DNA of 64,000 bases from assembly GCF_018070045.1 (NCBI RefSeq), contig NZ_JAGPYK010000023.1:1-64000 (forward strand), given 5' to 3'. The notes below the pieces were generated by a model. The model searched no databases. It was not told the origin of the DNA and saw only the letters and a list, made by a program, of their open reading frames with translations. Source of the DNA: Micromonospora sp. U21. GTDB lineage: Bacteria; Actinomycetota; Actinomycetes; Mycobacteriales; Micromonosporaceae. How positions within the stretch are numbered: position 1 is the stretch's first letter; each line of letters begins with the position of its first letter. The position numbers and the translations under genes were made by a program. This document shows positions 1 to 64,000 of this stretch, one piece after another.

Positions 1-1141
1 TGCGGGTGCTGTCGCGGGCGTGATGCCGGTTGGCGGCGGCGATGTTGGTGACGCCGGTCAGGCGTAGGGCGCCGATGGCGGCGTTGCGTAGGACGGCCAT
101 GACCTGCGGTCCGGTGCCGGTGCGGATTTGGGAATGGTCCTCGTCGTAGGTGACGTCGCGAACCCAGTGGACCTTGTTCTCGATCGACCAGTGACCGCGG
201 ACCCAGCTCGCGAGTTGCGCCGGTCTGGCCTGGTGAACGCGGAGGTCGGTGATCGCGTAGACGGTCTGGGTGGTGAACCGTTTCGGCTGGTCGAGGCGGC
301 GTCTGTGGCGGCGGATCTGCAGGGCCTGGGCGGCATGCGGGAAATCGATCCCGGTGGAGACGGTGAGGATCTTGCAGGTGCGGATCTCGCGGCGGCCGTG
401 TCCGCGGTCGGTGTCTCGTGCGGCGTCCGGGACGGCCCGCCAGGGCAGGCCGGCGAGTTGGGCGTGCAGGCTGGGTTGGTTGGCCTTGACGGTCAGGATC
501 CAGTGGGCGCCGCGTTCGGCGAGGTAGGCGACGTGGTCGCGTTGGCAGTGCAGGGCGTCGGCGGTGATCACGGTGTCGCGCAGGTCGCTGATCTGGTCGA
601 GCAGCGGCTGGAATCGCATCTCGTTGGTCTTGCCGTCCACATCGGTGCTGGCCAGGACCACGCCGGTGGCCTGGTCGCAGGCCGCGAGGACATGCTGGGC
701 GGCAGTGTTGCAGTTGCGGGAGCCGCGGAGTGTCTTGCCGTCCACGGCGATCGCCCGCCGCTCGGCTGGCGATGTCGTCATGGCCCGGGTGGACAGCCAT
801 CCGCTGACGGCTGCGGTGAGCAGGTCCGGGTCCAGGGCCTGCAACAACCGGCGGATCATCGCCTCCGACGGGCGCCGGTCCGGGGCGATACCTAACGCGA
901 CGACGGTTGCAGCGGGGACGTCAGCGATCCACTCGGCAATCGCGGCGTAGGGGCGGTAGCCGGCCACCACGGCACAGACCGATGCGGTCACCACCACGGT
1001 CAACCGGTGCCGGACACCGCGACGGGCGCGAGGATCCGGCAGACCCGTCAACGCCGCGGGCAGCCCAGCAGCGGCTTCGTGCACGGTGACAGCCGGTGCG
1101 TCGGATACGGACGAGATCAGCGATGATGGCAGAGCGGGCAT
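1..1141 (-). CDS. ISAs1-family transposase, C-terminus cut by the window edge
   Basis: The reverse strand is open from an ATG at 1141 to base 1 and gives about 380 codons. The protein begins MPALPSSLISSVSDAPAV and then shows the ISAs1/H-repeat pattern: LPDPRARRGVRHRLTVVV near residue 35, AVDGKTLRGSRN in the middle, TADALHCQRDHVAYL, then IENKVHWVRDVTYDEDHSQ and NIAAANRHHARDSTR at the edge. These are the DDE-type catalytic surroundings of this family (duplicated-DDE/H-repeat proteins of roughly 370-400 residues), so only a few residues should lie outside. No frameshift is seen, so the enzyme may be functional. The opposite strand carries long open frames here that are only GC-rich shadows. I could not define the terminal inverted repeats because one end is outside the window. 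Confidence 0.85.
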   Translation of the reverse strand, partial: MPALPSSLISSVSDAPAVTVHEAAAGLPAALTGLPDPRARRGVRHRLTVVVTASVCAVVAGYRPYAAIAEWIADVPAATVVALGIAPDRRPSEAMIRRLLQALDPDLLTAAVSGWLSTRAMTTSPAERRAIAVDGKTLRGSRNCNTAAQHVLAACDQATGVVLASTDVDGKTNEMRFQPLLDQISDLRDTVITADALHCQRDHVAYLAERGAHWILTVKANQPSLHAQLAGLPWRAVPDAARDTDRGHGRREIRTCKILTVSTGIDFPHAAQALQIRRHRRRLDQPKRFTTQTVYAITDLRVHQARPAQLASWVRGHWSIENKVHWVRDVTYDEDHSQIRTGTGPQVMAVLRNAAIGALRLTGVTNIAAANRHHARDSTR

Positions 1142-1284
1142 GGCTCACTTCGGACGATCGATAAGGCGTAGGAACCTCGATGATCATCTGAACTGGTCAT
1201 GCCCGCCCTGCTACCACCAGCAAGGGCGCGTCTACACCAACCACATCAAGCCGGGCAACCCCGCGACTTTGCCGGGGCCCTGGG

Positions 1285-1920
1285 TTACGGCCGGTCCCAG
1301 CCTTTGAACATGTCTGAGGTCGGGTCGGACTCGCCGGTGATGGGATCGAGACCGGCTAGGAAGCGGCGGTCCTGTTCACGCCAGTGCACGAACGGCTCGA
1401 TGCGGCCCCACAGAGAGACATCGCTAAGCGGGCACTGATCAAAGTCGGCGAGCGACAGTCGCCTGACAAACTCCACCATCCCGCAGTCGAAGAGTGCGAG
1501 GCTCGGGTCGCCCCATGACACGTGGCGTCGCCACACCACCACTGGCCACTGGTCGGGATCTGAGCCGGTCATCAGCCAGCCCAGTAGGTCGGGGTTGCTG
1601 CTGCCGACGCCCCAGGCCATTACGGCATCCGCCCCGAGCTCTGTCCCTGCTGGCCGGCCCTCCTCTTCCCAGTAGTGGCGCAAGTTCGGAGTCTCGCCGG
1701 CGATCGTTCCGCCGCTCCATACCGAGTCGACGGGCAGCGGTAGCAGGATGCTTAGTTGGCCGCCAATGCTGCCGCCGCCGTAGACCGCCATGAAGGCGCG
1801 ATAGTCGGCCGGTAGACGGGTGCCTAACTGTGCCTCGGCGGCGTCCCAGTCCACCTCTTCGTCGGCGCCGTGGCTTGGCGGCATGATCCGGATAAGCGCA
1901 TCGACCTGAGCACCAGTCAT
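1285..1920 (-). CDS. SMI1/KNR4 (SUKH) family protein
   Basis: A 211-residue protein whose N-terminal third has the SUKH signature: VDWDAAEAQLGTRLPADYRAF followed by an aromatic and glycine-rich stretch (MAVYGGGSIGG), then a tryptophan-rich region (VVVWRRHVSWGDPSLALFDC). SUKH proteins often act as immunity proteins against contact-dependent or secreted toxins, and others are housekeeping adaptors; nothing here says which. The start is well supported: AAGGAGGGGAG lies 5 bases before the ATG at 1920. The gene is single, between a transposase and a membrane protein, with no toxin gene beside it. The family call is good and the role is unknown. Confidence 0.75.
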   Translation of the reverse strand: MTGAQVDALIRIMPPSHGADEEVDWDAAEAQLGTRLPADYRAFMAVYGGGSIGGQLSILLPLPVDSVWSGGTIAGETPNLRHYWEEEGRPAGTELGADAVMAWGVGSSNPDLLGWLMTGSDPDQWPVVVWRRHVSWGDPSLALFDCGMVEFVRRLSLADFDQCPLSDVSLWGRIEPFVHWREQDRRFLAGLDPITGESDPTSDMFKGWDRP

Positions 1921-2013
1921 GACGTCTCCCCTCCTTGGACGTGCCGCGTGACCCTGAGGGCGCGCAGCTGCGTCTCCCGCCGGGTGGATACCAGCATGTC
2001 TGACGTGCTGGTA

Positions 2014-2835
2014 TCAGGGGCCACCGAGCAGTTGCTGGCGAGCCGCAGCGAACTCCTCGTCGGTCAACTCGCCGCGTTGATGCTGCCCGACCAGCACCGA
2101 CAGTTGGGAAATCTGGCCGATGATCGGACGGGCTGCCCCAGCGACCGGCGCTGGCGCCGAGTCGCCCAGGTAATGAGTTGCTGGCGCCGAGTCGCCCAGG
2201 TGATGAGTTGCTGGCGCCGAGTCGGCCAGGTAATGAGTTGCTGGCGGCGGTGCCAGCTGTCTGACCGGACGGAAGAAGCGGTTGGCTGAGGGTCGCGCGA
2301 GCAGCACGACGACGACGATCAGGGCGAGCATCGCGAAGAGGGCAAAGCCGGCGCTGAGGTACTGATAGGCCGGCGGGTACGCGGCCGGCAACCGCTGGAC
2401 GAACGTGTTAGTTCCGGAGGCGTCACGGGTGAACGCGGACACGTAGAAGATTCCGCTGAAAGCGGGCGTACCAGCTTGACCCAGACCGCAGAAGCTGCAG
2501 ATCAGGGACAGACCGATCGCGATCCAGGCGATGATGCGGCCCGCGAAGTGCCCCGCACGCACTGAGGCCGCGATACCCAGTAGGACCAGTGCTGCCACGG
2601 CGGTGATCAACGCCGCGACGTAGGGCAATGCCGAGGCCAGTGGTTTGATAGCGTCAAAGGCGCGTGGGTCGACCTCGGAGGTGTTCAGTGCCTCCCGCAC
2701 ACGGTCCGGGTACGCAGCTGCCCCAACGGTGACCGCCATCGCGTCTGCGAGATACCCGACGGCCACGACGGTCATCAGAGTCACTGCAATCGTTACTGAC
2801 CGCGGCCGTCCACCGACCTTCGCCCGACCCACCAT
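2014..2835 (-). CDS. Four-helix membrane protein with repeat linker and SHOCT-like tail
   Basis: About 273 residues. The start at 2835 (MVGRAKVGGRPRS) is chosen because AAGGGAG lies 5 bases upstream; the frame is open 19 codons further up but without a ribosome site. Four hydrophobic segments are visible: near residues 15-35 (SVTIAVTLMTVVAVGYL), 75-95, 103-120 and 160-185 (FALFAMLALIVVVVLL). Next comes a cytoplasmic linker made of three copies of PATH(Y/H)L(A/G)DSA, and a C-terminal helix-rich element (LVGQHQRGELTDEEFAAARQQLL) that looks like a SHOCT domain, a short module at the ends of many actinobacterial membrane proteins. The function is unknown. The neighbours do not form an operon with it. 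Confidence 0.7.
   Translation of the reverse strand: MVGRAKVGGRPRSVTIAVTLMTVVAVGYLADAMAVTVGAAAYPDRVREALNTSEVDPRAFDAIKPLASALPYVAALITAVAALVLLGIAASVRAGHFAGRIIAWIAIGLSLICSFCGLGQAGTPAFSGIFYVSAFTRDASGTNTFVQRLPAAYPPAYQYLSAGFALFAMLALIVVVVLLARPSANRFFRPVRQLAPPPATHYLADSAPATHHLGDSAPATHYLGDSAPAPVAGAARPIIGQISQLSVLVGQHQRGELTDEEFAAARQQLLGGP
2151..2240. repeat. Three 30-bp tandem repeats inside the membrane-protein gene
   Basis: Units at 2151-2180, 2181-2210 and 2211-2240 differ at only one or two positions, with a partial fourth following. The unit length is a multiple of three, so copy-number change would lengthen or shorten the PATHYLxDSA linker without breaking the frame. Confidence 0.9.
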
Positions 2836-3119
2836 CGGCACTCCCTTCTCAACGGTTGCCGGTGACGCTAGCAGCGGCCGTCGATGGGACACGATCGGCG
2901 CCTCGACACACTCTCGGCATGACAGGACGTTTCGTCGGCGGCCAAACCTGCCGCCTCTAGGTCGCTGGATCTGTCACACCTCAGTTGGCGGACACGTGTC
3001 GCGGATCTGTTGTCGGATCACATATGACGCCACCCGCTGTGTCGTGTCCCGGCTGATGCTTTACACCGGCGTCCCACTTGATGCTTGACATGATCGCCTG
3101 ACCGGCAGCTACGGCCCGT
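2836..3119. other. Intergenic region, 284 bp
   Basis: It holds the promoter region of the leftward membrane-protein gene. I see no convincing gene, hairpin or repeat here. Confidence 0.5.
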
Positions 3120-3977
3120 CTAACTGACCGGCAGACGCTGGTCTGCCAGCAGCGGCGACCCGATTACTGGTCTTGCCATTGCGACGTCTGTTGCTCGTAT
3201 CGGGCGATCAGCTCGTCGCGGCTGAGCCCGCCGCCGTAGACCGAGCCCCCACACCAGGTCGCGGAAGCGCAGGTAGTCTCGCTCCTTCGGGGTCAGGTCG
3301 TACTCGGGACCCAGCACCTCGCCCCTACTCGCCGCGTGGATCAGGCCGGAAGCCTTCATGTCGGCCCAGCCGGCCGTGGGCCCGTAATCTCCGAACGCCG
3401 GATCCTCCGGGTCGATGATCGGCGGGATCTCCGTTCCCGGCGGAAACCCCAGCGCAGCGAACAGTGCCAGCACCTCGTCTTCCATCGCGGGCCGCTCGTT
3501 CCAGATGCCATTGACGATGGCCGAAATGGCCTCGGTCGACGGGGTCTGCCCAGCCTCGTGAGCCCAAGCCTCCACTGCTTCGACGGCAAGGCGCGGCTGC
3601 ACCCGCGCCGGTCGACCTTCCAGGTGCTCGTATCCACACTCTTCGTCGATGTTGGGCAGGTGCACAGACAGGACCACACCCCCCGGCGTGCGGCCTTCCA
3701 GATGGGCACACACACTTTCGGCAACCCACGCTGCCAGCACCGGGGCCGCGGTCGCCGCGACCAGCGCCTGGACGCCCGCCGCCAGCCGCAACCGCTCGCT
3801 GTAGAACGGCTTCGCGCCCACCCGCTGCCAGCCGTCCCCCAGGTCGTACAGCCCTACCGGGTTGCCCCACGGGCCGGGTGTCATGAACCGCGACCCGAAC
3901 GCTGGCCGCACCTGTGGGTGCGCCGGAAGATTTCCGTTGGCGGGCTTCGCCAGTAGAAGCGTTCCGTGCCAACCCAT
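3120..3977 (-). CDS. Hypothetical protein with a probable 3' frameshift
   Basis: The open frame gives 285 residues starting MGWHGTLLLAKPANGN; no family was recognised. There are conserved-looking blocks such as WVAESVCAHLEGRTPGGVVLS and DYGPTAGWADMKASG. The last 35 or so codons turn Arg-rich (RRRAQPRRADRP), which is unlike the rest. One base less in the five-C run at 3246-3250 would instead continue the protein as VWGSVYGGGLSRDELIARYE and end at a TAA at 3164-3166, a far more protein-like tail. A single-base insertion, or a sequencing error, is therefore likely. The start codon overlaps the region where a broken cation-efflux gene begins on the other strand. Confidence 0.6.
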   Translation of the reverse strand: MGWHGTLLLAKPANGNLPAHPQVRPAFGSRFMTPGPWGNPVGLYDLGDGWQRVGAKPFYSERLRLAAGVQALVAATAAPVLAAWVAESVCAHLEGRTPGGVVLSVHLPNIDEECGYEHLEGRPARVQPRLAVEAVEAWAHEAGQTPSTEAISAIVNGIWNERPAMEDEVLALFAALGFPPGTEIPPIIDPEDPAFGDYGPTAGWADMKASGLIHAASRGEVLGPEYDLTPKERDYLRFRDLVWGLGLRRRAQPRRADRPIRATDVAMARPVIGSPLLADQRLPVS

Positions 3978-3989
3978 GAACCGGCACTC

Positions 3990-4537
3990 TACGTGGGTGT
4001 GATCGGCTTCGGCCTGGACTCGTTCGTCGAGGTGTCCAGCGCGGCCGTGTTGATCTGGCAGCCCGAGGATCGGGAGCGGTTCCCGCTGCGGCTGATTGGC
4101 GCGTCGTTTCTCGCTCTGGCCGCCTTGGTGGCCTTCGATGCCGCCCGGTCGCTGCTGGCCGGCGGTGACGCTGACGCCAGCCCGGTGGGGACCGGCCTTG
4201 CCGTCGCGTCGCTAATCGTGATGCCGCTGCTCATGCGGCCAAGCGCCGCACTGGCGGGAAACTCGGCTCGGCAACGGTCATGGCGGACCCGACTCAGCCC
4301 ATGCTGTGCACCTACCTCTCGCCGGTGCTGCTCGTCGGCCTGGTCCTCAACGCCGTCTGGGGCTGGTCGTGGGCTGACCCGATCGCCGCGCTCGTCATCG
4401 CCGGGGTTGCGGTCAAGGAAGGCGTTGAAGCCTGGCGCGGTGAACGCTGCGACGGCTGCGCACCCCTGCCGGCCGTCGACGCCGCCACCGGCCAAGGCCC
4501 CGGCTGCACCGATGGTTGCTGCACCGAGCAAGCGTAG
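3990..4537 (+). pseudogene. Broken cation-efflux (CDF-like) transporter
   Basis: Two reading frames together resemble actinobacterial cation transporters of the CDF type. The first (from about 3990) carries IGFGLDSFVEVSSAAVLIW, then a hydrophobic segment and FDAARSLLAGGDADASPVG. Near 4235 the frame must shift to continue as AAKRRTGGKLGSATVMAD and TYLSPVLLVGLVLNAVWGWSW, then WADPIAALVIAGVAVKEG. It ends in a Cys-rich tail (GCTDGCC) at 4537, typical of metal-handling termini. The N-terminal membrane helices are missing and the frame is shifted, so I call it a pseudogene. The family assignment comes from the FGLDSFVEV and DPIAALVIA patterns. Confidence 0.65.
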
Positions 4538-4543
4538 CCCGCG

Positions 4544-4669
4544 GCCTGGCTCGCGCTGCTGCTCTACCTGCTGGGCCTGCGGCTCGCCTTCGCCTGGCGC
4601 ACCCTGACCCATTGGCGCCGCATCGGCGACACCGTTCCGCTGCGAAGCGGGGCAGCCACACGGTCGTGA
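4544..4669 (+). pseudogene. Short membrane-enzyme fragment (isoprenylcysteine methyltransferase-like)
   Basis: Directly after the broken transporter an open stretch reads AWLALLLYLLGLRLAFAWRT and then HWRRIGDT before a stop at 4667. This resembles one helix of isoprenylcysteine carboxylmethyltransferase-like membrane proteins, but only about 40 residues remain. The assignment is tentative. Confidence 0.35.
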
Positions 4670-4706
4670 GGCGATACATCCGGCCTAAGTACCTCATTTC
4701 GCGCTG

Positions 4707-4736
4707 GTTGTGAGCGGTTGTGAGCCGTTGTGAGAA
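4707..4736. repeat. Three 10-bp direct repeats GTTGTGAGCN
   Basis: Units GTTGTGAGCG, GTTGTGAGCC and GTTGTGAGAA follow each other without gaps, 80 bases upstream of the next small gene. One-helical-turn spacing would suit a protein-binding array, but no regulator is adjacent. Confidence 0.7.
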
Positions 4737-4816
4737 CGGGGGGCGTTCGCCAGAGCACACAAACCCGGGTTTGAGGGTGTCAGCGCACTGCCCGCGCGGC
4801 GCGGAGCCGACACCAC

Positions 4817-5173
4817 ATGAGCGAGCACACGCCGCAGCACCAGGCCCCCGCCCGCCCCGTCGACCCGGACCTCTCCGGCGCCGACCCGACCCTGACCGAT
4901 CTTGTGGCCGGCAACCCGCCGGTGCCGATCACCGTGTGGCGCACCGCCCGCACCTCAGCCGACGCCGGCCGCACGGTTGGCGCCCGCTTGGCTTACCGTC
5001 TCGTTTCCGCCTACAGCCGGCCCGGCGACACGGTCGTCGACTGCACCGACGACCACGCCCTCATCACCGCCTGCCTCGCCGGGCGGCACCGCAGAGGCCA
5101 CCACGAAGCTGATTCCCCGCCGACCGCATCGGGCGGCATGACGACGGTGGTCAGCCGGTCTGATCGCGGGTAG
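4817..5173 (+). CDS. Small hypothetical protein with a methyltransferase-like motif
   Basis: 118 residues from an ATG at 4817. The middle reads YSRPGDTVVDCTDDHALITA, which resembles motif I of SAM-dependent methyltransferases (GDxVxD followed by a turn) but lacks the usual GxG. Homologous-looking DNA methylase N-termini share the preceding PVPITVWRTA pattern. The last 20 residues look unstructured and the protein stops where a methyltransferase fold would have barely begun, so it is either a truncated relative or a divergent small protein. No function is assigned. Confidence 0.4.
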   Translation: MSEHTPQHQAPARPVDPDLSGADPTLTDLVAGNPPVPITVWRTARTSADAGRTVGARLAYRLVSAYSRPGDTVVDCTDDHALITACLAGRHRRGHHEADSPPTASGGMTTVVSRSDRG

Positions 5174-5308
5174 AGCCGGCACCTCGTCCCCGTCCGCTGA
5201 TGGGGTGGTTAGTACCCTCACCTGACCATCGCCCTCCGGCCCACCCTGGCGCAGGCCCCCCTGCAACCCGCTTCCTGGCGGTCGCATGCCAGGCAGACAG
5301 TTCTCGCG

Positions 5309-5512
5309 GTGTCGGGTCTGCAGCAGCTGCCGGGGTCGTCCAGCCAGCTCCTCGACGAGCAGGGCCCGGTGGCGACAGCGCAGGACATCGCCGGCTGGCT
5401 GGGTCGCTGCGAGGTCCGCTGGCAGGAGACCGACAACCCGGAGGGTACGAAGGAGGCCCTGGTCCTGGCCCTCAATCCCCGCTTCAACCGGCAGGTGCCG
5501 AAGCCGCGCTGA
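5309..5512 (+). CDS. Small hypothetical protein
   Basis: The frame ends RWQETDNPEGTKEALVLALN and PRFNRQVPKPR at 5512. It is open upstream of the GTG at 5309 (through RSHARQTVLAV), so the true start is uncertain. The ending resembles the LNPxxN end of some GIY-YIG-like proteins, but the catalytic part would be missing. The 5174-5697 interval otherwise holds nothing I can support. Confidence 0.35.
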   Translation: MSGLQQLPGSSSQLLDEQGPVATAQDIAGWLGRCEVRWQETDNPEGTKEALVLALNPRFNRQVPKPR

Positions 5513-5697
5513 TGAAACCCGCGGAGCTGGCAGGCGGCCGAGGCGGTGCGGAGGCTCGTGCGCCCCATCGTCCATCGCGGGTGGACGGGACCTAGATCAA
5601 GAGCGGGGCGGGCGGTGGGGTACAGCGCCAGTGGCGAGCCCGGTACTAGGATCTCGCCTGGCCGTCGGTACGCGGCTGGCCGACACGGGGAGGTGCC

Positions 5698-7053
5698 ATG
5701 CGACGTCGTCAACTGCTGGCGTCCGGGATAACCGCGGCCATCGGGCTCAGTGCCGGGGAGCTACTGAGAGCAGCGCCGGCCGCCGCCGCGGCGGCCCCGC
5801 TGAGGAGCGTCGGCGTCCAGCTGCCGGTGGACGACCTGCGCGCGATCGAGCTCGACGAGGCGCGCGGCCGCCTCTACCTCGCACAGGGGGTCGGTGGCGG
5901 ACTGCCGCTGGTGGTGACCGACCTCGACGGCCGGCTGCTGTCCCGGATCACCGCCGTCGCTGACATCTCCGACCTCGTCCTCAGCGACGACGGACGCATC
6001 CTGTACGCGGCCCAGGGCTTCAACCGGATCATCGCGTTGGATGCCGCCACGCTCACCATCATCGCCAGCTATCCCGCCCCCGTCGGCGCCCACCTGTACA
6101 CGGTCGAACCGACCGGCGAGAAGATCATCGGCGGGTTCATCGACGCCGGCATCGGCTCCGGCGGTCTGCTGATCTGGTCCGCGCCCGGAATCCCGCCAGT
6201 GGTCTACACCGAAGGCCCCAACTACCACCCGATCATCGACGCCAGCCCCGGCGCGCCAGGTCTCCTCGTCGCCGGCGACACCGGGTATTCGCCCGTCACC
6301 ACGTACGTCATCGACGTCTCCGGCGACAGCCCGACGATCGTCGCCCGGCGGGACAACACCGGCAGCAACCTCATCGACTACGCCGTGAGCCCGGACGGCA
6401 CCGAGGTGGTGGAGACGGTCGGCCACCCGTACGAGCACCACTCGTACCGGCTGCCGGATCTCGCCGACGCCACCGTCTATCCGAGCGGCGTCTATCCGCA
6501 GGACGCCGCCTGGTCCGGGGACGGCTCGACCGTCGCCATCGGCCGCGCCTCGACCTCCTCCGGTGACGCCGACGTCTACCTCTACGGCAAGGGCAGCACG
6601 GTCCCGACGTACGCCGTCGACTTCCGCAGCGGCGACAGCCTCTGGGAGGGCACGCTGCTAGTCAACCGGGACGGCACCCGGGCCTGGGCGGTCACCTCGA
6701 CCGACCCCTACCAGGAAACCCAGCTGCTGCACTCCTTCGGGCCGGCGCACCCGCCGAAGCCGCCGGTCACCGATCTGGCCGTCACCGCCCAGGTCGGGAC
6801 CGGCAAGGACAAGCAGACCGCGCAGCTCACCGTGACCTGGAGCTCCCCCATCGGTGACGACAATTACTGGTGGATCACCGCGTCGACCAACGGCGGGGCG
6901 GAGCGGGAGTTCTGGCGCAGCAAGCTGGACGCCAGCGGCAAATACACCCTCACCTACTCGCTGCCTCGCGGCACCACCACCTTCACGGTCCGGTACCGCG
7001 ACTACTACGAGTTCTATCCTGACGGCTACGCAACCGCGACGCTGCAGCGATGA
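5698..7053 (+). CDS. Secreted (Tat-type) beta-propeller protein with C-terminal beta domain
   Basis: 451 residues. The N-terminus MRRRQLLASGITAAIGLSAG followed by an Ala-rich stretch fits a Tat signal peptide (two arginines before LLASG). Residues about 45-350 contain recurrent blades with the YncE/quinoprotein-like pattern: ARGRLYLAQG, SDDGRILYAAQG, NRIIALDAATLTI, SPDGTEVVETVG, SGDGSTVAIG, NRDGTRAWAV. The end (PPKPPVTDLAVTAQVG to the stop) looks like a fibronectin-III-type domain with TVTWSSP and a final FTVRYRDYYEFYP strand. An extracellular binding or scaffold role is likely. Its stop overlaps the start of the next gene (ATGA), so the two are probably translated together. Confidence 0.75.
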   Translation: MRRRQLLASGITAAIGLSAGELLRAAPAAAAAAPLRSVGVQLPVDDLRAIELDEARGRLYLAQGVGGGLPLVVTDLDGRLLSRITAVADISDLVLSDDGRILYAAQGFNRIIALDAATLTIIASYPAPVGAHLYTVEPTGEKIIGGFIDAGIGSGGLLIWSAPGIPPVVYTEGPNYHPIIDASPGAPGLLVAGDTGYSPVTTYVIDVSGDSPTIVARRDNTGSNLIDYAVSPDGTEVVETVGHPYEHHSYRLPDLADATVYPSGVYPQDAAWSGDGSTVAIGRASTSSGDADVYLYGKGSTVPTYAVDFRSGDSLWEGTLLVNRDGTRAWAVTSTDPYQETQLLHSFGPAHPPKPPVTDLAVTAQVGTGKDKQTAQLTVTWSSPIGDDNYWWITASTNGGAEREFWRSKLDASGKYTLTYSLPRGTTTFTVRYRDYYEFYPDGYATATLQR

Positions 7054-7859
7054 GCGCACCCGTCCGGCGGCGCCGTCCGCTCCTCCGCTACGGCGTACTG
7101 GCGCCGCTGCTGCTCGCCACGGGCGCTACCGGCTGCGGCGAATCCGGTGCTGCCGGAGCCGTCTGGGCCACCCCGGCGCCCACCGTCGTGGCGACGGCGC
7201 CCACCGCGGCGGAGACGACGAGTGCCGCCACGGCGGTGACCCCCACGCCCAGCAACCTGCCCGCGAGCGCCTCCCCGACGCCCAAGCCGCGCACGTCGGC
7301 GACAGCGCGGGCCGGCTCGGCCGCCGCCCCGGCCCCCGCCGGTAGGGCCACCCCGGCCCCGGAATTCCCCCGCGGCTACACCCTGCTGTCGCAGACCTGC
7401 ACCCTTCAGGCCGGCAATCAGGTGTACGTCTCGCTCAGCGGCAAGACGAAGGGAAACTTCCGCTTCTGCACCCAGCGGCTGCGCAAGAACGACACGGGCG
7501 CCTACCACCTCAACCCGTACGTCTTCGTCGAGCCCTTCTTCTACGACGACGGCCGATGGACCCCGGACTCGCGTGAGCCGCTGAGCCTGACCATCACCTG
7601 CCGGGTCAGCCACGCCGGCGAACAGGACTACTCCCTCACCGCCACCTCACCGAGCGGGAACGGGCCCGGGCACACCGCGTCCTGCGGCCGGCTGGTCCCG
7701 CACGCGGTCACCCCGACGACGGGCAGCGACGCTTACACGATCCGATTCAGCGGATACACCTCGGGCGGTTACTACGGGGTGCTCGCCTTCGACACCGAGG
7801 TGCACTTCCCGGGCGCCGGCAAGCCGACCCCGGAGCAGCGGGTGACCGTACCGGACTGA
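7050..7859 (+). CDS. Putative lipoprotein with Ala/Thr/Pro-rich linker
   Basis: 269 residues. The N-terminus ends its hydrophobic segment with LLLATGATGCGES, and Cys-28 is a plausible lipidated cysteine, although the -1/-3 pattern is not the classic LAGC. A disordered Ala/Thr/Pro linker follows to about residue 105. Then comes a globular domain with four cysteines (SQTCTLQAG, FRFCTQRL, ITCRVSH, TASCGRLV) that could form two disulfides. It starts inside the stop of the beta-propeller gene, which points to a common exported complex. No known family was recognised. Confidence 0.65.
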   Translation: MSAPVRRRRPLLRYGVLAPLLLATGATGCGESGAAGAVWATPAPTVVATAPTAAETTSAATAVTPTPSNLPASASPTPKPRTSATARAGSAAAPAPAGRATPAPEFPRGYTLLSQTCTLQAGNQVYVSLSGKTKGNFRFCTQRLRKNDTGAYHLNPYVFVEPFFYDDGRWTPDSREPLSLTITCRVSHAGEQDYSLTATSPSGNGPGHTASCGRLVPHAVTPTTGSDAYTIRFSGYTSGGYYGVLAFDTEVHFPGAGKPTPEQRVTVPD

Positions 7860-7988
7860 CGCGCACGTACCACCCATTACGCCCCTAACTACGCCGACAC
7901 CGAGTTCTCTACTCGTGCCCGGCAGATCATGCGCCTCGACAACGGGCCCGCGGCGGAAGTGCTCAACGAACCCCATCCGCAGCAGTCG

Positions 7989-8351
7989 TCAGCGACGGGC
8001 TCCTGCCCTATGCGCGTATAGCTTCTCCTTGTCCGGCCAGTCCGCGCGGCTGACTGGCCGCCGGAGTTCCTTACCATCGAGGTCCTTGTAGTGGCGCGAC
8101 ACCAGCTCGGACGAGGTACGAATGCGATAGTTGCCGTCGATCCACATCAGGCCCTTGTCGAAGAGGTTGTGCACGTCTGCGCGAAGCAGTAAACCGTTGG
8201 TCACATCGTTGTTCCTGCCGCTGTACGGCTCGATGTGGGCGGCTTGCAACGCGTCCTCCGCGTCGCAGTCCCACCGGCCGAATACGAATCGATGTTCTAC
8301 GCTCAACCCCAGCCCCGCGAGGCGGTTGGAGCCAACAACTGAGGTCTCCAC
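7989..8351 (-). pseudogene. C-terminal HNH endonuclease fragment
   Basis: The reading frame contains ALQAAHIEPYSG, then NDVTNGLLLRADVHNLFDKG and IDGNYRIRTSSEL, the signature of HNH nucleases in which AAHI, N and H form the metal site. The ATG at 8351 lies in sequence that belongs to the junction with a recombinase remnant. The normal N-terminal part and the Cys-containing first half of the HNH are absent, so this is the tail of a larger nuclease gene moved here by recombination. Confidence 0.65.
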
Positions 8352-9120
8352 CGAACCCGGGGCGGTTCACCCGGGGCAGTCCCCACACCTGCCGCCCTGT
8401 GTAGCGGGGGTTGGTGAGGATGACGCGGATGGCGCTCTTGGACCAGGCGATGCCGCTGCGGTGCTGGTTGCGGGCGCGGTCGTGGGCTGATGGGCAGGGC
8501 ACGTGGTTGGCGGTGAGTCCCTCGGCGATGGCGAAGAGGCCGATGCCGGCGAGGAACTCGGCGAAGATTCGCCGGACGATGGGCGCGGTCTGCTCGTCGG
8601 GTGTGAGGCCCTTGAGGTGTTTGCCGTCGGCGGCCTTGGCGGGGTTGGGGTGGGGTCCGAGGTCGCGGAGTGTGTAGCCGTAGGGCGGGCGTCCGCCGAG
8701 GTAGCGGTTCTCGAGGAGGGTCTGGGCGGCCATGGCGGTGCGGACGCGGAGTTTGATGCGGTTGCGTTCGCCCTTGCTCATGCCGCCGAAGACGGACATG
8801 ACCAGTTCGTGTGCCTCGTTGTCGGGGTCGATGGGGCCGCCGATCTCGGGCACCCAGAGCTCGACGCCGTAGTGGGCGAACAGCGGCACCGTGAGGCCGG
8901 ACTGATTGCCGTAGAAGGCGCGGTGCGGTTCGCCGACGACGACGGCGGCGAACCCGCGCCTGGGGTCGCGCAACGCCGCGAGGAGAAGGTTGGCTTGGGT
9001 TCGGCGCTGCCACGGTAGGGAACGGCTCGGACCGACGTCGAAATACTCCGTGGCGACGTGTTCGCCGTGCGGCTGGATTAGATAGACCGTTGCCAGCTGG
9101 TTGGCGTTCGCCCAGCGAAG
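8345..9120 (-). pseudogene. Serine recombinase lacking both ends (catalytic serine missing)
   Basis: Recognisable recombinase sequence runs leftward from about 9110: VYLIQPHGEHVATEYFDVG, RRTQANLLLAALRDPRRGF, FYGNQSGLTVPLFAHYGVEL, MSVFGGMSKGERNRIKLRVR, then the recombinase domain (GGRPPYGYTLRDLGPHPNP, IVRRIFAEFLAGIGLFAIAE, AWSKSAIRVILTNPRYTGRQ). The N-terminal strand that carries the nucleophilic serine in this family (around GRVST) is missing. The C-terminus stops at NRPGFGGDL, where the frame runs into the HNH fragment. A long open frame covers the region up to 9660, but its first 180 or so codons do not look like protein. The remnant should be inactive. Confidence 0.75.
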
Positions 9121-9315
9121 CGGTCCGCACCGTGCCTGAGCTGAGCGCCGCCGCCCGGGACTGGCAGGCGGACGTCCTGGTCCGGGAGACTGCGGCGTGG
9201 AGCGCCTGGCTGGTGGGCGACCGCGACGAACTACCCGTCGCAGTCCTGGACCACGCACCCACTCCACCTCGCCTGCTCGCGATGTTGCTGGGCGAGCCTT
9301 TCCAGGAGGCGGGCC

Positions 9316-10167
9316 TTTCCAGGAGGCGCTATCGGACGTGGGTCTGTTGCCGGACCGGACTCTCGGCTCCATGCACCGTTGGCTGCAATTCCTGGTGGGG
9401 CCGCCCCGATGGTTCCCGGCCCGATCCCTGGGGCCGGCCACCCACATCCTGCAACCGCCGCCAGCTCTGTACGAGGAGCCCGAGATGCCGTCGTGACTGG
9501 AGGAGCTCGACGGCTCTCGGCCCTGCGTGTACGTCACGCTCGGCACGATGTTCGACCGCCGGCCGGGGGTCTTCGACGACATCTTCGCCGCCCTCGCCGA
9601 CGAGCTGGTGCGGGTCGCCGCCACCACCGGGCCGCAGACGGACCCGGGCGCATTGGGCACGTACCGGCGAATGTGCGACTAGAACGATTTCTGCCGCAGG
9701 CGGTGCAGGCCGAAATCCTGAGCCGCACCGACGCCGTGGTCTGCCACGGTGGCTACGGCTCGATCCGCGCCGCGCTGCACCATGGTGTCCCCGTGGTGAG
9801 CATTCCGCTCGGCAACGCCGACGACCCCACCCGGCTGCCGGGCCTGGAGGCGATGGGCGCCGGGATCGTGCTGCGCGATACCGGGTCCGTCCCCGGCCCG
9901 GATCTCGGCGGCCGTGCGGCGTGTCCTCACGGAACCGGGCTACCGTGACGCCGCGCGAGAGGCCGCCGCGTCAATCGCCACCCTGCCCCGTTCTCCTACG
10001 CGGCGTTGCTGGTGGAGCGCCTCGCCGCAGACCGCCGCCCGGTCGTCGAGGGCACCTCGGCGGTCTTGCGGGCACCGTCCCCGGTGTTGAAGGCTGTGCA
10101 GGATTCGGCCCGCCGTGAACGGCACTCCGGCGGGTTCGTCGATCTCGATCCAACAGGAGCACCATGA
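9316..10167 (+). pseudogene. Broken UDP-glycosyltransferase (MGT type)
   Basis: Pieces in several frames reconstruct the C-terminal two thirds of an MGT-like glycosyltransferase. The first is FQEALSDVGLLPDRTLGSMH through ALYEEPEMPS, a TGA stop near 9496 where Trp would fit, then LEELDGSRPCVYVTLGTMFD. After a shift near 9665 it continues NVRLERFLPQAVQAEILSRT and DAVVCHGGYGSIRAALHHGV, which is the donor-sugar motif. A further shift near 9895 gives RISAAVRRVLTEPGYRDAAR, and a last one near 9990 gives YAALLVERLAADRRPVVEG. There is at least one nonsense change and three frameshifts, and the N-terminal domain is gone. The last frame ends at 10167 and overlaps the start of the intact DUF2332 gene by ATGA, so the two were once an operon. 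Confidence 0.75.
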
Positions 10168-11225
10168 CCAGGGCTGAGGAACTCACCAAACTCGCCGAGC
10201 ACTTCCGGCAGTCGGGCGGCACCTTCAAGGCCTCCCCGCTCTACCGGGCGCTGTGCGAGGTCATCGCCGACGACGAGCGGACCCTGGAACTCCTGGTGCA
10301 CCGGCGGCCGGGCCAGCAGCCATCCTTCCTCCTCTTCGGCGCGGCGCACCACCTGTTGCTGAGCGGCGTTCAGCATGACCTGGGTGACTTCTACCCGTCG
10401 GTCGTCGGTACGCCGGCGCGTGACCCGGCAGCCGCCGGCCCGGTCTTTCTCGACTTCTGCCGCAGCCACGGCGAGCAGGTCGAGGAACTCATAGGCACCC
10501 GGCTGGTGCAGTCCAACGTCGTGCGTCGCGTCCTGGCCCTGCGCTTCGCCCTCGCGGCTCTGCGGGACGTCGTCGACGGCCCGATGCATCTCGTCGAGGT
10601 CGGTGCGAGCGCCGGATTCCACTTGCACGTCGACCGCTACCGCTACCGGCTCGGCGGCCGAGTCTTCGGTGCGCCTGACGCACGGGTGACCGTGGAAAGC
10701 GAATGGCGGGGTGACGGACCCGCGCCGGACCTCACCCACCTGCCCGAGATCGGTAGCCGGACGGGGGTCGACCTCCATCCGGTCGATGTCCTCGACCCCG
10801 ATCAGCGGCGCTGGCTGCGGGCGCTGGTCTGGCCCGAGGACCGACCGGCCGCCGGCCTTCTCGACGCCGCGCTAAAGCAGGCGGTGGCCGAGCCGGTCCG
10901 AATCATCGCTGGTGACGCGGTTGATGTCTGCCCGGACCTCGGCCGGCAGTTGCCCACGGGCGAGGCCCGGCTGGTGTTCCACTCCGCTACCCGGATGCAC
11001 GTGCCGGCTGAGCGGCGCGCCGCATTCGACAAGGCGGTCGACTCGATCGGAGACGGTGGACCCCTGTACCACCTATGGCTGGAACCGGCCTTCGCTCCGC
11101 ACCACGGCGAGGGTGCCGAGGAAGGCTGCCTGGCGTGGCACGGACCGGAGACCACCCGGCCGGTGAGCCTGGTACGCGTCGACGGACACCTGCGCTGGAT
11201 GGCGCCGCTGGACGGTCGGCCGTGA
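10164..11225 (+). CDS. DUF2332 family protein
   Basis: 353 residues from the ATG at 10164, with AGGAG 5 bases before it. The pattern is that of DUF2332: LAEHFRQSGGTFKASPLYRA at the start, FCRSHGEQVEELIGTRLVQSN, then HLVEVGASAGFHLHVDRYRY, which looks like a Rossmann-type glycine motif, and VFHSATRMHVPAERRAAF later. The biochemical role of the family is not known to me. It sits between two broken genes that overlap it by 4 bases at each end (a glycosyltransferase upstream and a FAD monooxygenase downstream), so it is the only survivor of a three-gene unit. Confidence 0.8.
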   Translation: MTRAEELTKLAEHFRQSGGTFKASPLYRALCEVIADDERTLELLVHRRPGQQPSFLLFGAAHHLLLSGVQHDLGDFYPSVVGTPARDPAAAGPVFLDFCRSHGEQVEELIGTRLVQSNVVRRVLALRFALAALRDVVDGPMHLVEVGASAGFHLHVDRYRYRLGGRVFGAPDARVTVESEWRGDGPAPDLTHLPEIGSRTGVDLHPVDVLDPDQRRWLRALVWPEDRPAAGLLDAALKQAVAEPVRIIAGDAVDVCPDLGRQLPTGEARLVFHSATRMHVPAERRAAFDKAVDSIGDGGPLYHLWLEPAFAPHHGEGAEEGCLAWHGPETTRPVSLVRVDGHLRWMAPLDGRP

Positions 11226-11812
11226 CGGCGGACGTGCTCGTCGTCGGAGCGGGGGTCGCCGGGATTGCCCTGGCCGGTCAGTTGCAAACCGGGAGATCTT
11301 GTCCAGGCTGTCGAGCGAGCCGCGCGTCTGCGTGCCGCCCGGGCCGGGATCGTCCTGCACCCGAACGCGCTGGCCAGCCTCGGGCGGCTCCGCGAGGGCA
11401 TGGTCGCTTCCGGGGCCGCGCTCTCCCGCCAGGTGGCGATCGACTCCGACGGTCGACGCAGCGAGGTGCGGTGGGATCTGGTCTGGGCAGAGCTGGGCCT
11501 GCCGCTCGCCGTCCCACCGTCGGGTGCTGAGTGAACTGCTGCTCGCCGCCATCGCTCCCGGCACCGTCCAGTTCGGAACGCTCCCGCTGTCGCTGACCGA
11601 GGAGGACGACGGAGCCCGGGGTCGGATTCGACGACGGAACCGGCCGTTATCGCCTGGGGGGCGGGCGCGGACGGCATCGTCTCCTGGGTACGCGGCCGCC
11701 TGGCTCCGGGCATCGTTCCGGCCTACTCGGGGCACACCTTCGTCAGGGCCACCGTCGCCGTGACCGAGCCCGATCGGTTGCAAGATTGGCATGTCTGGCG
11801 TCCGCAGCGTTG
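11222..11812 (+). pseudogene. Broken FAD-dependent monooxygenase
   Basis: It starts with GTG at 11222 overlapping the DUF2332 stop. The first frame gives TADVLVVGAGVAGIALAGQL, a clear FAD-binding GxGxxG. A shift and small loss follow, then VERAARLRAARAGIVLHPNA, LASLGRLREGMVASGAALSR and DSDGRRSEVRWDLVWAELGL. A second shift gives RVLSELLLAAIAPGTVQFGT, and later pieces continue to about 11812 (GTGRY, then HTFVRATVAVTEPDRLQDW). The length is about half that of a normal PHBH-type enzyme. Confidence 0.7.
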
Positions 11813-11849
11813 ACGTCCAGGCCTTGCGGAAGGTGAAGCGGCAGCGAAC

Positions 11850-12190
11850 AGCGCGGATGCAGCAGCGCACCCGAATCCTCACGCCGCTGCTGCCGAGACC
11901 GCTAAAGGCGCCACGCAGCGCAGGGAATGGTCGGCCCGGCTGCTCGCGGCGGCTTCGGCCACTCCACACGGGCAGCAGACCACCATCGACGGCAAGGTCT
12001 ACACCCGGCACGATCCGCAGCTGCGCGGCAGGCGGGCACGTGATCGGATCTGGCTGCGGAACGCCGACAACCACTTGGTCGACGTCACCGCGCTGGAGGC
12101 CGACTGCTTCTGGGCGTGGGCGTTGATTGAGACGCTGCGGCACACCGGCGCCCGCATCGAGGAAGTCCTCGAACTGACCCAGCTCTCGCG
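11850..12190 (+). pseudogene. Tyrosine integrase fragment
   Basis: The frame reads RREWSARLLAAASATPHGQQ, then RIWLRNADNHLVDVTALEAD, CFWAWALIETLRHTGARIEE and VLELTQLSR. This is the start of the catalytic domain of actinobacterial tyrosine recombinases, with the Arg of the HTGARIEEVLEL motif. The rest, including the catalytic Tyr, is missing. At about 12184 the sequence passes into a different gene in another frame. Confidence 0.65.
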
Positions 12191-13000
12191 GCGTCAGCCT
12201 TCGCGCCGTCCGCACTGGTCGGCGACCTCATCCAACGGACCGAAGACCGACTGAAGCGGGAACAGGAGCTACTCGAGCGACTCCGTACGGTCGACGCCTC
12301 GGCGCCCTCCGGCTGGCAGGGCGTCCTGCGCATCGTCGAGCTCTTGCACGGGCTCAACTCGCCCAGTGCTGCGCGCCGGCAGCAGACCGTCCTGAACCCG
12401 GCCGAGGACCTGCCGGTTCCCACCGAGATGCTGGCTGAGGCGGTCCTCGCCGAATCCGATCCGAACGTCGCCGGCGCCCTGCGGTGGGCCCTCGCGCGGT
12501 CGGGCGGTGACGGTGTGGCAAGCGTGGCGTCCGGCGTGTACTCGGAGAACGTCGACATCCGGCGGCGCGCGGTCCTGGCGATCGCCGAGATATCCGCTGA
12601 CGAGGCGACCGCGGTGCTCGCGGACGCACTCGGGGACTCGGACCCGACGGTGCGAAGGCACGCTGCTCTGGCATTGGGTAGGCGTGGCGCGACCGAAGCT
12701 GTGCCGACACTCGTTGACATGGTGGTCGAAGGCACGAACGACGTCGAAGCGGCCGAGGTCCTGGGGGCATTGTCACTGGACCCTGGCTGCGCGGACCGGA
12801 TCATGAGCGCACTGGTCGACGAACTCGCCGCACACACTGCGGACTCCGCGGTGCGGATACGCCTGACCCAGGCACTCGCCGAGATGCCGGCGACCATCGC
12901 GCAGGGCATCCTGCAGCAATTGACCCACGACGACGACCAGGCTGTCGCCCTCATCGCCTCGACCCTCGTAGAAGCGTTCGAAGAGCGGTCCGACGGCTGA
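12190..13000 (+). CDS. HEAT-repeat protein, probably 5'-truncated
   Basis: The frame is open from the junction with the integrase remnant and ends at 13000. The visible protein begins ALVGDLIQRTEDRLKREQEL (helical), then has at least four HEAT-like units: DPNVAGALRWALARSGGDGV, SENVDIRRRAVLAIAEISAD, DSDPTVRRHAALALGRRGAT and STLVEAFEERSDG at the end. HEAT repeats are protein-binding scaffolds. There is no convincing start codon with a ribosome site; a TTG at 12344 is the only in-frame candidate late in the gene. I think the 5' part was lost when the integrase fragment arrived, though a short functional protein cannot be excluded. Confidence 0.55.
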
Positions 13001-13001
13001 A

Positions 13002-13019
13002 GGTCCTGCCAGTAGGACC
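13002..13019 (+). terminator. Hairpin after the HEAT-repeat gene
   Basis: A perfect 6-bp stem GGTCCT/AGGACC with a 6-base loop begins two bases after the stop codon. There is no U-run, which is common in high-GC actinomycetes. Confidence 0.45.
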
Positions 13020-13059
13020 AAGCCCCGCGACAGATCCCGTTCCGTTCTTCCTCGACCCC

Positions 13060-13190
13060 CTGACCGGGTTCGGAACTACACGTCTAGGGGAGCGGCAGCG
13101 GCAGTAGGCGTCGCCGTGGGTGTACTGGCCGTACATTCGTCGGCTGCAGGCGGCGCAGTACATCAGGCCGCGGAGGACGTACGGATTGCG
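13060..13190 (-). pseudogene. Recombinase zinc-ribbon fragment
   Basis: On the reverse strand a short stretch reads NPYVLRGLMYCAACSRRMYG and then HGDAYCRCR. It matches the C-terminal zinc beta-ribbon of large serine recombinases (LRGLxxCxxCGRRMxG, then YRCR). It is out of order relative to the recombinase remnant near 8.4-9.1 kb, so it comes from another copy or a rearrangement. The rest of 13020-13347 holds nothing else I can support. Confidence 0.55.
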
Positions 13191-13347
13191 GGTGCGTTGT
13201 TGTGTCTCTCCACTTGGGCGACCTCTTCGCGATTGCGCAAGTCGTCACCGAGCGGCGACTCTCGGTCAAGGTGACACCTCACCCGCAGCAACGGCTCCTG
13301 CTGGATGGCCGGGGATCGTGTTTGCGGCCTTCCGTTGGGCACGGAGG

Positions 13348-13365
13348 TATGGAATCGTTGCCACA
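13348..13365. promoter_or_regulatory. Probable LacI-family operator overlapping the MBL gene start
   Basis: TATGGAATCGTTGCCACA is an imperfect palindrome centred on CG. It matches the operator at 18177-18194 at 14 of 18 positions. Its last base is the A of the ATG at 13365. A -10-like TATGGA lies within it, so a bound repressor would block initiation. The regulator encoded as third gene of this operon is the natural ligand, implying autoregulation. Confidence 0.6.
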
Positions 13366-15179
13366 TGCGCCTGACGAACCGCGTATACGTGCACCACGAC
13401 ACCTGCAACGTCTACCTGATCATCAGTGGATCGGACGCGGTCGCGATCGACTTCGGCTCGGGCACCGTCCTCGATCATCTCGCAGACTATGGTGTCGAGC
13501 GGATCACCGACGTACTCATGACCCACCACCACCGGGACCAGGGCCAGGGCCTGGCTCGCGCGGCGGGCGCTGGGGCGCGCATCTGGGTGCCTTCCTCGGA
13601 GCGCGACCTGTTCGCCGAGGTCAGCACGCACTGGCAGACGCGCACCATCGACAACTATTACGACCTGCGGCAGGATCGGTTTTCGCTGCTGGACGATGTA
13701 CCGGTGCACGGCGTGGTGCCGGAGTACCGCACCAGCCGCTTCGGCGGAGTCGACATCACGGCCCTGCCCACGCCCGGGCACACGTTGGGCTCGGTCAGCT
13801 ACCTGGCGGAGCTGGACGGCAGGCGGATGGCGTTCACCGGTGACCTGCTTCACGGGCCCGGCACGGTCTGGTCGGTCTCGGCGCTGCAGTGGAGTTACAG
13901 CGGGCTGGAAGGCGCGGCCGCCTCGGTGCTGTCACTGGACCTGCTCGCCGACCGCCGTCCAGAGCTGATCCTGCCCTCGCACGGCCGTCCGATCACCGAT
14001 CCGCTGCCGGCGATCGCCGAGACGCGACGCAACCTGCAGGCGCTGGTGGACTTCCGGCGCGACGAGCCCTGGGACCTGACCGCCCGGCTGCGGCAGCCGT
14101 ACGAGGAGATCTCGCCGCACCTGCTGCGGAACCGGACGTCCTTCGCGACGAGTTACGCGCTGCTGTCTGACTCGGGCGCGGCGCTGCTGATCGACTACGG
14201 CTTCGACATGATCGCCGGCCTGCCCTCCGGCAGCGACCGGTCGTCACGCCGGCCCTGGCTCGCCTCACTCGACGCGCTGAAACGCTCGTACGGCATCGAC
14301 CGCGTCGAGGTGGCCGTGCCCACCCACTACCACGACGACCACGTGGCCGGATTCAACCTGTTGCACGAGGTGGAGGGCACTCAGATCTGGGCGGCGGACT
14401 CCGTCGCGCCGATCCTGCGCGACCCGCTCCGGTACGACCTGCCGTGCCTGTGGTACGACCCGTTGCCGGTCGACCGGGTGGTACCCACCGGCGTGCCCGT
14501 GCGGTGGCACGAGTACGAACTGACCATGTGGCCGCTACCTGGCCACACCCTGTACGCCGTGGCGATCGCCTTCCAGGCCGACGGCAACACCGTCGTGGCC
14601 ACCGGCGACCAGCAGGACGGCGGCTGGGTCGACGGGCAGCGTACCGAGGTGCTCAATTTCCAGTACCGCAACCGGTTCCGCATCGACGACTTCGTGGACT
14701 CGGCGCTGCTGTACCGGCGGCTGGCGCCGGATCTCATGATCAGCGGACACTGGGCGCCCCGGCGGGTCGACGACACCTACCTGGACATGCTGCTCAGCAA
14801 GGGCGAGGAACTCGCCCGGCTGCACCAGGCGCTCCTGCCGCTGGATGACGTCGACTTCGGCGCGGAGGGATTCGGTGCGCGGATCCTGCCGTACCGCTCG
14901 GTGGTGACCGGCGGGGAACCGCTGCAGCTGGAGGTGGAGGTCCGCAACCCGTTCCGGCGACGGTGCGGGTTGCGCGTCGACCTGGTGGTTCCGGCCGGCT
15001 GGCGGGCGTCGCCCGGGCATCGCGCAGTCGAGGTCGACGCGCTGGGCGAGGCCTGCGTACGGTTCGAGGTCCTGCCTCCTCCCGGTATACCGCGGCGCAG
15101 GGCCCGGTTGGCGGCGAACCTGACCGCCGGGGACCGGGACTTCGGTCAGCAGGCCGAGGCTCTGGTGGACGTGCGATGA
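13365..15179 (+). CDS. Tandem metallo-beta-lactamase-fold protein
   Basis: 604 residues with two MBL domains in a row and a beta-rich tail. Domain 1 (about 1-230) has DVLMTHHHRDQGQG, PTPGHTLGSVSYL, AFTGDLLHG and LILPSHGRP. Domain 2 (about 255-480) has VAVPTHYHDDHVAGF, LPGHTLYAVAI, VATGDQQDG and LMISGHWAP. Domain 2 keeps the full HxHxDH metal motif; domain 1 has Gln where the last His would be. The C-terminal 110 residues (GGEPLQLEVEVRNPFRRR) look like an immunoglobulin-type NEW/CARDB domain. There is no signal peptide. The start at 13365 (MRLTNRVYVHHDTCNVYLI) fits the first MBL strand. It overlaps the next gene by ATGA and heads a sugar operon, so the substrate is probably a carbohydrate ester, lactone or phosphate; this is inference. 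Confidence 0.8.
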   Translation: MRLTNRVYVHHDTCNVYLIISGSDAVAIDFGSGTVLDHLADYGVERITDVLMTHHHRDQGQGLARAAGAGARIWVPSSERDLFAEVSTHWQTRTIDNYYDLRQDRFSLLDDVPVHGVVPEYRTSRFGGVDITALPTPGHTLGSVSYLAELDGRRMAFTGDLLHGPGTVWSVSALQWSYSGLEGAAASVLSLDLLADRRPELILPSHGRPITDPLPAIAETRRNLQALVDFRRDEPWDLTARLRQPYEEISPHLLRNRTSFATSYALLSDSGAALLIDYGFDMIAGLPSGSDRSSRRPWLASLDALKRSYGIDRVEVAVPTHYHDDHVAGFNLLHEVEGTQIWAADSVAPILRDPLRYDLPCLWYDPLPVDRVVPTGVPVRWHEYELTMWPLPGHTLYAVAIAFQADGNTVVATGDQQDGGWVDGQRTEVLNFQYRNRFRIDDFVDSALLYRRLAPDLMISGHWAPRRVDDTYLDMLLSKGEELARLHQALLPLDDVDFGAEGFGARILPYRSVVTGGEPLQLEVEVRNPFRRRCGLRVDLVVPAGWRASPGHRAVEVDALGEACVRFEVLPPPGIPRRRARLAANLTAGDRDFGQQAEALVDVR

Positions 15180-16996
15180 GCGCCGAGGTCGCCGTGCTGG
15201 ACACGGCCGGACAACTGGAGATCCGTACCCCGCAGTACACCGCCCGGATCGACCGCCGGCGGCTGCTGGCCGAGGTCACGACTGCGGACGGCGGTTCCTG
15301 GGGACGGCTACGCCTGCTCTCCTCCGTGCACGCCCTGGACGGGCCGGACGAGACGGTCCGGGTCGAGTCGGTCGCGCAGGAGCTCCACGACAACCTCGTA
15401 CGGCTGACCATCACGTGCACCAGCACCCGATGGTCCGGGCGTACCCACGTGGTGGAGTTCCACCCCAGCCAGATCACCTTCGGCGCCACGGTGCACGGCC
15501 ACGGTCGGATCACCACCGTGCAGCTGCTCGGCGGCGCGCGCCTGCCCCAGGGCATGCTGCCCAGCGGCACCGCCCACCGCACCGTCTTCTCCCCAAACCC
15601 CGACCACCCGTGGCGCATCGCCCGACCGGCGGCCGAGCCGGCGGTGATCAGCGCTAACGGGGAGGGCGGCGAACCCGGCGTGGGCCGCTGGCTGTTCACG
15701 CCGGCACCGACCTGTTTCGGCCTGTCCCGGCAGCGGGCCGACGACGACCGCCAGCTGCCAGCCGGACCGTGGCTGATGGTCGGGCTGGCGGCACGGCGTC
15801 GCACCTTCGTGGAGTTCGGGTACGACCCGACCCCGGGTGGGTTCAGCCTGCGCTGTGAGTACCAGGGGCACACCACGGTGGACGGGACGTTCACCACGCC
15901 CACGGTTTTGCTGCTGTTCGGGGCCGAGGACCCGTACGAGGGGCTGCGCCGGTACCGGGCTGAACTCGTCGCGCGCGGCCTGACCGAGCCGGTGACGCCT
16001 CGACCGTTGGCCGACCACTGGCGCCAGCCGATCTTCTGCGGTTGGGGTGCGCAGTGCGCGCTGGCCACCGAGGGCGGGTCGTCCGCACCCGACCTGTCCC
16101 GCCAGGCACTGTATGACGAGCTCCTCGACACGCTGACCCGCAATGGCGTCGTGCCGGGCACGGTCGTGGTGGACGACAAGTGGCAGGCGCAGTACGCGAC
16201 CTGCCGGCCCGACCCGCGGAAGTGGCCGGACCTGGCCGGCTTCATCGCGGCCCGGCACGCCGAAGGCCAACGGGTGCTGCTCTGGTGGAAGGCGTGGGAC
16301 CCGGAAGGCGCTCCCGACGACGCGTGCGTCCGGGATCCCGACGGCGTTCCGGTGGCGCTCGACCCGGAGAGCCCGCTCGGCCGGTCGATCATCCAGGACG
16401 CCGTGCGCCACATGCTCCACCCGGATGGCCTCAACGCCGACGGGCTCAAGATTGACTTCACCGGGCGCACCCCGTCGGGTACGGCCCTGCGCCACGCCGG
16501 CCCGTCGTGGGGCTTCGATCTGTTGCACGAGCTTCTCGCGGTGGTCTACCGAACCGCCAAACAGATCAAGCCGAACTCGCTGATCGTGACGCACACACCA
16601 GATCCTGGATTCCTCGACGTGACCGACATGATCCGGCTCAACGACGTACTGCACCTCGACCATCCGGAGGGGCGGACGCCACCGCCCGGCGATCCCGGGT
16701 CAGCCGTCGTCGCGCAGATGACCTACCGGGCCCGGGTGGTGCAGGCCGCGTGCCCGGAGCTGCCGGTCGACACCGACGGGTGGTGCCTGCCCGGCCAGCC
16801 CGACCTCGTGGCGTACGCCGCCGCCGCGCCCCAGTTGGGCGTGCCGGCGCTGTACTACGCCGACCGGATGGATCTTGACGCTGACCTGCTCGCCCCGGCG
16901 ACATGGTCGGCGATCGCGACCGCTTGGACGGCGTATCGCGACAAGCATGGCCTGGTCCCGCCGCATAGAATCTCGTCTCATGGTGCGCAAACCTGA
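15176..16996 (+). CDS. GH36-like TIM-barrel glycoside hydrolase
   Basis: 606 residues, starting at the ATG that overlaps the MBL stop. The N-terminal 270 residues are beta-rich (TPQYTARIDRRRLLAEVTTA), as in the beta-sandwich of GH36/GH31-type enzymes. The barrel carries VPGTVVVDDKWQAQYA near 333, RVLLWWKAWDPEG, LNADGLKIDFTGRTP near 424 and SLIVTHTPDPGFLDVTD, then VDTDGWCLPG. In clan GH-D enzymes the nucleophile is the Asp of a KxD motif at the end of a barrel strand, matching LKIDF here. Substrate specificity cannot be read from the sequence; an alpha-linked sugar is the family expectation. There is no signal peptide, so it is cytoplasmic. The 3' end overlaps the LacI gene by 17 bases. Confidence 0.7.
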   Translation: MSAEVAVLDTAGQLEIRTPQYTARIDRRRLLAEVTTADGGSWGRLRLLSSVHALDGPDETVRVESVAQELHDNLVRLTITCTSTRWSGRTHVVEFHPSQITFGATVHGHGRITTVQLLGGARLPQGMLPSGTAHRTVFSPNPDHPWRIARPAAEPAVISANGEGGEPGVGRWLFTPAPTCFGLSRQRADDDRQLPAGPWLMVGLAARRRTFVEFGYDPTPGGFSLRCEYQGHTTVDGTFTTPTVLLLFGAEDPYEGLRRYRAELVARGLTEPVTPRPLADHWRQPIFCGWGAQCALATEGGSSAPDLSRQALYDELLDTLTRNGVVPGTVVVDDKWQAQYATCRPDPRKWPDLAGFIAARHAEGQRVLLWWKAWDPEGAPDDACVRDPDGVPVALDPESPLGRSIIQDAVRHMLHPDGLNADGLKIDFTGRTPSGTALRHAGPSWGFDLLHELLAVVYRTAKQIKPNSLIVTHTPDPGFLDVTDMIRLNDVLHLDHPEGRTPPPGDPGSAVVAQMTYRARVVQAACPELPVDTDGWCLPGQPDLVAYAAAAPQLGVPALYYADRMDLDADLLAPATWSAIATAWTAYRDKHGLVPPHRISSHGAQT

Positions 16997-18107
16997 GGAT
17001 GGTGGCGGCGAACCTCGACGGGAAGCCGCCCCCCATCCGCGCCGGCGCCCGACCATCCAGGACCTGGCCCGCGCCGCGGGCATCTCGCCGTCCACCGCCT
17101 CGCGCGCCCTGAGCGGCAACGGCTACGTCGCCTCGGAGGTGCGCGCCCGGGTGCTGGCGGCCGCCGAGCAGATCGGCTACGTCCCCGACGGCAACGCCAG
17201 AGCCTTGCGCAACCGGACCAGCCGTGCCGTCGGGGTGCTGATCTCCGACATTCGCAACCCGTTCTACGCCAACCTCGCCGCGGGCATCGAAGAGCAACTC
17301 CGAGCGGCCGGCTATCACGTGATCGTGGTTAACAACGGCGGCCAGGCGGAGGCCGAGGTGGAGGGCGCCCGAACCTTTCTGGCGGTGCGGGTGTCGGCCG
17401 CGATCGTCACGCCGGTATCCGGGCGGGCGGTGCGGATGTTGATGGACGATGGGGTCACCGTCGTGCAGGCCGACCGGATGGTGGACGGACTGACCTCGGA
17501 CGGCGTCCTGGTCGACAACGTCCAGGGGTCGCAGGAGATCACCAGCCACCTAATCGATCTCGGTCACACCACCATCGCGCTGCTCATCGACGAGACGGAC
17601 TGGACCACCGGAGCGGGCCGCCTGGCCGGGTACCGCGCCGCGCTTCGCGCCGCGCGGCTGCCGATGGATCCCGCCCTGGTGGTGCCGACGAGATTCCAGC
17701 CCGATGCGGCCCGGGACGCCGTCAACGCCCTGCTCGACCGGCGTCCCGACGTCACCGCCCTCTTCGCCGCGAACAACATGCTGGCCGAGGGTGCGTTCCA
17801 GGCGTTGCAGGGGCGTGGGCTGCGGTTACCCGACGACCTGTCGCTGGTCGCCTTCGACGACGTCCCGTGGATGTCCATGGTCTCGCCCGGAATCACCACT
17901 GTGGACCAGCACACCGACGACCTCGGCCGCACCTGTGCCCAGTTGGTCATCGACCGCCTCAGCGGATCCGCGCCCACCCTGGCGACGGTCCGGTACATCG
18001 AGCCGTCGCTTGTGATCCGTGGGTCGACCGCGGCTCCGCACGGTGTTCGCACGCACGCGGCGGGTGCCGGATCCCGTCCGGTCACCACCGCACCGTCGCC
18101 GGGCTGA
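16980..18107 (+). CDS. LacI-family transcriptional regulator
   Basis: 375 residues from the ATG at 16980. The DNA-binding domain is clear: PTIQDLARAAGISPSTASRA followed by LSGNGYVASEVRARVLAAAE and IGYVPDGNARAL, including the hinge region. The effector domain has the periplasmic-binding-protein pattern: RAVGVLISDIRNPFYANLAA, LVDNVQGSQEITSHLIDLGH, ALFAANNMLAEGAFQALQGR and PDDLSLVAFDDVPWMSMVSP. The start overlaps the preceding hydrolase gene, so it is co-transcribed with the MBL and GH36-like genes. Two matching palindromes, one at the start of its own operon and one just downstream of a promoter in front of the ABC importer, are likely targets. The inducer would be a sugar released by the locus. 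Confidence 0.9.
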   Translation: MVRKPEDGGGEPRREAAPHPRRRPTIQDLARAAGISPSTASRALSGNGYVASEVRARVLAAAEQIGYVPDGNARALRNRTSRAVGVLISDIRNPFYANLAAGIEEQLRAAGYHVIVVNNGGQAEAEVEGARTFLAVRVSAAIVTPVSGRAVRMLMDDGVTVVQADRMVDGLTSDGVLVDNVQGSQEITSHLIDLGHTTIALLIDETDWTTGAGRLAGYRAALRAARLPMDPALVVPTRFQPDAARDAVNALLDRRPDVTALFAANNMLAEGAFQALQGRGLRLPDDLSLVAFDDVPWMSMVSPGITTVDQHTDDLGRTCAQLVIDRLSGSAPTLATVRYIEPSLVIRGSTAAPHGVRTHAAGAGSRPVTTAPSPG

Positions 18108-18138
18108 CTCGCGCAGGTAACACTGCCGCAACCAACTC

Positions 18139-18167
18139 TTGACAGTCCCTGCGGGCCGCCATATGTT
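18139..18167 (+). promoter_or_regulatory. Sigma-70-type promoter of the sugar import operon
   Basis: TTGACA at 18139-18144, a 17-base spacer and TATGTT at 18162-18167 form a near-consensus promoter. The predicted start falls at about 18174, right in front of the LacI-type operator. The leader to the first start codon is about 140 bases. Confidence 0.7.
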
Positions 18168-18176
18168 GCAGATCAC

Positions 18177-18194
18177 TGTGGTAACGATGCCACA
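18177..18194. promoter_or_regulatory. LacI-family operator downstream of the import promoter
   Basis: TGTGGTAACGATGCCACA is an 18-bp palindrome with central CG, the form bound by LacI-family repressors. It lies just after the predicted transcription start, a position that blocks elongation or initiation. A second copy sits at 13348-13365. Confidence 0.7.
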
Positions 18195-18315
18195 TCCGAT
18201 GTCCCGGGTCCGGCCCATGAGTGGCCACGGCTCCGCCGATGAGGCTGAAGCCCAGGTCACGACGGGGTTTCACGCGTGCCTGTCCTGGACATCCGCCGTC
18301 TTTGAGGAGTGACGC

Positions 18316-19671
18316 ATGACGATCACCCGACGGGGCCTTCTGGCCGGCTCGGTAGGGGCCCTCGCACTCGGCGCGACGAGCGCCTGCGGCGGTGTCAGCG
18401 GGAGTGGAAACGACGCTGACAAGGGCGACAAGGGCGACACCGGCTCCTTGTCGACCCAGGGATTCGGCAAGCCCGACGATGTGGGGCAGGCGCGCATCGA
18501 CGCGTTCAAGAGCGCCTACCCGAACGTGCAGCTCGCCATCAACGAGGGCGACTTCGATCCGCAGCAGTTCCTTTCCGCGGTTGCCAGTGGCAACGCACCG
18601 TCACTGGTGTACCTCAACCGCGACCTGGTCGGCAGCTACGCCGCGCAGGGGGCCATCCAACCGCTGGACGACCACCTCGCCACCGCCGGCATCAAGACGG
18701 GGGACTACCGCGAGGCCGCGATCAAGGAAGTGACGATCGACGGCAAGGTCTACGGCGTCCCCGAGTTCTACAACACCCGCAACATCCTGGTGAACGGCGC
18801 GGCGCTGCAGGAGGTCGGGCTCACCCTCGCCGACGTGAGCACCACCGACTGGAACAAGCTGCACACCGTCGCCACGAAGCTGTACAAGGCCAGCGGTGGC
18901 GGGATCGCCCGGATCGGGTTCGACCCGAAGCTCCCCGAGTTCCTGCCCCTGTGGGCGAAGGCCAACGGCGCGGACCTGGTGAACCCCGACGGCGCGCCGA
19001 ACCTCGACGACCCGAAGATCATCGAGGCCCTGACGTACGCCCTGAGCCTGATCAACGAGCAGGGTGGCTGGTCGAAGTTCAAGGCGTTCCGGGACACCTG
19101 GGACCTCTTCGGAGCCGGCAACCAGTTCGTGAAGAACCAGGCCGGCGCGTTCCCCTGGGAGGGCTGGTACGTCAACGTCCTGGTCCAGTCGTCGCCGAAG
19201 GTCGACCTGCAGTCGGTTCCGTTCACCGACAAGCAGGGAACGCCCATCAGCTTCGAGAACGGCAGCGCGTGGTGCCTGCCGAAGGGCGCCAAGAACCCGG
19301 CCGCGGCCATCAACTGGATGAAGGTCATGACCAGCACCGACACCTGGCTCAAGGCCGGCGCCGCGCGGCAGGCCACGGTGGAGAAGAACAACTCCATCTT
19401 CACCGGCCTCTTCACCGCCAACCCCTCGGCGGACGAGCAGATCAAGGCTAAGCACGTCAAGCCCGGCCAGACCGGATTCCACAAGGCCATCGAGAACTAC
19501 TACGCGTCCACCGGCTATGCGTTCGCCATCCCCGGTTCCAAGGCCGGCAGCGAGATCAAGGCGGCCTGGCAGGACGCGGTGAACCGGGCACTCTCCGGCC
19601 AGCAGAAGCCCGACGCGGCGATGAAGCAGGCGCAGGCGGATGCGAGCAAGGCTTTCAGCGCGGCGAAGTGA
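18316..19671 (+). CDS. ABC sugar importer, extracellular binding lipoprotein
   Basis: 451 residues with GAGGAG 8 bases before the ATG. The N-terminus MTITRRGLLAGSVGALALGA ends in TSACGG, a lipobox with Cys-24, and carries twin arginines, so Tat export with lipidation is likely. A short charged linker follows (DKGDKGDTGS), then a family-1 solute-binding fold: ARIDAFKSAYPNVQLAINEG, VYGVPEFYNTRNILVNGAAL, GAFPWEGWYVNVL, ENGSAWCLPKGAKNPAAAIN and GYAFAIPGSKAGSEI. It binds an oligosaccharide for the two permeases encoded next. It is the first gene behind the LacI-controlled promoter. Confidence 0.9.
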   Translation: MTITRRGLLAGSVGALALGATSACGGVSGSGNDADKGDKGDTGSLSTQGFGKPDDVGQARIDAFKSAYPNVQLAINEGDFDPQQFLSAVASGNAPSLVYLNRDLVGSYAAQGAIQPLDDHLATAGIKTGDYREAAIKEVTIDGKVYGVPEFYNTRNILVNGAALQEVGLTLADVSTTDWNKLHTVATKLYKASGGGIARIGFDPKLPEFLPLWAKANGADLVNPDGAPNLDDPKIIEALTYALSLINEQGGWSKFKAFRDTWDLFGAGNQFVKNQAGAFPWEGWYVNVLVQSSPKVDLQSVPFTDKQGTPISFENGSAWCLPKGAKNPAAAINWMKVMTSTDTWLKAGAARQATVEKNNSIFTGLFTANPSADEQIKAKHVKPGQTGFHKAIENYYASTGYAFAIPGSKAGSEIKAAWQDAVNRALSGQQKPDAAMKQAQADASKAFSAAK

Positions 19672-20630
19672 TGGCCGTGACAACCGCGAATGTGGCCACC
19701 CGGAAGGTGCTTCCGGGTGGCGCACGCCCGACCAGAAACTGGCGGGAGATCCGCGCCGCCTACGGCTTCATCTCACTGTGGATCGTCGGGTTCCTGGTGT
19801 TCACTCTCGGCCCGATGATCGCCAGCCTCGTGCTGTCGTTCACGGACTACAACGCGATCGACTCGCCCGAAGGCGTGGGGGTGGCGAACTACCGGGAACT
19901 CGTGGCGGACCCCAAGGTCGCCAAGGCCCTTGGCAACACGCTCATCTACGCGGTCCTGTATGTGCCGACGGCGATGGTGGTGGCGCTGATCCTCGCGATG
20001 GTGCTCAACCGGGTCGGCCGGGCGTCGGGCTTCTTCCGGACGGTTTTCTACCTGCCCGTCATGACCCCGACCGTCGCCGTGGGCGCGCTGTTCCTGCTGC
20101 TGCTCAACGGTCAGGAGGGACTGCTCAACCGCACGCTGCGCCTGGTCGGGATCACCGGACCCAACTGGACGACCGACACCAACTGGGTGAAGCCCGGGCT
20201 CGTCATCACCATGCTGTGGAGCCTCGGCGGGACCGTGGTCATCTACCTCGCGGCGCTGCGTCAGGTGCCGAAGGACCTCTACGAGGCCGCCGAGATGGAC
20301 GGCGCGAACGCGTGGACGAAGTTCCGCAAGGTGACGGTGCCGATGATCAGCGGCGCGCTGTTCTTCACCCTGATCGTGCAGACGATCGCCGCACTGCAGA
20401 TGTTCGACCAGGCGTACACGATGTTCTTCGGCGCCCAGCAGAACAGCACCTATTCCAACGAGGCCGCGCTGTTCTACGTGATCTACCTGTTCCAGCAGGC
20501 CTTCCGGTTCCTGCACATGGGATACGCCTCGGCGCTGGCCTGGCTGCTGTTCCTGATCATCCTGATCATCACCGCCGTGCAGGTACGGGTCTCGCGCCGG
20601 TTCGTCTACTACGAAGGCGAGAAGGACTGA
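19671..20630 (+). CDS. ABC sugar importer, permease 1 (MalF-like)
   Basis: 319 residues. The ATG at 19671 shares its A with the stop of the binding-protein gene; a GTG three bases earlier is possible. Six membrane segments can be seen, starting with FISLWIVGFLVFTLGPMIA. The cytoplasmic loop that docks to the ATPase has the EAA motif: YEAAEMDGANAWTKFRKVTV. The downstream part VQTIAALQMFDQAYTMFFGA is typical of sugar permeases. No ATP-binding subunit is encoded in the locus, as usual where a shared MsiK-type ATPase serves several importers. Confidence 0.9.
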   Translation: MAVTTANVATRKVLPGGARPTRNWREIRAAYGFISLWIVGFLVFTLGPMIASLVLSFTDYNAIDSPEGVGVANYRELVADPKVAKALGNTLIYAVLYVPTAMVVALILAMVLNRVGRASGFFRTVFYLPVMTPTVAVGALFLLLLNGQEGLLNRTLRLVGITGPNWTTDTNWVKPGLVITMLWSLGGTVVIYLAALRQVPKDLYEAAEMDGANAWTKFRKVTVPMISGALFFTLIVQTIAALQMFDQAYTMFFGAQQNSTYSNEAALFYVIYLFQQAFRFLHMGYASALAWLLFLIILIITAVQVRVSRRFVYYEGEKD

Positions 20631-20631
20631 G

Positions 20632-21558
20632 ATGAGTACATCGCCTCCCGGCCTGGCGGCCGTTTCCACCACGCCCGGCCCGGACCACGATCGGACCGAA
20701 GGCAGCCAGCCGTACTCCGGCGGACGTGATCCGGGCTGGTGGAAACGTGCGCCCTACCTGATCGTGCTCGCCCTCGCCAGCGTGGTGTTCACCTACCCCT
20801 TCGTCTGGCTGATCAGCGCCTCGCTCAAACCGCGTACCGAGGTGTTCGACAACGCCCTGATCCCACGCACGCTGCGCCTGGAGAACTTCGCCGACGTCTG
20901 GGACTACGCGCCTGTGCTCACCTGGGTGGGCAACAGCGCGGTGGTGGGAATCGCCGCGGCCACGACGGTCACCATCAGCAGCGCACTGGTGGCGTTCGGC
21001 TTCGCGTACTTCCGGTTTCCGGGCCGCAACGTGCTGTTCGGGCTGGTGCTCGCGACGATGATGCTGCCGCAGGCGGTCACGATGATCCCGGTCTACCTGA
21101 TCTGGAACAAGCTCGGTCTGACCGGAACCCAGGTGCCGCTGTGGGCGCAGAACATCTTCGGCTCGGCGTTCTACATCTTCCTGCTACGCCAGTTCTTCCT
21201 CGGCCTTCCCCGTGAACTGTTCGAGGCTGCTCGCGTCGACGGATCCAGCTTCTTCGGGCTGTTCTGGCGCATCGCCCTGCCGCTCGCCCGGCCGGCGCTG
21301 GCGATCGTCTTCGTGTTCGAGATCCAGGCGAGCTGGAACGACCTGATCCGGCCACTGATCTATCTGCAGGAGACCTCGCTGTTCACCGTGCCCCGCGGAC
21401 TCAAGGCGGTCATCGACACCTTCGGCAACGGGGGCGAGCAACACTGGGAGATCGTCATGGCGGCGAGCCTGATCGCCACCCTACCCATGATCATTATCTT
21501 CGCCGTAGCCCAGCGGCACATCATCGAGGGCATCGCCACCCAGGGCCGAAAGGGCTGA
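20632..21558 (+). CDS. ABC sugar importer, permease 2 (MalG-like)
   Basis: 308 residues, starting one base after the preceding stop codon. The first membrane helix (LIVLALASVVFTYPFVWLIS) follows a 40-residue polar N-terminus. The periplasmic stretch SLKPRTEVFDNALIPRTLRL and the EAA loop FEAARVDGSSFFGLFWRIAL are standard for the second permease of sugar importers. It ends IFAVAQRHIIEGIATQGRKG, the usual MalG-type end. Confidence 0.9.
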   Translation: MSTSPPGLAAVSTTPGPDHDRTEGSQPYSGGRDPGWWKRAPYLIVLALASVVFTYPFVWLISASLKPRTEVFDNALIPRTLRLENFADVWDYAPVLTWVGNSAVVGIAAATTVTISSALVAFGFAYFRFPGRNVLFGLVLATMMLPQAVTMIPVYLIWNKLGLTGTQVPLWAQNIFGSAFYIFLLRQFFLGLPRELFEAARVDGSSFFGLFWRIALPLARPALAIVFVFEIQASWNDLIRPLIYLQETSLFTVPRGLKAVIDTFGNGGEQHWEIVMAASLIATLPMIIIFAVAQRHIIEGIATQGRKG

Positions 21559-21565
21559 GGTCAGC

Positions 21566-22537
21566 GTGCCCTTCCGCGAACACGTCCTCGCCCTCGACAT
21601 CGGTGGCACCAAGCTCGCCGCCGGGGTCATGAGCCGCGCCGGCGAGGTCCGCTCATTCGTCCGCACACCCACGAGAGTCGAGGAGGGGCCGGACAAGGTC
21701 ATCGAGCGGCTGCTGGACCTCGGGCACGAGGCGCTGGCCGCCGCCGGGCACGGTCAGGCCGACATGGCCGCGATCGGCATCGGCTGCGGCGGCCCGCTCG
21801 ATCCGGTGACCGGACGGGTGCAAGGCCCGCCCGGGCTGCCCTACTGGGACGACGTGCCCATCGTCGATGTGGTCTCCGCCGCCTACGCACGCCCAGCGTT
21901 CCTGGAGAACGACGGCACGGCGGCCGTGCTGGGGGAGTACCGCTTCGGGCCCTGGCGCGACGTGGCGCACATGCTCTACCTGACAGTGTCCACCGGCGTG
22001 GGCGGCGGCCTGATCCTCGACGGGCAGGTCCACCGGGGCGCAGCCGGCAACGGCGGCGAGTTCGGCCACGTGATCATCGACTGGAACGGCCGGGTCTGCG
22101 GCTGCGGACAGCGGGGCTGCATCGAGGCGTACGCCTCGGGCAGTTCGATCGCGCGCCGGGCGAGCGAGGCGTTGAGCACCGATGCCGCGTCGTCCATGCG
22201 GGGCCTCGACGTGGTGACCGCCGAAACCGTGTCGTCGCACGCCCGGCGGGGCGACCCGCTGGCCCGCCGGATCTGGGACGAGACCACCGCCGCGCTGGGC
22301 CGCGCGATCGCGGTCATGATCAACGTGGTGGAACCGCAACTCGTCGTCCTCGGCGGCGGGGTCACCCGCGCCGGCGACGCCTTCCTGCTACCGGTACGCC
22401 GCGCCGCGCTCACCCAGGCCATGCGACCAGCCGGGGCAGCGGCCCGGGTGGAGTTGTCGTCGCACGGCGACACCGTCGGCGTCGTCGGCGCGGCGGCATC
22501 GGCTTTTTTCTACCTCGACGATGGAGCAACCGCGTGA
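21566..22537 (+). CDS. ROK-family sugar kinase
   Basis: 323 residues from a GTG at 21566. The phosphate motif is VLALDIGGTKLAAGVM near residue 8. The sugar-binding part reads GGPLDPVTGRVQGPPGLPYW and ENDGTAAVLGEYRFGPW, and TVSTGVGGGLILDGQVHRGA and GNGGEFGHVIIDWNG follow. The ROK zinc motif is complete: GRVCGCGQRGCIEAYASG. There is no N-terminal helix-turn-helix, so it is an enzyme rather than a repressor. Such kinases phosphorylate glucose, mannose, fructose or N-acetylhexosamines. In this setting mannose or a related released sugar is likely, but this is inferred from the neighbours. It overlaps the next gene by GTGA. Confidence 0.85.
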   Translation: MPFREHVLALDIGGTKLAAGVMSRAGEVRSFVRTPTRVEEGPDKVIERLLDLGHEALAAAGHGQADMAAIGIGCGGPLDPVTGRVQGPPGLPYWDDVPIVDVVSAAYARPAFLENDGTAAVLGEYRFGPWRDVAHMLYLTVSTGVGGGLILDGQVHRGAAGNGGEFGHVIIDWNGRVCGCGQRGCIEAYASGSSIARRASEALSTDAASSMRGLDVVTAETVSSHARRGDPLARRIWDETTAALGRAIAVMINVVEPQLVVLGGGVTRAGDAFLLPVRRAALTQAMRPAGAAARVELSSHGDTVGVVGAAASAFFYLDDGATA

Positions 22538-23127
22538 ACATCGATGACCACTCCCCGCTCGTCCAGCACCTGGACGATCACCTCACCGTGATCGAGTCGG
22601 TCCGCAAGCTCGTCCCCGACGTGCAAGCTCTCGCTGACGAGGTCAGTGCCCGACTGGACCGCGGTGGCATCCTCTACGCCTTCGGCAACGGCGGGTCGGC
22701 CGCCGACGCCCAGCACCTGGTCGGCGAACTCATCGGCCGGTACTGCCGCGAGCGGCGCCCGTTGCCCGCCGTGACGGTGTCCACCGACCCGACCGTCACG
22801 ACGTGCATCGGCAACGACTACTCCTTCGAGGACGTGTTCGCCCGGCAGGTCGCCGCACTGGCCCGCCCCGCCGACGTGGTGGTGGCCTTCACCAGCAGCG
22901 GTCGGTCGCCCAACGTCGTCGCCGGTCTGCGGGCCGGCCAGAACGCCGGGGCGTTGACGGTCCTGTTCACCGGGCAGCCCGACACCGGTGGCGGTCCCGC
23001 TGCCCGGTACGCCGACCGCGTGCTCGCGGTGGCCTCGGACCGCACCGCCCGGGTGCAGGAGGCGCACGTCCTGCTCCTGCACCTGCTCAGCGAGCACATC
23101 GACCGCTGGGCCGTCGCGACCGCCTGA
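22534..23127 (+). CDS. SIS-domain sugar-phosphate isomerase (GmhA-like)
   Basis: 197 residues, GTG start inside the ROK stop. The fold is a single SIS domain: ILYAFGNGGSAADAQHLVGE, LPAVTVSTDPTVTTCIGNDY, VFARQVAALARPADVVVAFT and SSGRSPNVVAGLRAGQNAGA. The GNGGSAADAQH and NDYSFEDVF blocks are those of sedoheptulose-7-phosphate isomerases (GmhA) and their DiaA-type relatives. Heptose synthesis genes are absent nearby. Coupled with a ROK kinase and mannosidases, it may act on another ketose/aldose phosphate pair, or the imported glycan may contain an unusual sugar. The exact substrate is unknown. Confidence 0.75.
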   Translation: MNIDDHSPLVQHLDDHLTVIESVRKLVPDVQALADEVSARLDRGGILYAFGNGGSAADAQHLVGELIGRYCRERRPLPAVTVSTDPTVTTCIGNDYSFEDVFARQVAALARPADVVVAFTSSGRSPNVVAGLRAGQNAGALTVLFTGQPDTGGGPAARYADRVLAVASDRTARVQEAHVLLLHLLSEHIDRWAVATA

Positions 23128-23167
23128 CCAGATCGGCGCCGCACACCGAAAGGGATCACCGTTCCCC

Positions 23168-25780
23168 ATGCACAGCGCGAACCCGCAGTCCGACACTCAG
23201 CGCCCGACCATCCCTCGCCAACCAGCGCCACCCGCCGGCCGGGCCACCCGCGGCGCCCTGCACATGATCGGCAACGCCCACATCGACGCGGTGTGGCTGT
23301 GGCCGTGGCAGGAGGGTTACCAGGAGGCGAGGGCCACCTTCCGCGCCGCACTGCAGCGCATCGACGAGTACCCGGACTTCGTCTTCACCTGCGACTCCGT
23401 CGGCTACCTCGCCTGGATCGAGGAGCACGATCCGGACCTGTTCGCGGCTCTTCAGGAGCAGGTACGCGCCGGCCGGTTCGAGATCGTCGGCGGTTGGTGG
23501 GTCGAGCCTGACTGCAACATTCCCGGGGGAGAGGGCTTCGTCCGGCACGCGCTCTACTCGCAGCGGTTCCTCGCGGACCGGTTCGGGACGATGGCCTCGG
23601 TCGGCTGCAACGTCGACCCGTTCGGGCAGAACGCCACCATTCCGCAGCTGCTGGCGAAGGCCGGCATGGACAGCTACGTCTTCATGCGCCCCCAGCCCCA
23701 TGAGGCGCAGTTGCCCGGACCGACGTTCTGGTGGCAGGCCGCCGACGGCTCCCGAGTGCTGGCCTACCGGATACCGCACGAGTACTGCAGCCCGGCGGGT
23801 CACCTGGGCGTGCACGTCGGCAAGGCGCTGGCCCAACTGCCGCACACCACCGACCCGCTGATGTGCTTCTACGGGGTCGGCAACCACGGCGGCGGCCCGA
23901 CGCGGGCGAACATCGACAGCATCCTGGACCTGGACCGCAGCGACCAGTACCCGCAGATGCTCTTCTCCACGGCACGGGCGTTCTTCGACGCGGCCACCGC
24001 AGGCGGAGACCTGCCGGAGTACGCCGGCGAGATCCAGCCACACGGGGTGGGCTGCTACTCGGCGCACTCCGGCATCAAGAAGTTGATCCGGCACACCGAA
24101 CACGCGCTCCAGGCCGCCGAGAAGTGGACCGCGGTAGCGGGTCCGGTGGCCGGCATGCCCCGGGTGACCGACCAGCTGGAGCACGCCTGGCGGCAGGTGC
24201 TGCTCAACCACTTCCACGACACCGCAGCCGGCACCGCGCTGCCCAGCGCGTACGACGACGCGCGCGACCAGCTGGGCGAGGCCCGCTCGATCGCGGCCCG
24301 CCTGCAGAACCAGGCGATCCAGCGGATCAGCCGGCAGATCGACATCCCCGACGACGAACGGATGGCCCCGCTGGCGGTGTTCAATCCGCACCCGTGGCCG
24401 GTGCGGGACACCGTCGAGGTCGAGTTCGGCAGCGTGCTCGGCAACGGTGCGATCGTGGCGGTCGACGACGCGCAGACACGGACCGTCGTCCAGGTCGCCC
24501 CGTCGGTGACGCTGACCGGCGGACGACGGCGCCTGGTCGTACCGGTGGATCTGCCTCCGCTCGGCTACCGGCTCTACCGGCTGTATTCCGACCACGGCGT
24601 GCCCGCCGACGCGTCGGTCGACGCCGAGCCGCTGCTGGAGAACGAGCACCTGCGCGTCACGGTCGACCCGGAGACCGGCTGGCTGTCCAGCCTGGCGTGC
24701 AAGGCCACCGGCGCGGAGCTGATCAACGACGACGCGGCACGCTCCGGGCATGCGGTCGTGCTGGACGACCAGACCGACACCTGGGGGCACGGCGTGGTCT
24801 CCTATCGCGATGTGATCGGCGCCTTCACGCCGGTGTCGGTACGGTGGGTCGAGTCCGGCCCGGTCCGACAGGTGCTGCGGGTGCACAGCGAGTACGGCTC
24901 GTCGACCCTGAAAGAGGAGTTCGTGCTGGCCGCCGGGGCGCGGCACATCGAGGTCCGGGTGACGATCGACTGGCACGAGCGGCTCCGGATGCTCAAGCTG
25001 CGCTTCCCGACCGCCCTGACCGACGTCACCGCGACCCACGCGATCCCGTACGGCCACCTGGAGCGCACCGCCGACGGGCATGAGACGGTCAGTCACTCAT
25101 GGGTCGACGTGTCGGGCGAACTGTCGGGCCGCCCGGCCGGCCTGTCGGTCCTCAACGACGCCAAGTACGGCGTCGACGTGACCGGCGGCGAGATCGGCCT
25201 CACCGCCCTGCGCAGCCCCGCGTACGCCTGGCACACCCCACAGCCGCTGCCCGCGGACGGCGACTACGAGGTCATGGACCAGGGCGTACAGCGGTTCACC
25301 TACCGGCTGCTCCCGCACGCCGGTGACTGGCGGGCCGCCGGGACGGTCCGCGTCGCCGCCGAACTCGATCAGCCAACGGTCGCCCTGCTGGAGTCGTACC
25401 ACCCCGGGCCGCTGCCCCAGCACCAGTCCTTCGCCGCCGTGTCCGACGCCGACAACGTGGTGATCACCGTGGTCAAACGGGCCGAGGACGGCACGGACGA
25501 CTACGTCGTACGGGGTTACGAGACAGCCGGTGCGGCGGCCAACGCCACCATCGACCTGCCGTTCCTCGGCCGTACCGTCACCGCCACGTTCGGCCCGCAC
25601 GAGATCAAGACGCTGCTGGTACCCGGCGATTCCAGCCGGCCCGTCGTCGAGACCGACCTCCTGGAACGCCCCGTGACGGCGGCCGAAGCGGCCGAAGTGA
25701 CCGCTCGGGCCGACGGGCCTGCGGTCGCCGACGGGCCTGCGGTCGCCGACGGCCCGGCGCGAGCGGGCGAATTGGCATGA
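23168..25780 (+). CDS. GH38 alpha-mannosidase
   Basis: 870 residues from the ATG at 23168, which is preceded by GAAAGGG; the frame is open further upstream inside the isomerase gene. The GH38 domain begins LHMIGNAHIDAVWLWPW near residue 31, with zinc-binding His and Asp. It continues FEIVGGWWVEPDCNIPGGE and GCNVDPFGQNATIPQLLAKA, in which the Asp of NVDPFG fits the catalytic nucleophile. RQVLLNHFHDTAAGTALP near 346 provides the further zinc His and the mid-domain. The beta-rich C-terminal half runs from about 400 to 850 (DPETGWLSSLACKATGAELI). The last residues are a low-complexity tail with two identical DGPAVA units. No signal peptide is visible, so imported mannosides are cut in the cytoplasm. 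It overlaps the next gene by ATGA. Confidence 0.92.
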   Translation: MHSANPQSDTQRPTIPRQPAPPAGRATRGALHMIGNAHIDAVWLWPWQEGYQEARATFRAALQRIDEYPDFVFTCDSVGYLAWIEEHDPDLFAALQEQVRAGRFEIVGGWWVEPDCNIPGGEGFVRHALYSQRFLADRFGTMASVGCNVDPFGQNATIPQLLAKAGMDSYVFMRPQPHEAQLPGPTFWWQAADGSRVLAYRIPHEYCSPAGHLGVHVGKALAQLPHTTDPLMCFYGVGNHGGGPTRANIDSILDLDRSDQYPQMLFSTARAFFDAATAGGDLPEYAGEIQPHGVGCYSAHSGIKKLIRHTEHALQAAEKWTAVAGPVAGMPRVTDQLEHAWRQVLLNHFHDTAAGTALPSAYDDARDQLGEARSIAARLQNQAIQRISRQIDIPDDERMAPLAVFNPHPWPVRDTVEVEFGSVLGNGAIVAVDDAQTRTVVQVAPSVTLTGGRRRLVVPVDLPPLGYRLYRLYSDHGVPADASVDAEPLLENEHLRVTVDPETGWLSSLACKATGAELINDDAARSGHAVVLDDQTDTWGHGVVSYRDVIGAFTPVSVRWVESGPVRQVLRVHSEYGSSTLKEEFVLAAGARHIEVRVTIDWHERLRMLKLRFPTALTDVTATHAIPYGHLERTADGHETVSHSWVDVSGELSGRPAGLSVLNDAKYGVDVTGGEIGLTALRSPAYAWHTPQPLPADGDYEVMDQGVQRFTYRLLPHAGDWRAAGTVRVAAELDQPTVALLESYHPGPLPQHQSFAAVSDADNVVITVVKRAEDGTDDYVVRGYETAGAAANATIDLPFLGRTVTATFGPHEIKTLLVPGDSSRPVVETDLLERPVTAAEAAEVTARADGPAVADGPAVADGPARAGELA
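25720..25763. repeat. Short tandem repeat at the 3' end of the GH38 gene
   Basis: Two 18-bp copies of GACGGGCCTGCGGTCGCC in tandem plus a partial third encode DGPAVA DGPAVA DGPA at the disordered C-terminus. Confidence 0.8.
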
Positions 25781-28314
25781 CCCAGGTGTCCAGCCTCGAT
25801 GCGGGCTGGCAGTTGCGCGGATTCCTCGGCGACGACTGGCAGCTGCACCGGGCCCAACTGCACGCCCGCGACAGCCGCGACGACACGCAGCGATGGGTGC
25901 CCGCCCGGGTGCCCGGCAGCGTGCTGGCGGATCTGCTGGCCGCTGGCCAGATATCCGACCCGTACGTCGGCACGCAGAGCCTGCTGTCGGAATGGGTGCC
26001 GCAGCGGACCTGGGTGTACCGCACCAGGCTGCGCACGCCCGGGCTCGCCGGCGGCGAGCGCGTCTTCCTGGAGTTCGACGGCATCGACTACGCGGGATCC
26101 GTCTACCTGGACGGCGAACGCATTGCGACGCACGAGGGCACCTTCGTTCCACTGGTGGTCGAGGTGACCGGGCGACTCGGTCCGGGCGAGCACAGTCTGG
26201 CCGTGGTCATCGATCCCGCCCCGGACAGCGAACCGCAGGTCGGCTACACGGCCGCGGTCCGCGTCCACAAGGGTCGGATGGGCTACGGCTGGGACTTCTG
26301 CCCTCGGCTGGTGCACCAGGGCCTCTGGGCGCCGGCCCGGATGCGGACCACCGGGCCGATGCGGCTGGCCGACGTGTGGGCGCGAACCACCGTGACGGAC
26401 ACGGGTGGGCGGGTGACGATCACGCTGCAGGTCGACGGCGACGTCACCGCAGCGACCGCGGCGTGCACGCTGAGCGACCCGGACGGCGTTCCCGTCGCCG
26501 CGGCGACCGTACCGATGAAACGGGCGACCACCGAGCTCACCCTCGACGTCGAGTCGCCTCGGCGGTGGGAGGTCAACGGGTGGGGCGAGCCGCACCGCTA
26601 CACGCTGCACACTGTGCTGCACGACCGCGACGGGCGGCGCAGCGACGACAACGAGACGCGGGTGGGCTTCCAGGACGTCCACTTCCGCCGCGACGCCGAC
26701 GCCCCGCCAACCTCGCTGCCCTACCGGCTCGTGGTGAACGGCCACCCGACCGACATCAAGGGTTGGAACTGGGTACCCGCCGACGCCCTCTACGGCGCGG
26801 TCGACGAAGCCCGGCTGCGCCACCTGCTCGGGCTGGCCCGGGACGCCGGGGTGACGATGCTGCGGGTGTGGGGCGGCGGCCTCATCGAGAGTGAAACCTT
26901 CTACGACCTGTGCGACGCCTACGGCATCCTGGTCTGGCAGGAGTTCGCCCAGTCCAGCTCCGGGATGCGCAGCGTGCCCAGCGACGACAAGGCATTCGTC
27001 GCCCGGATGGTCGCCGAGGCCGAGCGCATCGTGCCCGCCCGACGCAACCATCCCAGCCTGGCCATCTGGTGCGGCGGGAACGAGTTGCAGCGGGCCGACG
27101 GCGTACCGCTGACCGACGAGGATTCCCCCGTGCTGGCGGCCTTGCACGACGTGGTGGCGCGGCTCGACCCGGACCGACAGTGGCTGCCGACCTCCCCGTC
27201 CGGTCCGGTGTTCGGCAACACCCTGGACAGCATCCGGAGCGGTCCGGAACACCACGACGTGCACGGACCGTGGGAGCACCAGGGCCTGTCCGACCACTAC
27301 CGGCTCTACGACGAAGGCCGCGGCCTGCTGCTCAGCGAGTTCGGTGTCGAGGGCATGAGCAACATGCGCGCCATCGAGTCGGTCGTGCCCGAGCCGGACC
27401 GGAAAATCCCGACGGCCGGCAACCCGATCTGGGACCACCTCGGTCGGTGGTGGAACAACGAACCGCTGGTGCAACAGACGTTCGGCGGAAGGCTCGGGGA
27501 CCTCGCGGCGCTGTCCCGGGCCAGCCAGTTCCTGCAGGCGGACGGGCTGCGCTACGCGGTCGAGGCCAACCGGCGCCGGCCGGACAGCTGCGGCGTACTG
27601 CCCTGGCAGCTCAACGAGTCGTTCCCGAACGGTTGGTGCACCGCCGCCGTCGACTACTTCGGCGAGCCGAAGGCCGCCTACCACTACGTACGCCGGGCGT
27701 ACCGGCCGCTGCACGTGTGCGCGGCCCTGCCCGCGCCCCGGGCCAGCGGTGACCAGTTCACCGCCACCGTGTGGGCATGGTGGGACACCGCGTCCGGCCC
27801 GGTGTCCGTCACCGCACGGGTGTTGTGTCTCGACGGCCGCGAGATCGCGGTGGTGCACTGGTCGGCCCCGCTCGCCCAGGGGCGACCGCACCGGTTCGGT
27901 GAGATCCGGTGCGCGGCCAGCGAGTTGGGCGGGGGACCCTTCCTGCTGGATCTGTCGGTGCACGCCCACGCCGCGGCGCAGACCAACCGCTACCTGCTCA
28001 CCGCCGGTGCCGACTTCGGCGAACTGCTGACCCTGCCACCAGCCCGTATCACCACCCGGCTGCACACCGCCGGCCCGACCTGGACGCTGCGCCTGCGCCA
28101 CGAGGCGGGGCCGGCCGTCCCGTTCCTGCGGCTGCTCGACGCCCGCCCGGCCGGCGACGCGGGCTGGCTGAGCTGGGACGACAACGCCATCGATCTGCTG
28201 CCCGGTGAGGAACGTGTGCTGCACGGCCGATGGGACGGTGTGCCGCCCGAGCACCGGCGGATACGCCTCGACGGCTGGAACCTGCCCGCCCAGATGCTGA
28301 CGGAGGTCCACTGA
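25777..28314 (+). CDS. GH2 beta-mannosidase-like enzyme
   Basis: 845 residues. The N-terminal jelly-roll of GH2 shows WQLRGFLGDDWQLHRAQLHA, WVPARVPGSVLADLLAAGQI, WVYRTRLRTPG and VFLEFDGIDYAGSVYLDGER. The barrel has GWNWVPADALYG, TMLRVWGGGLIESETFYDLC and AYGILVWQEF. It then has SLAIWCGGNELQ, with the acid/base Glu of GGNE near residue 433, and LLLSEFGVEGMSNM, with the nucleophile Glu of SEFG near 519. VWGGG and WCGGNE are features of beta-mannosidases rather than beta-galactosidases. Together with GH38 it would remove alpha- and beta-linked mannose. It is cytoplasmic (no signal) and overlaps its neighbours on both sides by 4 and 1 bases. Confidence 0.88.
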   Translation: MTQVSSLDAGWQLRGFLGDDWQLHRAQLHARDSRDDTQRWVPARVPGSVLADLLAAGQISDPYVGTQSLLSEWVPQRTWVYRTRLRTPGLAGGERVFLEFDGIDYAGSVYLDGERIATHEGTFVPLVVEVTGRLGPGEHSLAVVIDPAPDSEPQVGYTAAVRVHKGRMGYGWDFCPRLVHQGLWAPARMRTTGPMRLADVWARTTVTDTGGRVTITLQVDGDVTAATAACTLSDPDGVPVAAATVPMKRATTELTLDVESPRRWEVNGWGEPHRYTLHTVLHDRDGRRSDDNETRVGFQDVHFRRDADAPPTSLPYRLVVNGHPTDIKGWNWVPADALYGAVDEARLRHLLGLARDAGVTMLRVWGGGLIESETFYDLCDAYGILVWQEFAQSSSGMRSVPSDDKAFVARMVAEAERIVPARRNHPSLAIWCGGNELQRADGVPLTDEDSPVLAALHDVVARLDPDRQWLPTSPSGPVFGNTLDSIRSGPEHHDVHGPWEHQGLSDHYRLYDEGRGLLLSEFGVEGMSNMRAIESVVPEPDRKIPTAGNPIWDHLGRWWNNEPLVQQTFGGRLGDLAALSRASQFLQADGLRYAVEANRRRPDSCGVLPWQLNESFPNGWCTAAVDYFGEPKAAYHYVRRAYRPLHVCAALPAPRASGDQFTATVWAWWDTASGPVSVTARVLCLDGREIAVVHWSAPLAQGRPHRFGEIRCAASELGGGPFLLDLSVHAHAAAQTNRYLLTAGADFGELLTLPPARITTRLHTAGPTWTLRLRHEAGPAVPFLRLLDARPAGDAGWLSWDDNAIDLLPGEERVLHGRWDGVPPEHRRIRLDGWNLPAQMLTEVH

Positions 28315-30191
28315 TGGCGACGACCTGGGTGGACGAGGCACGACTGACAGTCAGCGGCCTGGACCCGGAGCTCTTCGAGGTGGAGACACACCAGGCGCCC
28401 TCCACCGCCGGCGGCGTCACCGTGACGATCACCGCAACCTATCGGGGCGCTGTACCGGCCGAGGCACGGCTGCGGGTGTCGGCCACCCTGGCCGACGCCG
28501 ACGATCCGTACTGGCTCATTCCCGGGCTGTTCTACGGCGAGAACCGCCCCGCGGACAACGGGCGACTCTTCCCGCGCTTCGCGCGAACCGCGGACGAGCC
28601 CGCCGACCCGCAGCGGTTCGTGTCCCCCGCGTGGAGCTTCCGGGCCGACCGGGCGGCCACCCCCGCGGTGTTCGCCTGGGGGGCGTCCGGAGGGCTGGCC
28701 CTGGCGGTCGACGAACACAGCCCGCTCGGCCTGACCGGGATCGGCTTCGCGCACGACGCCCGCATCGCACTGGTGCACGCCGACTTCCCGTACGTCGAGG
28801 CGCCGGTCAGCTACGTCGGCAGCCAGCAACCCGCGACACCGCTGGCGCAGACCCACCTCTGGCAGCCGGGCGAGCGGCACACGGTCGAGGTGTGCCTCTA
28901 CCGGCTGCCGGCCGATCGGCACGCGTACGCGCCGGTGCTGCGTGAGCGACACGCCCGGTCCGCCACCGGGCCGCTGCACCCGTGGGTCGGGGTGGTGGAG
29001 GCGGCCGAGTTGGCCGCGTACGGCCTGCACCGGTGGCACTTCCGCCCGGATCCGGCCGTGCTGCTGGAGACGGCGGCGTTCGACCGCGAGTTCAACGACA
29101 ACGTCAAGGGCCTCGGTGACCGAGGCGCGATGCACGTCGCCTGGGTCAGCGGCATCCCGTACGCGCATGCGCTGCTGGCGCACGGCCGCCGCCGCGGCAA
29201 CGTCGACCACGTGGCGGCGGGCGCGGCGGTCATCGACCACATCTGCGCCAACCTCGCGCCGGCGGGGACGTTCTGGGGGCAGTGGACCGCCGACCGCGGC
29301 TGGGGCCAGAGCTGGACGCCGGTCCGCGGCGGCCTGCACGCCCGTACCCTGGCCGAGGCGACCCTGTTCCTGCACCGCGCGGTCCGCGCCGAACAGGCTG
29401 CCGGCACGCCACGTCCCGGCTGGCTGGACGCGGTGCGGAGCAACCTCGACGTCGCGGTACGCAACCAGCGCGCCGACGGCAACCTCGGCAGCCTGCTGCA
29501 CGCCGCCGACGGGAGAGTGTTGTCCTGGGCCGGCGCGGCCGGGCTGACCTGGGTCGCCGCGCTCGCCGAGGCGCGCGACCTCGACCCGGCCTACCTGGCC
29601 GCCGCCCGGCGCGGTGGCGACTACTACGGCCGGTTCGTGCACGAGGAGTTCCTGCACGGCGCTCCCGAGGATGTCGACCTGGCGCCGACCTCGGAGGACG
29701 GCTACGCCGCCATCCTGGCGTACGTCGCGCTGTGGCGGGCCACCGGCGAACACCGCTGGCTGGACCTGGCCCGCCGTGCCGCGGATTGGATGCTGACGTT
29801 CCGCTACAGCTACGACGTGACCTTCGACGAGCACACCCTGCTCGGGCGGTACGGCTTCCGCAGCCGCGGCGCCGACCAGGCCTCGCCCAGCAACCAGCAC
29901 CTGCACTCGTACGGTCTGATCTGCGTGCCCGAGATGGTGGAACTGGCCGCCGCGACCGGTGATCCGTACTACCTGGACCGGACCAGGGAGAACCTGGCCT
30001 GTTTCCGGCAGTTCATCGCCCGCGCCGACGGCGACTTCAACGCCTACCGGGGCATGGCCAGCGAACGGTATTACCAAACGGCCTGCTTCCAGGCCAAGGG
30101 CATGCTGCTGACGCTGTCGCACGCATGGAGCGTCGGCGTGCTGCTGCTCGGCTGCGAGGCGGCCCTCAACCTTCCGGAGGTCACCTGGTGA
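28314..30191 (+). CDS. Six-hairpin (alpha/alpha-toroid) glycosidase-like protein
   Basis: 625 residues, the ATG sharing a base with the GH2 stop. The first 230 residues are beta-rich (TVSGLDPELFEVETHQAPST, VTITATYRGAVPAEARLRVS, YWLIPGLFYGENRPADNGRL). The rest is a string of helical hairpins with aromatic and acidic ends: WGQWTADRGWGQSWTPVRGG, SEDGYAAILAYVALWRATGE, RWLDLARRAADWMLTFRYSY and NQHLHSYGLICVPEMVELAA. This is the six-hairpin toroid of many glycosidases and lyases. I cannot assign a CAZy family or the catalytic acids with confidence. Its position between GH2 and GH1 genes says it acts on the same glycan. Confidence 0.65.
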   Translation: MATTWVDEARLTVSGLDPELFEVETHQAPSTAGGVTVTITATYRGAVPAEARLRVSATLADADDPYWLIPGLFYGENRPADNGRLFPRFARTADEPADPQRFVSPAWSFRADRAATPAVFAWGASGGLALAVDEHSPLGLTGIGFAHDARIALVHADFPYVEAPVSYVGSQQPATPLAQTHLWQPGERHTVEVCLYRLPADRHAYAPVLRERHARSATGPLHPWVGVVEAAELAAYGLHRWHFRPDPAVLLETAAFDREFNDNVKGLGDRGAMHVAWVSGIPYAHALLAHGRRRGNVDHVAAGAAVIDHICANLAPAGTFWGQWTADRGWGQSWTPVRGGLHARTLAEATLFLHRAVRAEQAAGTPRPGWLDAVRSNLDVAVRNQRADGNLGSLLHAADGRVLSWAGAAGLTWVAALAEARDLDPAYLAAARRGGDYYGRFVHEEFLHGAPEDVDLAPTSEDGYAAILAYVALWRATGEHRWLDLARRAADWMLTFRYSYDVTFDEHTLLGRYGFRSRGADQASPSNQHLHSYGLICVPEMVELAAATGDPYYLDRTRENLACFRQFIARADGDFNAYRGMASERYYQTACFQAKGMLLTLSHAWSVGVLLLGCEAALNLPEVTW

Positions 30192-31576
30192 GCCCGAACG
30201 AGCCCAGCGAGCAAGCGACGAACACGTTCCCGTCCGGCTTTCTGTGGGGCGCCGCGACCTCGTCCTACCAGGTCGAAGGCGCCGTACGCGAGGACGGCCG
30301 GCAACCCTCCATCTGGGACACCTTCACCGTCGAGCGCGGGATGGATTCCGGTGAGACCGCATGCGACCACTACCACCGCTGGCCCGCCGACGCCGACCTG
30401 ATGGCGCAGCTCGGGATGAACGCGTACCGGTTCTCGCTGGCCTGGCCGCGCATCGTCCCCGACGGGACCGGCGCGGTGAATCGGGCGGGCCTGGCACACT
30501 ACGACCGGATGGTCGACGGTCTGCTCGAGCGGGGCATCACGCCGGTGCCGACGCTGTACCACTGGGACCTGCCGCAGGCGCTGCAGGACCGGGGTGGGTG
30601 GACCAATCGGGGGACCACCGACGCGTTCGCCGCCTACACCGAGGTGTGCCTCGACGCGCTCGGCGATCGGGTCGACACCTGGTTGACGGTCAACGAGCCG
30701 TGGGTGGTGTCGGTGCTGGGGTACCGGCTCGGCCTGCACGCGCCGGGGGAGCGGGACCTGCGCACGTCGTTGCTCGTCGCGCACCATCTGTTGCTGGCCC
30801 ATGGCGTGGCGACGCAGCGCATCCGCGAGCGCCGGCCGACCGCTCGGGTCGGCATCCCGCTGAGCCTGTTTCCCAACTATCCGGTCACCGACGATCCGGC
30901 CGACGCCGCCGCGGCGTGGGGGTCCGACGGCTACACCAACCGCTGGTTCCTCGATCCGGTGTTGCGCGGCCGGTACCCGGCGGACACCGTCGAGCTGTTC
31001 GAGCGGCTGGTCGGCCCGATGGACTGGGTGCAGCCCGGCGACCTCGACCTGATCGGCGCCCGTCCGGACCTCATCGGCGTCAACTACTACACCCGCCGGC
31101 GGATCAGCGCGGCGCCCACGGATGGCCTGCCCTGGCGCGTTCTGCCGGCGCAGGCGGGCGTCCCGGTCACCGACAGCGGCTGGGAAGACGTCCCCGAGGT
31201 GTTCTACGACCTGTTGGTACGCCTGTACCGCGACTATGACGTCCCGCTGCTGATCACCGAGAACGGCGGGGTCTGGAACGCCGAGCCCGACCCCGACGGG
31301 CGGGTACGGGACACCGGGCGGGTACACGCGCTGCGCGAGCACCTGCTCGCCCTGTCCCGCGCCGTCGACGACGGCGCGCAGGTGCTGGGCTACCTGCACT
31401 GGTCGCTGCTGGACAACCTGGAGTGGGCCGAGGGGTACACCCAGCGCTTCGGCCTCGTCCACGTCGACCGGGCTACCCAGCGGCGCACCCTCAAGGACAG
31501 CGCCCACTACTACGCTGCCGTGATCGCCGCCAACCAGGTCGTCGACGCGACCGACGACGTCGCGGGGAAACCGTGA
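30188..31576 (+). CDS. GH1 beta-glycosidase
   Basis: 462 residues from a GTG that overlaps the preceding stop by 4 bases. All GH1 marks are present: FPSGFLWGAATSSYQVEGAV at the start, PSIWDTF, YRFSLAWPRIVPDGTGAVN, PTLYHWDLPQALQDRGGWTN, WLTVNEPWVVSVLGY with the acid/base Glu near residue 167, and GVNYYTRR. LLITENGGVWN carries the nucleophile Glu near 357, and GYLHWSLLDNLEWAEGYTQR with FGLVHVD closes the domain. There is no signal peptide. It could act on beta-glucosides or beta-mannosides and closes the import operon. Confidence 0.92.
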   Translation: MSPNEPSEQATNTFPSGFLWGAATSSYQVEGAVREDGRQPSIWDTFTVERGMDSGETACDHYHRWPADADLMAQLGMNAYRFSLAWPRIVPDGTGAVNRAGLAHYDRMVDGLLERGITPVPTLYHWDLPQALQDRGGWTNRGTTDAFAAYTEVCLDALGDRVDTWLTVNEPWVVSVLGYRLGLHAPGERDLRTSLLVAHHLLLAHGVATQRIRERRPTARVGIPLSLFPNYPVTDDPADAAAAWGSDGYTNRWFLDPVLRGRYPADTVELFERLVGPMDWVQPGDLDLIGARPDLIGVNYYTRRRISAAPTDGLPWRVLPAQAGVPVTDSGWEDVPEVFYDLLVRLYRDYDVPLLITENGGVWNAEPDPDGRVRDTGRVHALREHLLALSRAVDDGAQVLGYLHWSLLDNLEWAEGYTQRFGLVHVDRATQRRTLKDSAHYYAAVIAANQVVDATDDVAGKP

Positions 31577-31577
31577 C

Positions 31578-31610
31578 GCTGACCCACCCACGGCCGGGAC
31601 GGGTGTCAGC
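31578..31610. terminator. Hairpin between convergent operons
   Basis: GCTGAC and, after a two-base bulge, ACCC pair with GGGT and GTCAGC around an 11-base GC-rich loop. It lies in the only 45-bp gap between two convergent operons, so it may serve both strands. Confidence 0.5.
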
Positions 31611-31621
31611 CCCGATCACGT

Positions 31622-32278
31622 TCAGCCGGCGGCGAACGGGCGCAGCTGCCGTACGCCGGATCGGGGCGAGCTGAGCACCGGCACCGGCACCTGATCGGCG
31701 GGCAACGCGTCGACCACCCGCGCCATGCTCGCCTGCGCCAGCACCAGCACGTCGACCTCACCGGCCAGGCGGCGCACCTCGGCCGCGACGAGGTCGTCGT
31801 GCCGGCCGGGAAAGCCGCCCCGGAGTGCCTCGAACGCGCCGGGGCACATCGACTCGCGGATCTCGGCCGGCTCGCCTCGCTCGTCGGACTTACGCCGCAG
31901 CAGGTCCCGGGTGGGCTGCAACGTGGCGGCGAGGGTCGCCAGTACACCGATGCGCCGGCCGAGGGTGACGGCCCGCTCGGCCATCGGCTCGTCGACCCGG
32001 TAGATCGGGATGCCCACCTCGGCCCGGGCCTGTTCGGCCGCCTCCCCGATCGACGAGCAGGTAACCAGCACGGCCTCGGCGCCGGACTCCGCCGCGAAGG
32101 CCGCGTAGCTGGCCACCCGGCGGCGGGTACGCGGAAGCATGCCGTGCTCGATGGTGTCGCGGAGCAGGGTCTCGTCCACGATGTTGACCGCGTCCACCGC
32201 GCCCACCTCGGTGGGGAGCAGGTCGGCGAAGACGGCGGGCAGGCCGGTGACGGTGTGCAGCAGGCAGATCCTGGTCAT
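31622..32278 (-). CDS. Asp/Glu racemase-superfamily protein
   Basis: 218 residues, last gene of a five-gene leftward operon; its start overlaps the isomerase stop by ATGA. EAVLVTCSSIGEAAEQAR carries the first catalytic Cys of the Asp/Glu/hydantoin racemase fold, and RIGVLATLAATLQPTRDLLR follows. In the second half the usual catalytic Cys position is VDVLVLAQASMARV, i.e. Gln, as in several racemase relatives that act as isomerases, decarboxylases or unknown enzymes. Activity as a true racemase is therefore doubtful. Its place with sugar-acid genes suggests a carbon-acid substrate. Confidence 0.75.
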   Translation of the reverse strand: MTRICLLHTVTGLPAVFADLLPTEVGAVDAVNIVDETLLRDTIEHGMLPRTRRRVASYAAFAAESGAEAVLVTCSSIGEAAEQARAEVGIPIYRVDEPMAERAVTLGRRIGVLATLAATLQPTRDLLRRKSDERGEPAEIRESMCPGAFEALRGGFPGRHDDLVAAEVRRLAGEVDVLVLAQASMARVVDALPADQVPVPVLSSPRSGVRQLRPFAAG

Positions 32279-33078
32279 ACGGGGCGCTCCTCGGCCGGGC
32301 GCAGTCGCGGGTGTCGCGCGGTGACGGCGCGCAGGCTCGCCGCCGAGGGCATCGTCGGCTCGTACTCCAGACCGAGCCCGCCCCGGTAACCGGCCGCGGT
32401 CAGGGCCGCGAGCAGCGCGTCGACGTCCAGGTCGCCGGTGCCCGGCTCGTGGCGGCCCGGGTGGTCGGCGAGCTGGACGTGGCCGAGCCGGCTGCCGGCC
32501 GCCGCCACGGCACGGGAGACGTCGTCGCCCATGGCCGCGACGTGGTAGGCGTCCAGCTGAAGTTTGACCGCCTCGTGGTCGAGTTCATCGAGGGCGGCGA
32601 GTACGTCGACGACGCGGGGGAACAGGTAGCCGGGTATGTCGTGGTCGTTGATCGGCTCGATGACGAGGGTCCGGGCGTACCGGGCGGCGAGGTCGGCGGC
32701 CCAGCGCAGGTTGACGGTCAGGCACCGCACCTGATCGGGCTCGTCAAGCCCCGGCAGCCGCCGGCCGGCGAGGACGTTCACCAGCGGGCAGTCGAGGTCG
32801 CGGGCCAGGTCCAGCGCCTGCCGCAGCTGGTCGCGCCACCGTACGGTCAGCCGGGGATCGTTGCCGTAGCCGCGCTCGCCGGCGGCGAGGTCACCGGCGT
32901 CCATGTTCAGCAACGCGACCTGTATGCCCGCCTCCCGCACCAGCCGGGTCACCTCATCGGGTGCCAGCGGGGGCCACGGGAACTCCACCCGGTGGAAGCC
33001 CGCCTCGGCCGCGGCGGCGAACCGTTGCCGCCACGGCAGTTCGGTGAACAGCAGGCCCAGGTTGACCACGGCGTACAT
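32275..33078 (-). CDS. TIM-barrel sugar isomerase (hydroxypyruvate/2-oxo-tetronate isomerase-like)
   Basis: 267 residues from the ATG at 33078, which overlaps the aldolase stop. The sequence has the AP-endonuclease-2/xylose-isomerase-like barrel: YAVVNLGLLFTELPWRQRFA, AAAEAGFHRVEFPWP, CPLVNVLAGRR, TLVIEPINDHDIPGYLFP, VKLQLDAYHVAAMGDD, LGHVQLADHPGRHEPGTGDL and GGLGLEYEP. The metal-binding Glu, Asp, His and Glu are in the expected IEPIN, QLDAYH, DHPGR and LEYEP places. The Hyi/OtnI group converts hydroxypyruvate or 2-oxo-tetronate. The DUF1537 kinase two genes away supports an OtnI-like role. Confidence 0.8.
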   Translation of the reverse strand: MYAVVNLGLLFTELPWRQRFAAAAEAGFHRVEFPWPPLAPDEVTRLVREAGIQVALLNMDAGDLAAGERGYGNDPRLTVRWRDQLRQALDLARDLDCPLVNVLAGRRLPGLDEPDQVRCLTVNLRWAADLAARYARTLVIEPINDHDIPGYLFPRVVDVLAALDELDHEAVKLQLDAYHVAAMGDDVSRAVAAAGSRLGHVQLADHPGRHEPGTGDLDVDALLAALTAAGYRGGLGLEYEPTMPSAASLRAVTARHPRLRPAEERPV

Positions 33079-33968
33079 CAGCGGGCCTCGGTCCACGGGC
33101 GGCCGTACCGGTCGACGGTTTCGGTCAGCCACCGGAGCCGGGCGACGGACTCCTCGCGAAGTGCCGCCGCCGGGTTGGCCGTGGCGAGGGCGTCGCGCCA
33201 CAGTGCCCGGCCGGCGAGCATCCCGGACGCTCCGGCGCGGCAGGCGGCGTCGACGGCGTTCGGGAAGTCCACCGCCTCCACGCCATTGGAAAGCACCACC
33301 CAGGGCCGGCCGAGCTGCCGGTCGAGCTTTTCGCAGGCGGCCACGAGCTCACCGAGGTCACCGCGGCCCCGGCGTGGTACCTGCGCCTTGTAGAGACTCG
33401 GCCCGAGCGGGCCGAGGGCGGCAGCGGCGTCGAGGATGGCCGCGTCGAGGTCGAAGCTGTGCTGCCCGGGCGCGGGGACGGCGACCGGTTCGAGTACGGA
33501 GAGCAGCCCCGCCTGCCGGCAAAGCTCGACGAAACGGCCGGCCATCGCCACACGCCGGTCCTCCCCGCCGTCTCGCTTCCATATCACCAACAGCTTCAAC
33601 GCCACCACGCCGTCGCGCCGGGCCTGGTCAAGGTCGATGTCCCCGTCGATGGCGGTGTCGTCCACCGCCGCGCCGGGCGGCTGGGACAGCGCGTCGACGG
33701 CGAGGATCAGTCCGCAGTCGACCGGCAGCCGCCGGTCCCGGACGAGTTCGGCGTACGCGTAGTGCCGGTCGATGAGGAACGCCGAGGCGAGTGGTGCCAG
33801 CGTGGTGGCGACCTCGAGCTTGAACGACGTGAGCGCGGCGTCGTCGGCTGGGTGGCCCTGCTCGCTGAGCATGGTGCGCAGGCTTTCCCGCTGGTCCATG
33901 GCGACCATGGCAAACGTTCCGGTGGCGCGGGCGAGCCGGTCCAGGGTCAGGGGCGGGGGGACGGTCAC
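33078..33968 (-). CDS. Class I aldolase, YihT/LacD-like
   Basis: 296 residues. The start FAMVAMDQRESLRTMLSEQG resembles tagatose-bisphosphate (LacD) and sulfofructosephosphate (YihT) aldolases. Next comes FKLEVATTLAPLASAFLIDR, and VVALKLLVIWKR contains the lysine expected to form the Schiff base. VVLSNGVEAVDFPNAVDAAC and GASGMLAGRALWRDALA form the last strands of the barrel. Which sugar phosphate it cleaves is not visible. The FGGY kinase gene directly upstream (stop and start overlap by ATGA-type coupling) is the likely supplier of its phosphorylated substrate. Confidence 0.75.
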   Translation of the reverse strand: MTVPPPLTLDRLARATGTFAMVAMDQRESLRTMLSEQGHPADDAALTSFKLEVATTLAPLASAFLIDRHYAYAELVRDRRLPVDCGLILAVDALSQPPGAAVDDTAIDGDIDLDQARRDGVVALKLLVIWKRDGGEDRRVAMAGRFVELCRQAGLLSVLEPVAVPAPGQHSFDLDAAILDAAAALGPLGPSLYKAQVPRRGRGDLGELVAACEKLDRQLGRPWVVLSNGVEAVDFPNAVDAACRAGASGMLAGRALWRDALATANPAAALREESVARLRWLTETVDRYGRPWTEAR

Positions 33969-35431
33969 GAGGTTTCCTCACTGTCGGGAGACGGGCTGCT
34001 GGCGGCCGTGGCCAACGGCAGGAACCGCGACCGGTACGCCGCTTCCCATTCGGGCGCGGCTGCGGACGCCGGTTGCGGCGGTGGCCCCGGTGGGGGCACC
34101 TCCGGCACGCCGATCGCCCGTCCGGCGAGTTGGGCCGCGCCGAGCGCGGCGCCCTGGTGCCCGGACAGCACGACGACCGGGGCCGGGGTGAGCTGAGTCT
34201 TGATCCACATCCAGGTGGGGTTGGCGGTAGGCCCGCCGAAGACCCGCACCGCGTCGGGTTGGCGACCGCTGATGCTCACTTGGGTCTCAATCATCCAGCG
34301 CACCTGCATGCACAACCCCTCGAGGACGGCACGGCCGATGTCGGGGAGGGTGTGCTCCGGACGGATGCCGTGGAAGGACAGCGTTCGGTGCGGGTCCGGC
34401 TCCGGGCTGGCCCGCCCGTGCAGGTACGGCTGCACGGTGATGCCGGTGGGCGGGCGGGCCGGCGGGCCGACGAGGTCAGTGAACCACTCGTGCCGGTTCG
34501 CCTGCCCGGCTGGCGCGAGCCGGTCGAGGAGCCACTCGACCAGTCCGCCGCTGCTGGACAGGCCGCTGATCAGGCAGAACGAACGGCCATCGACGAACGG
34601 GCCGACGGAGTTTCCGGTGGCTCGCGTGGTCGGGGGTGGCACCGCGACGACGGGGGTGACGATCGCTTCCGCCGTACCCATCGAATCGGCCACCTGGCCG
34701 GGGACCCGGACCCCGGCGGCCCAGGCGGCGGCCAGGTGGTCGTGTCCGGCGACGATGACCGGGGTGCCGGCGGGCAGACCGGTACGCCGTGCGGCGGTCG
34801 CGGTCACCCGCCCGGCGACCTGGTCGGCGGCGAGCACCGGCGGCAGTTGGTCGGGCCGCAGTCCGGCCAGGTCAAGCAGGTCAGGCAGGTACCCCCCGGC
34901 CGTGATGTCGAATACGCCGGTCCGGGCGGCCAGGGTCGGGCTGGTGGTGACGGTCCCGGTGAGGGCGGCCACGATCAGGTCGGCGGCGTTCGCCCAGCAG
35001 GCCATCCGTCTCAGCACGTCCGGGTCGTGCTGGCGCAGCCAGATCCAGCGGGCCAGCGGCAGCTTCGCGCTCGGGTGCAGGCCGGTGGTGGCGAAGAAGG
35101 CGGGGCGGCCGACCGCCTGGCCCAGCTGGTCGGCCTGCCGACCAGCGCTGCGGTCGCGCCAGTGCAGCAGCTCGCCGACGGGGGCGCCCGCGGCGTCCAG
35201 CGGTACGCCCGTCTCCGCCATGCTGGCCACGCCGAGCGCGAGCGGCGGTACGTCAGCGGCCGACACGCAGTCCGCGAGCAGCCGCAGCGCGGTGTCCCGC
35301 AGCGCCTCGGCGTCGGGTGGGGTGGCGGCCTGGCGCTGGGCCACCGGGCTGCCGTCCGTGCGGTACACGCCGGCCTTGGTGTGCGTGGTGCCCACATCCA
35401 GGCCGGCCAGCAGCGGCTCTGCCACGTTCAC
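33965..35431 (-). CDS. FGGY-family carbohydrate kinase
   Basis: 488 residues. The GTG at 35431 overlaps the stop of the upstream kinase gene by 4 bases; the longer open frame upstream runs inside that gene and is not used. FGGY marks: PLLAGLDVGTTHTKAGVYRT at the N-terminus, LALGVASMAETGVPLD, ELLHWRDRSAG, TPVIVAGHDHLAAAWAAGVR, DSMGTAEAIVTP and AVRVFGGPTANPTWMWIKTQ near the C-terminus. These kinases act on xylulose, rhamnulose, fuculose, gluconate, glycerol and similar substrates; the specificity is open. The C-terminal 40 residues are Pro/Ser-rich. Confidence 0.85.
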   Translation of the reverse strand: MNVAEPLLAGLDVGTTHTKAGVYRTDGSPVAQRQAATPPDAEALRDTALRLLADCVSAADVPPLALGVASMAETGVPLDAAGAPVGELLHWRDRSAGRQADQLGQAVGRPAFFATTGLHPSAKLPLARWIWLRQHDPDVLRRMACWANAADLIVAALTGTVTTSPTLAARTGVFDITAGGYLPDLLDLAGLRPDQLPPVLAADQVAGRVTATAARRTGLPAGTPVIVAGHDHLAAAWAAGVRVPGQVADSMGTAEAIVTPVVAVPPPTTRATGNSVGPFVDGRSFCLISGLSSSGGLVEWLLDRLAPAGQANRHEWFTDLVGPPARPPTGITVQPYLHGRASPEPDPHRTLSFHGIRPEHTLPDIGRAVLEGLCMQVRWMIETQVSISGRQPDAVRVFGGPTANPTWMWIKTQLTPAPVVVLSGHQGAALGAAQLAGRAIGVPEVPPPGPPPQPASAAAPEWEAAYRSRFLPLATAASSPSPDSEETS

Positions 35432-36762
35432 TGGTCGCCCTGGTCGCCCTGGTCGCCCTGGCGAGACCGTCCGGGGGGCACCGCGGCGATCCGGCCGAGG
35501 ATGTCCCGCAGGGTGCTGTCGGCGCCGACGTTGCCGGGTACGACCACGTAGGACTGGCTTTTCCCGGACGTGCGCAGATCCCAGACCGGAACGCCGGGCA
35601 GGACCTGTCCGCGCACCCGGGCGCCGGTCGCGCCCAGCGCGTCGGTGGCGAGCCGGGCGGACGTGATGCCTCCCTTGGCGATGACGAGGTCCACGTCGGC
35701 GGCGAGGTGTCGCACGGTCTCGACGAGGGTGTCCATCAGCAGCTCCGGTGCCGCGGGGACGCTGCCATGCCGCGGCGTCCGGTCGGTGGCCACCAGCGCC
35801 TGGCCGTCGCGTTCGAGCCGCTCGCGTACCGCTTTGGCCAGCAGTTGATCGTCGCCGCGCTGTGCGCCGACCGGAATGTCCACTCGTTGATGCCACAGCT
35901 CGCCCAACGCCCGCAGTTGGCAGGTGCTGGCAGCAGTGAACGAGCCGCAGGCGATCAGGACCCGGCCGGGGGGTGACAGTTCGAGACGCGTCAGCGGCCG
36001 TGTGGACAGGCCGGCCAGCGCGGCCGCGAGCGAGGCGGCGCAGCGGACCACCACCCGGGCGCCCCGGGCCTGCGCCCTGATCAGGCCGGCCGCGATGGCC
36101 AGGACATCGGCGTCGCTGACGCAGTCGGGAATTACCACCGCCTCAGGCACCGCGCCCAGCAACGCCTCGGCGACCGCGTCGGGTCCGCGCTCATGCAACC
36201 GGGCGAGCGGCACGGTTAACCCATGCCGGCGGCCGCCGCTGACCTCGCTCACCCAGTCGCGGAGGTGTCGGCTGCGGTAGCCAAAGTTCGGGTCCCGGGC
36301 GAACTCGGTGTCCGCCACCGGAACTGCCCCGGAATCGGTTTGCAGATAATGGATCCCGTCTCGGGTGAAGCGTCCGCCGTCGAGGAAGGCGGGCACGAAC
36401 AGCACCGGTGTGTGCGGCGCCACGGCCTCGGCCTCGGCGATCACGTGACCGCGTAGCGTCGAATCCCCGCGCAGGATCAGGGTCGCGGGTCGCTCGGCCG
36501 CCCGGGCGGCCGCCGCCACCGTGCGGGCGATGTCGCCGACCAGCGCGGTCGCCCCGCGTTCGGTGAACGCCCGACTGTTGGACAGGACGAATGTCGAGCG
36601 CTGCGTCGAGGCGAAGAAGTCGTCGAACGCGGCCCGGTCGGGTCGCAGGATCACGTCGACATCGCTGACGGCCTGGGTGCCCGTGGGGTCGTCGTCGACG
36701 ATCACCTTCGGTCGCAGGTCGGCCGCGATTTCGGCCCGCCATGCGGCGGCGGATTCCCCCAC
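35428..36762 (-). CDS. Four-carbon acid sugar kinase family protein (DUF1537)
   Basis: 444 residues, first gene of the leftward operon. The N-terminus has the diagnostic VIVDDDPTGTQAVSDVDVIL, and LILRGDSTLRGHVIAEAEAV follows. The C-terminal nucleotide-binding half has RVLIACGSFTAASTCQLRAL and VDLVIAKGGITSARLATDAL. Members (OtnK, DtnK, LtnK) phosphorylate 3-oxo-tetronates or tetronates. With the OtnI-like isomerase this suggests breakdown of a C4 sugar acid, but the usual class II decarboxylase (OtnC) is missing and a class I aldolase is present instead. The C-terminus is a (GDQ)n repeat encoded by 9-bp units. Confidence 0.85.
   Translation of the reverse strand: MGESAAAWRAEIAADLRPKVIVDDDPTGTQAVSDVDVILRPDRAAFDDFFASTQRSTFVLSNSRAFTERGATALVGDIARTVAAAARAAERPATLILRGDSTLRGHVIAEAEAVAPHTPVLFVPAFLDGGRFTRDGIHYLQTDSGAVPVADTEFARDPNFGYRSRHLRDWVSEVSGGRRHGLTVPLARLHERGPDAVAEALLGAVPEAVVIPDCVSDADVLAIAAGLIRAQARGARVVVRCAASLAAALAGLSTRPLTRLELSPPGRVLIACGSFTAASTCQLRALGELWHQRVDIPVGAQRGDDQLLAKAVRERLERDGQALVATDRTPRHGSVPAAPELLMDTLVETVRHLAADVDLVIAKGGITSARLATDALGATGARVRGQVLPGVPVWDLRTSGKSQSYVVVPGNVGADSTLRDILGRIAAVPPGRSRQGDQGDQGDQ
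35431..35460. repeat. 9-bp tandem repeat at a gene junction
   Basis: CTGGTCGCC-type units repeat three times at 35431-35460, encoding the (GDQ)n end of the DUF1537 kinase. They stop exactly at the overlapping GTG start of the FGGY kinase gene. Confidence 0.85.
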
Positions 36763-36802
36763 GCCACGCCCCCTGTCCGTCGCCGACTAACGACCCCACT
36801 GT

Positions 36803-36838
36803 CGAGCCGATGACCCGAAGTTGTCAAGAGCCGGACAA
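36803..36838. promoter_or_regulatory. Promoter and inverted repeat of the acid-sugar operon
   Basis: On the reverse strand TTGACA (36827-36822) followed after about 18 bases by GACAGT resembles a promoter for the DUF1537 operon. TTGTC at 36821-36825 and GACAA at 36834-36838 form an inverted repeat over the -35, a good place for the DeoR regulator encoded divergently at 36901. Confidence 0.5.
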
Positions 36839-36900
36839 ATTTCGCCAGATAAAGGCCATCAGGATCGTGGAAGGCATCCCGACACCGGTACCGTCTAGCC

Positions 36901-37710
36901 GTGACTGATCGAGAGCGCGCCGCCGAGCGGCAGCTGCGCTACACCTCCGCGCCCCAGCGCCGGGAGGAGATCCTGCGCCGGATGCGCCGGACCGGCTACG
37001 TGTCGGCCCCCGAGCTCAGCGCCACGTTGTCGGTATCTGACCGCACCGTGCGCCGCGACCTGCAGCGACTCGCCGACCTAGGCCTCGCCGAACTCGTCTA
37101 CGGCGGCGCGCTCCCGCCGGGCGGCATGCCACCCGGCTCCCCGTTCGGCGCCCGTTCCCAGGCACAGTCCCGTCCGAAGCGGGCCATCGCCCACCACGCG
37201 CTGCAGTTCGTCGAGGCCGGCGCCACCATTGGCATCGACGCGGGCACCACCACCCTCGAGCTGGCTCGACTGCTGCCGCCCGACAGCGACATCACAGTGG
37301 TTACCCACTCGCTGCCCGCGATGGCGGCACTCGGCGAGCGCCCGGACGCCACACTCATCGGTCTCGGCGGCCTCCACCACCCGGCCACCCGGACGTTCAC
37401 CGGACCGGACACGGTGACCGCGATCAGCCGGCTCCGGGTGCACACCTTCTTCCTGGCCGCGAGCGGTCTGACCCACCGCGGCGCATACTGCGGCACCCCG
37501 CTGGACGCCGAGGTCAAGCGGGCCTTCATCGGCATCGCCGACCGGGTTGTGCTGTTGGCGGACTCGTCCAAGCTGCGCCAGACCGCACCTGTACCGATCT
37601 GCGACCTGAACCAACTGGACGCGGTCATCACCGACGACGCGCTCCCCGACGCCGATCGTGCCCAACTGGCCTCAATCATCACCCTGTTGATCGCCGCCAC
37701 CGAAGCTTGA
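36901..37710 (+). CDS. DeoR/GlpR-family transcriptional regulator
   Basis: 269 residues, GTG start. The winged helix is canonical: REEILRRMRRTGYVSAPELS followed by ATLSVSDRTVRRDLQRLADL and GLAELVYGGALP. The sugar-phosphate sensor domain has ATIGIDAGTTTLELARLLPP, ITVVTHSLPAMAALGERPDA, FFLAASGLTHRGAYCGTPLD and VVLLADSSKLRQTAPVPICD. It is transcribed away from the acid-sugar operon across a 138-bp gap that contains an inverted repeat, so it probably controls that operon and itself in response to a phosphorylated intermediate. Confidence 0.9.
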   Translation: MTDRERAAERQLRYTSAPQRREEILRRMRRTGYVSAPELSATLSVSDRTVRRDLQRLADLGLAELVYGGALPPGGMPPGSPFGARSQAQSRPKRAIAHHALQFVEAGATIGIDAGTTTLELARLLPPDSDITVVTHSLPAMAALGERPDATLIGLGGLHHPATRTFTGPDTVTAISRLRVHTFFLAASGLTHRGAYCGTPLDAEVKRAFIGIADRVVLLADSSKLRQTAPVPICDLNQLDAVITDDALPDADRAQLASIITLLIAATEA

Positions 37711-37717
37711 TCTTAAA

Positions 37718-37736
37718 CCCGTGCGGCGCGGACGGG
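37718..37736 (+). terminator. Weak hairpin after the DeoR gene
   Basis: CCCGT and ACGGG pair around a 9-base GC-rich loop a few bases after the stop codon. It is short, so only a candidate. Confidence 0.35.
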
Positions 37737-37944
37737 GATTGACGGACTCCGTCTTTCTTTGCAGCCGGCGTCCCGGCGCTCGTGGTGGGACCCAAACGTG
37801 AAAGAGACTGATGCTCACCTCATTCGGGGTTGCGATGCCCGTTCGTTGGCAACATTGCTCAGATGGAGGCCCAGGAACTTGCTGATTTCGTCGTCAGTCG
37901 GCGGCTACGGCGAGAGTACCGGTGGTTTTACATGCTCGCGGACA
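37737..37944. other. Gap with one tiny open frame
   Basis: An ATG at 37863 opens 41 codons (MEAQELADFVVSRRLRREYR, then WFYMLADITQPGNGHANALT). It has no ribosome site I trust and no recognised family. It could be a gene remnant next to the broken P-loop gene. Confidence 0.3.
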
Positions 37945-38490
37945 TCACCCAACCCGGCAACGGCCACGCCAATGCCTTGACGCCGTGACGCGACGTCCTC
38001 CGATCATCGGGGATTGACCGCTTTCGCCGCAGTCTGCCGAGCCATGGACCTCGGCGTTCACGAGCGGGCGAACCAGCTCAGCGAGGGCTTGCGCCTTCGC
38101 CGCCGGCTGAGCCCTCCCAGTAGCTCGCAGGGCGATCTGCAGGGCGGCATGGGCGGGCGTGAGGTGCTTGGTGTCCACGACCTCGGCCTCGGCATGCAGC
38201 CACGTGCGGGCCGCCTCGGCGTAGGGCTGGAGGTACTTGAGGCGGAACGGGGAGGGGACGGGGTGTTCCTTCTCGATACGCGCACGGAGGGTGTCTTGGT
38301 CAGCGTGCAGGACGAAGTGCCTCACCGAGATGGCATGGTGGGCGAGGCCCGTGCTGATCTCGCGCCAGTACTGCTCGACAAGGACGGTCATCAGGATCGC
38401 GGCGGAAACCCGGCCGTTTAGGGCCGGGAGGTAACGCGGCTCCCTCCCCTCGATGCTCGTCTTGCATGATGGGTGGATAGATTGTGAGCT

Positions 38491-39603
38491 ATGGGTGAGG
38501 TGGTGAAGCGGGCATACAAGTACCGCTTCTATCCGACCCCAGGGCAGGCCGACCAGCTCAACCGCACCTTCGGGTGCGTGCGCAAGGTCTACAACCTTGC
38601 CTTGGAGGCGCGCACCCGTGCGTGGGCCGTTGACCGGCAGCGCAGCACCTATGTGCAGTCGTCGGCGTGGCTGACCGAGTGGAAGCGCACCGAGGAGTTG
38701 GCGTTCCTTAACGAGGTCAGTTCGGCGCCGTTGCAGCAGGCGCTGCGGCACCTGCAGGCCGGGTTCGCCGCGTTTTGGGACAAGCGGTCGCGTTACCCGC
38801 GGTTCAAGTCCAAGCGCAAGTCTCGGGCGTCGGCGGAGTACACCCGCTCGGCGTTCCGCTGGCGCGACGGACAGCTCACCCTGGCCAAGATGGACGCCCC
38901 GCTGACCATTGTGTGGTCGCGACCTCTTCCCGGAGGGGCTGAACCGTCGACGGTCACGGTGTCCCGCGACGCGGCCGGTCGCTGGTTCGTGTCCCTCCTG
39001 GTCAACGACCCCACCGTCAAGGCGCTGCCCCCGCTGTACACGGTGGTCGGGGTGGACGCGGGCATCACGAGCCTGCTCACCTTGTCCACCGGCGAGAAGA
39101 TCACCAACCCGCGGCACGAGCGTGCTGACCGGCGCAAGTTGGCCAAGGCGCAACGCGACCTGTCCCGTAAGGGCAAGGACTCCGCGAACCGGGCCAAGGC
39201 CCGGCTTGCGGTGGCCCGCATTCACGCCCGCATCGCCGACCGGCGGCGGGATCACCTGCACAAGCTGTCGACTCGACTCGTCCGTGAGAACCAAACGGTC
39301 GTGATCGAAGACCTCAGCGTGCGTAACATGCTGCGCAACCACAGTCTGGCCCGCGCCATCTCCGACGCGGCGTGGACGCACCTGCGCGGCATGATCGAGT
39401 ACAAGGCCGCCTGGTACGGGCGGACCGTGATTGCCGTCGACCGCTGGTATCCGAGCACGAAGACCTGCTCGGCGTGCGGGCGAATCAACACCGCTATGGC
39501 CCTCGGCGTTCGCGTCTGGACGTGTCCGGGCTGTGATGCCGTGCACGACCGGGACGTCAACGCCGCCTGCAACATTCTCGCCGCCGGGCTGGCGGAGAGG
39601 TAA
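38491..39603 (+). CDS. tnpB: RNA-guided nuclease TnpB
   Basis: 370 residues, a normal TnpB length. The N-terminal part is KRAYKYRFYPTPGQADQLNR and TFGCVRKVYNLALEARTRAW. The split RuvC domain is complete: VVGVDAGITSLLTLSTGEKI (Asp near 190), TVVIEDLSVRNML (Glu near 273) and AVHDRDVNAACNILAAGL (Asp near 354). The zinc finger CSACG...CPGC lies between the last two. All catalytic residues are present, so it could cleave DNA next to a target motif using an RNA made from the 3' end of the element. It lies between two hairpins and within a broken ATPase gene. Confidence 0.9.
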   Translation: MGEVVKRAYKYRFYPTPGQADQLNRTFGCVRKVYNLALEARTRAWAVDRQRSTYVQSSAWLTEWKRTEELAFLNEVSSAPLQQALRHLQAGFAAFWDKRSRYPRFKSKRKSRASAEYTRSAFRWRDGQLTLAKMDAPLTIVWSRPLPGGAEPSTVTVSRDAAGRWFVSLLVNDPTVKALPPLYTVVGVDAGITSLLTLSTGEKITNPRHERADRRKLAKAQRDLSRKGKDSANRAKARLAVARIHARIADRRRDHLHKLSTRLVRENQTVVIEDLSVRNMLRNHSLARAISDAAWTHLRGMIEYKAAWYGRTVIAVDRWYPSTKTCSACGRINTAMALGVRVWTCPGCDAVHDRDVNAACNILAAGLAER

Positions 39604-39722
39604 AACGCCTGTGGAGGGACGGTAAGACCCGACCCGCGAAAGCGGTGAGGGCGCGGCCCGGTGAAACAGGAACCCCCTCGGGTGACTGAGGGAATCCCCG
39701 CCCTTCAGGGCGGTGGAGGATG
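39604..39722 (+). ncRNA. Candidate omega-RNA (reRNA) of TnpB
   Basis: The 120 bases between the tnpB stop and the element end contain several stems: CGCGAAAGCG, CCCTCGGGTGACTGAGGG and the terminal CCGCCCTTCAGGGCGG. In IS605-group elements this segment forms the scaffold of the guide RNA and the guide is the flanking sequence, here starting near 39723 with AGAGCATCACC. Placement is by analogy. Confidence 0.55.
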
Positions 39723-40108
39723 TCAAGAGCATCACCAGAGTGCCGCCGGACCGGTGTAACCGAGCACGCGTCGGGCGGTCTCGACGACGAGTTGCCGCCA
39801 CGACGGCCAGTGCTGGAAGTTGTCCGTTTCGGGCAGCCCCGGCGTAATGTCCGTGAGTGTTTCGCCGACCTTTTCGGCGTCGAACACCCGGGAATCCGGG
39901 ATCAGTTGCTGTACGAGGGCGCTGGTCGTCGTCTTGCCCGCGCCGTGGGTGCGCCGTTGAGCCATACGATCGCGGGATCCATTCAACGCGCATGAGCAAC
40001 AGGACGGCGTCCGTGTCCGGTGTGGAGCGGTACACGCCTTGGCTACTCGGTCTGTTGGCCGTCGCGGTCCGTTCGCGAATCGGCGGAGAGTTTGGTACGC
40101 CTGGCCGG

Positions 40109-40501
40109 TTAGGCCGCGCCCCGGTCGACTCCCCCGTCGCGAAAGAAGAGCAGTTGCTCGACGAAGACGTACAACCGCTCGATCTCCGTGGCGAGACGTA
40201 GCTGGTCGTGCCAACCCAGGCCCTGCGGCGTGAAGGGGGACAACAGGTGCGCCGCCCGCCGAATACCGCCCTCGGACACCTCCGCCAAAGCGTCGAGCAG
40301 CAGGTCCGGGTGCCGGGTCAGGCCCGCGTCGTACAACTCGCCGACCGCGCCTCGACCCCTCGCGACATCGAGCACGAAGAGGATCGCCGGATCGGTCTCG
40401 CCCCTCACGTTCTGGTCGACCTGGCCGACCACGCCCGGGTGCGCAGGCCGGCCCGGGCCGCCGGCTGAGGACGTCGTCGCGTTCTCGTCCGTCCTGTTCA
40501 C
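40109..40501 (-). CDS. Small hypothetical protein, second of an overlapping pair
   Basis: 130 residues from a GTG that overlaps the preceding stop by 4 bases. The protein is helical and acidic: ILFVLDVARGRGAVGELYDA, LTRHPDLLLDALAEVSEGGI, RRAAHLLSPFTPQGLGWHDQ and LRLATEIERLYVFVEQLLFF. No family was recognised. A fusion with the upstream frame through a lost base is an alternative reading, but the GTGA overlap looks natural. Confidence 0.55.
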   Translation of the reverse strand: MNRTDENATTSSAGGPGRPAHPGVVGQVDQNVRGETDPAILFVLDVARGRGAVGELYDAGLTRHPDLLLDALAEVSEGGIRRAAHLLSPFTPQGLGWHDQLRLATEIERLYVFVEQLLFFRDGGVDRGAA

Positions 40502-40686
40502 CGGCGTCCCACCCACGGACGATCGAGATTCGCGAGGGCGATGAGCAGCCATTCCGCCGGCGGGCGCCGGGCGATCTTCGACCAGGCGTCGATCCGCTGA
40601 TGCTGGATCCGGTACGGAAACTCGACGTCGGCCGGGTCGGCCGCGGTGGGGCCGTGGGGAACAATCGACAGGGGCGGAAGTTCCAT
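40498..40686 (-). CDS. Very small hypothetical protein, first of an overlapping pair
   Basis: 62 residues: MELPPLSIVPHGPTAADPAD, then VEFPYRIQHQRIDAWSKIAR and PAEWLLIALANLDRPWV. No family was recognised. It is coupled to the 130-residue gene by a GTGA overlap, so the two products may work together or were one protein. Confidence 0.5.
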   Translation of the reverse strand: MELPPLSIVPHGPTAADPADVEFPYRIQHQRIDAWSKIARRPPAEWLLIALANLDRPWVGRR

Positions 40687-40782
40687 ATCAACGAATTCCC
40701 GGCCCCCGGCTCACGGATGAGCGGTGGTTGATGCGAAGGGGCGCCCGTGATGTGCAAGGCGCCTCTTCGCTCTCTCGGCGGC

Positions 40783-41301
40783 CTACGTGGCACCGGCGGC
40801 CTCGGCTTCGGCGGTGGAGCGTACCAGCGCTGCCAGTTCGCGATCAGGGCTGACGTTCTTGGCGTACAGAGGGCCGCAGGGCGTCGTGGCCAGCCGCAGC
40901 GACAGTGTGACGAGGTTGGGGCGGGCTGAATCGTCCGTGTAGATCCCGGCGAGCCTGGTGAACTCGTTCATGATCCCGACGACGCTGCGGTTGGCCGTCG
41001 TGGCGAAGCGGCGGTCCTCCATGTGCCGTAGCTCGTCGGCGATGAAGGCCTTGGGCACCTGGTGGGCGTCGAGCACCGTCGCGATCTCGTCGGGGACGCG
41101 GGCGGGAAGGCTGCGCGCTGGTGCCAGCGGCAGCAGGACCGGTAGCAGGGTTCGCTCGTTTACCAGCAGTGCCAGCCGGGGTCGCCAGAACAGCGCGGTG
41201 GCGTACCACGGTCCGAGCAGGGTCGTGTCGTGATCTCCTTGGACAGCCCGAGGCGGGTTGGTGTGATCGAGGAGTTTCTTGGTCGCGTGGACGATCAGCA
41301 T
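40783..41301 (-). CDS. DUF6933 family protein
   Basis: 172 residues with the pattern of this actinobacterial/proteobacterial family: MLIVHATKKLLDHTNPPRAV, then LLGPWYATALFWRPRLALLV, NERTLLPVLLPLAPARSL, ELRHMEDRRFATTANRSVVG, IMNEFTRLAGIYTDD, LVTLSLRLATTPCGPLY and VSPDRELAALVRS. The biochemical role is unknown to me; these genes are often found singly and near nuclease or accessory genes. It is 17 bases from the end of the downstream large gene, so it could follow it in one transcript. Confidence 0.75.
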   Translation of the reverse strand: MLIVHATKKLLDHTNPPRAVQGDHDTTLLGPWYATALFWRPRLALLVNERTLLPVLLPLAPARSLPARVPDEIATVLDAHQVPKAFIADELRHMEDRRFATTANRSVVGIMNEFTRLAGIYTDDSARPNLVTLSLRLATTPCGPLYAKNVSPDRELAALVRSTAEAEAAGAT

Positions 41302-41317
41302 CTTGCTCTCCAGCCCG

Positions 41318-43114
41318 TCAGGCGCGGTAGCGGCGGGTCTTCTCGATGACGTCGTGGCCGTCGGCGTTCTGCTGGCGGGGCGCGTAGCCGGCTTTGCGCA
41401 GGGCGGCCATCGTGTCGGCGGTGGTGGCTTGGCTGGCCAGCACGGTCGGGGCGAGTAGACGCAGGTTGAGCTTGTCTAGCCGTTTGTCGGCGCAGATCTG
41501 CGCCAGCAGCGCGGTGTCGTCGCTGACCAGGGTGCTGGCCACGGGCGCGATCCGTACCGACCCGTGTTGGCGGGCGATGTCGGCGAGCAGGTAGACCAGT
41601 GGTTGCGGCAGTCCGCCTTCGGCGATCTTCGTCAGGGCTTTGGTCAGGCGCTGTTCGGTCCAGCCTGCGTCGTACGCGCTGCGTACCGTAGCTGGGCTGA
41701 AGCGCCAGGTGGTGGCTATGCCGCGGGACTCGACGACGGCGGTCGCACCGAGGAGTTCAGCTAGCTCTGGGTTCGGTGTTCCTGCCACGACCGCGGTCAG
41801 GTCGGCCTGCAGCCTGGCGGTGCGGGCGACCTCACCCAGGTCGCCGACGGCCTCGGCGATGTCCGTGCCGGCCAGCAGCGCCTGTCCCGCCGGGCTGACA
41901 GCGCCCGCGCCGAGAGCCCCCAAGGTTGCGGCCTCGCCCAGCAGGCCGCGCACGGTTGTGGTGCCGCCGAAGGTCAGCGGCTGCCGCCACCAGATCCACT
42001 GCGCCGTCTGCTCGAGGTCCGTCGTCGCCCGGTCACCCAACGCCCGCAACGCGGCCATCCGGGCTTGTACAGACCAGCTTTGGCGGTGCTCCGGAACCCA
42101 CGGCCCCGTCTGCGTCGACGGCAGATAGTCCAGCTCGCGCCACGCCTTGAGCATCACCGCGAGCCGCCGGTCCAGACCGAGCTTGAGCCAGCGATCGTAC
42201 GCGGCCGTCGGGATCACGCGTTCGTCGAGGTCGGCCAGCCTGGCCTCCTCGGCGATCGCCAGTAGCAGCCGCACGGTCGGAACCGTCACGCCCAGCGCCT
42301 TCGCCGTCCGGGTCAGCTCGCGCACGCCGACGCCGCCGGCCTTGACCGTGGCCAGCGGCTCACGCCCCGCCCCGTCCAGCAGCGCCGACAACAGCCCGAC
42401 CACGGCGATGCCTTGCGCTTGGGCGTCGCGGCGCACTGCCGGGGCATCCGCCGTGTGCCAGGCAACCGGCGGCTCCTGCGGCTGGAACGGAGCCCGGTAG
42501 TCCGCTCCTCGCAAAGCGAGCGCAACTTGGCCTGCCAGCTGATAGTCCTCCCAAGTCACGCGGTAGACCAGCCCGTGCTCCTCGGCCCAGTTCAGCGGAT
42601 GCACCTGCCGATAGCGGCTCGAATACCGGCCACGGGATGCGACACCGCTGCCGCCGTAGCGACGGACCTGTCCACCGTCCCGGTCAGCCTCCTCCAACAC
42701 CGTCCGCGTCGCGGCCGGCATCCGCTTGACCAGAGCGTGTACGTTGTCCGTGTCGAGGAAGAACTCCGCCACCGCTCCCAGCAGGTCCGCCTTGCGGCCA
42801 TTCCTAGGCAGCCCGAGGTTGCTCGCAACGACCTTCAGATCATCGACGCTCAACACGGCGGCGAGCTGCCCAGCCGACGGGCCGACACCCAGCGGACGGG
42901 CGAAGACCTCTCGCAGGATGCCGTTCACCGTGAGCCGGCCTCGCAGCCGCGCGATAAGCCCCGCATCGGCGGCACACTGCAGGTACGGCATCGCGTCGGC
43001 GCCGACCAACGTCGAGACCTCCGCCTCGGTGACCAGGCCGCCCAGCGCCAGAGCTGCCTCCAACACTTGAAGGGTCGGCAGGTCTAGGCCAGCAAGCTGA
43101 TCATATGGACTCAC
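41318..43114 (-). CDS. Large protein with a helicase C-terminal-domain-like fold
   Basis: 598 residues. The GTG at 43114 is chosen because GGGAG lies 7 bases before it and the protein sequence becomes regular there (SPYDQLAGLDLPTLQVLEAA); the frame is open 87 codons upstream without protein character. The N-terminal half has winged-helix-like units and a SAP-type helix pair, LSVDDLKVVASNLGLPRNGR followed by KADLLGAVAEFF. The C-terminal half matches the pattern of XPB/Ssl2-like helicase-associated proteins: GIATTWRFSPATVRSAYDAG, LPQPLVYLLADIARQHGSVR and ADTMAALRKAGYAPRQQNAD. No ATPase motifs are present, so it is not a helicase itself. A nucleic-acid-linked role is inferred. Confidence 0.65.
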   Translation of the reverse strand: MSPYDQLAGLDLPTLQVLEAALALGGLVTEAEVSTLVGADAMPYLQCAADAGLIARLRGRLTVNGILREVFARPLGVGPSAGQLAAVLSVDDLKVVASNLGLPRNGRKADLLGAVAEFFLDTDNVHALVKRMPAATRTVLEEADRDGGQVRRYGGSGVASRGRYSSRYRQVHPLNWAEEHGLVYRVTWEDYQLAGQVALALRGADYRAPFQPQEPPVAWHTADAPAVRRDAQAQGIAVVGLLSALLDGAGREPLATVKAGGVGVRELTRTAKALGVTVPTVRLLLAIAEEARLADLDERVIPTAAYDRWLKLGLDRRLAVMLKAWRELDYLPSTQTGPWVPEHRQSWSVQARMAALRALGDRATTDLEQTAQWIWWRQPLTFGGTTTVRGLLGEAATLGALGAGAVSPAGQALLAGTDIAEAVGDLGEVARTARLQADLTAVVAGTPNPELAELLGATAVVESRGIATTWRFSPATVRSAYDAGWTEQRLTKALTKIAEGGLPQPLVYLLADIARQHGSVRIAPVASTLVSDDTALLAQICADKRLDKLNLRLLAPTVLASQATTADTMAALRKAGYAPRQQNADGHDVIEKTRRYRA

Positions 43115-44579
43115 GGCGGCGCTCCCGGGACACACGGCGATGCCCTGAATCCAACCGCATGGACCCGGATTCGCGTGACGCGGCCCGCCAGTCGCCAAAC
43201 TCTGCCCCGGCGGCCTGGCCCGTCGCCGGTGGCCCATGCCGGGGGCCGATCCTTGGACAGCTGGATGTCGAGCGGATGGGAACGTCATCGAGTCGCTGTG
43301 CATCGACGGGATCGTCCGGGCCCCACTGCGACGAAGCGCAAATGAAGCGGGTTGAGTGCGGCGACGTGCCAGCATGCCCTCACGTGCAGAGGAGTGCGTG
43401 ATGACCTCGCACGTAGTCTGCTGACACCGGTCGCCGCTGTCCAGGCAGCGGAACTCATTGGCGGCGTAGGAAGCTCACGTGCCACGACGAGTCCCGGGTA
43501 GTCAGCTCGGGACCGGTCAGGTTTGAGTGATTTCAGACGAGCGGGATAGCGACGACAAGGCGCAATCCGCGATGGGTATCGGTTTGTGTCGACCAATCAA
43601 GAGGTGCTCCCATGCCTACGGCAGGCAGGCCCCGATGGATGGTCGCTCGTCGTGTCCCTGGTGACGGAAGACCCCGATGGCAGGGCGGCGGGCGCGGTCG
43701 GACCCTGCCGACGTCCTGTCGGTCTGCCCCCGTTTACCCCCCGAAAACCCCCACCTTCTGTTGACACCCAGTGACAAGAGACGATAGGTCTCTGGCCGTG
43801 TCTGTGCAGCTCAGCGCTTATTTCTGACGACCATCGACAAGTCCGGGGTGGCTACGGACGGTAACAAGGGGTTTTGACAAGCAATGACAAGCCCTGAACG
43901 AGGCTCGACAAGAGGTTCTCTTGGGTTCAAAACTCCTTGTTTCCACGAGTACCTAGTCCTCTAACTGAGGATGCGTCGATTGAGGAGCCTACTACTGTCA
44001 ACGCCGGCTGAACATTGACCCTTCTGTTCCGGGCGGGTTCCGGTGGAGTCCAGAGACGGGTCACCCGGTTGCGTACTGCCGCTTCTCATGCCGGCTGGGG
44101 CACCTCGTCCGATGGCCCCACGTGCGCGCGGCGGCCACCGTCGCCTCCCGCCTATCGAACAGGATGTCAAGGCGGCGCGGCTTTGGCTGGGGCGAACCGG
44201 GGCGTCGGCCGTTGACGCGCGACTGGCCTGGGAAGATGATCCTGCTCCGCTCCGCTCTCTGTTGCACGGTTCGACGCGGTGTGCGCGGGTCGGCTACGTG
44301 GAGTCAGTGCCAGGAGGTGCCGACGCCCACCGGACAGTTGGCCTTCTCCAAACGGCAACTTTTTATAGCTGCGGCAGTCGCACAGCGCGGACGCTATCCC
44401 GAGTCGCGAGGCGTGCGAACGGCAAAACAGGGGCACGCAGTCTTTTGTAGGTCAGTCGTCAGGTAGTGAGGCGCAGGAGGCAGCGCGAGCCTCGGTGCGA
44501 GTTGAACCGGGTCCTTGAACACAACGGCCCCGGTGCTGCGGCCGCACCTGGCCGATGATCCGCCGGCAGCAGGCGGTGG
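43115..44579. other. Gene-poor stretch of about 1.5 kb
   Basis: Short open frames occur on both strands, but none has a ribosome site plus protein-like composition. The segment is locally less GC-rich (43.7-44.0 kb) and contains a cluster of (T/C)GACAAG motifs. It may be a former attachment or control region of a mobile element. Confidence 0.5.
43771..43912. repeat. Cluster of five (T/C)GACAAG motifs
   Basis: TGACAAG or CGACAAG occurs, on the same strand, at about 43772, 43835, 43875, 43885 and 43906, with a related GTAACAAGG at 43861. Spacing is irregular. Such arrays occur as integrase arm sites or iterons; no integrase or replication gene is adjacent. Confidence 0.55.
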
Positions 44580-45083
44580 TCAGCCTTCTCGGTAGGCGGG
44601 CAACTCGAGCGCGACGCGCACCCTGCCGGCCTCCTTGGCTCCGCTGTGCGCCGCTGCTGCGCGGATTTCCCGCATCAGCGCATCGACATCCGCCGCTTCG
44701 CCGGCCCGCCGCCAATGCCGTAACGCGACGTCGTTCTCCTTGAGAAGTGCGGCCATTGGCGCCAAGACCGCTGCCGGCCAGATCGTCTCGCGCAGCTCAA
44801 CCGCGTGCGCCGCGTTCGTTCGGGCCACGTCGGCGGCCAGCGTACGGACCGTCCGCCACGGCTTCCCGGCGTTGACGGCGTCCTCCAGCTCTTCCAACGC
44901 GGTGTTGTACGGCGCCACGATCGCCAGGTAGCGGCTCTTCGCCTCAACAACCGTCAGCGCGGCCGGGGTGGTCGGCGCGGCGCTCTGCCAAACCGGCGCT
45001 GGAGCTTGCGAGTCAACCTGTTCGCCTGTACCGCACCCGGCGAGCAGCACGATCAAGGTCAGGACGGCCGTCCAGCGACGCAC
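44580..45083 (-). CDS. Putative lipoprotein
   Basis: 167 residues. MRRWTAVLTLIVLLAGCGTG is a textbook lipoprotein signal with Cys-17. After a Pro/Ala linker the domain is helical (VEAKSRYLAIVAPYNTALEE, LEDAVNAGKPWRTVRTLAAD, ETIWPAAVLAPMAALLKEND). No family was recognised. It is transcribed alone. Confidence 0.7.
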   Translation of the reverse strand: MRRWTAVLTLIVLLAGCGTGEQVDSQAPAPVWQSAAPTTPAALTVVEAKSRYLAIVAPYNTALEELEDAVNAGKPWRTVRTLAADVARTNAAHAVELRETIWPAAVLAPMAALLKENDVALRHWRRAGEAADVDALMREIRAAAAHSGAKEAGRVRVALELPAYREG

Positions 45084-45171
45084 GGAAACTTCCCAACTGT
45101 CGAGTTCCGAGACACCGGGATTCTAGGGGCACACCTGCCCGGCCGACTAACCAGCGACGGCGGCGCCGCCG

Positions 45172-45336
45172 GCGGAAATTGAAGCGGATCCGTTCGCCGG
45201 CAACCGGTACGCCTTCAGCGGCGGTAACCCGATCAGCAACGTCAAGGTGGATAGCCGCCTTCTTGCTCGCGGAGCCCCTGCCGGTGGCGTAGCGCATCCG
45301 CTGCTGTTTGGACTGCCCGGACAGGAGGCGTCGTGA
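45172..45336 (+). pseudogene. C-terminal tip of an RHS-repeat protein
   Basis: The frame reads AEIEADPFAGNRYAFSGGNP and then ISNVKVDSRLL before a stop at 45334. The N-R-Y-A-F-x-G-x-N-P-I-S-N pattern is that of the RHS-repeat-associated core. Only about 54 codons remain. The rest of 45084-45612 holds no gene I can support. Confidence 0.5.
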
Positions 45337-45612
45337 AGTTCAACATGACGGAGGCCGCGGCGGGTGCCTCGCCGGTGTGGGCCCAGCCAGCGTTGCGCAA
45401 AGGTCGAGGGTTTCGGTGGGACTGAGGATGGCGAACAGGCCGACCCGGCGGGATCCCGATCTGCATCCGGCGGAGATCGCCGCGCGAACCGGCCGATCCG
45501 AACACACGGGTACGTCTTACACTGGCCGCCGCCCAATGACACCGCCATGCCGCCCGTCAACGGCCCGCACGCTCGCCACGTCGCTGACCCTGGGCCGCTG
45601 ACGCACCGCGCC

Positions 45613-46080
45613 ATGATCCGCAACGCCATGATCTTAATTCCGCTTCTCGCTCTGCCTCTGACCGCTTGCGCGGGCAACGCCGATAAGCCAGACGCTGCTG
45701 CGTCCTCGACATCCGCGGCGCCTTCGGCGATCGCGCCGCCAAGTGCGGCTGCCAGCCCGACTGCGCAGGCGCCTGATGGGCAGGAGGAGCTTCGCCAGGC
45801 GGTGTTGGCGTACTCGGACGCCTTCCTCGACGCGAAGCCCACGGTCGCGTACGACCTGTTCTCGGCCAGGTGCAAGGATCGCGTAACCCTCAGCGAGTTC
45901 ACCGGCATGCTGACTGCGGCCAAGCAGATGTACGGCAAGGCGATGCCGCTCAAGAGCTTCGATGCGCAAATCGCGGGTGATCTCGCTCGAGCGACCTACA
46001 CGTACGACGTGCCTGCGCTGAACCAGACCAAAGAGCCATGGGTACGGGAAGACGGCAAGTGGAAGCAGGACGACTGCTAA
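45613..46080 (+). CDS. Putative lipoprotein
   Basis: 155 residues from the ATG at 45613. MIRNAMILIPLLALPLTACA is a lipoprotein signal with Cys-19. A Ser/Ala/Pro linker leads to a small domain with ELRQAVLAYSDAFLDAKPTV, AYDLFSARCKDRVTLSEFTG and WVREDGKWKQDDC, resembling NTF2-like/SnoaL-type secreted domains of actinomycetes. The stop codon TAA lies inside the left inverted repeat of the adjacent IS element. Confidence 0.65.
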   Translation: MIRNAMILIPLLALPLTACAGNADKPDAAASSTSAAPSAIAPPSAAASPTAQAPDGQEELRQAVLAYSDAFLDAKPTVAYDLFSARCKDRVTLSEFTGMLTAAKQMYGKAMPLKSFDAQIAGDLARATYTYDVPALNQTKEPWVREDGKWKQDDC

Positions 46081-47139
46081 CGACCTCGTGCACGGTTGCC
46101 GGGATGGTCAGTTACCTCATCGGCGGTGAGGTGCGGCTGGTAGGGCCTTGAGTGGCTTGGTGGCGTTCTCGGTGCGGTCGGTGTGTTGGTGGTCGGATAG
46201 CAAGCCGGCGATGGCGCGGATGGTGGTGTCGAAGTGTTCGCGTCGGCCGTGGTAACGGGTCAGGATCCGCCAGTTCTTCAGGTGCCCGATGACATGTTCC
46301 ACGCGGATCCATTGCGACGAGTGCCGTTTGCGGGCCGCGTCGTGCGCGGCGGTGACGCTCGGCGGCAGTGACTTTTGGTGTTTGCGTGGCTTGGGCTTCG
46401 GTGTGATGACCACGCCGGCGGTGTCGGCGCCCAGTCCTTGATAGCCGGCGTCGGCGAGGACCTGGACCCCGAGGGGCGCGTGGAGCAGGAGGTCGACAAG
46501 GCCGGCGGTCCGCGCCTGGGTGAGGTCGTGCATCGAGCCTGGCCGAGTCTCGCCGCAGAACAACAGCCGACCAGCCGGATCGCAGATCACCAGCGCTTTC
46601 ATCGTGTTCAGCCGGGCCTTGCCTGATACGAACCGGTCCCTACCCGCCCGCCCCTCGACCGGCCGGCGGACCCGCACCTCGGTGGCGTCCATCAACGCCC
46701 GCGGGTGCTGACCCAGGTATCCGACCACGTCGGCGAGAGTGCGCAGCCGGACGCCGTCATGCACCCGGCAACCCCGCTCGGCCAGCAGCGGCCGTACCTC
46801 GGCGATGGTGCGGGTGACCGTCGAACGGTGCACTCCGAACCAGGCTGCTACCACGTCATGGGTCAACCCGTGCCGCAGGTGCACCAGCGTGGCCAGCAGC
46901 CGGTCGGCGAACCCGAATCGGTGCTTCGCACCCGCGCCGACGCGGCGACGGCGTGTTCGCGTCGCGAGCCGATCTTGGTGGAGGGCCTGCCACCGTGGTC
47001 CCAGTTCCGCGACCAGGCCCGCTATCACCTGCCGGGACAGACCTGTCATCCGAGGGTTCATCATGATCGCAGCGCCAACCATGACGCCAACAACGATCAT
47101 CGATGCTCAAGGACTCGCAACCGTGCGCGAGGTCGTTAG
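46077..47139 (-). mobile_element. IS5-family insertion sequence with complete inverted repeats
   Basis: CTAACGACCTCGTGCACGGT at 46077 and the reverse complement of the sequence ending 47139 (CTAACGACCTCGCGCACGGT) match at 19 of the first 20 bases and extend over three more (TGC). They bracket a single intact transposase gene. Length is about 1.06 kb. A target duplication is not evident. Confidence 0.85.
46117..47100 (-). CDS. IS5-family DDE transposase
   Basis: 327 residues; the true start may be one of the ATGs 12 codons further in (MMNPRMTGLSRQ). An N-terminal helix-turn-helix segment reads HRFGFADRLLATLVHLRHGL and DVVAAWFGVHRSTVTRTIAE. The DDE domain has ALMDATEVRVRRPVEGRAGR, LVICDPAGRLLFCGETRPGS, VLADAGYQGLGADTAGVVI and SQWIRVEHVIGHLKNWRILT. 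These contain the three acidic positions in their usual spacing. No frame break is seen and the inverted repeats are intact, so it may be mobile. Confidence 0.88.
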   Translation of the reverse strand: MIVVGVMVGAAIMMNPRMTGLSRQVIAGLVAELGPRWQALHQDRLATRTRRRRVGAGAKHRFGFADRLLATLVHLRHGLTHDVVAAWFGVHRSTVTRTIAEVRPLLAERGCRVHDGVRLRTLADVVGYLGQHPRALMDATEVRVRRPVEGRAGRDRFVSGKARLNTMKALVICDPAGRLLFCGETRPGSMHDLTQARTAGLVDLLLHAPLGVQVLADAGYQGLGADTAGVVITPKPKPRKHQKSLPPSVTAAHDAARKRHSSQWIRVEHVIGHLKNWRILTRYHGRREHFDTTIRAIAGLLSDHQHTDRTENATKPLKALPAAPHRR

Positions 47140-47213
47140 TAGGCCGACGGACAACCGATCGGTAAGTGGCTGCGTCCTTCATTCGAGCGGTCGGATTGGC
47201 TGGTGGAGGTTCG

Positions 47214-47729
47214 ATGGACGAGGTTGCCGAAGACGCGTTCCGGGGGTTTGTCACAGCGCGTTCGGCGGCGTTGCTGCGCAGCGAGTACCTGCTGGTCGGC
47301 GACCGGGGCAGGGCCGAGGACCTGCTGCAGACGGTGCTCGTCAAGACGTATGTCAAGTGGCCGCGTATCCGGGCCCCGCCGCGGTCGAGGGGTATGTGCG
47401 ACGCGCGATGGTCAATACCGCGACGTCGTGGTGGCGGGGCCGGTCGCACCGAGAACGACTGGTCGACAAGCTGCCTGAGCGCGGCGACGCGGACGAGATG
47501 GATGCGCGGCTGGAGCGCGAACACGATGTGGCAGCACCTGCGGGCCCTGCCCGTAAGGCAGCGCGCCGTGCTGGTGCTGCGCTACTACGAGGGCATGGCC
47601 GAAGCGGAGATCGCCGAGGTGTTGGACATCTCGCGCGGCACGGTGAAAAGCCACGCGTCGCGAGGCCTTGCCGCGCTGCGCCGACAGCTACACGAAGAAG
47701 ACGCGGAGAAGGAGGCGGTAACGCCGTGA
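47214..47729 (+). CDS. SigE-like ECF sigma factor with two compensating frameshifts
   Basis: 171 residues from the ATG at 47214 (GGAGG 4 bases before). Region 2 reads FRGFVTARSAALLRSEYLLV and GRAEDLLQTVLVKTYVKW, and region 4 reads RALPVRQRAVLVLRYYEGMA and EIAEVLDISRGTVKSHASRG; both are normal for the SigE-like group. Between them about 50 residues are nonsense (RAPPRSRGMCDARWSIPRRR). The neighbouring frame of the same bases gives the expected PAAVEGYVRRAMVNTATSWW and RGRSHRERLVDKLPERGDAD. The frame is lost near 47375 and regained near 47520. It is either a pair of sequencing errors or a damaged gene. It overlaps the next gene by GTGA. Confidence 0.75.
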   Translation: MDEVAEDAFRGFVTARSAALLRSEYLLVGDRGRAEDLLQTVLVKTYVKWPRIRAPPRSRGMCDARWSIPRRRGGGAGRTENDWSTSCLSAATRTRWMRGWSANTMWQHLRALPVRQRAVLVLRYYEGMAEAEIAEVLDISRGTVKSHASRGLAALRRQLHEEDAEKEAVTP

Positions 47730-48924
47730 ATGACCGGCTGGATGGTCGGCTTGGCCGCACGCTGGAGCGTCGGGCCGGCCTGATCGTGGACGGACCGCGG
47801 TTCTCCGCGGAGGAGATTGTGCAGGCCGGGCGGGCAGCGGCTCGGCGGCGAACCTCACGGATGTGGATATCGGCTGCGGCGGTGGTTGGCGTCACCGTGC
47901 TGGCAAGCGTGGCCGCGCCCACCGTGGTTGACCGCTGCCACAGCCGGCCCACCCGGCGCCGGTGGCGTCCAGGTCCACCACGCCGCCGCGCGGCCTGCCC
48001 ACACGCTGCCCGGTCGAACGGCTGGCGGTGCCGGCACGCAGCATCATGGACATAGTGATCGGGATGGACCCGACCGGGCGCTACATCGTGGGTCGGACCA
48101 ACCCAGGTGGCAAAAGCCCAATACTCGACATGCTGATCTGGGACAACGGCCTGCTCCATGTGGTTCACGTGCCCGGGGACCAGCAACTACCCACCGACAT
48201 CAACACCAGCGGCGTGGCGGTTGGCGTCAGCGGTACCACGGGTGAACAGGCCTGGATGTACCGCGACGGCGCGGCGACGTATCTGCCGGGCCAGCGCCCT
48301 ACCAGGGCCAACGCCATCAATGATGGCGGTGTGGTGGTCGGTTCGGCCGGCCGTGGACAGCCCGTGGTGTGGCGATCACCGTCGACCGAGCCGACCGTGC
48401 TGCGGATGCCGAGCGGCGCCTGGGAGGGTGAGGCGAGGGACATCGCCGCCGACGGCACGATCGTCGGCACGCTCAACCGCCAGGGCGCCAGCATGCCGCA
48501 GGCGTATGCCTGGTTGCCCAACGGCACGCTCAGGAAACTACGGCTACCGGTCATTGACGGCGCGAAGGCCACCACGTCGCGCGCCATGTCCATCGCGGAC
48601 GGCTGGGTCGCAGGTACCGCGAGGGGCCCGCACACCGATGTCCCGACGCGGTGGAACCTGCGCACCGGGGAGGTCCAGACCTACGCAGAGATGAGCATCG
48701 GCGGCCGGAGCGTCAGCGCCGACGGCTGGCTCGTTGGGAACAACCGGGAAGGGCGGGGGGTACTCGCCAGCCACCCGGGCGCGCTGACACTGCCGGACCT
48801 GAACAACCACAACAGCAGCCTGGCCAACTACGCCGTGGCGATCAGCCGGGACGGTCACCTCATCGCGGGCGACGGATCGGCCGGCGGCGACCTACCCGTC
48901 CCAGTGATCTGGCGCTGCGGGTGA
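47726..48924 (+). pseudogene. Sigma-factor partner: membrane-anchored beta-propeller-like protein, frameshifted
   Basis: It starts with GTG overlapping the sigma stop: LDGRLGRTLERRAGLIVDGP, then a membrane helix (WISAAAVVGVTVLASVAAP). At about 47935 the frame must shift to continue PAPVASRSTTPPRG. The long extracytoplasmic part follows: IVIGMDPTGRYIVGRTNPGG, TDINTSGVAVGVSGTTGEQA, ARDIAADGTIVGTLNRQGAS and VAISRDGHLIAGDGSAGGDL. These are HAF-type short repeats (D-G-x-I-V-G). Such proteins commonly pair with SigE-like factors in actinomycetes. Read as two pieces, the second frame is open from 47962 to 48924. Confidence 0.65.
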
Positions 48925-49053
48925 CAGCCGGCACACCCCACCCGCGGCAACGCACTCATCGAGCCGCTGATGGGGCCTTGGTGAATCCGCGTGCGGAACA
49001 CGTCCGACTTTAGCCGAGATGAGTGCGTCCGGCCCGGCTCCGACGAAACTTCG

Positions 49054-49707
49054 TCAGCGCCTGTAGGCGGCCATGAAGACACGGACTGCCTCGTCTGCGT
49101 AGTGCTGTAGTTGCCGGAGGTTGTAGGGCTTGTCTCGGCCTGTGAACATGGCCTCGTTCACCGGGACTGACAGAATCAGGTAGTTCAGATGTTGGGCGGC
49201 GAGCAGCGGGTCGGTCACCTGTAGGAGCCCGCGGCGTGCGAGCTGCTCGATCTGTGCGGCCAGCTTGGTGTGGCCACGCTCGGGGCCGGTGTGATGCCAG
49301 GTCCGAGCCAGCTCCGGAAAGCGGTTGGCCTCGGCGATGATCATTCGCCGCATCTGAACGAGGTGGGGCTGCGTCACCAGGACGATGTGTTGGCGGGCGA
49401 AATTCCGGAGGTCTTTCTCGACGTCGACGCTCGTGGCGAGGCGGTCGGTGAGCGACTGATTACTCTCCTCGGCCTCCTCGATGGCGCTGGTTACGACGGC
49501 GATGAACAGGCGCTGCTTGTCGGCAAAGTGCTTGTACACGGTTACCTTGGACACCACGGCGAGGGCGGCGATGTCGTCCATGCTTGCGCCCGTGTAGCCG
49601 TTCTTGAGGAACACCTCGCGCGCTGCCCCCAGGATGGCCCGCCGCTTCTGGGCGGAACGCCCTTCGACCGCGTGCGGCTCCTGCTCGGGTTGCTCCACTC
49701 TCCGCAT
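49054..49707 (-). CDS. TetR-family transcriptional regulator
   Basis: 217 residues; the ATG at 49707 has GGGGAGG 6 bases before it. The helix-turn-helix is QKRRAILGAAREVFLKNGYT followed by GASMDDIAALAVVSKVTVYK and HFADKQRLFIAVV. The C-terminal part (ARTWHHTGPERGHTKLAAQI, LLAAQHLNYLILSVPVNEAM) resembles the AefR-like group. It is divergent from an alpha/beta hydrolase gene across a 105-bp region with two strong palindromes, so it probably represses both. Confidence 0.88.
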   Translation of the reverse strand: MRRVEQPEQEPHAVEGRSAQKRRAILGAAREVFLKNGYTGASMDDIAALAVVSKVTVYKHFADKQRLFIAVVTSAIEEAEESNQSLTDRLATSVDVEKDLRNFARQHIVLVTQPHLVQMRRMIIAEANRFPELARTWHHTGPERGHTKLAAQIEQLARRGLLQVTDPLLAAQHLNYLILSVPVNEAMFTGRDKPYNLRQLQHYADEAVRVFMAAYRR

Positions 49708-49735
49708 GAAATGCCTCCCCAAACGTGCCCGGCAC

Positions 49736-49751
49736 TGTACTGGACAGTACA
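49736..49751. promoter_or_regulatory. Palindrome (candidate TetR operator 1)
   Basis: TGTACTG-GA-CAGTACA is an inverted repeat with 7-bp arms. It overlaps a -35-like TGGACA (49741-49746), which is followed after 17 bases by TACCGT (49764-49769), a plausible rightward promoter. Confidence 0.65.
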
Positions 49752-49767
49752 GGAGCAGCTCGGTACC

Positions 49768-49791
49768 GTACTGAACTGTACGGTTCAGTAC
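49768..49791. promoter_or_regulatory. Palindrome (candidate TetR operator 2)
   Basis: GTACTGAAC and GTTCAGTAC form perfect 9-bp arms around TGTACG. It covers the end of the -10 region and the predicted start of rightward transcription. Its half-sites share GTACTG with operator 1. Confidence 0.7.
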
Positions 49792-49812
49792 ATGGGCGAG
49801 GGGAGCGAGCCA

Positions 49813-50610
49813 GTGGCGATATTAGGGCCAACGACCAGCAAGACGGTGACGTCCAAGGACGGCACCCCGATCGCCTACGAGCAGGCGGGCACCGGACCCG
49901 CGCTCATCCTGGTGGACGCCGCCGGGCACTACCGCGAACTCAGCTCGTTTGGCGGGATGATCGGCCTGCTCGCGGCTGACTTCACCGTCTACCACTACGA
50001 TCGGCGCGGTCGCGGGGACAGCGCGGACACCCAGCCGTACGCCGTGGAGCGCGAAATCGACGACCTCGCCGCGCTCATCGACGAAGCCGGCGGCTCGGCC
50101 TTTCTCTATGGCTTTTCTTCGGGCGGCTTGGTCGCCCTGCACGCTGCCGCGAGCGGACTCACGATTCCCAGGCTGGCGCTTCTCGAGCCGCCGATCGAGA
50201 CCAACGAGGATCGTTCGGCACAGGCGGCCTTCACCGCCGAACTCGCCGAGCTGCTAGCGGCGAGAGGCCGTGCGGCCGCAGTGGACTACTTCCTGACCGG
50301 CATCGGCGTTCCCGGCGAGATCATCGCCGGCATGCGCGAGGATCAGTCCTGGTCAGCGATGGAGGCGGTCGCGCATACCCTGGTCTACGACTGCATGGTC
50401 AGCGAGGCCACCTCGTTCCAACTCCTCGCATCGGTGCGCGTGCCGACCCTCGTCCTGGGCAGCGAGGGAAGCGGTGACGATCTCACCGGAATGGCCACCG
50501 CAGTTGCCAAGACGTTGCCCAAGGGCTTCCACCGCAGCCTGCCCGGTGGATGGCATGGCGTTCCTGACGACGTCCTCGCGCCAGTGTTGACCGAGTTCTT
50601 CAAGCGCTGA
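49813..50610 (+). CDS. Alpha/beta hydrolase
   Basis: 265 residues if the GTG at 49813 is used, which has GGGGAG 7 bases upstream; an ATG at 49792 is in frame but touches the operator and lacks a ribosome site. The fold is clear: TPIAYEQAGTGPALILVDAA, VYHYDRRGRGDSADTQPYAV, and the nucleophile elbow AFLYGFSSGGLVALHAAASG with the catalytic Ser in GFSSG. Then come PTLVLGSEGSGDDL and GGWHGVPDDVLAPVL with the catalytic His. The TetR regulator next door probably controls it; such pairs often handle small toxic esters, lactones or xenobiotics. Confidence 0.85.
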   Translation: MAILGPTTSKTVTSKDGTPIAYEQAGTGPALILVDAAGHYRELSSFGGMIGLLAADFTVYHYDRRGRGDSADTQPYAVEREIDDLAALIDEAGGSAFLYGFSSGGLVALHAAASGLTIPRLALLEPPIETNEDRSAQAAFTAELAELLAARGRAAAVDYFLTGIGVPGEIIAGMREDQSWSAMEAVAHTLVYDCMVSEATSFQLLASVRVPTLVLGSEGSGDDLTGMATAVAKTLPKGFHRSLPGGWHGVPDDVLAPVLTEFFKR

Positions 50611-50779
50611 GTGACCCCGACAGACCTGGGCTGAGCGCGACCTCATCGCTCGTTCCGCTGCATTTCTGGGACTTGCGGGCGGTACCGACGCGCCGACCAT
50701 CCGGCCGATGTTCTGTCCGTGATCTTCGGGTTTGCCACGTGCCCGTCTCGAGCCACTGCCTCAGCCTGAAGGGATACCA

Positions 50780-51061
50780 ATGAGTGATCCGCACGTCCTA
50801 CGGCAGCTGGAGGCAGCACGCGAGCGCCTGGTCCGGGTGACGCCGAGGCAGGCGCTGCAGGCCCAGCAGCATGAGGTGTTCCTTGTAGACACTCGTCGGG
50901 AGTACCAGCGCCGTGCAGACGGCGATATTCCCGGGGCGATTGTGATAGAGCGTAACCAGCGACCCGGCAGGGGCGGACCGGGACCTTCGGCCTGGGCCCG
51001 CAGGCGGGGCTTCGCCGGGACCCGGGCGCCGTTGGGCGGGCGGTGTGTCAGCGACGGCTGA
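50780..51061 (+). pseudogene. Rhodanese-like protein, truncated
   Basis: MSDPHVLRQLEAARERLVRV and TPRQALQAQQHEVFLVDTRR, EYQRRADGDIPGAIVIERN match the first half of rhodanese-domain proteins of actinomycetes. After ERN the sequence becomes low-complexity (GRGGPGPSAWARRRGFAGTR) and ends at 51061. The half that carries the active Cys is missing. A good ribosome site (GAAGGGA) precedes the start. Confidence 0.65.
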
Positions 51062-52703
51062 CCTGCTCCTGCTTGGCTTCGATGCTGGCAGCCACGGTGG
51101 TCAGGAACTCGGCGGTTGCCTCGGGGTCTGCTGGCTTCGGCTCCGGCCGCACGCCGCTGCCCGTCGGGGTGGGGGTGAGGAAGACGGTGATGTCGGGTGC
51201 GGTGGGCGGCAGGGGCTTCATGTCGTGGAGGACGAGCATGTCGGCCACCAGGCAGGTGACCTCGCCGTCGGCGGTGCGGCCGATCCAGACCGGGTAGGAG
51301 CCGTCGCCTCTCCCGCTCGGGTAGGCGATCAGATTGGTGGCGCTGTTCGGATCGGCGATCTCCGTCTCCTTGTCGTCGTCCCAGGCGTCGCTCTGTTGCC
51401 GGTGCTCGTACGCTGCGGCGAGGGCGTCCCGCCCTGACGCGTCCAGGAATGCGCCCATGCCGGTGTCCACTCCGAAGCCGTAGAACTCGTCGTCGCCGAG
51501 CAGCCGTATGTCCTGCCCGGGACGGACCGCGAGTTCCCAGCTCGTGGTGGGCTTGTCGAGGATCCGCAGCATCGCGGCGGTCGTCTCGTTCCAGCCTTCG
51601 CTCTCCCACCGCATGCCGCCGATCAGCACCGGGTAGTCCCCGGCCGGGACCATCACCGTGAACGGCTCGTCGCTGCCGCGGAGGGTGCCGGGGTCGGCAG
51701 CGATCACCGCACCGGTGGGCAGCCGCAGCATTCTGGCGGGTTCGGGTTCGGTAACGATCGCGGTGCCGAGTTCGGTGTCTGAGAACCGACTGCCCGGGGT
51801 GAACATCGCCTGCAGATCGCGGGGACGCATGCCCGATGGAGCCCTCCACAGCGGCGTCGGGGCCTCCCGGTGCCCCTGATCTTCCTTGTGCCTGGCGGGT
51901 ACGAGCGTCACGTCGCCGGCGCCCCCCGCACTGCGTTTGAAACCGAGCATGCGGCCGTCCGCGTACGCCGTCCAGTCGCCGAACGGGGCCCTGCGCAGGG
52001 TGCGGTGCCGCTCCGGGATGTCGTGGCTGGTCTGGAAAAGGCCGTGATGGTCCAGCTGCACACCGGCGGTGTCACTGTCCGGTCGGGCCGTGAGGGTGAA
52101 GTGCCAGGCGCGCTCGGGGAATTCCGGCTCGTCCGCAGACGCATAGCGCCACTGCTCGTAGTGGCGCAGATCGAGCAGGCCCGGCTCGAGCTCGCGGTAG
52201 TCAAAGGCGCGGTCGCGGCGGCTGTGCTCGTCGAAGAGGAACAGGCCCAGGTAATGGCGCCCCCAGTCGATCTGCAGCAGCGCCCTCGGCCGTGCGTCGG
52301 CGGTGAGCAGCACCGCGTAAGGCTCTCCGGCCGAATCGCGCTTGCGCGCCGCGTCCACACTCATCACGCCGACGGGCTTCCGGCTCCCCGGATCCCATCC
52401 CGCGCAGTAGGTGACCTCGACCGCGCTCTCCTCGGCCACGCCCTGCTCCGCTCTCCCGATCGGTGACGAGCTGATCCGGACAGTAGCCGCCGCCACGGAG
52501 AGTCCGCTGACCAGCGCTAGGCAGGTCAGGAACACGAGACCGGTGCGCCGGAAGCCGTAAGCCTCGCCGGCCGACCCGAACTTGCGCAGACTTCTCCATG
52601 ACCCGCCGCGATCTGGAACTCCTCGGGCCCGGTCGGTCGCCCGAGCGTCACCGGCATCATGCTGGGTCGACATGACGTCATGATCCCATGGGTCTCCAGC
52701 CAT
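51048..52703 (-). CDS. Membrane-anchored DUF4241-like protein
   Basis: 551 residues using the ATG at 52703 (GGGAG 9 bases before). The N-terminal 60 residues are polar and cytoplasmic, then one membrane helix (TGLVFLTCLALVSGLSVAAA) and a large outer part. The second half carries the DUF4241 pattern: LPTGAVIAADPGTLRGSDEP, FTVMVPAGDYPVLIGGM, DDEFYGFGVDTGMGAFLDA and LIAYPSGRGDGSYPVWIGRT. The function of DUF4241 is not known to me; the domain is found in proteins near toxin-immunity genes. The end overlaps the truncated rhodanese frame of the other strand. Confidence 0.65.
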   Translation of the reverse strand: MAGDPWDHDVMSTQHDAGDARATDRARGVPDRGGSWRSLRKFGSAGEAYGFRRTGLVFLTCLALVSGLSVAAATVRISSSPIGRAEQGVAEESAVEVTYCAGWDPGSRKPVGVMSVDAARKRDSAGEPYAVLLTADARPRALLQIDWGRHYLGLFLFDEHSRRDRAFDYRELEPGLLDLRHYEQWRYASADEPEFPERAWHFTLTARPDSDTAGVQLDHHGLFQTSHDIPERHRTLRRAPFGDWTAYADGRMLGFKRSAGGAGDVTLVPARHKEDQGHREAPTPLWRAPSGMRPRDLQAMFTPGSRFSDTELGTAIVTEPEPARMLRLPTGAVIAADPGTLRGSDEPFTVMVPAGDYPVLIGGMRWESEGWNETTAAMLRILDKPTTSWELAVRPGQDIRLLGDDEFYGFGVDTGMGAFLDASGRDALAAAYEHRQQSDAWDDDKETEIADPNSATNLIAYPSGRGDGSYPVWIGRTADGEVTCLVADMLVLHDMKPLPPTAPDITVFLTPTPTGSGVRPEPKPADPEATAEFLTTVAASIEAKQEQVSRR

Positions 52704-52788
52704 CCACTCGGCTCCCGCCGCCGCAGACACGACCGCTTCTGGCGATGCGAGCGCCGAGACGGGCTGTACCGCATACAGTAAGCTCGTT

Positions 52789-53079
52789 TCACTGCCGCTC
52801 GAACTCGTCAGCCGTAATTTCCCACTCGGCCCACTCTTCGAACTCGTCGAGTTGCCCCTGCCCGAGGCCACCGAACCGGTCCTCACGGTGAGCCGGCCCG
52901 TAACGCATGACAGGCCCCGAGTCGTACACCTCAACCTGGCGCACCGGCCAGCCGTCCTCCGCGGTCTCGAAGTAGTACGTTGCGTAGCCCCAGATGTCGA
53001 ACTCGTCGCCCCGCGATTCATTCCACCGGCGACGGAAGTAACGGCTCACCACGAAAGGCTTCTGTCCTGGCTTGGCCAC
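52789..53079 (-). CDS. DUF6881 family small protein
   Basis: 96 residues: FVVSRYFRRRWNESRGDEFD, IWGYATYYFETAEDGWPVRQ, VEVYDSGPVMRYGPAHREDR and LDEFEEWAEWEITADEFERQ. This acidic, tryptophan-rich pattern is that of DUF6881. Its gene is 34 bases from the next upstream gene (DUF4240), so both may be co-transcribed. The role is unknown; small acidic proteins of this kind are often found among immunity genes. Confidence 0.75.
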   Translation of the reverse strand: MAKPGQKPFVVSRYFRRRWNESRGDEFDIWGYATYYFETAEDGWPVRQVEVYDSGPVMRYGPAHREDRFGGLGQGQLDEFEEWAEWEITADEFERQ

Positions 53080-53113
53080 GCCGTCTCCAAGCGTCGGGGC
53101 TCAGCTGCCGAGA

Positions 53114-53704
53114 TCAATCCTCGCCGCGGTCGAGGAACAACTCGGCCAGCCGGGGCAGCCGACGCCGCATCTCGTCATCGTCATCAAAGTCGAAGTCCTC
53201 ACCCATGTCGGGCTCGCGGGCCTCGTCGATGCCGACCGCAACGTGCTGGCGGGCCTTCATCGCCTCGTAGAAGGCATGGTCGTCACCCGTGACCTGCTCG
53301 TAGGCCTCGCTGGCTACGTAGTTCACCGACTCGGCGAACAGCGCACCGTCGTCTTCCTCGGCCGCCGCTTGTCGTATCACGGGATGGTCAGCCAGTGCCT
53401 CGGGGGAGGCCAGGACACGTTCGTACCACTCGCGCCCTAGCGCGATGACTCCCGCCCGGAAATCCATGAAGCTGTCGTCCGAGCATCCCCCGCCGATCAG
53501 GTACGCAGCCGCCCACACGTCCCAGCGATAGAGGGCGCCATGGAGCTGATCGAACAGCTCCTGGAACTCGAGGATGCCCTCCGGTGATGTTGCCGCCAAT
53601 CGCGTCACCAGTGCCGCGGCAACGGCCTCACCGTCATCGCCGGTCCGCCCATCGAGTCCCGCCCCGGCCGACTCCACCACCGCCCAAAACTCGCCAACGT
53701 TCAC
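53114..53704 (-). CDS. DUF4240 family protein
   Basis: 196 residues from the GTG at 53704, chosen because the family begins with NVGEFWAVVESAGAGLDGRT; the open frame extends 35 codons upstream. It continues FQELFDQLHGALYRWDVWAA, AYLIGGGCSDDSFMDFRAGV, IALGREWYERVLASPEALAD and VASEAYEQV, the usual DUF4240 (WGR-associated) pattern. The C-terminus is strongly acidic (DMGEDFDFDDDDEMRRRLPR). The function is unknown. Confidence 0.75.
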   Translation of the reverse strand: MNVGEFWAVVESAGAGLDGRTGDDGEAVAAALVTRLAATSPEGILEFQELFDQLHGALYRWDVWAAAYLIGGGCSDDSFMDFRAGVIALGREWYERVLASPEALADHPVIRQAAAEEDDGALFAESVNYVASEAYEQVTGDDHAFYEAMKARQHVAVGIDEAREPDMGEDFDFDDDDEMRRRLPRLAELFLDRGED

Positions 53705-53862
53705 GGCGCGAGAGTCTCCCACGGCCGACCGACACAACTCATGCCTGTCGACCCAGGCACCGGTCGCGAGCAGCCGCTCAGGCATTTCCGACCCTGAGCA
53801 TCCGCTCATGCCGCCGACCGAGCGTCACGCGCCGCCGCAGGTGGTTGGTGCGGTGGAACACG

Positions 53863-54297
53863 TCACCCGGCGAAATCCTCGCCGGGCTGCGGAGACATCG
53901 ACGATTCAGGGGCCATCCGCTGGTAGCCGCACTCATCGTGTACCCAATGATCAAGGTAGGCCGCCCTGTCCACTCGCGAATACACGACCGCAAGCCATTC
54001 GGCTGCCGCCTGCTTCATGTGTCGGACCGCAGCGGCGTCCTGGTCCGGCGATCCCCTTCCAGGAGCGTCCATCTCATCTGTCAGTGCTCCCCAGATGAGG
54101 TTGAGCGCGGTCGGTATGTCAGGTAGGTACTCGCCTTCGGGGGTATCGGACATAGCGCTCATGGCCAGCCCCTGAAACTCGAGACCCGCGTCGTAGGTGG
54201 GCCAGCCCTCTTCGACATCGAGCACGAGGCGTGCCTGGTCAGCAGTTACTCCCAGGAAGCCTTCGGGCCCGTGTTCCGGATGCCAGCGACCTGCCAT
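53863..54297 (-). CDS. Hypothetical acidic protein
   Basis: 144 residues: MAGRWHPEHGPEGFLGVTAD, then LDVEEGWPTYDAGLEFQGLA and IPTALNLIWGALTDEMDAPG. It is acidic (many Asp/Glu) and the C-terminal half is helical (VRHMKQAAAEWLAVVYSRVD). No family was recognised. It lies in a run of small genes on the same strand without tight coupling. Confidence 0.5.
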   Translation of the reverse strand: MAGRWHPEHGPEGFLGVTADQARLVLDVEEGWPTYDAGLEFQGLAMSAMSDTPEGEYLPDIPTALNLIWGALTDEMDAPGRGSPDQDAAAVRHMKQAAAEWLAVVYSRVDRAAYLDHWVHDECGYQRMAPESSMSPQPGEDFAG

Positions 54298-54426
54298 GAC
54301 AAAGACGCTACGCCGGCTCTCAAGGCCGTCGAGCCGGGCTGCTCCTTCTGCCGGACGCGCGAAGCCTAAATCGCGGTAGGTGGACTCATCTGCCGCCGTT
54401 CGTGCGCTCGGCCTGTTCGCCGGCCG

Positions 54427-54870
54427 TCACGGTTGCGTGGATTGCGTTGGATCGCCGCCGTAGAGGGCTGCGAAGACGCGGTCCCGCAGGATCTCGTACT
54501 GCTGACGGCATCGCCGAGGTGGGCCCGGCGGGCGTTGCTGGACTTGACCGCCGACAACGACTTCCGGTGGCTGGAACTGGTCAGCTGTCAGGTCGACCTC
54601 GCGGCCGTCGGCCAATCGATTCCAGTAGTGGTAGCCGACCTTGGCGTCTCCGGTGAGGACCTCCCCGAGGATCAGCTCTCCGCCGAGCAGGTCCTGAATG
54701 ATCAAGGCAGTCACCCCGCATTGACCACGGGCTGCGTTGCCGGCGTGCCAATCCTGCACATCGTGCGGGTCGCAGGTATCCGCTCCCCAGCCGCCGCGCA
54801 GTACCGGCCGCAGCATCTCCAGGTCAATCGCGAGGGGGATTGATCGTTGGTCGCGCTCTTCAGGCGTCAC
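54427..54870 (-). CDS. YunG-like family protein
   Basis: 147 residues. The pattern ARGQCGVTALIIQDLLGGEL, ILGEVLTGDAKVGYHYWNRL and ADGREVDLTADQF resembles YunG-type proteins, where a Cys, a His and an Asp in these three blocks suggest a papain-like/transglutaminase-type catalytic triad. The latter is inference from spacing. It is near DUF4240 and other small genes of unknown function. Confidence 0.6.
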   Translation of the reverse strand: MTPEERDQRSIPLAIDLEMLRPVLRGGWGADTCDPHDVQDWHAGNAARGQCGVTALIIQDLLGGELILGEVLTGDAKVGYHYWNRLADGREVDLTADQFQPPEVVVGGQVQQRPPGPPRRCRQQYEILRDRVFAALYGGDPTQSTQP

Positions 54871-55029
54871 CCAGGAAGGGTCGGCCCTCGACCGGGTCGA
54901 GAGTCAAGAAATACCCCGCCTCGGGTCCTGGCCGGCCGAACGGCGCCACTAGCGGGCGCGCTCATCTGCCGCGGTTCGGGAGCGCTGTCTGGCCGAAGGC
55001 TCTGCTCCTGCTACACACGGTCCGTGGGG

Positions 55030-55509
55030 ATGGACATCTATGACCAGCACGAGCGGGACGCCGACCAGCACCTGGCCGCCTACGGTTTGCGGGTCGGCGC
55101 TGACCAGGTCTCGATCGTGCGGGATGTCCTCGTGCGCGAAACCCGGCGCGAGGCGGAAACCTACTCTGGAACGGGCACCGTACCCGGCAACACGCAGTTG
55201 ATGCGGATGTGCGCCGTCCAGCTGTGGCACGTCGGCGCCGTCGAGGACGCGCTGTTGGTTCACCGCGCTCGCGGCACCAGTATGGACGCGACCGGCGCCA
55301 TCGACGCGGAACTGATGCTGGGGGCGGGCGTCGCCAGAACCAAGGAGTATCTCACCACCGTATGCACCGAGGAAGCCCGAGAGATCCTCGATGTGATCAA
55401 TTGGGTGGAGGAGTCGTACGACCCCGGAATCTACGCAGCTTTCCTCGACGGGTACTACCGAGCTGGCTCCCACGGCGAACATTCTGGCCAGGGCTTCATG
55501 CCAGCCTGA
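55030..55509 (+). CDS. Hypothetical protein
   Basis: 159 residues from the ATG at 55030 (GTGGGG just upstream). It is helical throughout: YDQHERDADQHLAAYGLRVG, VSIVRDVLVRETRREAETYS, LMRMCAVQLWHVGAVEDALL and EEAREILDVINWVEESYDPG. No family was recognised. Confidence 0.5.
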   Translation: MDIYDQHERDADQHLAAYGLRVGADQVSIVRDVLVRETRREAETYSGTGTVPGNTQLMRMCAVQLWHVGAVEDALLVHRARGTSMDATGAIDAELMLGAGVARTKEYLTTVCTEEAREILDVINWVEESYDPGIYAAFLDGYYRAGSHGEHSGQGFMPA

Positions 55510-55525
55510 GAGTCTTCGGCTGCTC

Positions 55526-56086
55526 CTACGGTGCTGACTCTCGATGCCATGTCTCGGCGAGGAGGGCGTAGGTGTAACCGTCCACCCAGCCCAGTTCGGC
55601 GTGCCAGGAATCGCCGACGCCGTGCTGCTCACGACGCATGCCGACCTTCTCGAGGATTCGCACCGAGGCGAGGTTGTCCGCGAAGCAACCGGCGGTGATT
55701 CTCCGAACCCCCAGCCGGTCGAATGCGTGCGCCACCATCGCGGTGACCGCCTCGGTCGCGTAGCCGTGGCCGCCGTAGGCTGGATCGAAGATGTAGCCGA
55801 GCTGGGCCTCGGTCCGTGGTGGCATGCCGGGTTGACCCATGCCGTCGACGACGTCGAGCGAGACGGTTCCGATCACCACGCCGTCGAGCGTGGCCGCCAT
55901 GCTGTGGTCGTCGGGGTCTGCGGCCGCGCGTCGCCATGCCGCGCGCAAGGATGCAGGGTCGACCTGCGTGCGGAGTAGCCAGCGCGTGACCTGCGGCAGA
56001 TTCCGGTATTCCAGGATCCGGTCGACGTCCTCGTCCCGCACCGGGCGAAGCTCGAGGCGTTCAGTGCGTACGGTGGTGTTCTCCAT
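55526..56086 (-). CDS. GNAT-family N-acetyltransferase (RimJ/RimL-like)
   Basis: 186 residues from the ATG at 56086. The start VRTERLELRPVRDEDVDRIL and EYRNLPQVTRWLL is that of RimJ/RimL-type enzymes. The acetyl-CoA site reads LGYIFDPAYGGHGYATEAVT and AMVAHAFDRLGVRRITAGCF, and ADNLASVRILEKVGMRREQH closes the fold. The substrate may be a protein N-terminus or a small molecule. Confidence 0.88.
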   Translation of the reverse strand: MENTTVRTERLELRPVRDEDVDRILEYRNLPQVTRWLLRTQVDPASLRAAWRRAAADPDDHSMAATLDGVVIGTVSLDVVDGMGQPGMPPRTEAQLGYIFDPAYGGHGYATEAVTAMVAHAFDRLGVRRITAGCFADNLASVRILEKVGMRREQHGVGDSWHAELGWVDGYTYALLAETWHRESAP

Positions 56087-56455
56087 GAGGTGGGACGCTA
56101 GTGGACGCACTCCGGCGAGACGCCCGAATATCGGGCCGCCCGGCCCGACATGGCGCACTATCTGGTGGCCCCGCCCCGTGTCCTCGGCAGCACAGGACGC
56201 ACGCTCATGCCGCTCCGGGTGAACTGGCGTTCATCGCTGCTGCTGGCGCGCGGTGATGCATGGCTACCTCGTCTGCCTCCGCTGCCAGCGTTTTACCGGC
56301 CGATCAGCTCGTTCTGCGCGCCGCGGTGTCGGCCTTCCTGAGCCGCTACCGTGGCAGACTCGCGTTGAGGGACGATAGAACCTCAATTTCGGTTCAGAAC
56401 ACGAACGCGATCCCGAGCTGCGAGGGCCCGGTGAGGTCGGCCGTAGGATCTGGGA
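56087..56455. other. Intergenic region, 369 bp
   Basis: It separates divergent genes and should hold both promoters. I see no clear operator or RNA gene. Confidence 0.5.
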
Positions 56456-58000
56456 GTGGCCGACTTGAATGACGCAGATCATCGAAGTCCCGCATCCGGG
56501 ACCAGTTGGACGAGGTTGTTCGTCAGCCACTGTCAGTACGAGGTGTCCGCCGTGCCGGGCGCGTCCGGCATGGGGATCTACACCTTCGGCGACGACCTCA
56601 TACACGTCGTCGGGCCGTCTCAGTTCACCGGCTTCTGCGGCATACACACCGGTTGGATCGAGGCGCGTGTGCGTGTCCTGCCCGGGCCTCCCACGGCAGT
56701 CGACGTCGGCTGGGACGCGATCAGTGAGGCGACCCTCTTCAGTCCCAGCGGCAGGCTGTCGGTCGTCGGCCTGATGGGCGGCACCGCGGAAGCCCTCACC
56801 GACGTCGCTGTCCCGCGCGGGTTGATCCGGGTGCGGGCGCACGCGCGCAACCGCCTGCACGAGACCGTACGCACCGACGACGACCTACCCGAGCGGCACG
56901 AGCTGCACATCTGGGCGGTCACCGAGGAGACGCCATGGCGCACCGTGCTGGCCGACCCGGGGGGCCGCGACTGGGAGCAGAAGCCGACGAAGGCCGCCGA
57001 GTGGGCGATGCTGTCACTGGTTCCGCGCCCGTCCGGCCGTCCGGCGATCCTGCCGCCGCTGCCACCTGACCCGTACGAGGACGACGCGGGCCTGTCCCGG
57101 GTGGCGGTGGTCCGCCACCGGCCCGCGCCGGTCGAGGTCCCGGCGGGAGTGCTGCCCGCCGGCGACCTTGAGGTCCGGCGCAAGCGGGTCGACGACGAGA
57201 CTCTGCTGTGGTCATGGTCCACCGCCGGCGAACCGATCTTCCCTCGCCCGCTGGCAACGCTGCCGGACAACGAGCCGAGTACCGTACGGCTGACGTCCGG
57301 CCCCGACGGCTTCACTGTGCGGCACGAGGGAGTGCTGGGCCGGCACGCCTTCGCCCTCGGCCTGATCTGGGACCACCTGCTCGACACCGCCGGGTCGCAT
57401 CCGTGGATGACGACGTTGCGAGGGCAGGCGGCCGAGGCGACCGCGTTGGCCGAGAAGTACCGCCGCCTGCAGGCCACGCGCGACGCCGAGCGGTGGGGAG
57501 GTGCTCCACCGTCGGACCGTGTCCGCGGACTCTTCGGCCAGGCGCAGTCCCTGGCCCGCATCGACCGCGGGCTGCTCGACCGCATCGACGCGCTGCCCGC
57601 CGCCCGCCAGCGGGAGGCAGCCTGCTGGGCGGCCCGCCGCGCGATACGGGTGGCAGGACTGGAGCAGATCGGGTGGATCGCCGACGCGCTCGCCGACGCC
57701 GAGGCCGACCGCCCACTGCCCCGATCCTTCACCGAGCAGAGCGGCGCCGCCGCGTTCAACCGGCTCCTGTCCGATCCCGAGGTGCCCCACACCACCGTCA
57801 CGCTGCACTTGGGTTCGACAGCATTCGGCACACGCCGCGTCACCGAGGTGCTCCAGCAGGCCGCCGCGTTCCCCGCACTGATGGCCCTGGCGAATGACGA
57901 TCCGCTGGCCGCTGCGATCGACGCCGTCTACAACGCGGCAATCGCCCACGGTGACGACCGTGACCGCTTCCTCACCGACGCACATATCGCCTTGCGCTGA
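56456..58000 (+). CDS. Hypothetical two-part protein
   Basis: 514 residues, no family recognised. The N-terminal 150 residues look like a beta-rich regulatory domain: TRLFVSHCQYEVSAVPGASG, GWIEARVRVLPGPPTAVDVG and RVRAHARNRLHETV, resembling domains of uncharacterised actinomycete proteins. A Pro-rich linker follows (RPAILPPLPPDPYEDDAG). The second half (DDETLLWSWSTAGEPIFPRP, IWDHLLDTAGSHPWMTTLRG, QREAACWAARRAIRVAGLEQ) is helical. The start near the GTG at 56456 is uncertain by a few codons. Confidence 0.55.
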   Translation: MADLNDADHRSPASGTSWTRLFVSHCQYEVSAVPGASGMGIYTFGDDLIHVVGPSQFTGFCGIHTGWIEARVRVLPGPPTAVDVGWDAISEATLFSPSGRLSVVGLMGGTAEALTDVAVPRGLIRVRAHARNRLHETVRTDDDLPERHELHIWAVTEETPWRTVLADPGGRDWEQKPTKAAEWAMLSLVPRPSGRPAILPPLPPDPYEDDAGLSRVAVVRHRPAPVEVPAGVLPAGDLEVRRKRVDDETLLWSWSTAGEPIFPRPLATLPDNEPSTVRLTSGPDGFTVRHEGVLGRHAFALGLIWDHLLDTAGSHPWMTTLRGQAAEATALAEKYRRLQATRDAERWGGAPPSDRVRGLFGQAQSLARIDRGLLDRIDALPAARQREAACWAARRAIRVAGLEQIGWIADALADAEADRPLPRSFTEQSGAAAFNRLLSDPEVPHTTVTLHLGSTAFGTRRVTEVLQQAAAFPALMALANDDPLAAAIDAVYNAAIAHGDDRDRFLTDAHIALR

Positions 58001-58211
58001 GCCTGGTTCGGCATGCGGAGTCGGAAGGCGGCACCCGAACGGCGCGACCCCGTGCGGACGCAGTCGACTGGAGTGTCGATTCAGCGGAGTCCTGCCTGCT
58101 GACGCCGACTTGACACCCAGAGATACCGTCAGCGAGACAGCCCTCGGGTCGACGAACGGCCCCGACCCGAACGCATGACGGAGCCGCACGCTCGCGCACT
58201 TCTAGCCGATA

Positions 58212-58790
58212 TCAGCGGACCTTCGACGCCTCGATGATGGTGGCGGTTCCTACCGCAGGCTGGCCCTCGTGCATGGTGATCGTCATGCCCGGCTGTAGGT
58301 GCTGCCAGAGGGCCGGGGACAGCGGGCCCAGGCGGACCGACCCCGTGGCGCCTGGTGACAACACTGGAGCGGACTCCACCCAGATGCGTGCCACGAGCAG
58401 ACCGGGGTCGCCCGCGGCCGTGTGCCGGCCGAGGTCCCACAGCGGTCGGAGGATGCCTTTGCCCGGGATCGGCGTTCGCCGGCCACCTTCGGCGGGCGAC
58501 AGGAGCCGCAACTCGGCACGGACGATGCCGTGGAGGCTCTCCCACCGGCCCCAGCGGCACCACGCCGCGACACCGGCGAGCCACATCAACTCGGCGCTAT
58601 CGATCAGCAGATCCCACCAAACGGTCGTCGGTCGCCAACCCGTGTCGAGGTCCATAAGGAGGTCGAGCGCGACCTCCCACTCGTCGTGATCGAGGTACTC
58701 GCGTACGTCGGCCACCGTCACGCCGGCCTCATTGACGACATCAACCGGGACCATGGCCGCCGCCCGAGCGAGCAGATCGACAACACCCAC
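58212..58790 (-). CDS. Hypothetical protein with a C-terminal beta-barrel-like domain
   Basis: About 192 residues if translation starts at the GTG at 58790; the frame is open to 58949 and the start is uncertain. The N-terminal part is helical (VADVREYLDHDEWEVALDLL). The C-terminal 90 residues resemble an elongation-factor-like barrel: LLVARIWVESAPVLSPGATG, SVRLGPLSPALWQHLQPGMT and ITMHEGQPAVGTATIIEASK. The GxPAVGTATI strand is similar to domain-II-type ends, but this is only a fold-level guess. Confidence 0.5.
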   Translation of the reverse strand: MGVVDLLARAAAMVPVDVVNEAGVTVADVREYLDHDEWEVALDLLMDLDTGWRPTTVWWDLLIDSAELMWLAGVAAWCRWGRWESLHGIVRAELRLLSPAEGGRRTPIPGKGILRPLWDLGRHTAAGDPGLLVARIWVESAPVLSPGATGSVRLGPLSPALWQHLQPGMTITMHEGQPAVGTATIIEASKVR

Positions 58791-58990
58791 TCGCGGATTA
58801 TTCAACGTCGCCGCAGTATCAGCGAAGCGGCTCCCACCGGCGCACGGATCTGCCGCTGATCGTTCGTCAGGCTGTGTAACGGAGCGGCTCGGGCGTGGGT
58901 ACGTCCGGCTGCGCGACGTAGTCGGCGCACGTCGCCAGCTCCCGCGCATGCAGCGTGGCTGCCACGGAAGTGACGCTTGGGTGCGGCCTG

Positions 58991-60487
58991 ATGGATGATC
59001 GTCTGGTGGAGCGTGATGCGGGGTTGCTTCGGGATGCGCTGAAGGCGCTGATCGAGGATGAGGTGCCGGTTCGGCCCGGTGTCATGGCGATCGTTGCGGC
59101 ATCGCCGGTGACCGCACCGGAACACCGCGACGTGCTGGCACGAGTGCTGGGTGGGTCTGTCGCGGACCTTCTGCGGCAGCGCGGGCCGGTTGCGTGGCGG
59201 CCTCAAGATGTTGCGCAGGTTTGCGCGGCCACCGGGCTCACGCGGGCGGAGAGCGCGTTGCTGCTGGCCGGGCTGCCACTGCGCGACTGGGACGACGACG
59301 ACTTCCTCTCTGAGGCGCAACTCGCCGTCCTCGGCCTGACTGCCCGCGAGGCGACAATCGCGCGCATGGAACTGATGACCGTGCCGGTCGAGCATCGCGT
59401 CCGGGTCCTCGACGCGGCCATGCCGAACGAGCCGGCCGTGCTGTGGGAGGACGGTCCAGATGTCGGACGGCTCTGCGCCACCTGGATTGCTTTACAAGGC
59501 CACCGCACACCCGTGCCTGAGCAACTGCTCGCCGACCTCGGTACGGTGATGGGGTTTCCCACCGGCATTCTGCGGGTTTTCGGCGCACCGAGACCCGGAG
59601 ATTGGCTGCACACCGACGGCCGGTGCCGTATCGAGGCCGGTGCCGTGCTCACCGAGGCGGCGGACGGTGGCGAGCCGTTCAGCGATCGGCACCTGCCGAG
59701 TGCCGCTACCGGACTTGCTTGGCTGGCCTATCACCTGCCGGCCGGCGATCCGATCCGGGCGAATCTTGACCGTGTCTACCAGTTGATCCGGGACCGGCTG
59801 CGCAACCCGGATCTGCTGATCGGCACAGTCCTGCTGCGCAACGACGCAGTACCGACGCCGCTCCCGCCGGGGGTCATGGTCGGTGCGTCCTACCAGTCTG
59901 GCCTGACGTCGTATCACCTGCGTCCGGCTGCGATCGCGGACCCGGATGATCCCGCGCTCAACGTCGTGCCAGATCACAGCCCCATCGCGGTCCGGCTGAT
60001 GCTCGACCCCGCGTTCGAGGGGATGATCAGAACGCTGGAGACGAGTGGTTTGCCCGCTGGCGCGTACAGCCAGAACGCTTTGCTGTCCGCGCCGGATACC
60101 GTCGAACGGATCGCCGTCCGGTTCGGTCTGAACCGACCGGAAGCGTCGCTGTATCTCCAGGTCCTGGCCCTGCCAGACCCGACCGAGCAGAACCTGTTGC
60201 GCTGGAACGGCTGGGACGACCGTCAACTGGCCGACCTCGGCTCGACGCTGCTGGCGAAACGGTTGCTCGTCGAATCCGACACACCCGGACGCCGCCTCGC
60301 CGTCCCCGGACCGTGGCTCAGCCCGAGGTTCGTACCGCCCTTCGAGGCGTCGAAGTCTGCTCTGTACGGGGTCGGCCCGGGTGAGGAGCCGCTCTACCGG
60401 TGGGTTCTGGTCACCCGCCCGCTAACCGACCTGTTCCACGACGCCGCCAGCCGCGCCATCATCGAGGTCCCCCATCCCACACATTGA
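58991..60487 (+). CDS. Large hypothetical protein
   Basis: 498 residues from an ATG at 58991 (an alternative ATG lies 12 codons upstream). No family was recognised. It is mostly helical with regularly spaced motifs: LRDALKALIEDEVPVRPGVM, QDVAQVCAATGLTRAESALL, LAGLPLRDWDDDDFLSEAQL, AVLGLTAREATIARMEL and later RIAVRFGLNRPEASLYLQVL with NGWDDRQLADLG. The first and last sets look like duplicated helix-turn units, suggesting an internal repeat. The end is followed by a ribosome site for the DUF1963-like gene 100 bases on, so the two may be linked. Confidence 0.55.
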   Translation: MDDRLVERDAGLLRDALKALIEDEVPVRPGVMAIVAASPVTAPEHRDVLARVLGGSVADLLRQRGPVAWRPQDVAQVCAATGLTRAESALLLAGLPLRDWDDDDFLSEAQLAVLGLTAREATIARMELMTVPVEHRVRVLDAAMPNEPAVLWEDGPDVGRLCATWIALQGHRTPVPEQLLADLGTVMGFPTGILRVFGAPRPGDWLHTDGRCRIEAGAVLTEAADGGEPFSDRHLPSAATGLAWLAYHLPAGDPIRANLDRVYQLIRDRLRNPDLLIGTVLLRNDAVPTPLPPGVMVGASYQSGLTSYHLRPAAIADPDDPALNVVPDHSPIAVRLMLDPAFEGMIRTLETSGLPAGAYSQNALLSAPDTVERIAVRFGLNRPEASLYLQVLALPDPTEQNLLRWNGWDDRQLADLGSTLLAKRLLVESDTPGRRLAVPGPWLSPRFVPPFEASKSALYGVGPGEEPLYRWVLVTRPLTDLFHDAASRAIIEVPHPTH

Positions 60488-60596
60488 ACGCCTCCAAGAT
60501 TTCCATGATCTCCACATCAGGCTCGGTCATAGGTCCCTCCGGGCCGAGTCAGCACTTGATCAGCAATCAGAGCCGACCCGACCGGGGGACTTCCTC

Positions 60597-61604
60597 ATGA
60601 CGCGCACCACCCCACCGCGTCCGTTGGATGTGGTCTCGTTGTTTCCGGAACTGGCAGCGAGGGCCAGGACCGCCACCCGCCTTCATCCCCGCCCAGGAGA
60701 CCCGACCGTGCATGACAGCTCGGTGGGTGGACCTTTGCTGTGGCCGGTAGGCGAGGCCTGGCCGACATGCAGCGAGGAGCACGAGCCGTATGAGTTGACG
60801 ACGCTGGAGGACGTCCGCACGCGTCGACGCATCCTCGCTGCGGCGTGGCAACGGCCCCGGCCGCCGGGAACGAATCTGCTCACTCCCGATGAGAAGGTGG
60901 TCGTAGACCGCGTAGATGCCGGTTACGACCCGGCGCTGCTGCCGGTGGAGCCGCTGCCGCTCATCCCGCTGGCGCAGCTCTACGCCCGGGACGTCCCTGA
61001 TCTGCCCTGTCCCGATGGCACGGACATGCTTCAGGTGCTGTGGTGCCCGTTCGACGAAATCATGGATGCGCGGTCGGCGGTGCACCTACGGTGGCGGCGG
61101 TCCACAAGCGTGCGGAACCTGCTGATGCACCCGCCCGAGCCGGCCTTCGTCGGCCAGGGCTATTACGTGCCGGAACCTTGCGTTCTGCACCCAGAGCAGG
61201 TCATCGAGTACCCGGCTTTCCACGAGCTGGATGACAAGCTGGCGGAACGCATCATTTCCCGAGAAAGGGAGCTCCTCCAGTCACCGGAAAAGAAGCAACC
61301 GAGCTACCACAGTGACCTGTCCATCGCTCCCGGCTGGAAGGTCGGTGGCTGGTCCGCCTTCTTTACCTTCCGGGACCCGGCGGATCCTAACGAGCTCCGG
61401 TGCTGCGGCGCTCCGCTGGAACCCCTTCTCACCATCCCCAGCGACGAATGGGACGGCGACAGCCGCAGCTGGCGTCCCATCACTGAGGAGGACGAGTCGG
61501 TCGACCACACCCCGACCCAGGTGGAAATTGGTCGTGGCTACACACTCCAGGTCTACCGGTGCACCGCCTCGCAGGAGCACCCACCGGTCACCATCATGCA
61601 GTAA
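60597..61604 (+). CDS. DUF1963/YwqG-like protein
   Basis: 335 residues. The pattern GGPLLWPVGEAWPTCSEEHE, PLIPLAQLYARDVPDLPCPD, GTDMLQVLWCPFDEI, PGWKVGGWSAFFTFRDPADP, LEPLLTIPSDEWDGDSRSWR and the beta-rich end match the YwqG/DUF1963 family. Structures of that family are beta-rich and the function is unknown. The gene follows an unrecognised large gene on the same strand. Confidence 0.75.
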   Translation: MTRTTPPRPLDVVSLFPELAARARTATRLHPRPGDPTVHDSSVGGPLLWPVGEAWPTCSEEHEPYELTTLEDVRTRRRILAAAWQRPRPPGTNLLTPDEKVVVDRVDAGYDPALLPVEPLPLIPLAQLYARDVPDLPCPDGTDMLQVLWCPFDEIMDARSAVHLRWRRSTSVRNLLMHPPEPAFVGQGYYVPEPCVLHPEQVIEYPAFHELDDKLAERIISRERELLQSPEKKQPSYHSDLSIAPGWKVGGWSAFFTFRDPADPNELRCCGAPLEPLLTIPSDEWDGDSRSWRPITEEDESVDHTPTQVEIGRGYTLQVYRCTASQEHPPVTIMQ

Positions 61605-62204
61605 CTGAGTCGATGCACGCTCATGCCGCTGACAACGCACGGTGTTCGTTGGGGGTGCTCTCCAATCGATCGATCCGGATGAAAGCTGGCGTTGGCACCA
61701 GACATAGGCCAGGGCTGGCAGCTCACACTCCACCGGCGGTCGACGGTCGGTCCCCAGGCCCGGTTCGGGGGAGCAGATTAGGAGCAACAGGGCGCGCCAA
61801 GGTCACTCATCCTGATCGGCCGCTGGTCGAGTGGTTTTGCCGATGACAGAGCTAGCGGAAGGGCTGTACGTCCAACGGCGCCGTGATCGTGATCGACCTC
61901 GACGCCACGTTCGACCAGCAGTTCCTCGACGTCCCGATACTAGAGGTTCAAGCGCAGGTACCAGCGGACCGCGACCACGATCACCTCCGGCGGGAACCGG
62001 AACCCGGCGAACGCCGACCTCGGAGGCAGCCACGAGCCAGGTCCGGTCGACGATTTCACTGCTCAAGCTTGCCTTGATCTTGGCGACGCTCAACGCAACG
62101 GAGCCCGCAAATGTCCGCGGCCGGGCGCTCGTCCGGGATCGGCCCCGGCTCGACGCTGACGGCAGCGTGGCTGGACCATCCCGGCGCAAGACGCCGACGA
62201 TACT
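61605..62204. other. 600-bp gap with one IS remnant
   Basis: Apart from the IS6-type transposase remnant at 61875-62045, no gene is supported. A 16-base string GCACGCTCATGCCGCT near its left end also occurs near 56205, perhaps by chance. Confidence 0.5.
61875..62045 (-). pseudogene. IS6-family transposase remnant
   Basis: On the reverse strand: AFAGFRFPPEVIVVAVRWYL and RLNL, then a TAG stop where Ser is expected, then YRDVEELLVERGVEVDHDH. The pattern FPPEVI...RWYLRLNLSYRDVEELLVERGVEVDH is the IS6/IS240-type N-terminus. About 50 residues survive. Confidence 0.65.
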
Positions 62205-63050
62205 GTGGGCGTGGAGTACGTGTCCAGAGTGCCGCGACCGCCGTTGGACGGGCTGATCGACGACCTCTACTACCTGGAGGGTGTGCCACCGTACGCCCGG
62301 TTGACGCTGCCGCCGATGCCGGCGGCGCTGCTCATCGTCAACCTCGGTTCGCCGTTCCTCATTCGTGCCGGCACCGACGTCGAGACGGCCGAGTACGCCG
62401 ACGGCTGCGTGGTCACCACGCCCACCCGCGCGTTGGAGTTCGGCTACCAACTCCGGACCCGGTCCGTCGGCGTGCACTTCAAGCCGTGGGGACTGGCGCC
62501 GTTCCTGCCGATGCCCGCGGCCGAGCTGTGTGACCGGCCGGTGACGGTAGAGCAGGTTTGGGGCCGGCCCGCCATTGCTGAGCTGCGGGACCGGCTGGCT
62601 ACGGCCGAGGGACCGCACGAGATGCTGACGCTGCTCGAGGAGGAGCTAATGCAACGGCTGGGCGACGCGGCCGGCCTGGGGCTGGTCCGCCATACGAGCC
62701 GCATCATCGCTGCGACCAGCGGGGCGGTGGCTATCGACGACCTGAGGGTTTCAGCCGCTGTCAGCAGCACTCACCTGGCACAGCGGTTCAAGGAGCTCAT
62801 CGGCGTCACGCCGAAGCGGTTGGCCCGCACCTACCGCTTCGCCGCCACCGTGTTCGCGATCAACCCCGCCGAACCGATCGACTGGGCCGAGCTCGCCAGT
62901 AGCGCAGGCTACTTCGATCAGGCCCACTTCGGCCACGAGTTCCGGGCCTTCACCGGGCTCACACCGACGCGATATGTCGAAGTCAGGCGGCGGTTCCTGC
63001 GCGAACATCCCGGCCACGTAATGGACGGCTGGCCGCTGCCGACCGATTGA
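62205..63050 (+). CDS. AraC-family transcriptional regulator
   Basis: 281 residues; the GTG at 62205 or the next GTG two codons later is the start. The N-terminal part is a cupin-less DUF6597-type domain: PPLDGLIDDLYYLEGVPPYA, RLTLPPMPAALLIVNLGSPF and SVGVHFKPWGLAPFLPMPAA. The C-terminal AraC pair of helix-turn-helices reads DLRVSAAVSSTHLAQRFKEL, IGVTPKRLARTYRFAATVFA, WAELASSAGYFDQAHFGHEF and RAFTGLTPTRYVEVRRRFLR. It probably regulates the reductase gene that follows. Confidence 0.88.
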   Translation: MGVEYVSRVPRPPLDGLIDDLYYLEGVPPYARLTLPPMPAALLIVNLGSPFLIRAGTDVETAEYADGCVVTTPTRALEFGYQLRTRSVGVHFKPWGLAPFLPMPAAELCDRPVTVEQVWGRPAIAELRDRLATAEGPHEMLTLLEEELMQRLGDAAGLGLVRHTSRIIAATSGAVAIDDLRVSAAVSSTHLAQRFKELIGVTPKRLARTYRFAATVFAINPAEPIDWAELASSAGYFDQAHFGHEFRAFTGLTPTRYVEVRRRFLREHPGHVMDGWPLPTD

Positions 63051-63116
63051 TTCCTTACAAGAGCGACAGCCCACGAAACTCTAATCTGAGGACATCCCCC
63101 AAGCAGAGGAACGCCC

Positions 63117-63698
63117 ATGGGCAAAGTAGTCATGTACAGCTCGGTGTCAGTAGACGGCTTCATCGCGGACGAGAACGACCAGCCCGGACCGCTGTTCGAC
63201 TGGTTGCTCAGCGGTGACGTGCCGTTGGACGAGAGCGGCGAGGTAAAGGTGTCGCAGACGTCCTACGACTACACCCGGCCGTACTGGGACCAGATCGGGG
63301 CGACAATCGTCGGCCGCCACGTCTTCGACATGACGGACGGCTGGGACGGGAAGCCTCCGGGCGGGATCGACCACGTGGTCGTCGTGACGCACCGGCCGGA
63401 GCCCGAGGGCTGGGACCCCGAGGCGCCGTTTCACTTCGTCGACGGCGTCGAGGCAGCCGTGGCCAAGGCGCAGGAGCTTGCGGGTGACCGCATGGTCGAG
63501 GTCGCCGCTGGTGAGGTCGGTGGCCAGGTGCTTGCCGCGGGCCTGGTCGACGAGGTGCGCATGGACGTCGTACCCGTGGTGTTCGGGTCCGGCAAGCGCT
63601 ACTTCGGGTCGGTCAACGCGCAGCACCTGTTGGAGGATCCTGACGTGGTGATTCAGAGCAACCGGGTGCTTCACCTGCGCTATCGGGTGCGCCGTTGA
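63117..63698 (+). CDS. DHFR/RibD-like reductase family protein
   Basis: 193 residues; AGAGGAA lies 5 bases before the ATG. The start KVVMYSSVSVDGFIADENDQ is that of RibD C-terminal/dihydrofolate-reductase-like proteins. It continues GATIVGRHVFDMTDGWDGKP, VVVVTHRPEPEGW, FHFVDGVEAAVAKAQELAGD, VEVAAGEVGGQVLAAGLVDE and VRMDVVPVVFGSGKRYFGSV. NADPH-dependent reduction is the family activity; the substrate is unknown. It lies 66 bases after the AraC gene on the same strand. Confidence 0.88.
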   Translation: MGKVVMYSSVSVDGFIADENDQPGPLFDWLLSGDVPLDESGEVKVSQTSYDYTRPYWDQIGATIVGRHVFDMTDGWDGKPPGGIDHVVVVTHRPEPEGWDPEAPFHFVDGVEAAVAKAQELAGDRMVEVAAGEVGGQVLAAGLVDEVRMDVVPVVFGSGKRYFGSVNAQHLLEDPDVVIQSNRVLHLRYRVRR

Positions 63699-63838
63699 CC
63701 GATCTGAGCGGGTACGCGAAGAAGTCCACTGCGAACGGTGACACAAGATCGGGCCTCCGGCTGCGTTTGCGCATCGCTGTCCCTGGTCGGGCAGCCGACG
63801 CCGATCCGCCCCAGCACCTCACCTGCGGCAAGTTCAAC

Positions 63839-64000
63839 TCAAGATCACTGGTTGCCGGTTTCCGTCGTATCCTTGGCCGACCCCCAGGAAGAGCGGCTTT
63901 TCACCAAATGCAGGGCGTAGTCGGGGTCTGAATCCGCCTGTCTCGAGTAGGGATCGGGCGATGTAGCTGGTGAGGTTGCGGAAGCCGAGGGCGGAGCCGC
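63839..64000 (-). CDS. Transposase C-terminus (ISL3-like), cut by the window edge
   Basis: The reverse strand carries GSALGFRNLTSYIARSLLET and GGFRPRLRPAFGEKPLF before a stop at 63839. The G-F-R-N-x-x-x-Y-x-x-R-x-L-L pattern is the end of ISL3-type transposases. Most of the gene lies outside the window, so the family call is provisional. Confidence 0.5.

Follow-up and report, generated by a model that had tools for sequence, protein, structure and literature searches.

Micromonospora sp. U21 carries a five-enzyme operon that may form the lower half of a catabolic locus for a mannose-containing molecule

On the minus strand of the window, the whole 64,000-nucleotide stretch of Micromonospora sp. 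U21 DNA that was analysed, a tightly overlapping five-enzyme operon was located (31622–36762; by coordinate RAC, HYI, ALD, FGGY kinase, DUF1537 kinase). It is read tentatively, at a probability of about 0.4, as the lower half of a catabolic locus (13365–37710) that would take a keto-sugar acid to DHAP, and this reading is built on observed gene content, linkage and subfamilies. The mannoside genes (13365–31576) and the enzyme operon are probably one unit, because loci of another actinobacterial family (f22) carry nearly the same genes together. The analysis suggests that the operon belongs to a larger gene set for the uptake and digestion of a mannose-containing molecule.

Layout of the locus

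Gene calls were home-made, and genes may be missed or misplaced; the host genome was estimated by a software tool to be 100% complete with 0.77% contamination. Six genes (five enzymes and a DeoR regulator) were present in the region given by the first-pass annotation, and their identities are backed by Pfam domains (Table 1). The tight overlaps that this annotation had described were also recovered: 4 bp each for DUF1537/FGGY, FGGY/ALD and HYI/RAC, and 1 bp for ALD/HYI given a HYI start at 33078, an ATG that overlaps the ALD stop and was adopted in place of the gene caller's 33096.

Table 1 Features of the locus in the window
Feature	Position	Strand	Basis
Double metallo-beta-lactamase-fold protein (MBL)	13365–15179	+	clusters with L083:14894-16729, which matches PF00753 + PF12706
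GH31-like glycosidase (GH31L)	15176–16996	+	12-row profile vs GH31 alpha-galactosidase 8j53
LacI-family regulator	16980–18107	+	clusters with L059 protein matching LacI-family models
ABC sugar importer: binding protein and two permeases	18316–21558	+	clusters of PF01547 and PF00528 members
ROK-family sugar kinase	21566–22537	+	clusters with L071 ROK kinase
SIS isomerase, GmhA-like	22534–23127	+	clusters with L042 protein (PF13580; gmhA 158.6 of 209 bits)
GH38 alpha-mannosidase	23264–25780	+	PF01074, PF07748
GH2	25777–28314	+	PF22666, PF18368
X9, predicted (alpha/alpha)6-barrel enzyme	28314–30191	+	no Pfam match above cut-off
GH1 glycosidase	30188–31576	+	PF00232, 507 bits
RAC, one-cysteine Asp/Glu-racemase-like, probable keto-acid isomerase or racemase	31622–32278	-	PF01177
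HYI, hydroxypyruvate/2-oxo-tetronate isomerase-like TIM barrel	32275–33078	-	PF01261
ALD, YihT-like class I aldolase	33078–33968	-	PF01791
FGGY carbohydrate kinase	33965–35431	-	PF00370 + PF02782
DUF1537 kinase, subfamily other than OtnK	35428–36762	-	PF07005 + PF17042
Candidate operator/promoter AATTTGTCC-N5-TTGACA	36822–36846	element on minus strand	alignment of three intergenic regions
DeoR-family regulator, divergent	36901–37710	+	PF08220 + PF00455

In the same intergenic alignment, an element resembling AATTTGTCC-N5-TTGACA was also found between DeoR and DUF1537 in the related loci L033 and L035. With a search pattern derived from the window site itself, no second copy was found in the window at ≤3 mismatches, and none ahead of the mannoside operon either.

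Among the mannoside genes, the GH31L profile (12 rows, window included) matched 8j53 over 65 positions at E 2.2e-6, the second permease cluster of the importer was named by eye, and the GH2 protein is presumably of the beta-mannosidase/exo-glucosaminidase type, to judge by its domain names. The X9 model (mean pLDDT 73.4) was matched to a GH76 structure at VIA Z 26.3, with glucuronyl hydrolases, a polysaccharide lyase, and mannose isomerase and 2-epimerase structures (Z 22) as further matches. The structure thus matches several (alpha/alpha)6 families, so that no single activity is assigned to X9, and its sequence profile yielded no credible solved homologue.

Subfamilies of the operon enzymes

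The aldolase had been annotated as YihT/LacD-like, of which the YihT part was retained and the LacD part dropped: by phmmer, the best solved homologue was 1to3 (YihT; E 6.4e-64, 219 bits), and LacD structures reached at most 42 bits. A tagatose (LacD) route was rejected on the same scores; the four NCBIfam matches of ALD are all tagatose-bisphosphate aldolase models. Judged from its sequence, ALD is nearer YihT than LacD, yet it lies in its own clade of 61 rows, separated from the YihT/PfkB side at 99/99 support. Lys194, Glu160 and Arg254 are conserved in 56/56 ALD rows, in keeping with the main reading, and Gln196 stands beside Lys194, presumably the Schiff-base residue (residue roles were assigned by alignment), at a position where Glu is invariant in the YihT set (21/21 rows).

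These last features bear on the reading as a sulfo-EMP (sulfoquinovose) operon whose kinase is atypical, which is disfavoured as highly improbable. Like the sulfo-EMP pathway of YihS, YihV and YihT (available portions of PMC9594981 and PMC8873060), the operon pairs a kinase with a subsequent class I aldolase of YihT type, YihT is the closest solved structure to ALD, and the mannose isomerase/2-epimerase likeness of X9 is of the fold kind of the sulfoquinovose isomerase YihS (available portion of PMC9594981). However, the kinase is FGGY rather than PfkB, ALD falls in the separate clade with the Glu-to-Gln change, and neither a PfkB kinase nor a PF07221 sulfoquinovose isomerase was found among the ten locus proteins scanned.

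For the FGGY kinase, the best NCBIfam model was XylB (163.5 of 380 bits), and no equivalog cut-off was reached. Autoinducer-2 (lsr) processing was rejected as a candidate: the AI-2 kinase model gave 92.8 of 528 bits for FGGY, and ALD matches the tagatose-bisphosphate aldolase models. That FGGY is part of the pathway, as first annotated, does not hold universally, since no FGGY match at E 1e-25 was listed in 10 of the 13 f22 genomes with ALD-RAC; this counts against the main reading and makes the phosphorylating step putative.

RAC scored 65 bits to PF01177, and its AlphaFold2 model (pLDDT 96.6) had aspartate racemase 1jfl as best VIA match (Z 21.2, 2.6 Å over 207 residues). It shares the fold and the first catalytic-type Cys with the Asp/Glu racemase superfamily but lacks a Cys where the second one would be expected; the members read have xQxS(M/L) there. 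The earlier remark that the second Cys is missing was borne out: RAC keeps one family Cys (C74, conserved in 42/42 rows), and the second site, located by position in the alignment, reads LAQASM in 39/39 aligned rows and AQASM in 40/42 rows, the remaining two being short; no Cys was found there in 45/45 further members.

The one-cysteine subfamily to which RAC belongs is linked to DUF1537 kinases. At least 49 RAC places were found in 394 genomes, 26 of these 49 within 10 kb of a DUF1537 kinase against 0.27 expected, and with places beside ALD excluded the count was 15/33 against 0.15 expected; as the genomes are related and not independent, these expectations are not probabilities. The main reading is also favoured by a RAC-OtnK fusion (L145) and by the gene orders HYI-RAC-OtnK-OtnC (L149) and RAC-OtnK-OtnC (L147 and L148). 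Against it, 23/49 RAC places had no DUF1537 within 10 kb (L123, with an OiaK-like fragment at the contig end, being scored among them), and RAC was missing among the matches listed in 7 of 38 ALD-bearing genomes, including two Kribbella with FGGY-ALD.

HYI fell below both curated cut-offs, with Hyi (238.6 bits, cut-off 353) higher than OtnI (202.6, cut-off 325). The window DUF1537 protein reached 69 of 450 bits for DtnK and 22.9 of 350 for OtnK (NF043035); this distance from OtnK speaks against the main reading. Its distant subfamily, with relatives in L033, L034, L035 and L105, occurs in the window and three of 55 related loci instead of an OtnK/OtnC-like pair, which is found in 16/55; in the window, HYI also takes the place of that pair. 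The OtnK of the relatives exceeded the curated cut-off of 350 in 5/5 tested (368–498 bits), in favour of the main reading, and their OtnC-like proteins stayed under the cut-off of 250 (165–214 bits), against it.

The first-pass annotation had also called OtnC absent. None was recognised in operon or genome, but the system as such does not lack it, given the 16/55 relatives with an OtnC-like gene. Genome-wide place counts are lower bounds. Among the matches listed, the host genome has one DUF1537, no RuBisCO-like protein and two PF00596 places, C26 and C17; the OtnC verdict covers C26, by eye an apparent AraD that adjoins an AraB-like kinase, C17 being a 742-aa frame. For the F_bP_aldolase-type OtnC of a three-step otn variant, two PF01116 places were listed, C48 and C10; the reading covered C48, which is an unlikely OtnC, its neighbours (PfkB-like kinase, DeoR, ABC, SIS) looking by eye like a tagatose/galactosamine-type operon. 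These PF00596, RuBisCO-like and PF01116 searches, C17 and C10 apart, revealed no decarboxylase for the pathway in the host genome, a point against the main reading.

Compared with the L-threonate (otn) pathway of LtnD, OtnI, OtnK and OtnC (available portion of PMC12540250), the window shares a DUF1537 kinase and an OtnI/Hyi-family isomerase; it differs in the distant DUF1537 subfamily, in the additional RAC and YihT-like aldolase, and in having no recognised OtnC and no LtnD, no dehydrogenase domain being present in the six operon proteins. RAC relatives also adjoin OiaK-like and OiaX-like genes, as in apionate-type loci (DUF1537 and RuBisCO-like), but the best scores of these OiaK-like and OiaX-like genes, 258 and 404 of 700, are far under the curated cut-offs; a RuBisCO-like gene is not among the matches listed for the window genome.

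Linkage in related loci

The gene order FGGY-ALD-RAC is kept in 37 of 55 related loci. In L081 the three lie beside haem genes and the other pathway genes are missing; the Planctomonas loci L074 and L077 have the same neighbour clusters. Seven of seven f22 loci group ALD-RAC with ABC and glycosidase genes, and five of them have a divergent OtnC-OtnK-DeoR set. All five extended f22 loci have the GH31-like, MBL, LacI, ROK, SIS and GH38 genes on one contig, no more than about 25 kb from ALD and RAC, and carry the remaining gene set except FGGY (the middle 6 kb of one, G174, was left out of the reading). A 307–310-residue gene beside f22 loci was rejected as a possible kinase, as it reads by eye as NAD-dependent epimerase-like. 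A Chloroflexi MAG has HYI, window-type DUF1537, RAC, X9 and GH1 within 10 kb. All these arrangements favour the main reading, and the earlier proposal that operon and convergent mannoside genes serve one pathway is probably right, both sets being shared by 5/5 extended f22 loci. Against it, any of GH38, GH2, X9, GH1, GH31L or MBL was seen in only 27/55 loci within the flanks covered.

Other loci favour two independent arms, in which FGGY-ALD would break down an ordinary ketose 1-phosphate, giving DHAP together with glyceraldehyde or lactaldehyde, and RAC-HYI-DUF1537 would process a separate C4 acid that is part of the same glycoside. RAC-DeoR-OtnK-OtnC (L109) lies apart from FGGY-ALD in one Kribbella genome; two further Kribbella genomes have RAC-DeoR-OtnK (L108) and RAC without OtnK or OtnC (L107), all three counting against the main reading. 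In addition, 15 RAC places near DUF1537 have no aldolase of the ALD clade alongside, and 15/55 loci hold ALD without RAC. The conserved FGGY-ALD-RAC order, and the retention of ALD-RAC in all seven f22 loci without visible FGGY, make separate arms distinctly unlikely.

Proposed route and its meaning

In the main reading, whose import, substrate and reaction steps we infer, the ABC transporter would import a mannose-containing oligosaccharide, to be trimmed inside the cell, and mannose would be processed via the ROK kinase and SIS isomerase. What is left, a keto-sugar acid, would be phosphorylated, in the window by FGGY, and cleaved by ALD to give DHAP plus a short aldehyde acid. From this aldehyde acid HYI and RAC may make a 3-oxo acid with the configuration needed for phosphorylation by the DUF1537 kinase. 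In relatives, the OtnC-like enzyme would then decarboxylate the phosphorylated acid to a second DHAP; in the window, this last decarboxylation may be spontaneous or due to another enzyme. The hybrid pathway put forward by the first-pass annotation is upheld in that a tetronate-like arm is joined to one of kinase and aldolase. If DHAP is released along with a C4 aldehyde acid, the substrate would have to be C7, and such substrates are rare in nature, which weighs against the main reading. Among the papers available to a literature search, none combining DUF1537, FGGY and an aldolase, or YihT and FGGY, was found, nor one naming the window locus.

A hexuronate version is a doubtful possibility: FGGY would give the 1-phosphate of a keto-hexuronate (fructuronate or tagaturonate), from which ALD would yield DHAP and tartronate semialdehyde, HYI would make hydroxypyruvate, RAC would racemise, and the window-type DUF1537 would phosphorylate the C3 acid. 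It is consistent with the hydroxypyruvate isomerase model as best HYI score, the glucuronyl hydrolases and polysaccharide lyase beside GH76 among the X9 matches, a rhamnogalacturonan lyase cluster in 9/55 loci (eight Nonomuraea, one [Actinomadura] parvosata; PF21348 in the member tested), and RAC with window-type DUF1537 about 6 kb from UxaC in G367. The xanthan (Man-GlcA-Glc) region of Paenarthrobacter ilicis (available portion of PMC12772297) likewise has GH38, LacI, ABC and sugar kinase genes in common with the window and an FAD oxidoreductase in common with the f22 loci; the words aldolase, racemase and FGGY were not found in the available text of that paper, and no PL8 or GH9 occurred among ten window proteins scanned. 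On the other side, the described OtnK/OtnC substrate is a C4 acid (available portion of PMC12540250), the host's only listed PF02614 (UxaC) place is on another contig in an apparent ordinary hexuronate operon, and no UxaC was among the matches listed in two Actinoallomurus genomes and the Chloroflexi MAG, all with the window-type kinase.

The route may further be a carboxylate counterpart of sulfoglycolysis, which we consider rather unlikely: a YihT-type aldolase would release DHAP and an aldehyde acid analogous to sulfolactaldehyde, the one-cysteine isomerase/racemase would feed the DUF1537 kinase, and both halves would end as DHAP. RAC would then represent a new class of enzyme, associated both with DUF1537 kinases and with decarboxylases of two different folds, OtnC-like and RuBisCO-like. 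The locus also cautions against taking a YihT-like aldolase, on its own, as a sign that an actinomycete uses sulfoquinovose. If right, the main reading would add a soil-actinomycete route for digesting an acidic mannose-containing glycan, and would give the one-cysteine branch of the Asp/Glu racemase superfamily a testable role as companion of DUF1537 kinases.

Operon layout, distribution and the glycoside genes

All operon genes called in the first-pass annotation were found at their positions. Five minus-strand genes, encoding in order a DUF1537 kinase, an FGGY kinase, a YihT-like class I aldolase (ALD), a Hyi/OtnI-like isomerase (HYI) and a one-cysteine Asp/Glu-racemase-like protein (RAC), overlap at every junction. 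The spacer between the divergent DeoR and DUF1537 genes carries the element AATTTGTCC-N5-TTGACA, with counterparts in both spacers compared, those of the related loci L033 and L035. ORFs of the same three-member cluster (c55) as the TnpB-like ORF of the window occur in L048 and L082.

Coordinates of features in the window
Feature	Position	Strand	Remark
Double metallo-beta-lactamase-fold protein (MBL)	13365-15179		604-residue protein of this cluster; conserved in the locus, without obvious role
MBL, GH31-like glycosidase (GH31L), LacI, ABC, ROK, SIS, GH38, GH2, X9, GH1	13365-31576		share clusters with relatives' genes
X9	28314-30191		no Pfam family above cut-off
DUF1537 kinase, first of the five operon genes	from 36762	minus	
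DeoR regulator	start 36901	plus	divergent to the operon
ORF resembling TnpB-type transposon protein	38491-39603		label by eye; adjoins the DeoR end

Scanning genome contigs yielded 55 related loci, for which counts are lower bounds because contig ends cut several of them. FGGY was present in at least 44, RAC in at least 40, FGGY-ALD-RAC in that order in at least 37, DeoR in at least 28 and HYI in at least one. At least 24 held a DUF1537 gene (21 of the type of OtnK, the kinase of the threonate route, and 3 of the window type), and at least 16 combined OtnK with a gene like that of the decarboxylase OtnC. At E 1e-20 the aldolase had matches in at least 45 of the 394 genomes of the class. Among named relatives, Micromonospora veneta has the closest locus (L033; aldolase identity 85-86%). 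Of 38 ALD-bearing genomes, 7 yielded no RAC. Three Kribbella genomes had RAC apart from FGGY-ALD, one with DeoR-OtnK-OtnC, one with DeoR-OtnK and one with neither. A rhamnogalacturonan lyase family 11 gene adjoins DeoR or the aldolase in L061, L063, L064, L065, L066, L067, L070, L080 and L082 (Nonomuraea and [Actinomadura] parvosata). FGGY-ALD-RAC stands amid genes named there as haem biosynthesis genes in L081, whose neighbour clusters recur in the Planctomonas loci L074 and L077, the latter with three extra genes between.

Loci of another actinobacterial family (f22) read ALD-RAC-SBP-ABC-ABC-GH2 in 7/7 cases (SBP, binding protein of an ABC sugar importer), with GH1 next in 6/7 and OtnC-OtnK-DeoR divergent in 5/7. 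Five extended f22 loci go on with GH31L, an FAD oxidoreductase, MBL, LacI, ROK, SIS and GH38, with a few other genes between; X9 is present in four, and the fifth stretch stops at GH38. The convergent window operons were taken as two halves of a single unit. No FGGY was seen in the f22 loci, and the window FGGY as query gave no match at E 1e-25 in 10 of 13 f22 genomes with ALD-RAC. At least one of GH38, GH2, X9, GH1, GH31L and MBL occurs in at least 27 of the 55 loci, and none in the flanks read of 28; the link to the aldolase locus is not universal. The predicted fold of X9, a beta-sandwich with an (alpha/alpha)6 barrel, resembles structures of GH76 enzymes, isomerases/epimerases and glucuronyl hydrolases, and X9 is possibly a new glycosidase family.

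DUF1537 kinases and RAC

Scored against the curated OtnK model, relatives' DUF1537 kinases reached 397-498 bits in 4/4 tested (cut-off 350) and, judged by sequence, are OtnK; the adjoining gene was closest to OtnC, at 165-205 bits in the 3 tested, all below the cut-off of 250. The window kinase, at 22.9 bits, is by the same model not OtnK, and it gave no credible alignment with relatives' OtnK (best E 0.006). Its subfamily is present in L033, L034, L035 and the Chloroflexi MAG L105 (42%), and in L119 a 38% relative adjoins RAC. Two distant DUF1537 subfamilies are thus joined to the same ALD-RAC pair, which argues that DUF1537-type phosphorylation is a step of the pathway.

RAC, a PF01177 protein, has only one of the two cysteines typical of the family. 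Neither C74 nor LAQASM varies across 39 aligned rows; all of 45 further members have the first Cys, and their second site, xQxS(M/L), contains none. The confidently predicted structure (pLDDT 96.6) matches aspartate racemases (Z 21.2). A DUF1537 gene lies within 10 kb of RAC at 26 of 49 places, against an expectation of 0.27 based on gene number and genome size (places are lower bounds, and related genomes are not independent): 11/16 beside the aldolase, and 15/33 away from it vs 0.15 expected. RAC accompanies OtnK and an OtnC-like gene in L109, L144 and L147-L149, OtnK alone in L108 and the window-type kinase in L105 and L119; in L145, RAC and OtnK share one 642-residue frame. It also occurs with an OiaK-like kinase and a RuBisCO-like, OiaX-like protein (L110, L114, L117, L121, L122, L124, L127, L131), often near a GH127 gene. 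The RuBisCO-like cluster was found near RAC at 10 loci, its two scored proteins falling far below the OiaX cut-off; a RuBisCO-like pathway without assigned role is possible there. No DUF1537 gene was found within 10 kb of RAC in L132-L142, most of which (L134 and L139 excepted) have another recurring neighbourhood in common.

Aldolase and substrate

The 84-row aldolase tree (midpoint root only) separated 61 rows, the window clade, from 23 rows comprising YihT, a PfkB-linked set and Chloroflexi and Steroidobacteraceae rows, with support 99/99. Lys194, Glu160, Lys125, Arg27, Lys50, Arg139 and Arg254 are conserved in 56/56 window-set and 21/21 YihT-set rows, and these charged residues would suit an anionic substrate head; some of them presumably hold the sulfonate in YihT. 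Position 196 is Gln in 55/56 window-set rows (exception L084) and in 7/7 f22 rows, in place of the Glu of 21/21 YihT-set rows and the LacD alignment. A PfkB-like kinase gene was present in 6 of 8 stretches read around aldolase matches of about 40-48% identity (L095-L099, L102-L104) and likewise on an annotated Arthrobacter plasmid; these look like sulfo-EMP loci.

Cleavage by ALD to DHAP and a C4 aldehyde acid would imply a C7 substrate; cleavage of a hexuronate-derived substrate would instead leave DHAP and a C3 acid. The C3 acid would fit HYI but fits OtnK-OtnC poorly. In genome G367, UxaC is encoded close to RAC and a window-type kinase; the sole UxaC gene of the window's genome lies elsewhere, in what looks like a standard hexuronate operon. 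Both readings were kept, with the OtnK evidence and the RAC-OtnK fusion tipping the balance slightly towards the C4 acid. No decarboxylase for the window version was recognised when the genome was searched for PF00596, PF01116 and RuBisCO-like proteins; this sits awkwardly with the proposed pathway, as do the f22 loci that show no FGGY, the ALD genomes that yielded no RAC and the Kribbella genomes with RAC apart from FGGY-ALD.

As described, the threonate route comprises LtnD, OtnI, OtnK and OtnC, with a three-step variant (PMC12540250), and sulfo-EMP comprises YihS, YihV and YihT (PMC9594981, PMC8873060). The window operon lacks defining features of each and would work like a splice of the two. 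The literature search found no report of this gene combination; the operon is real and conserved, a variant, not reported before in the literature searched, of known kinds of route.
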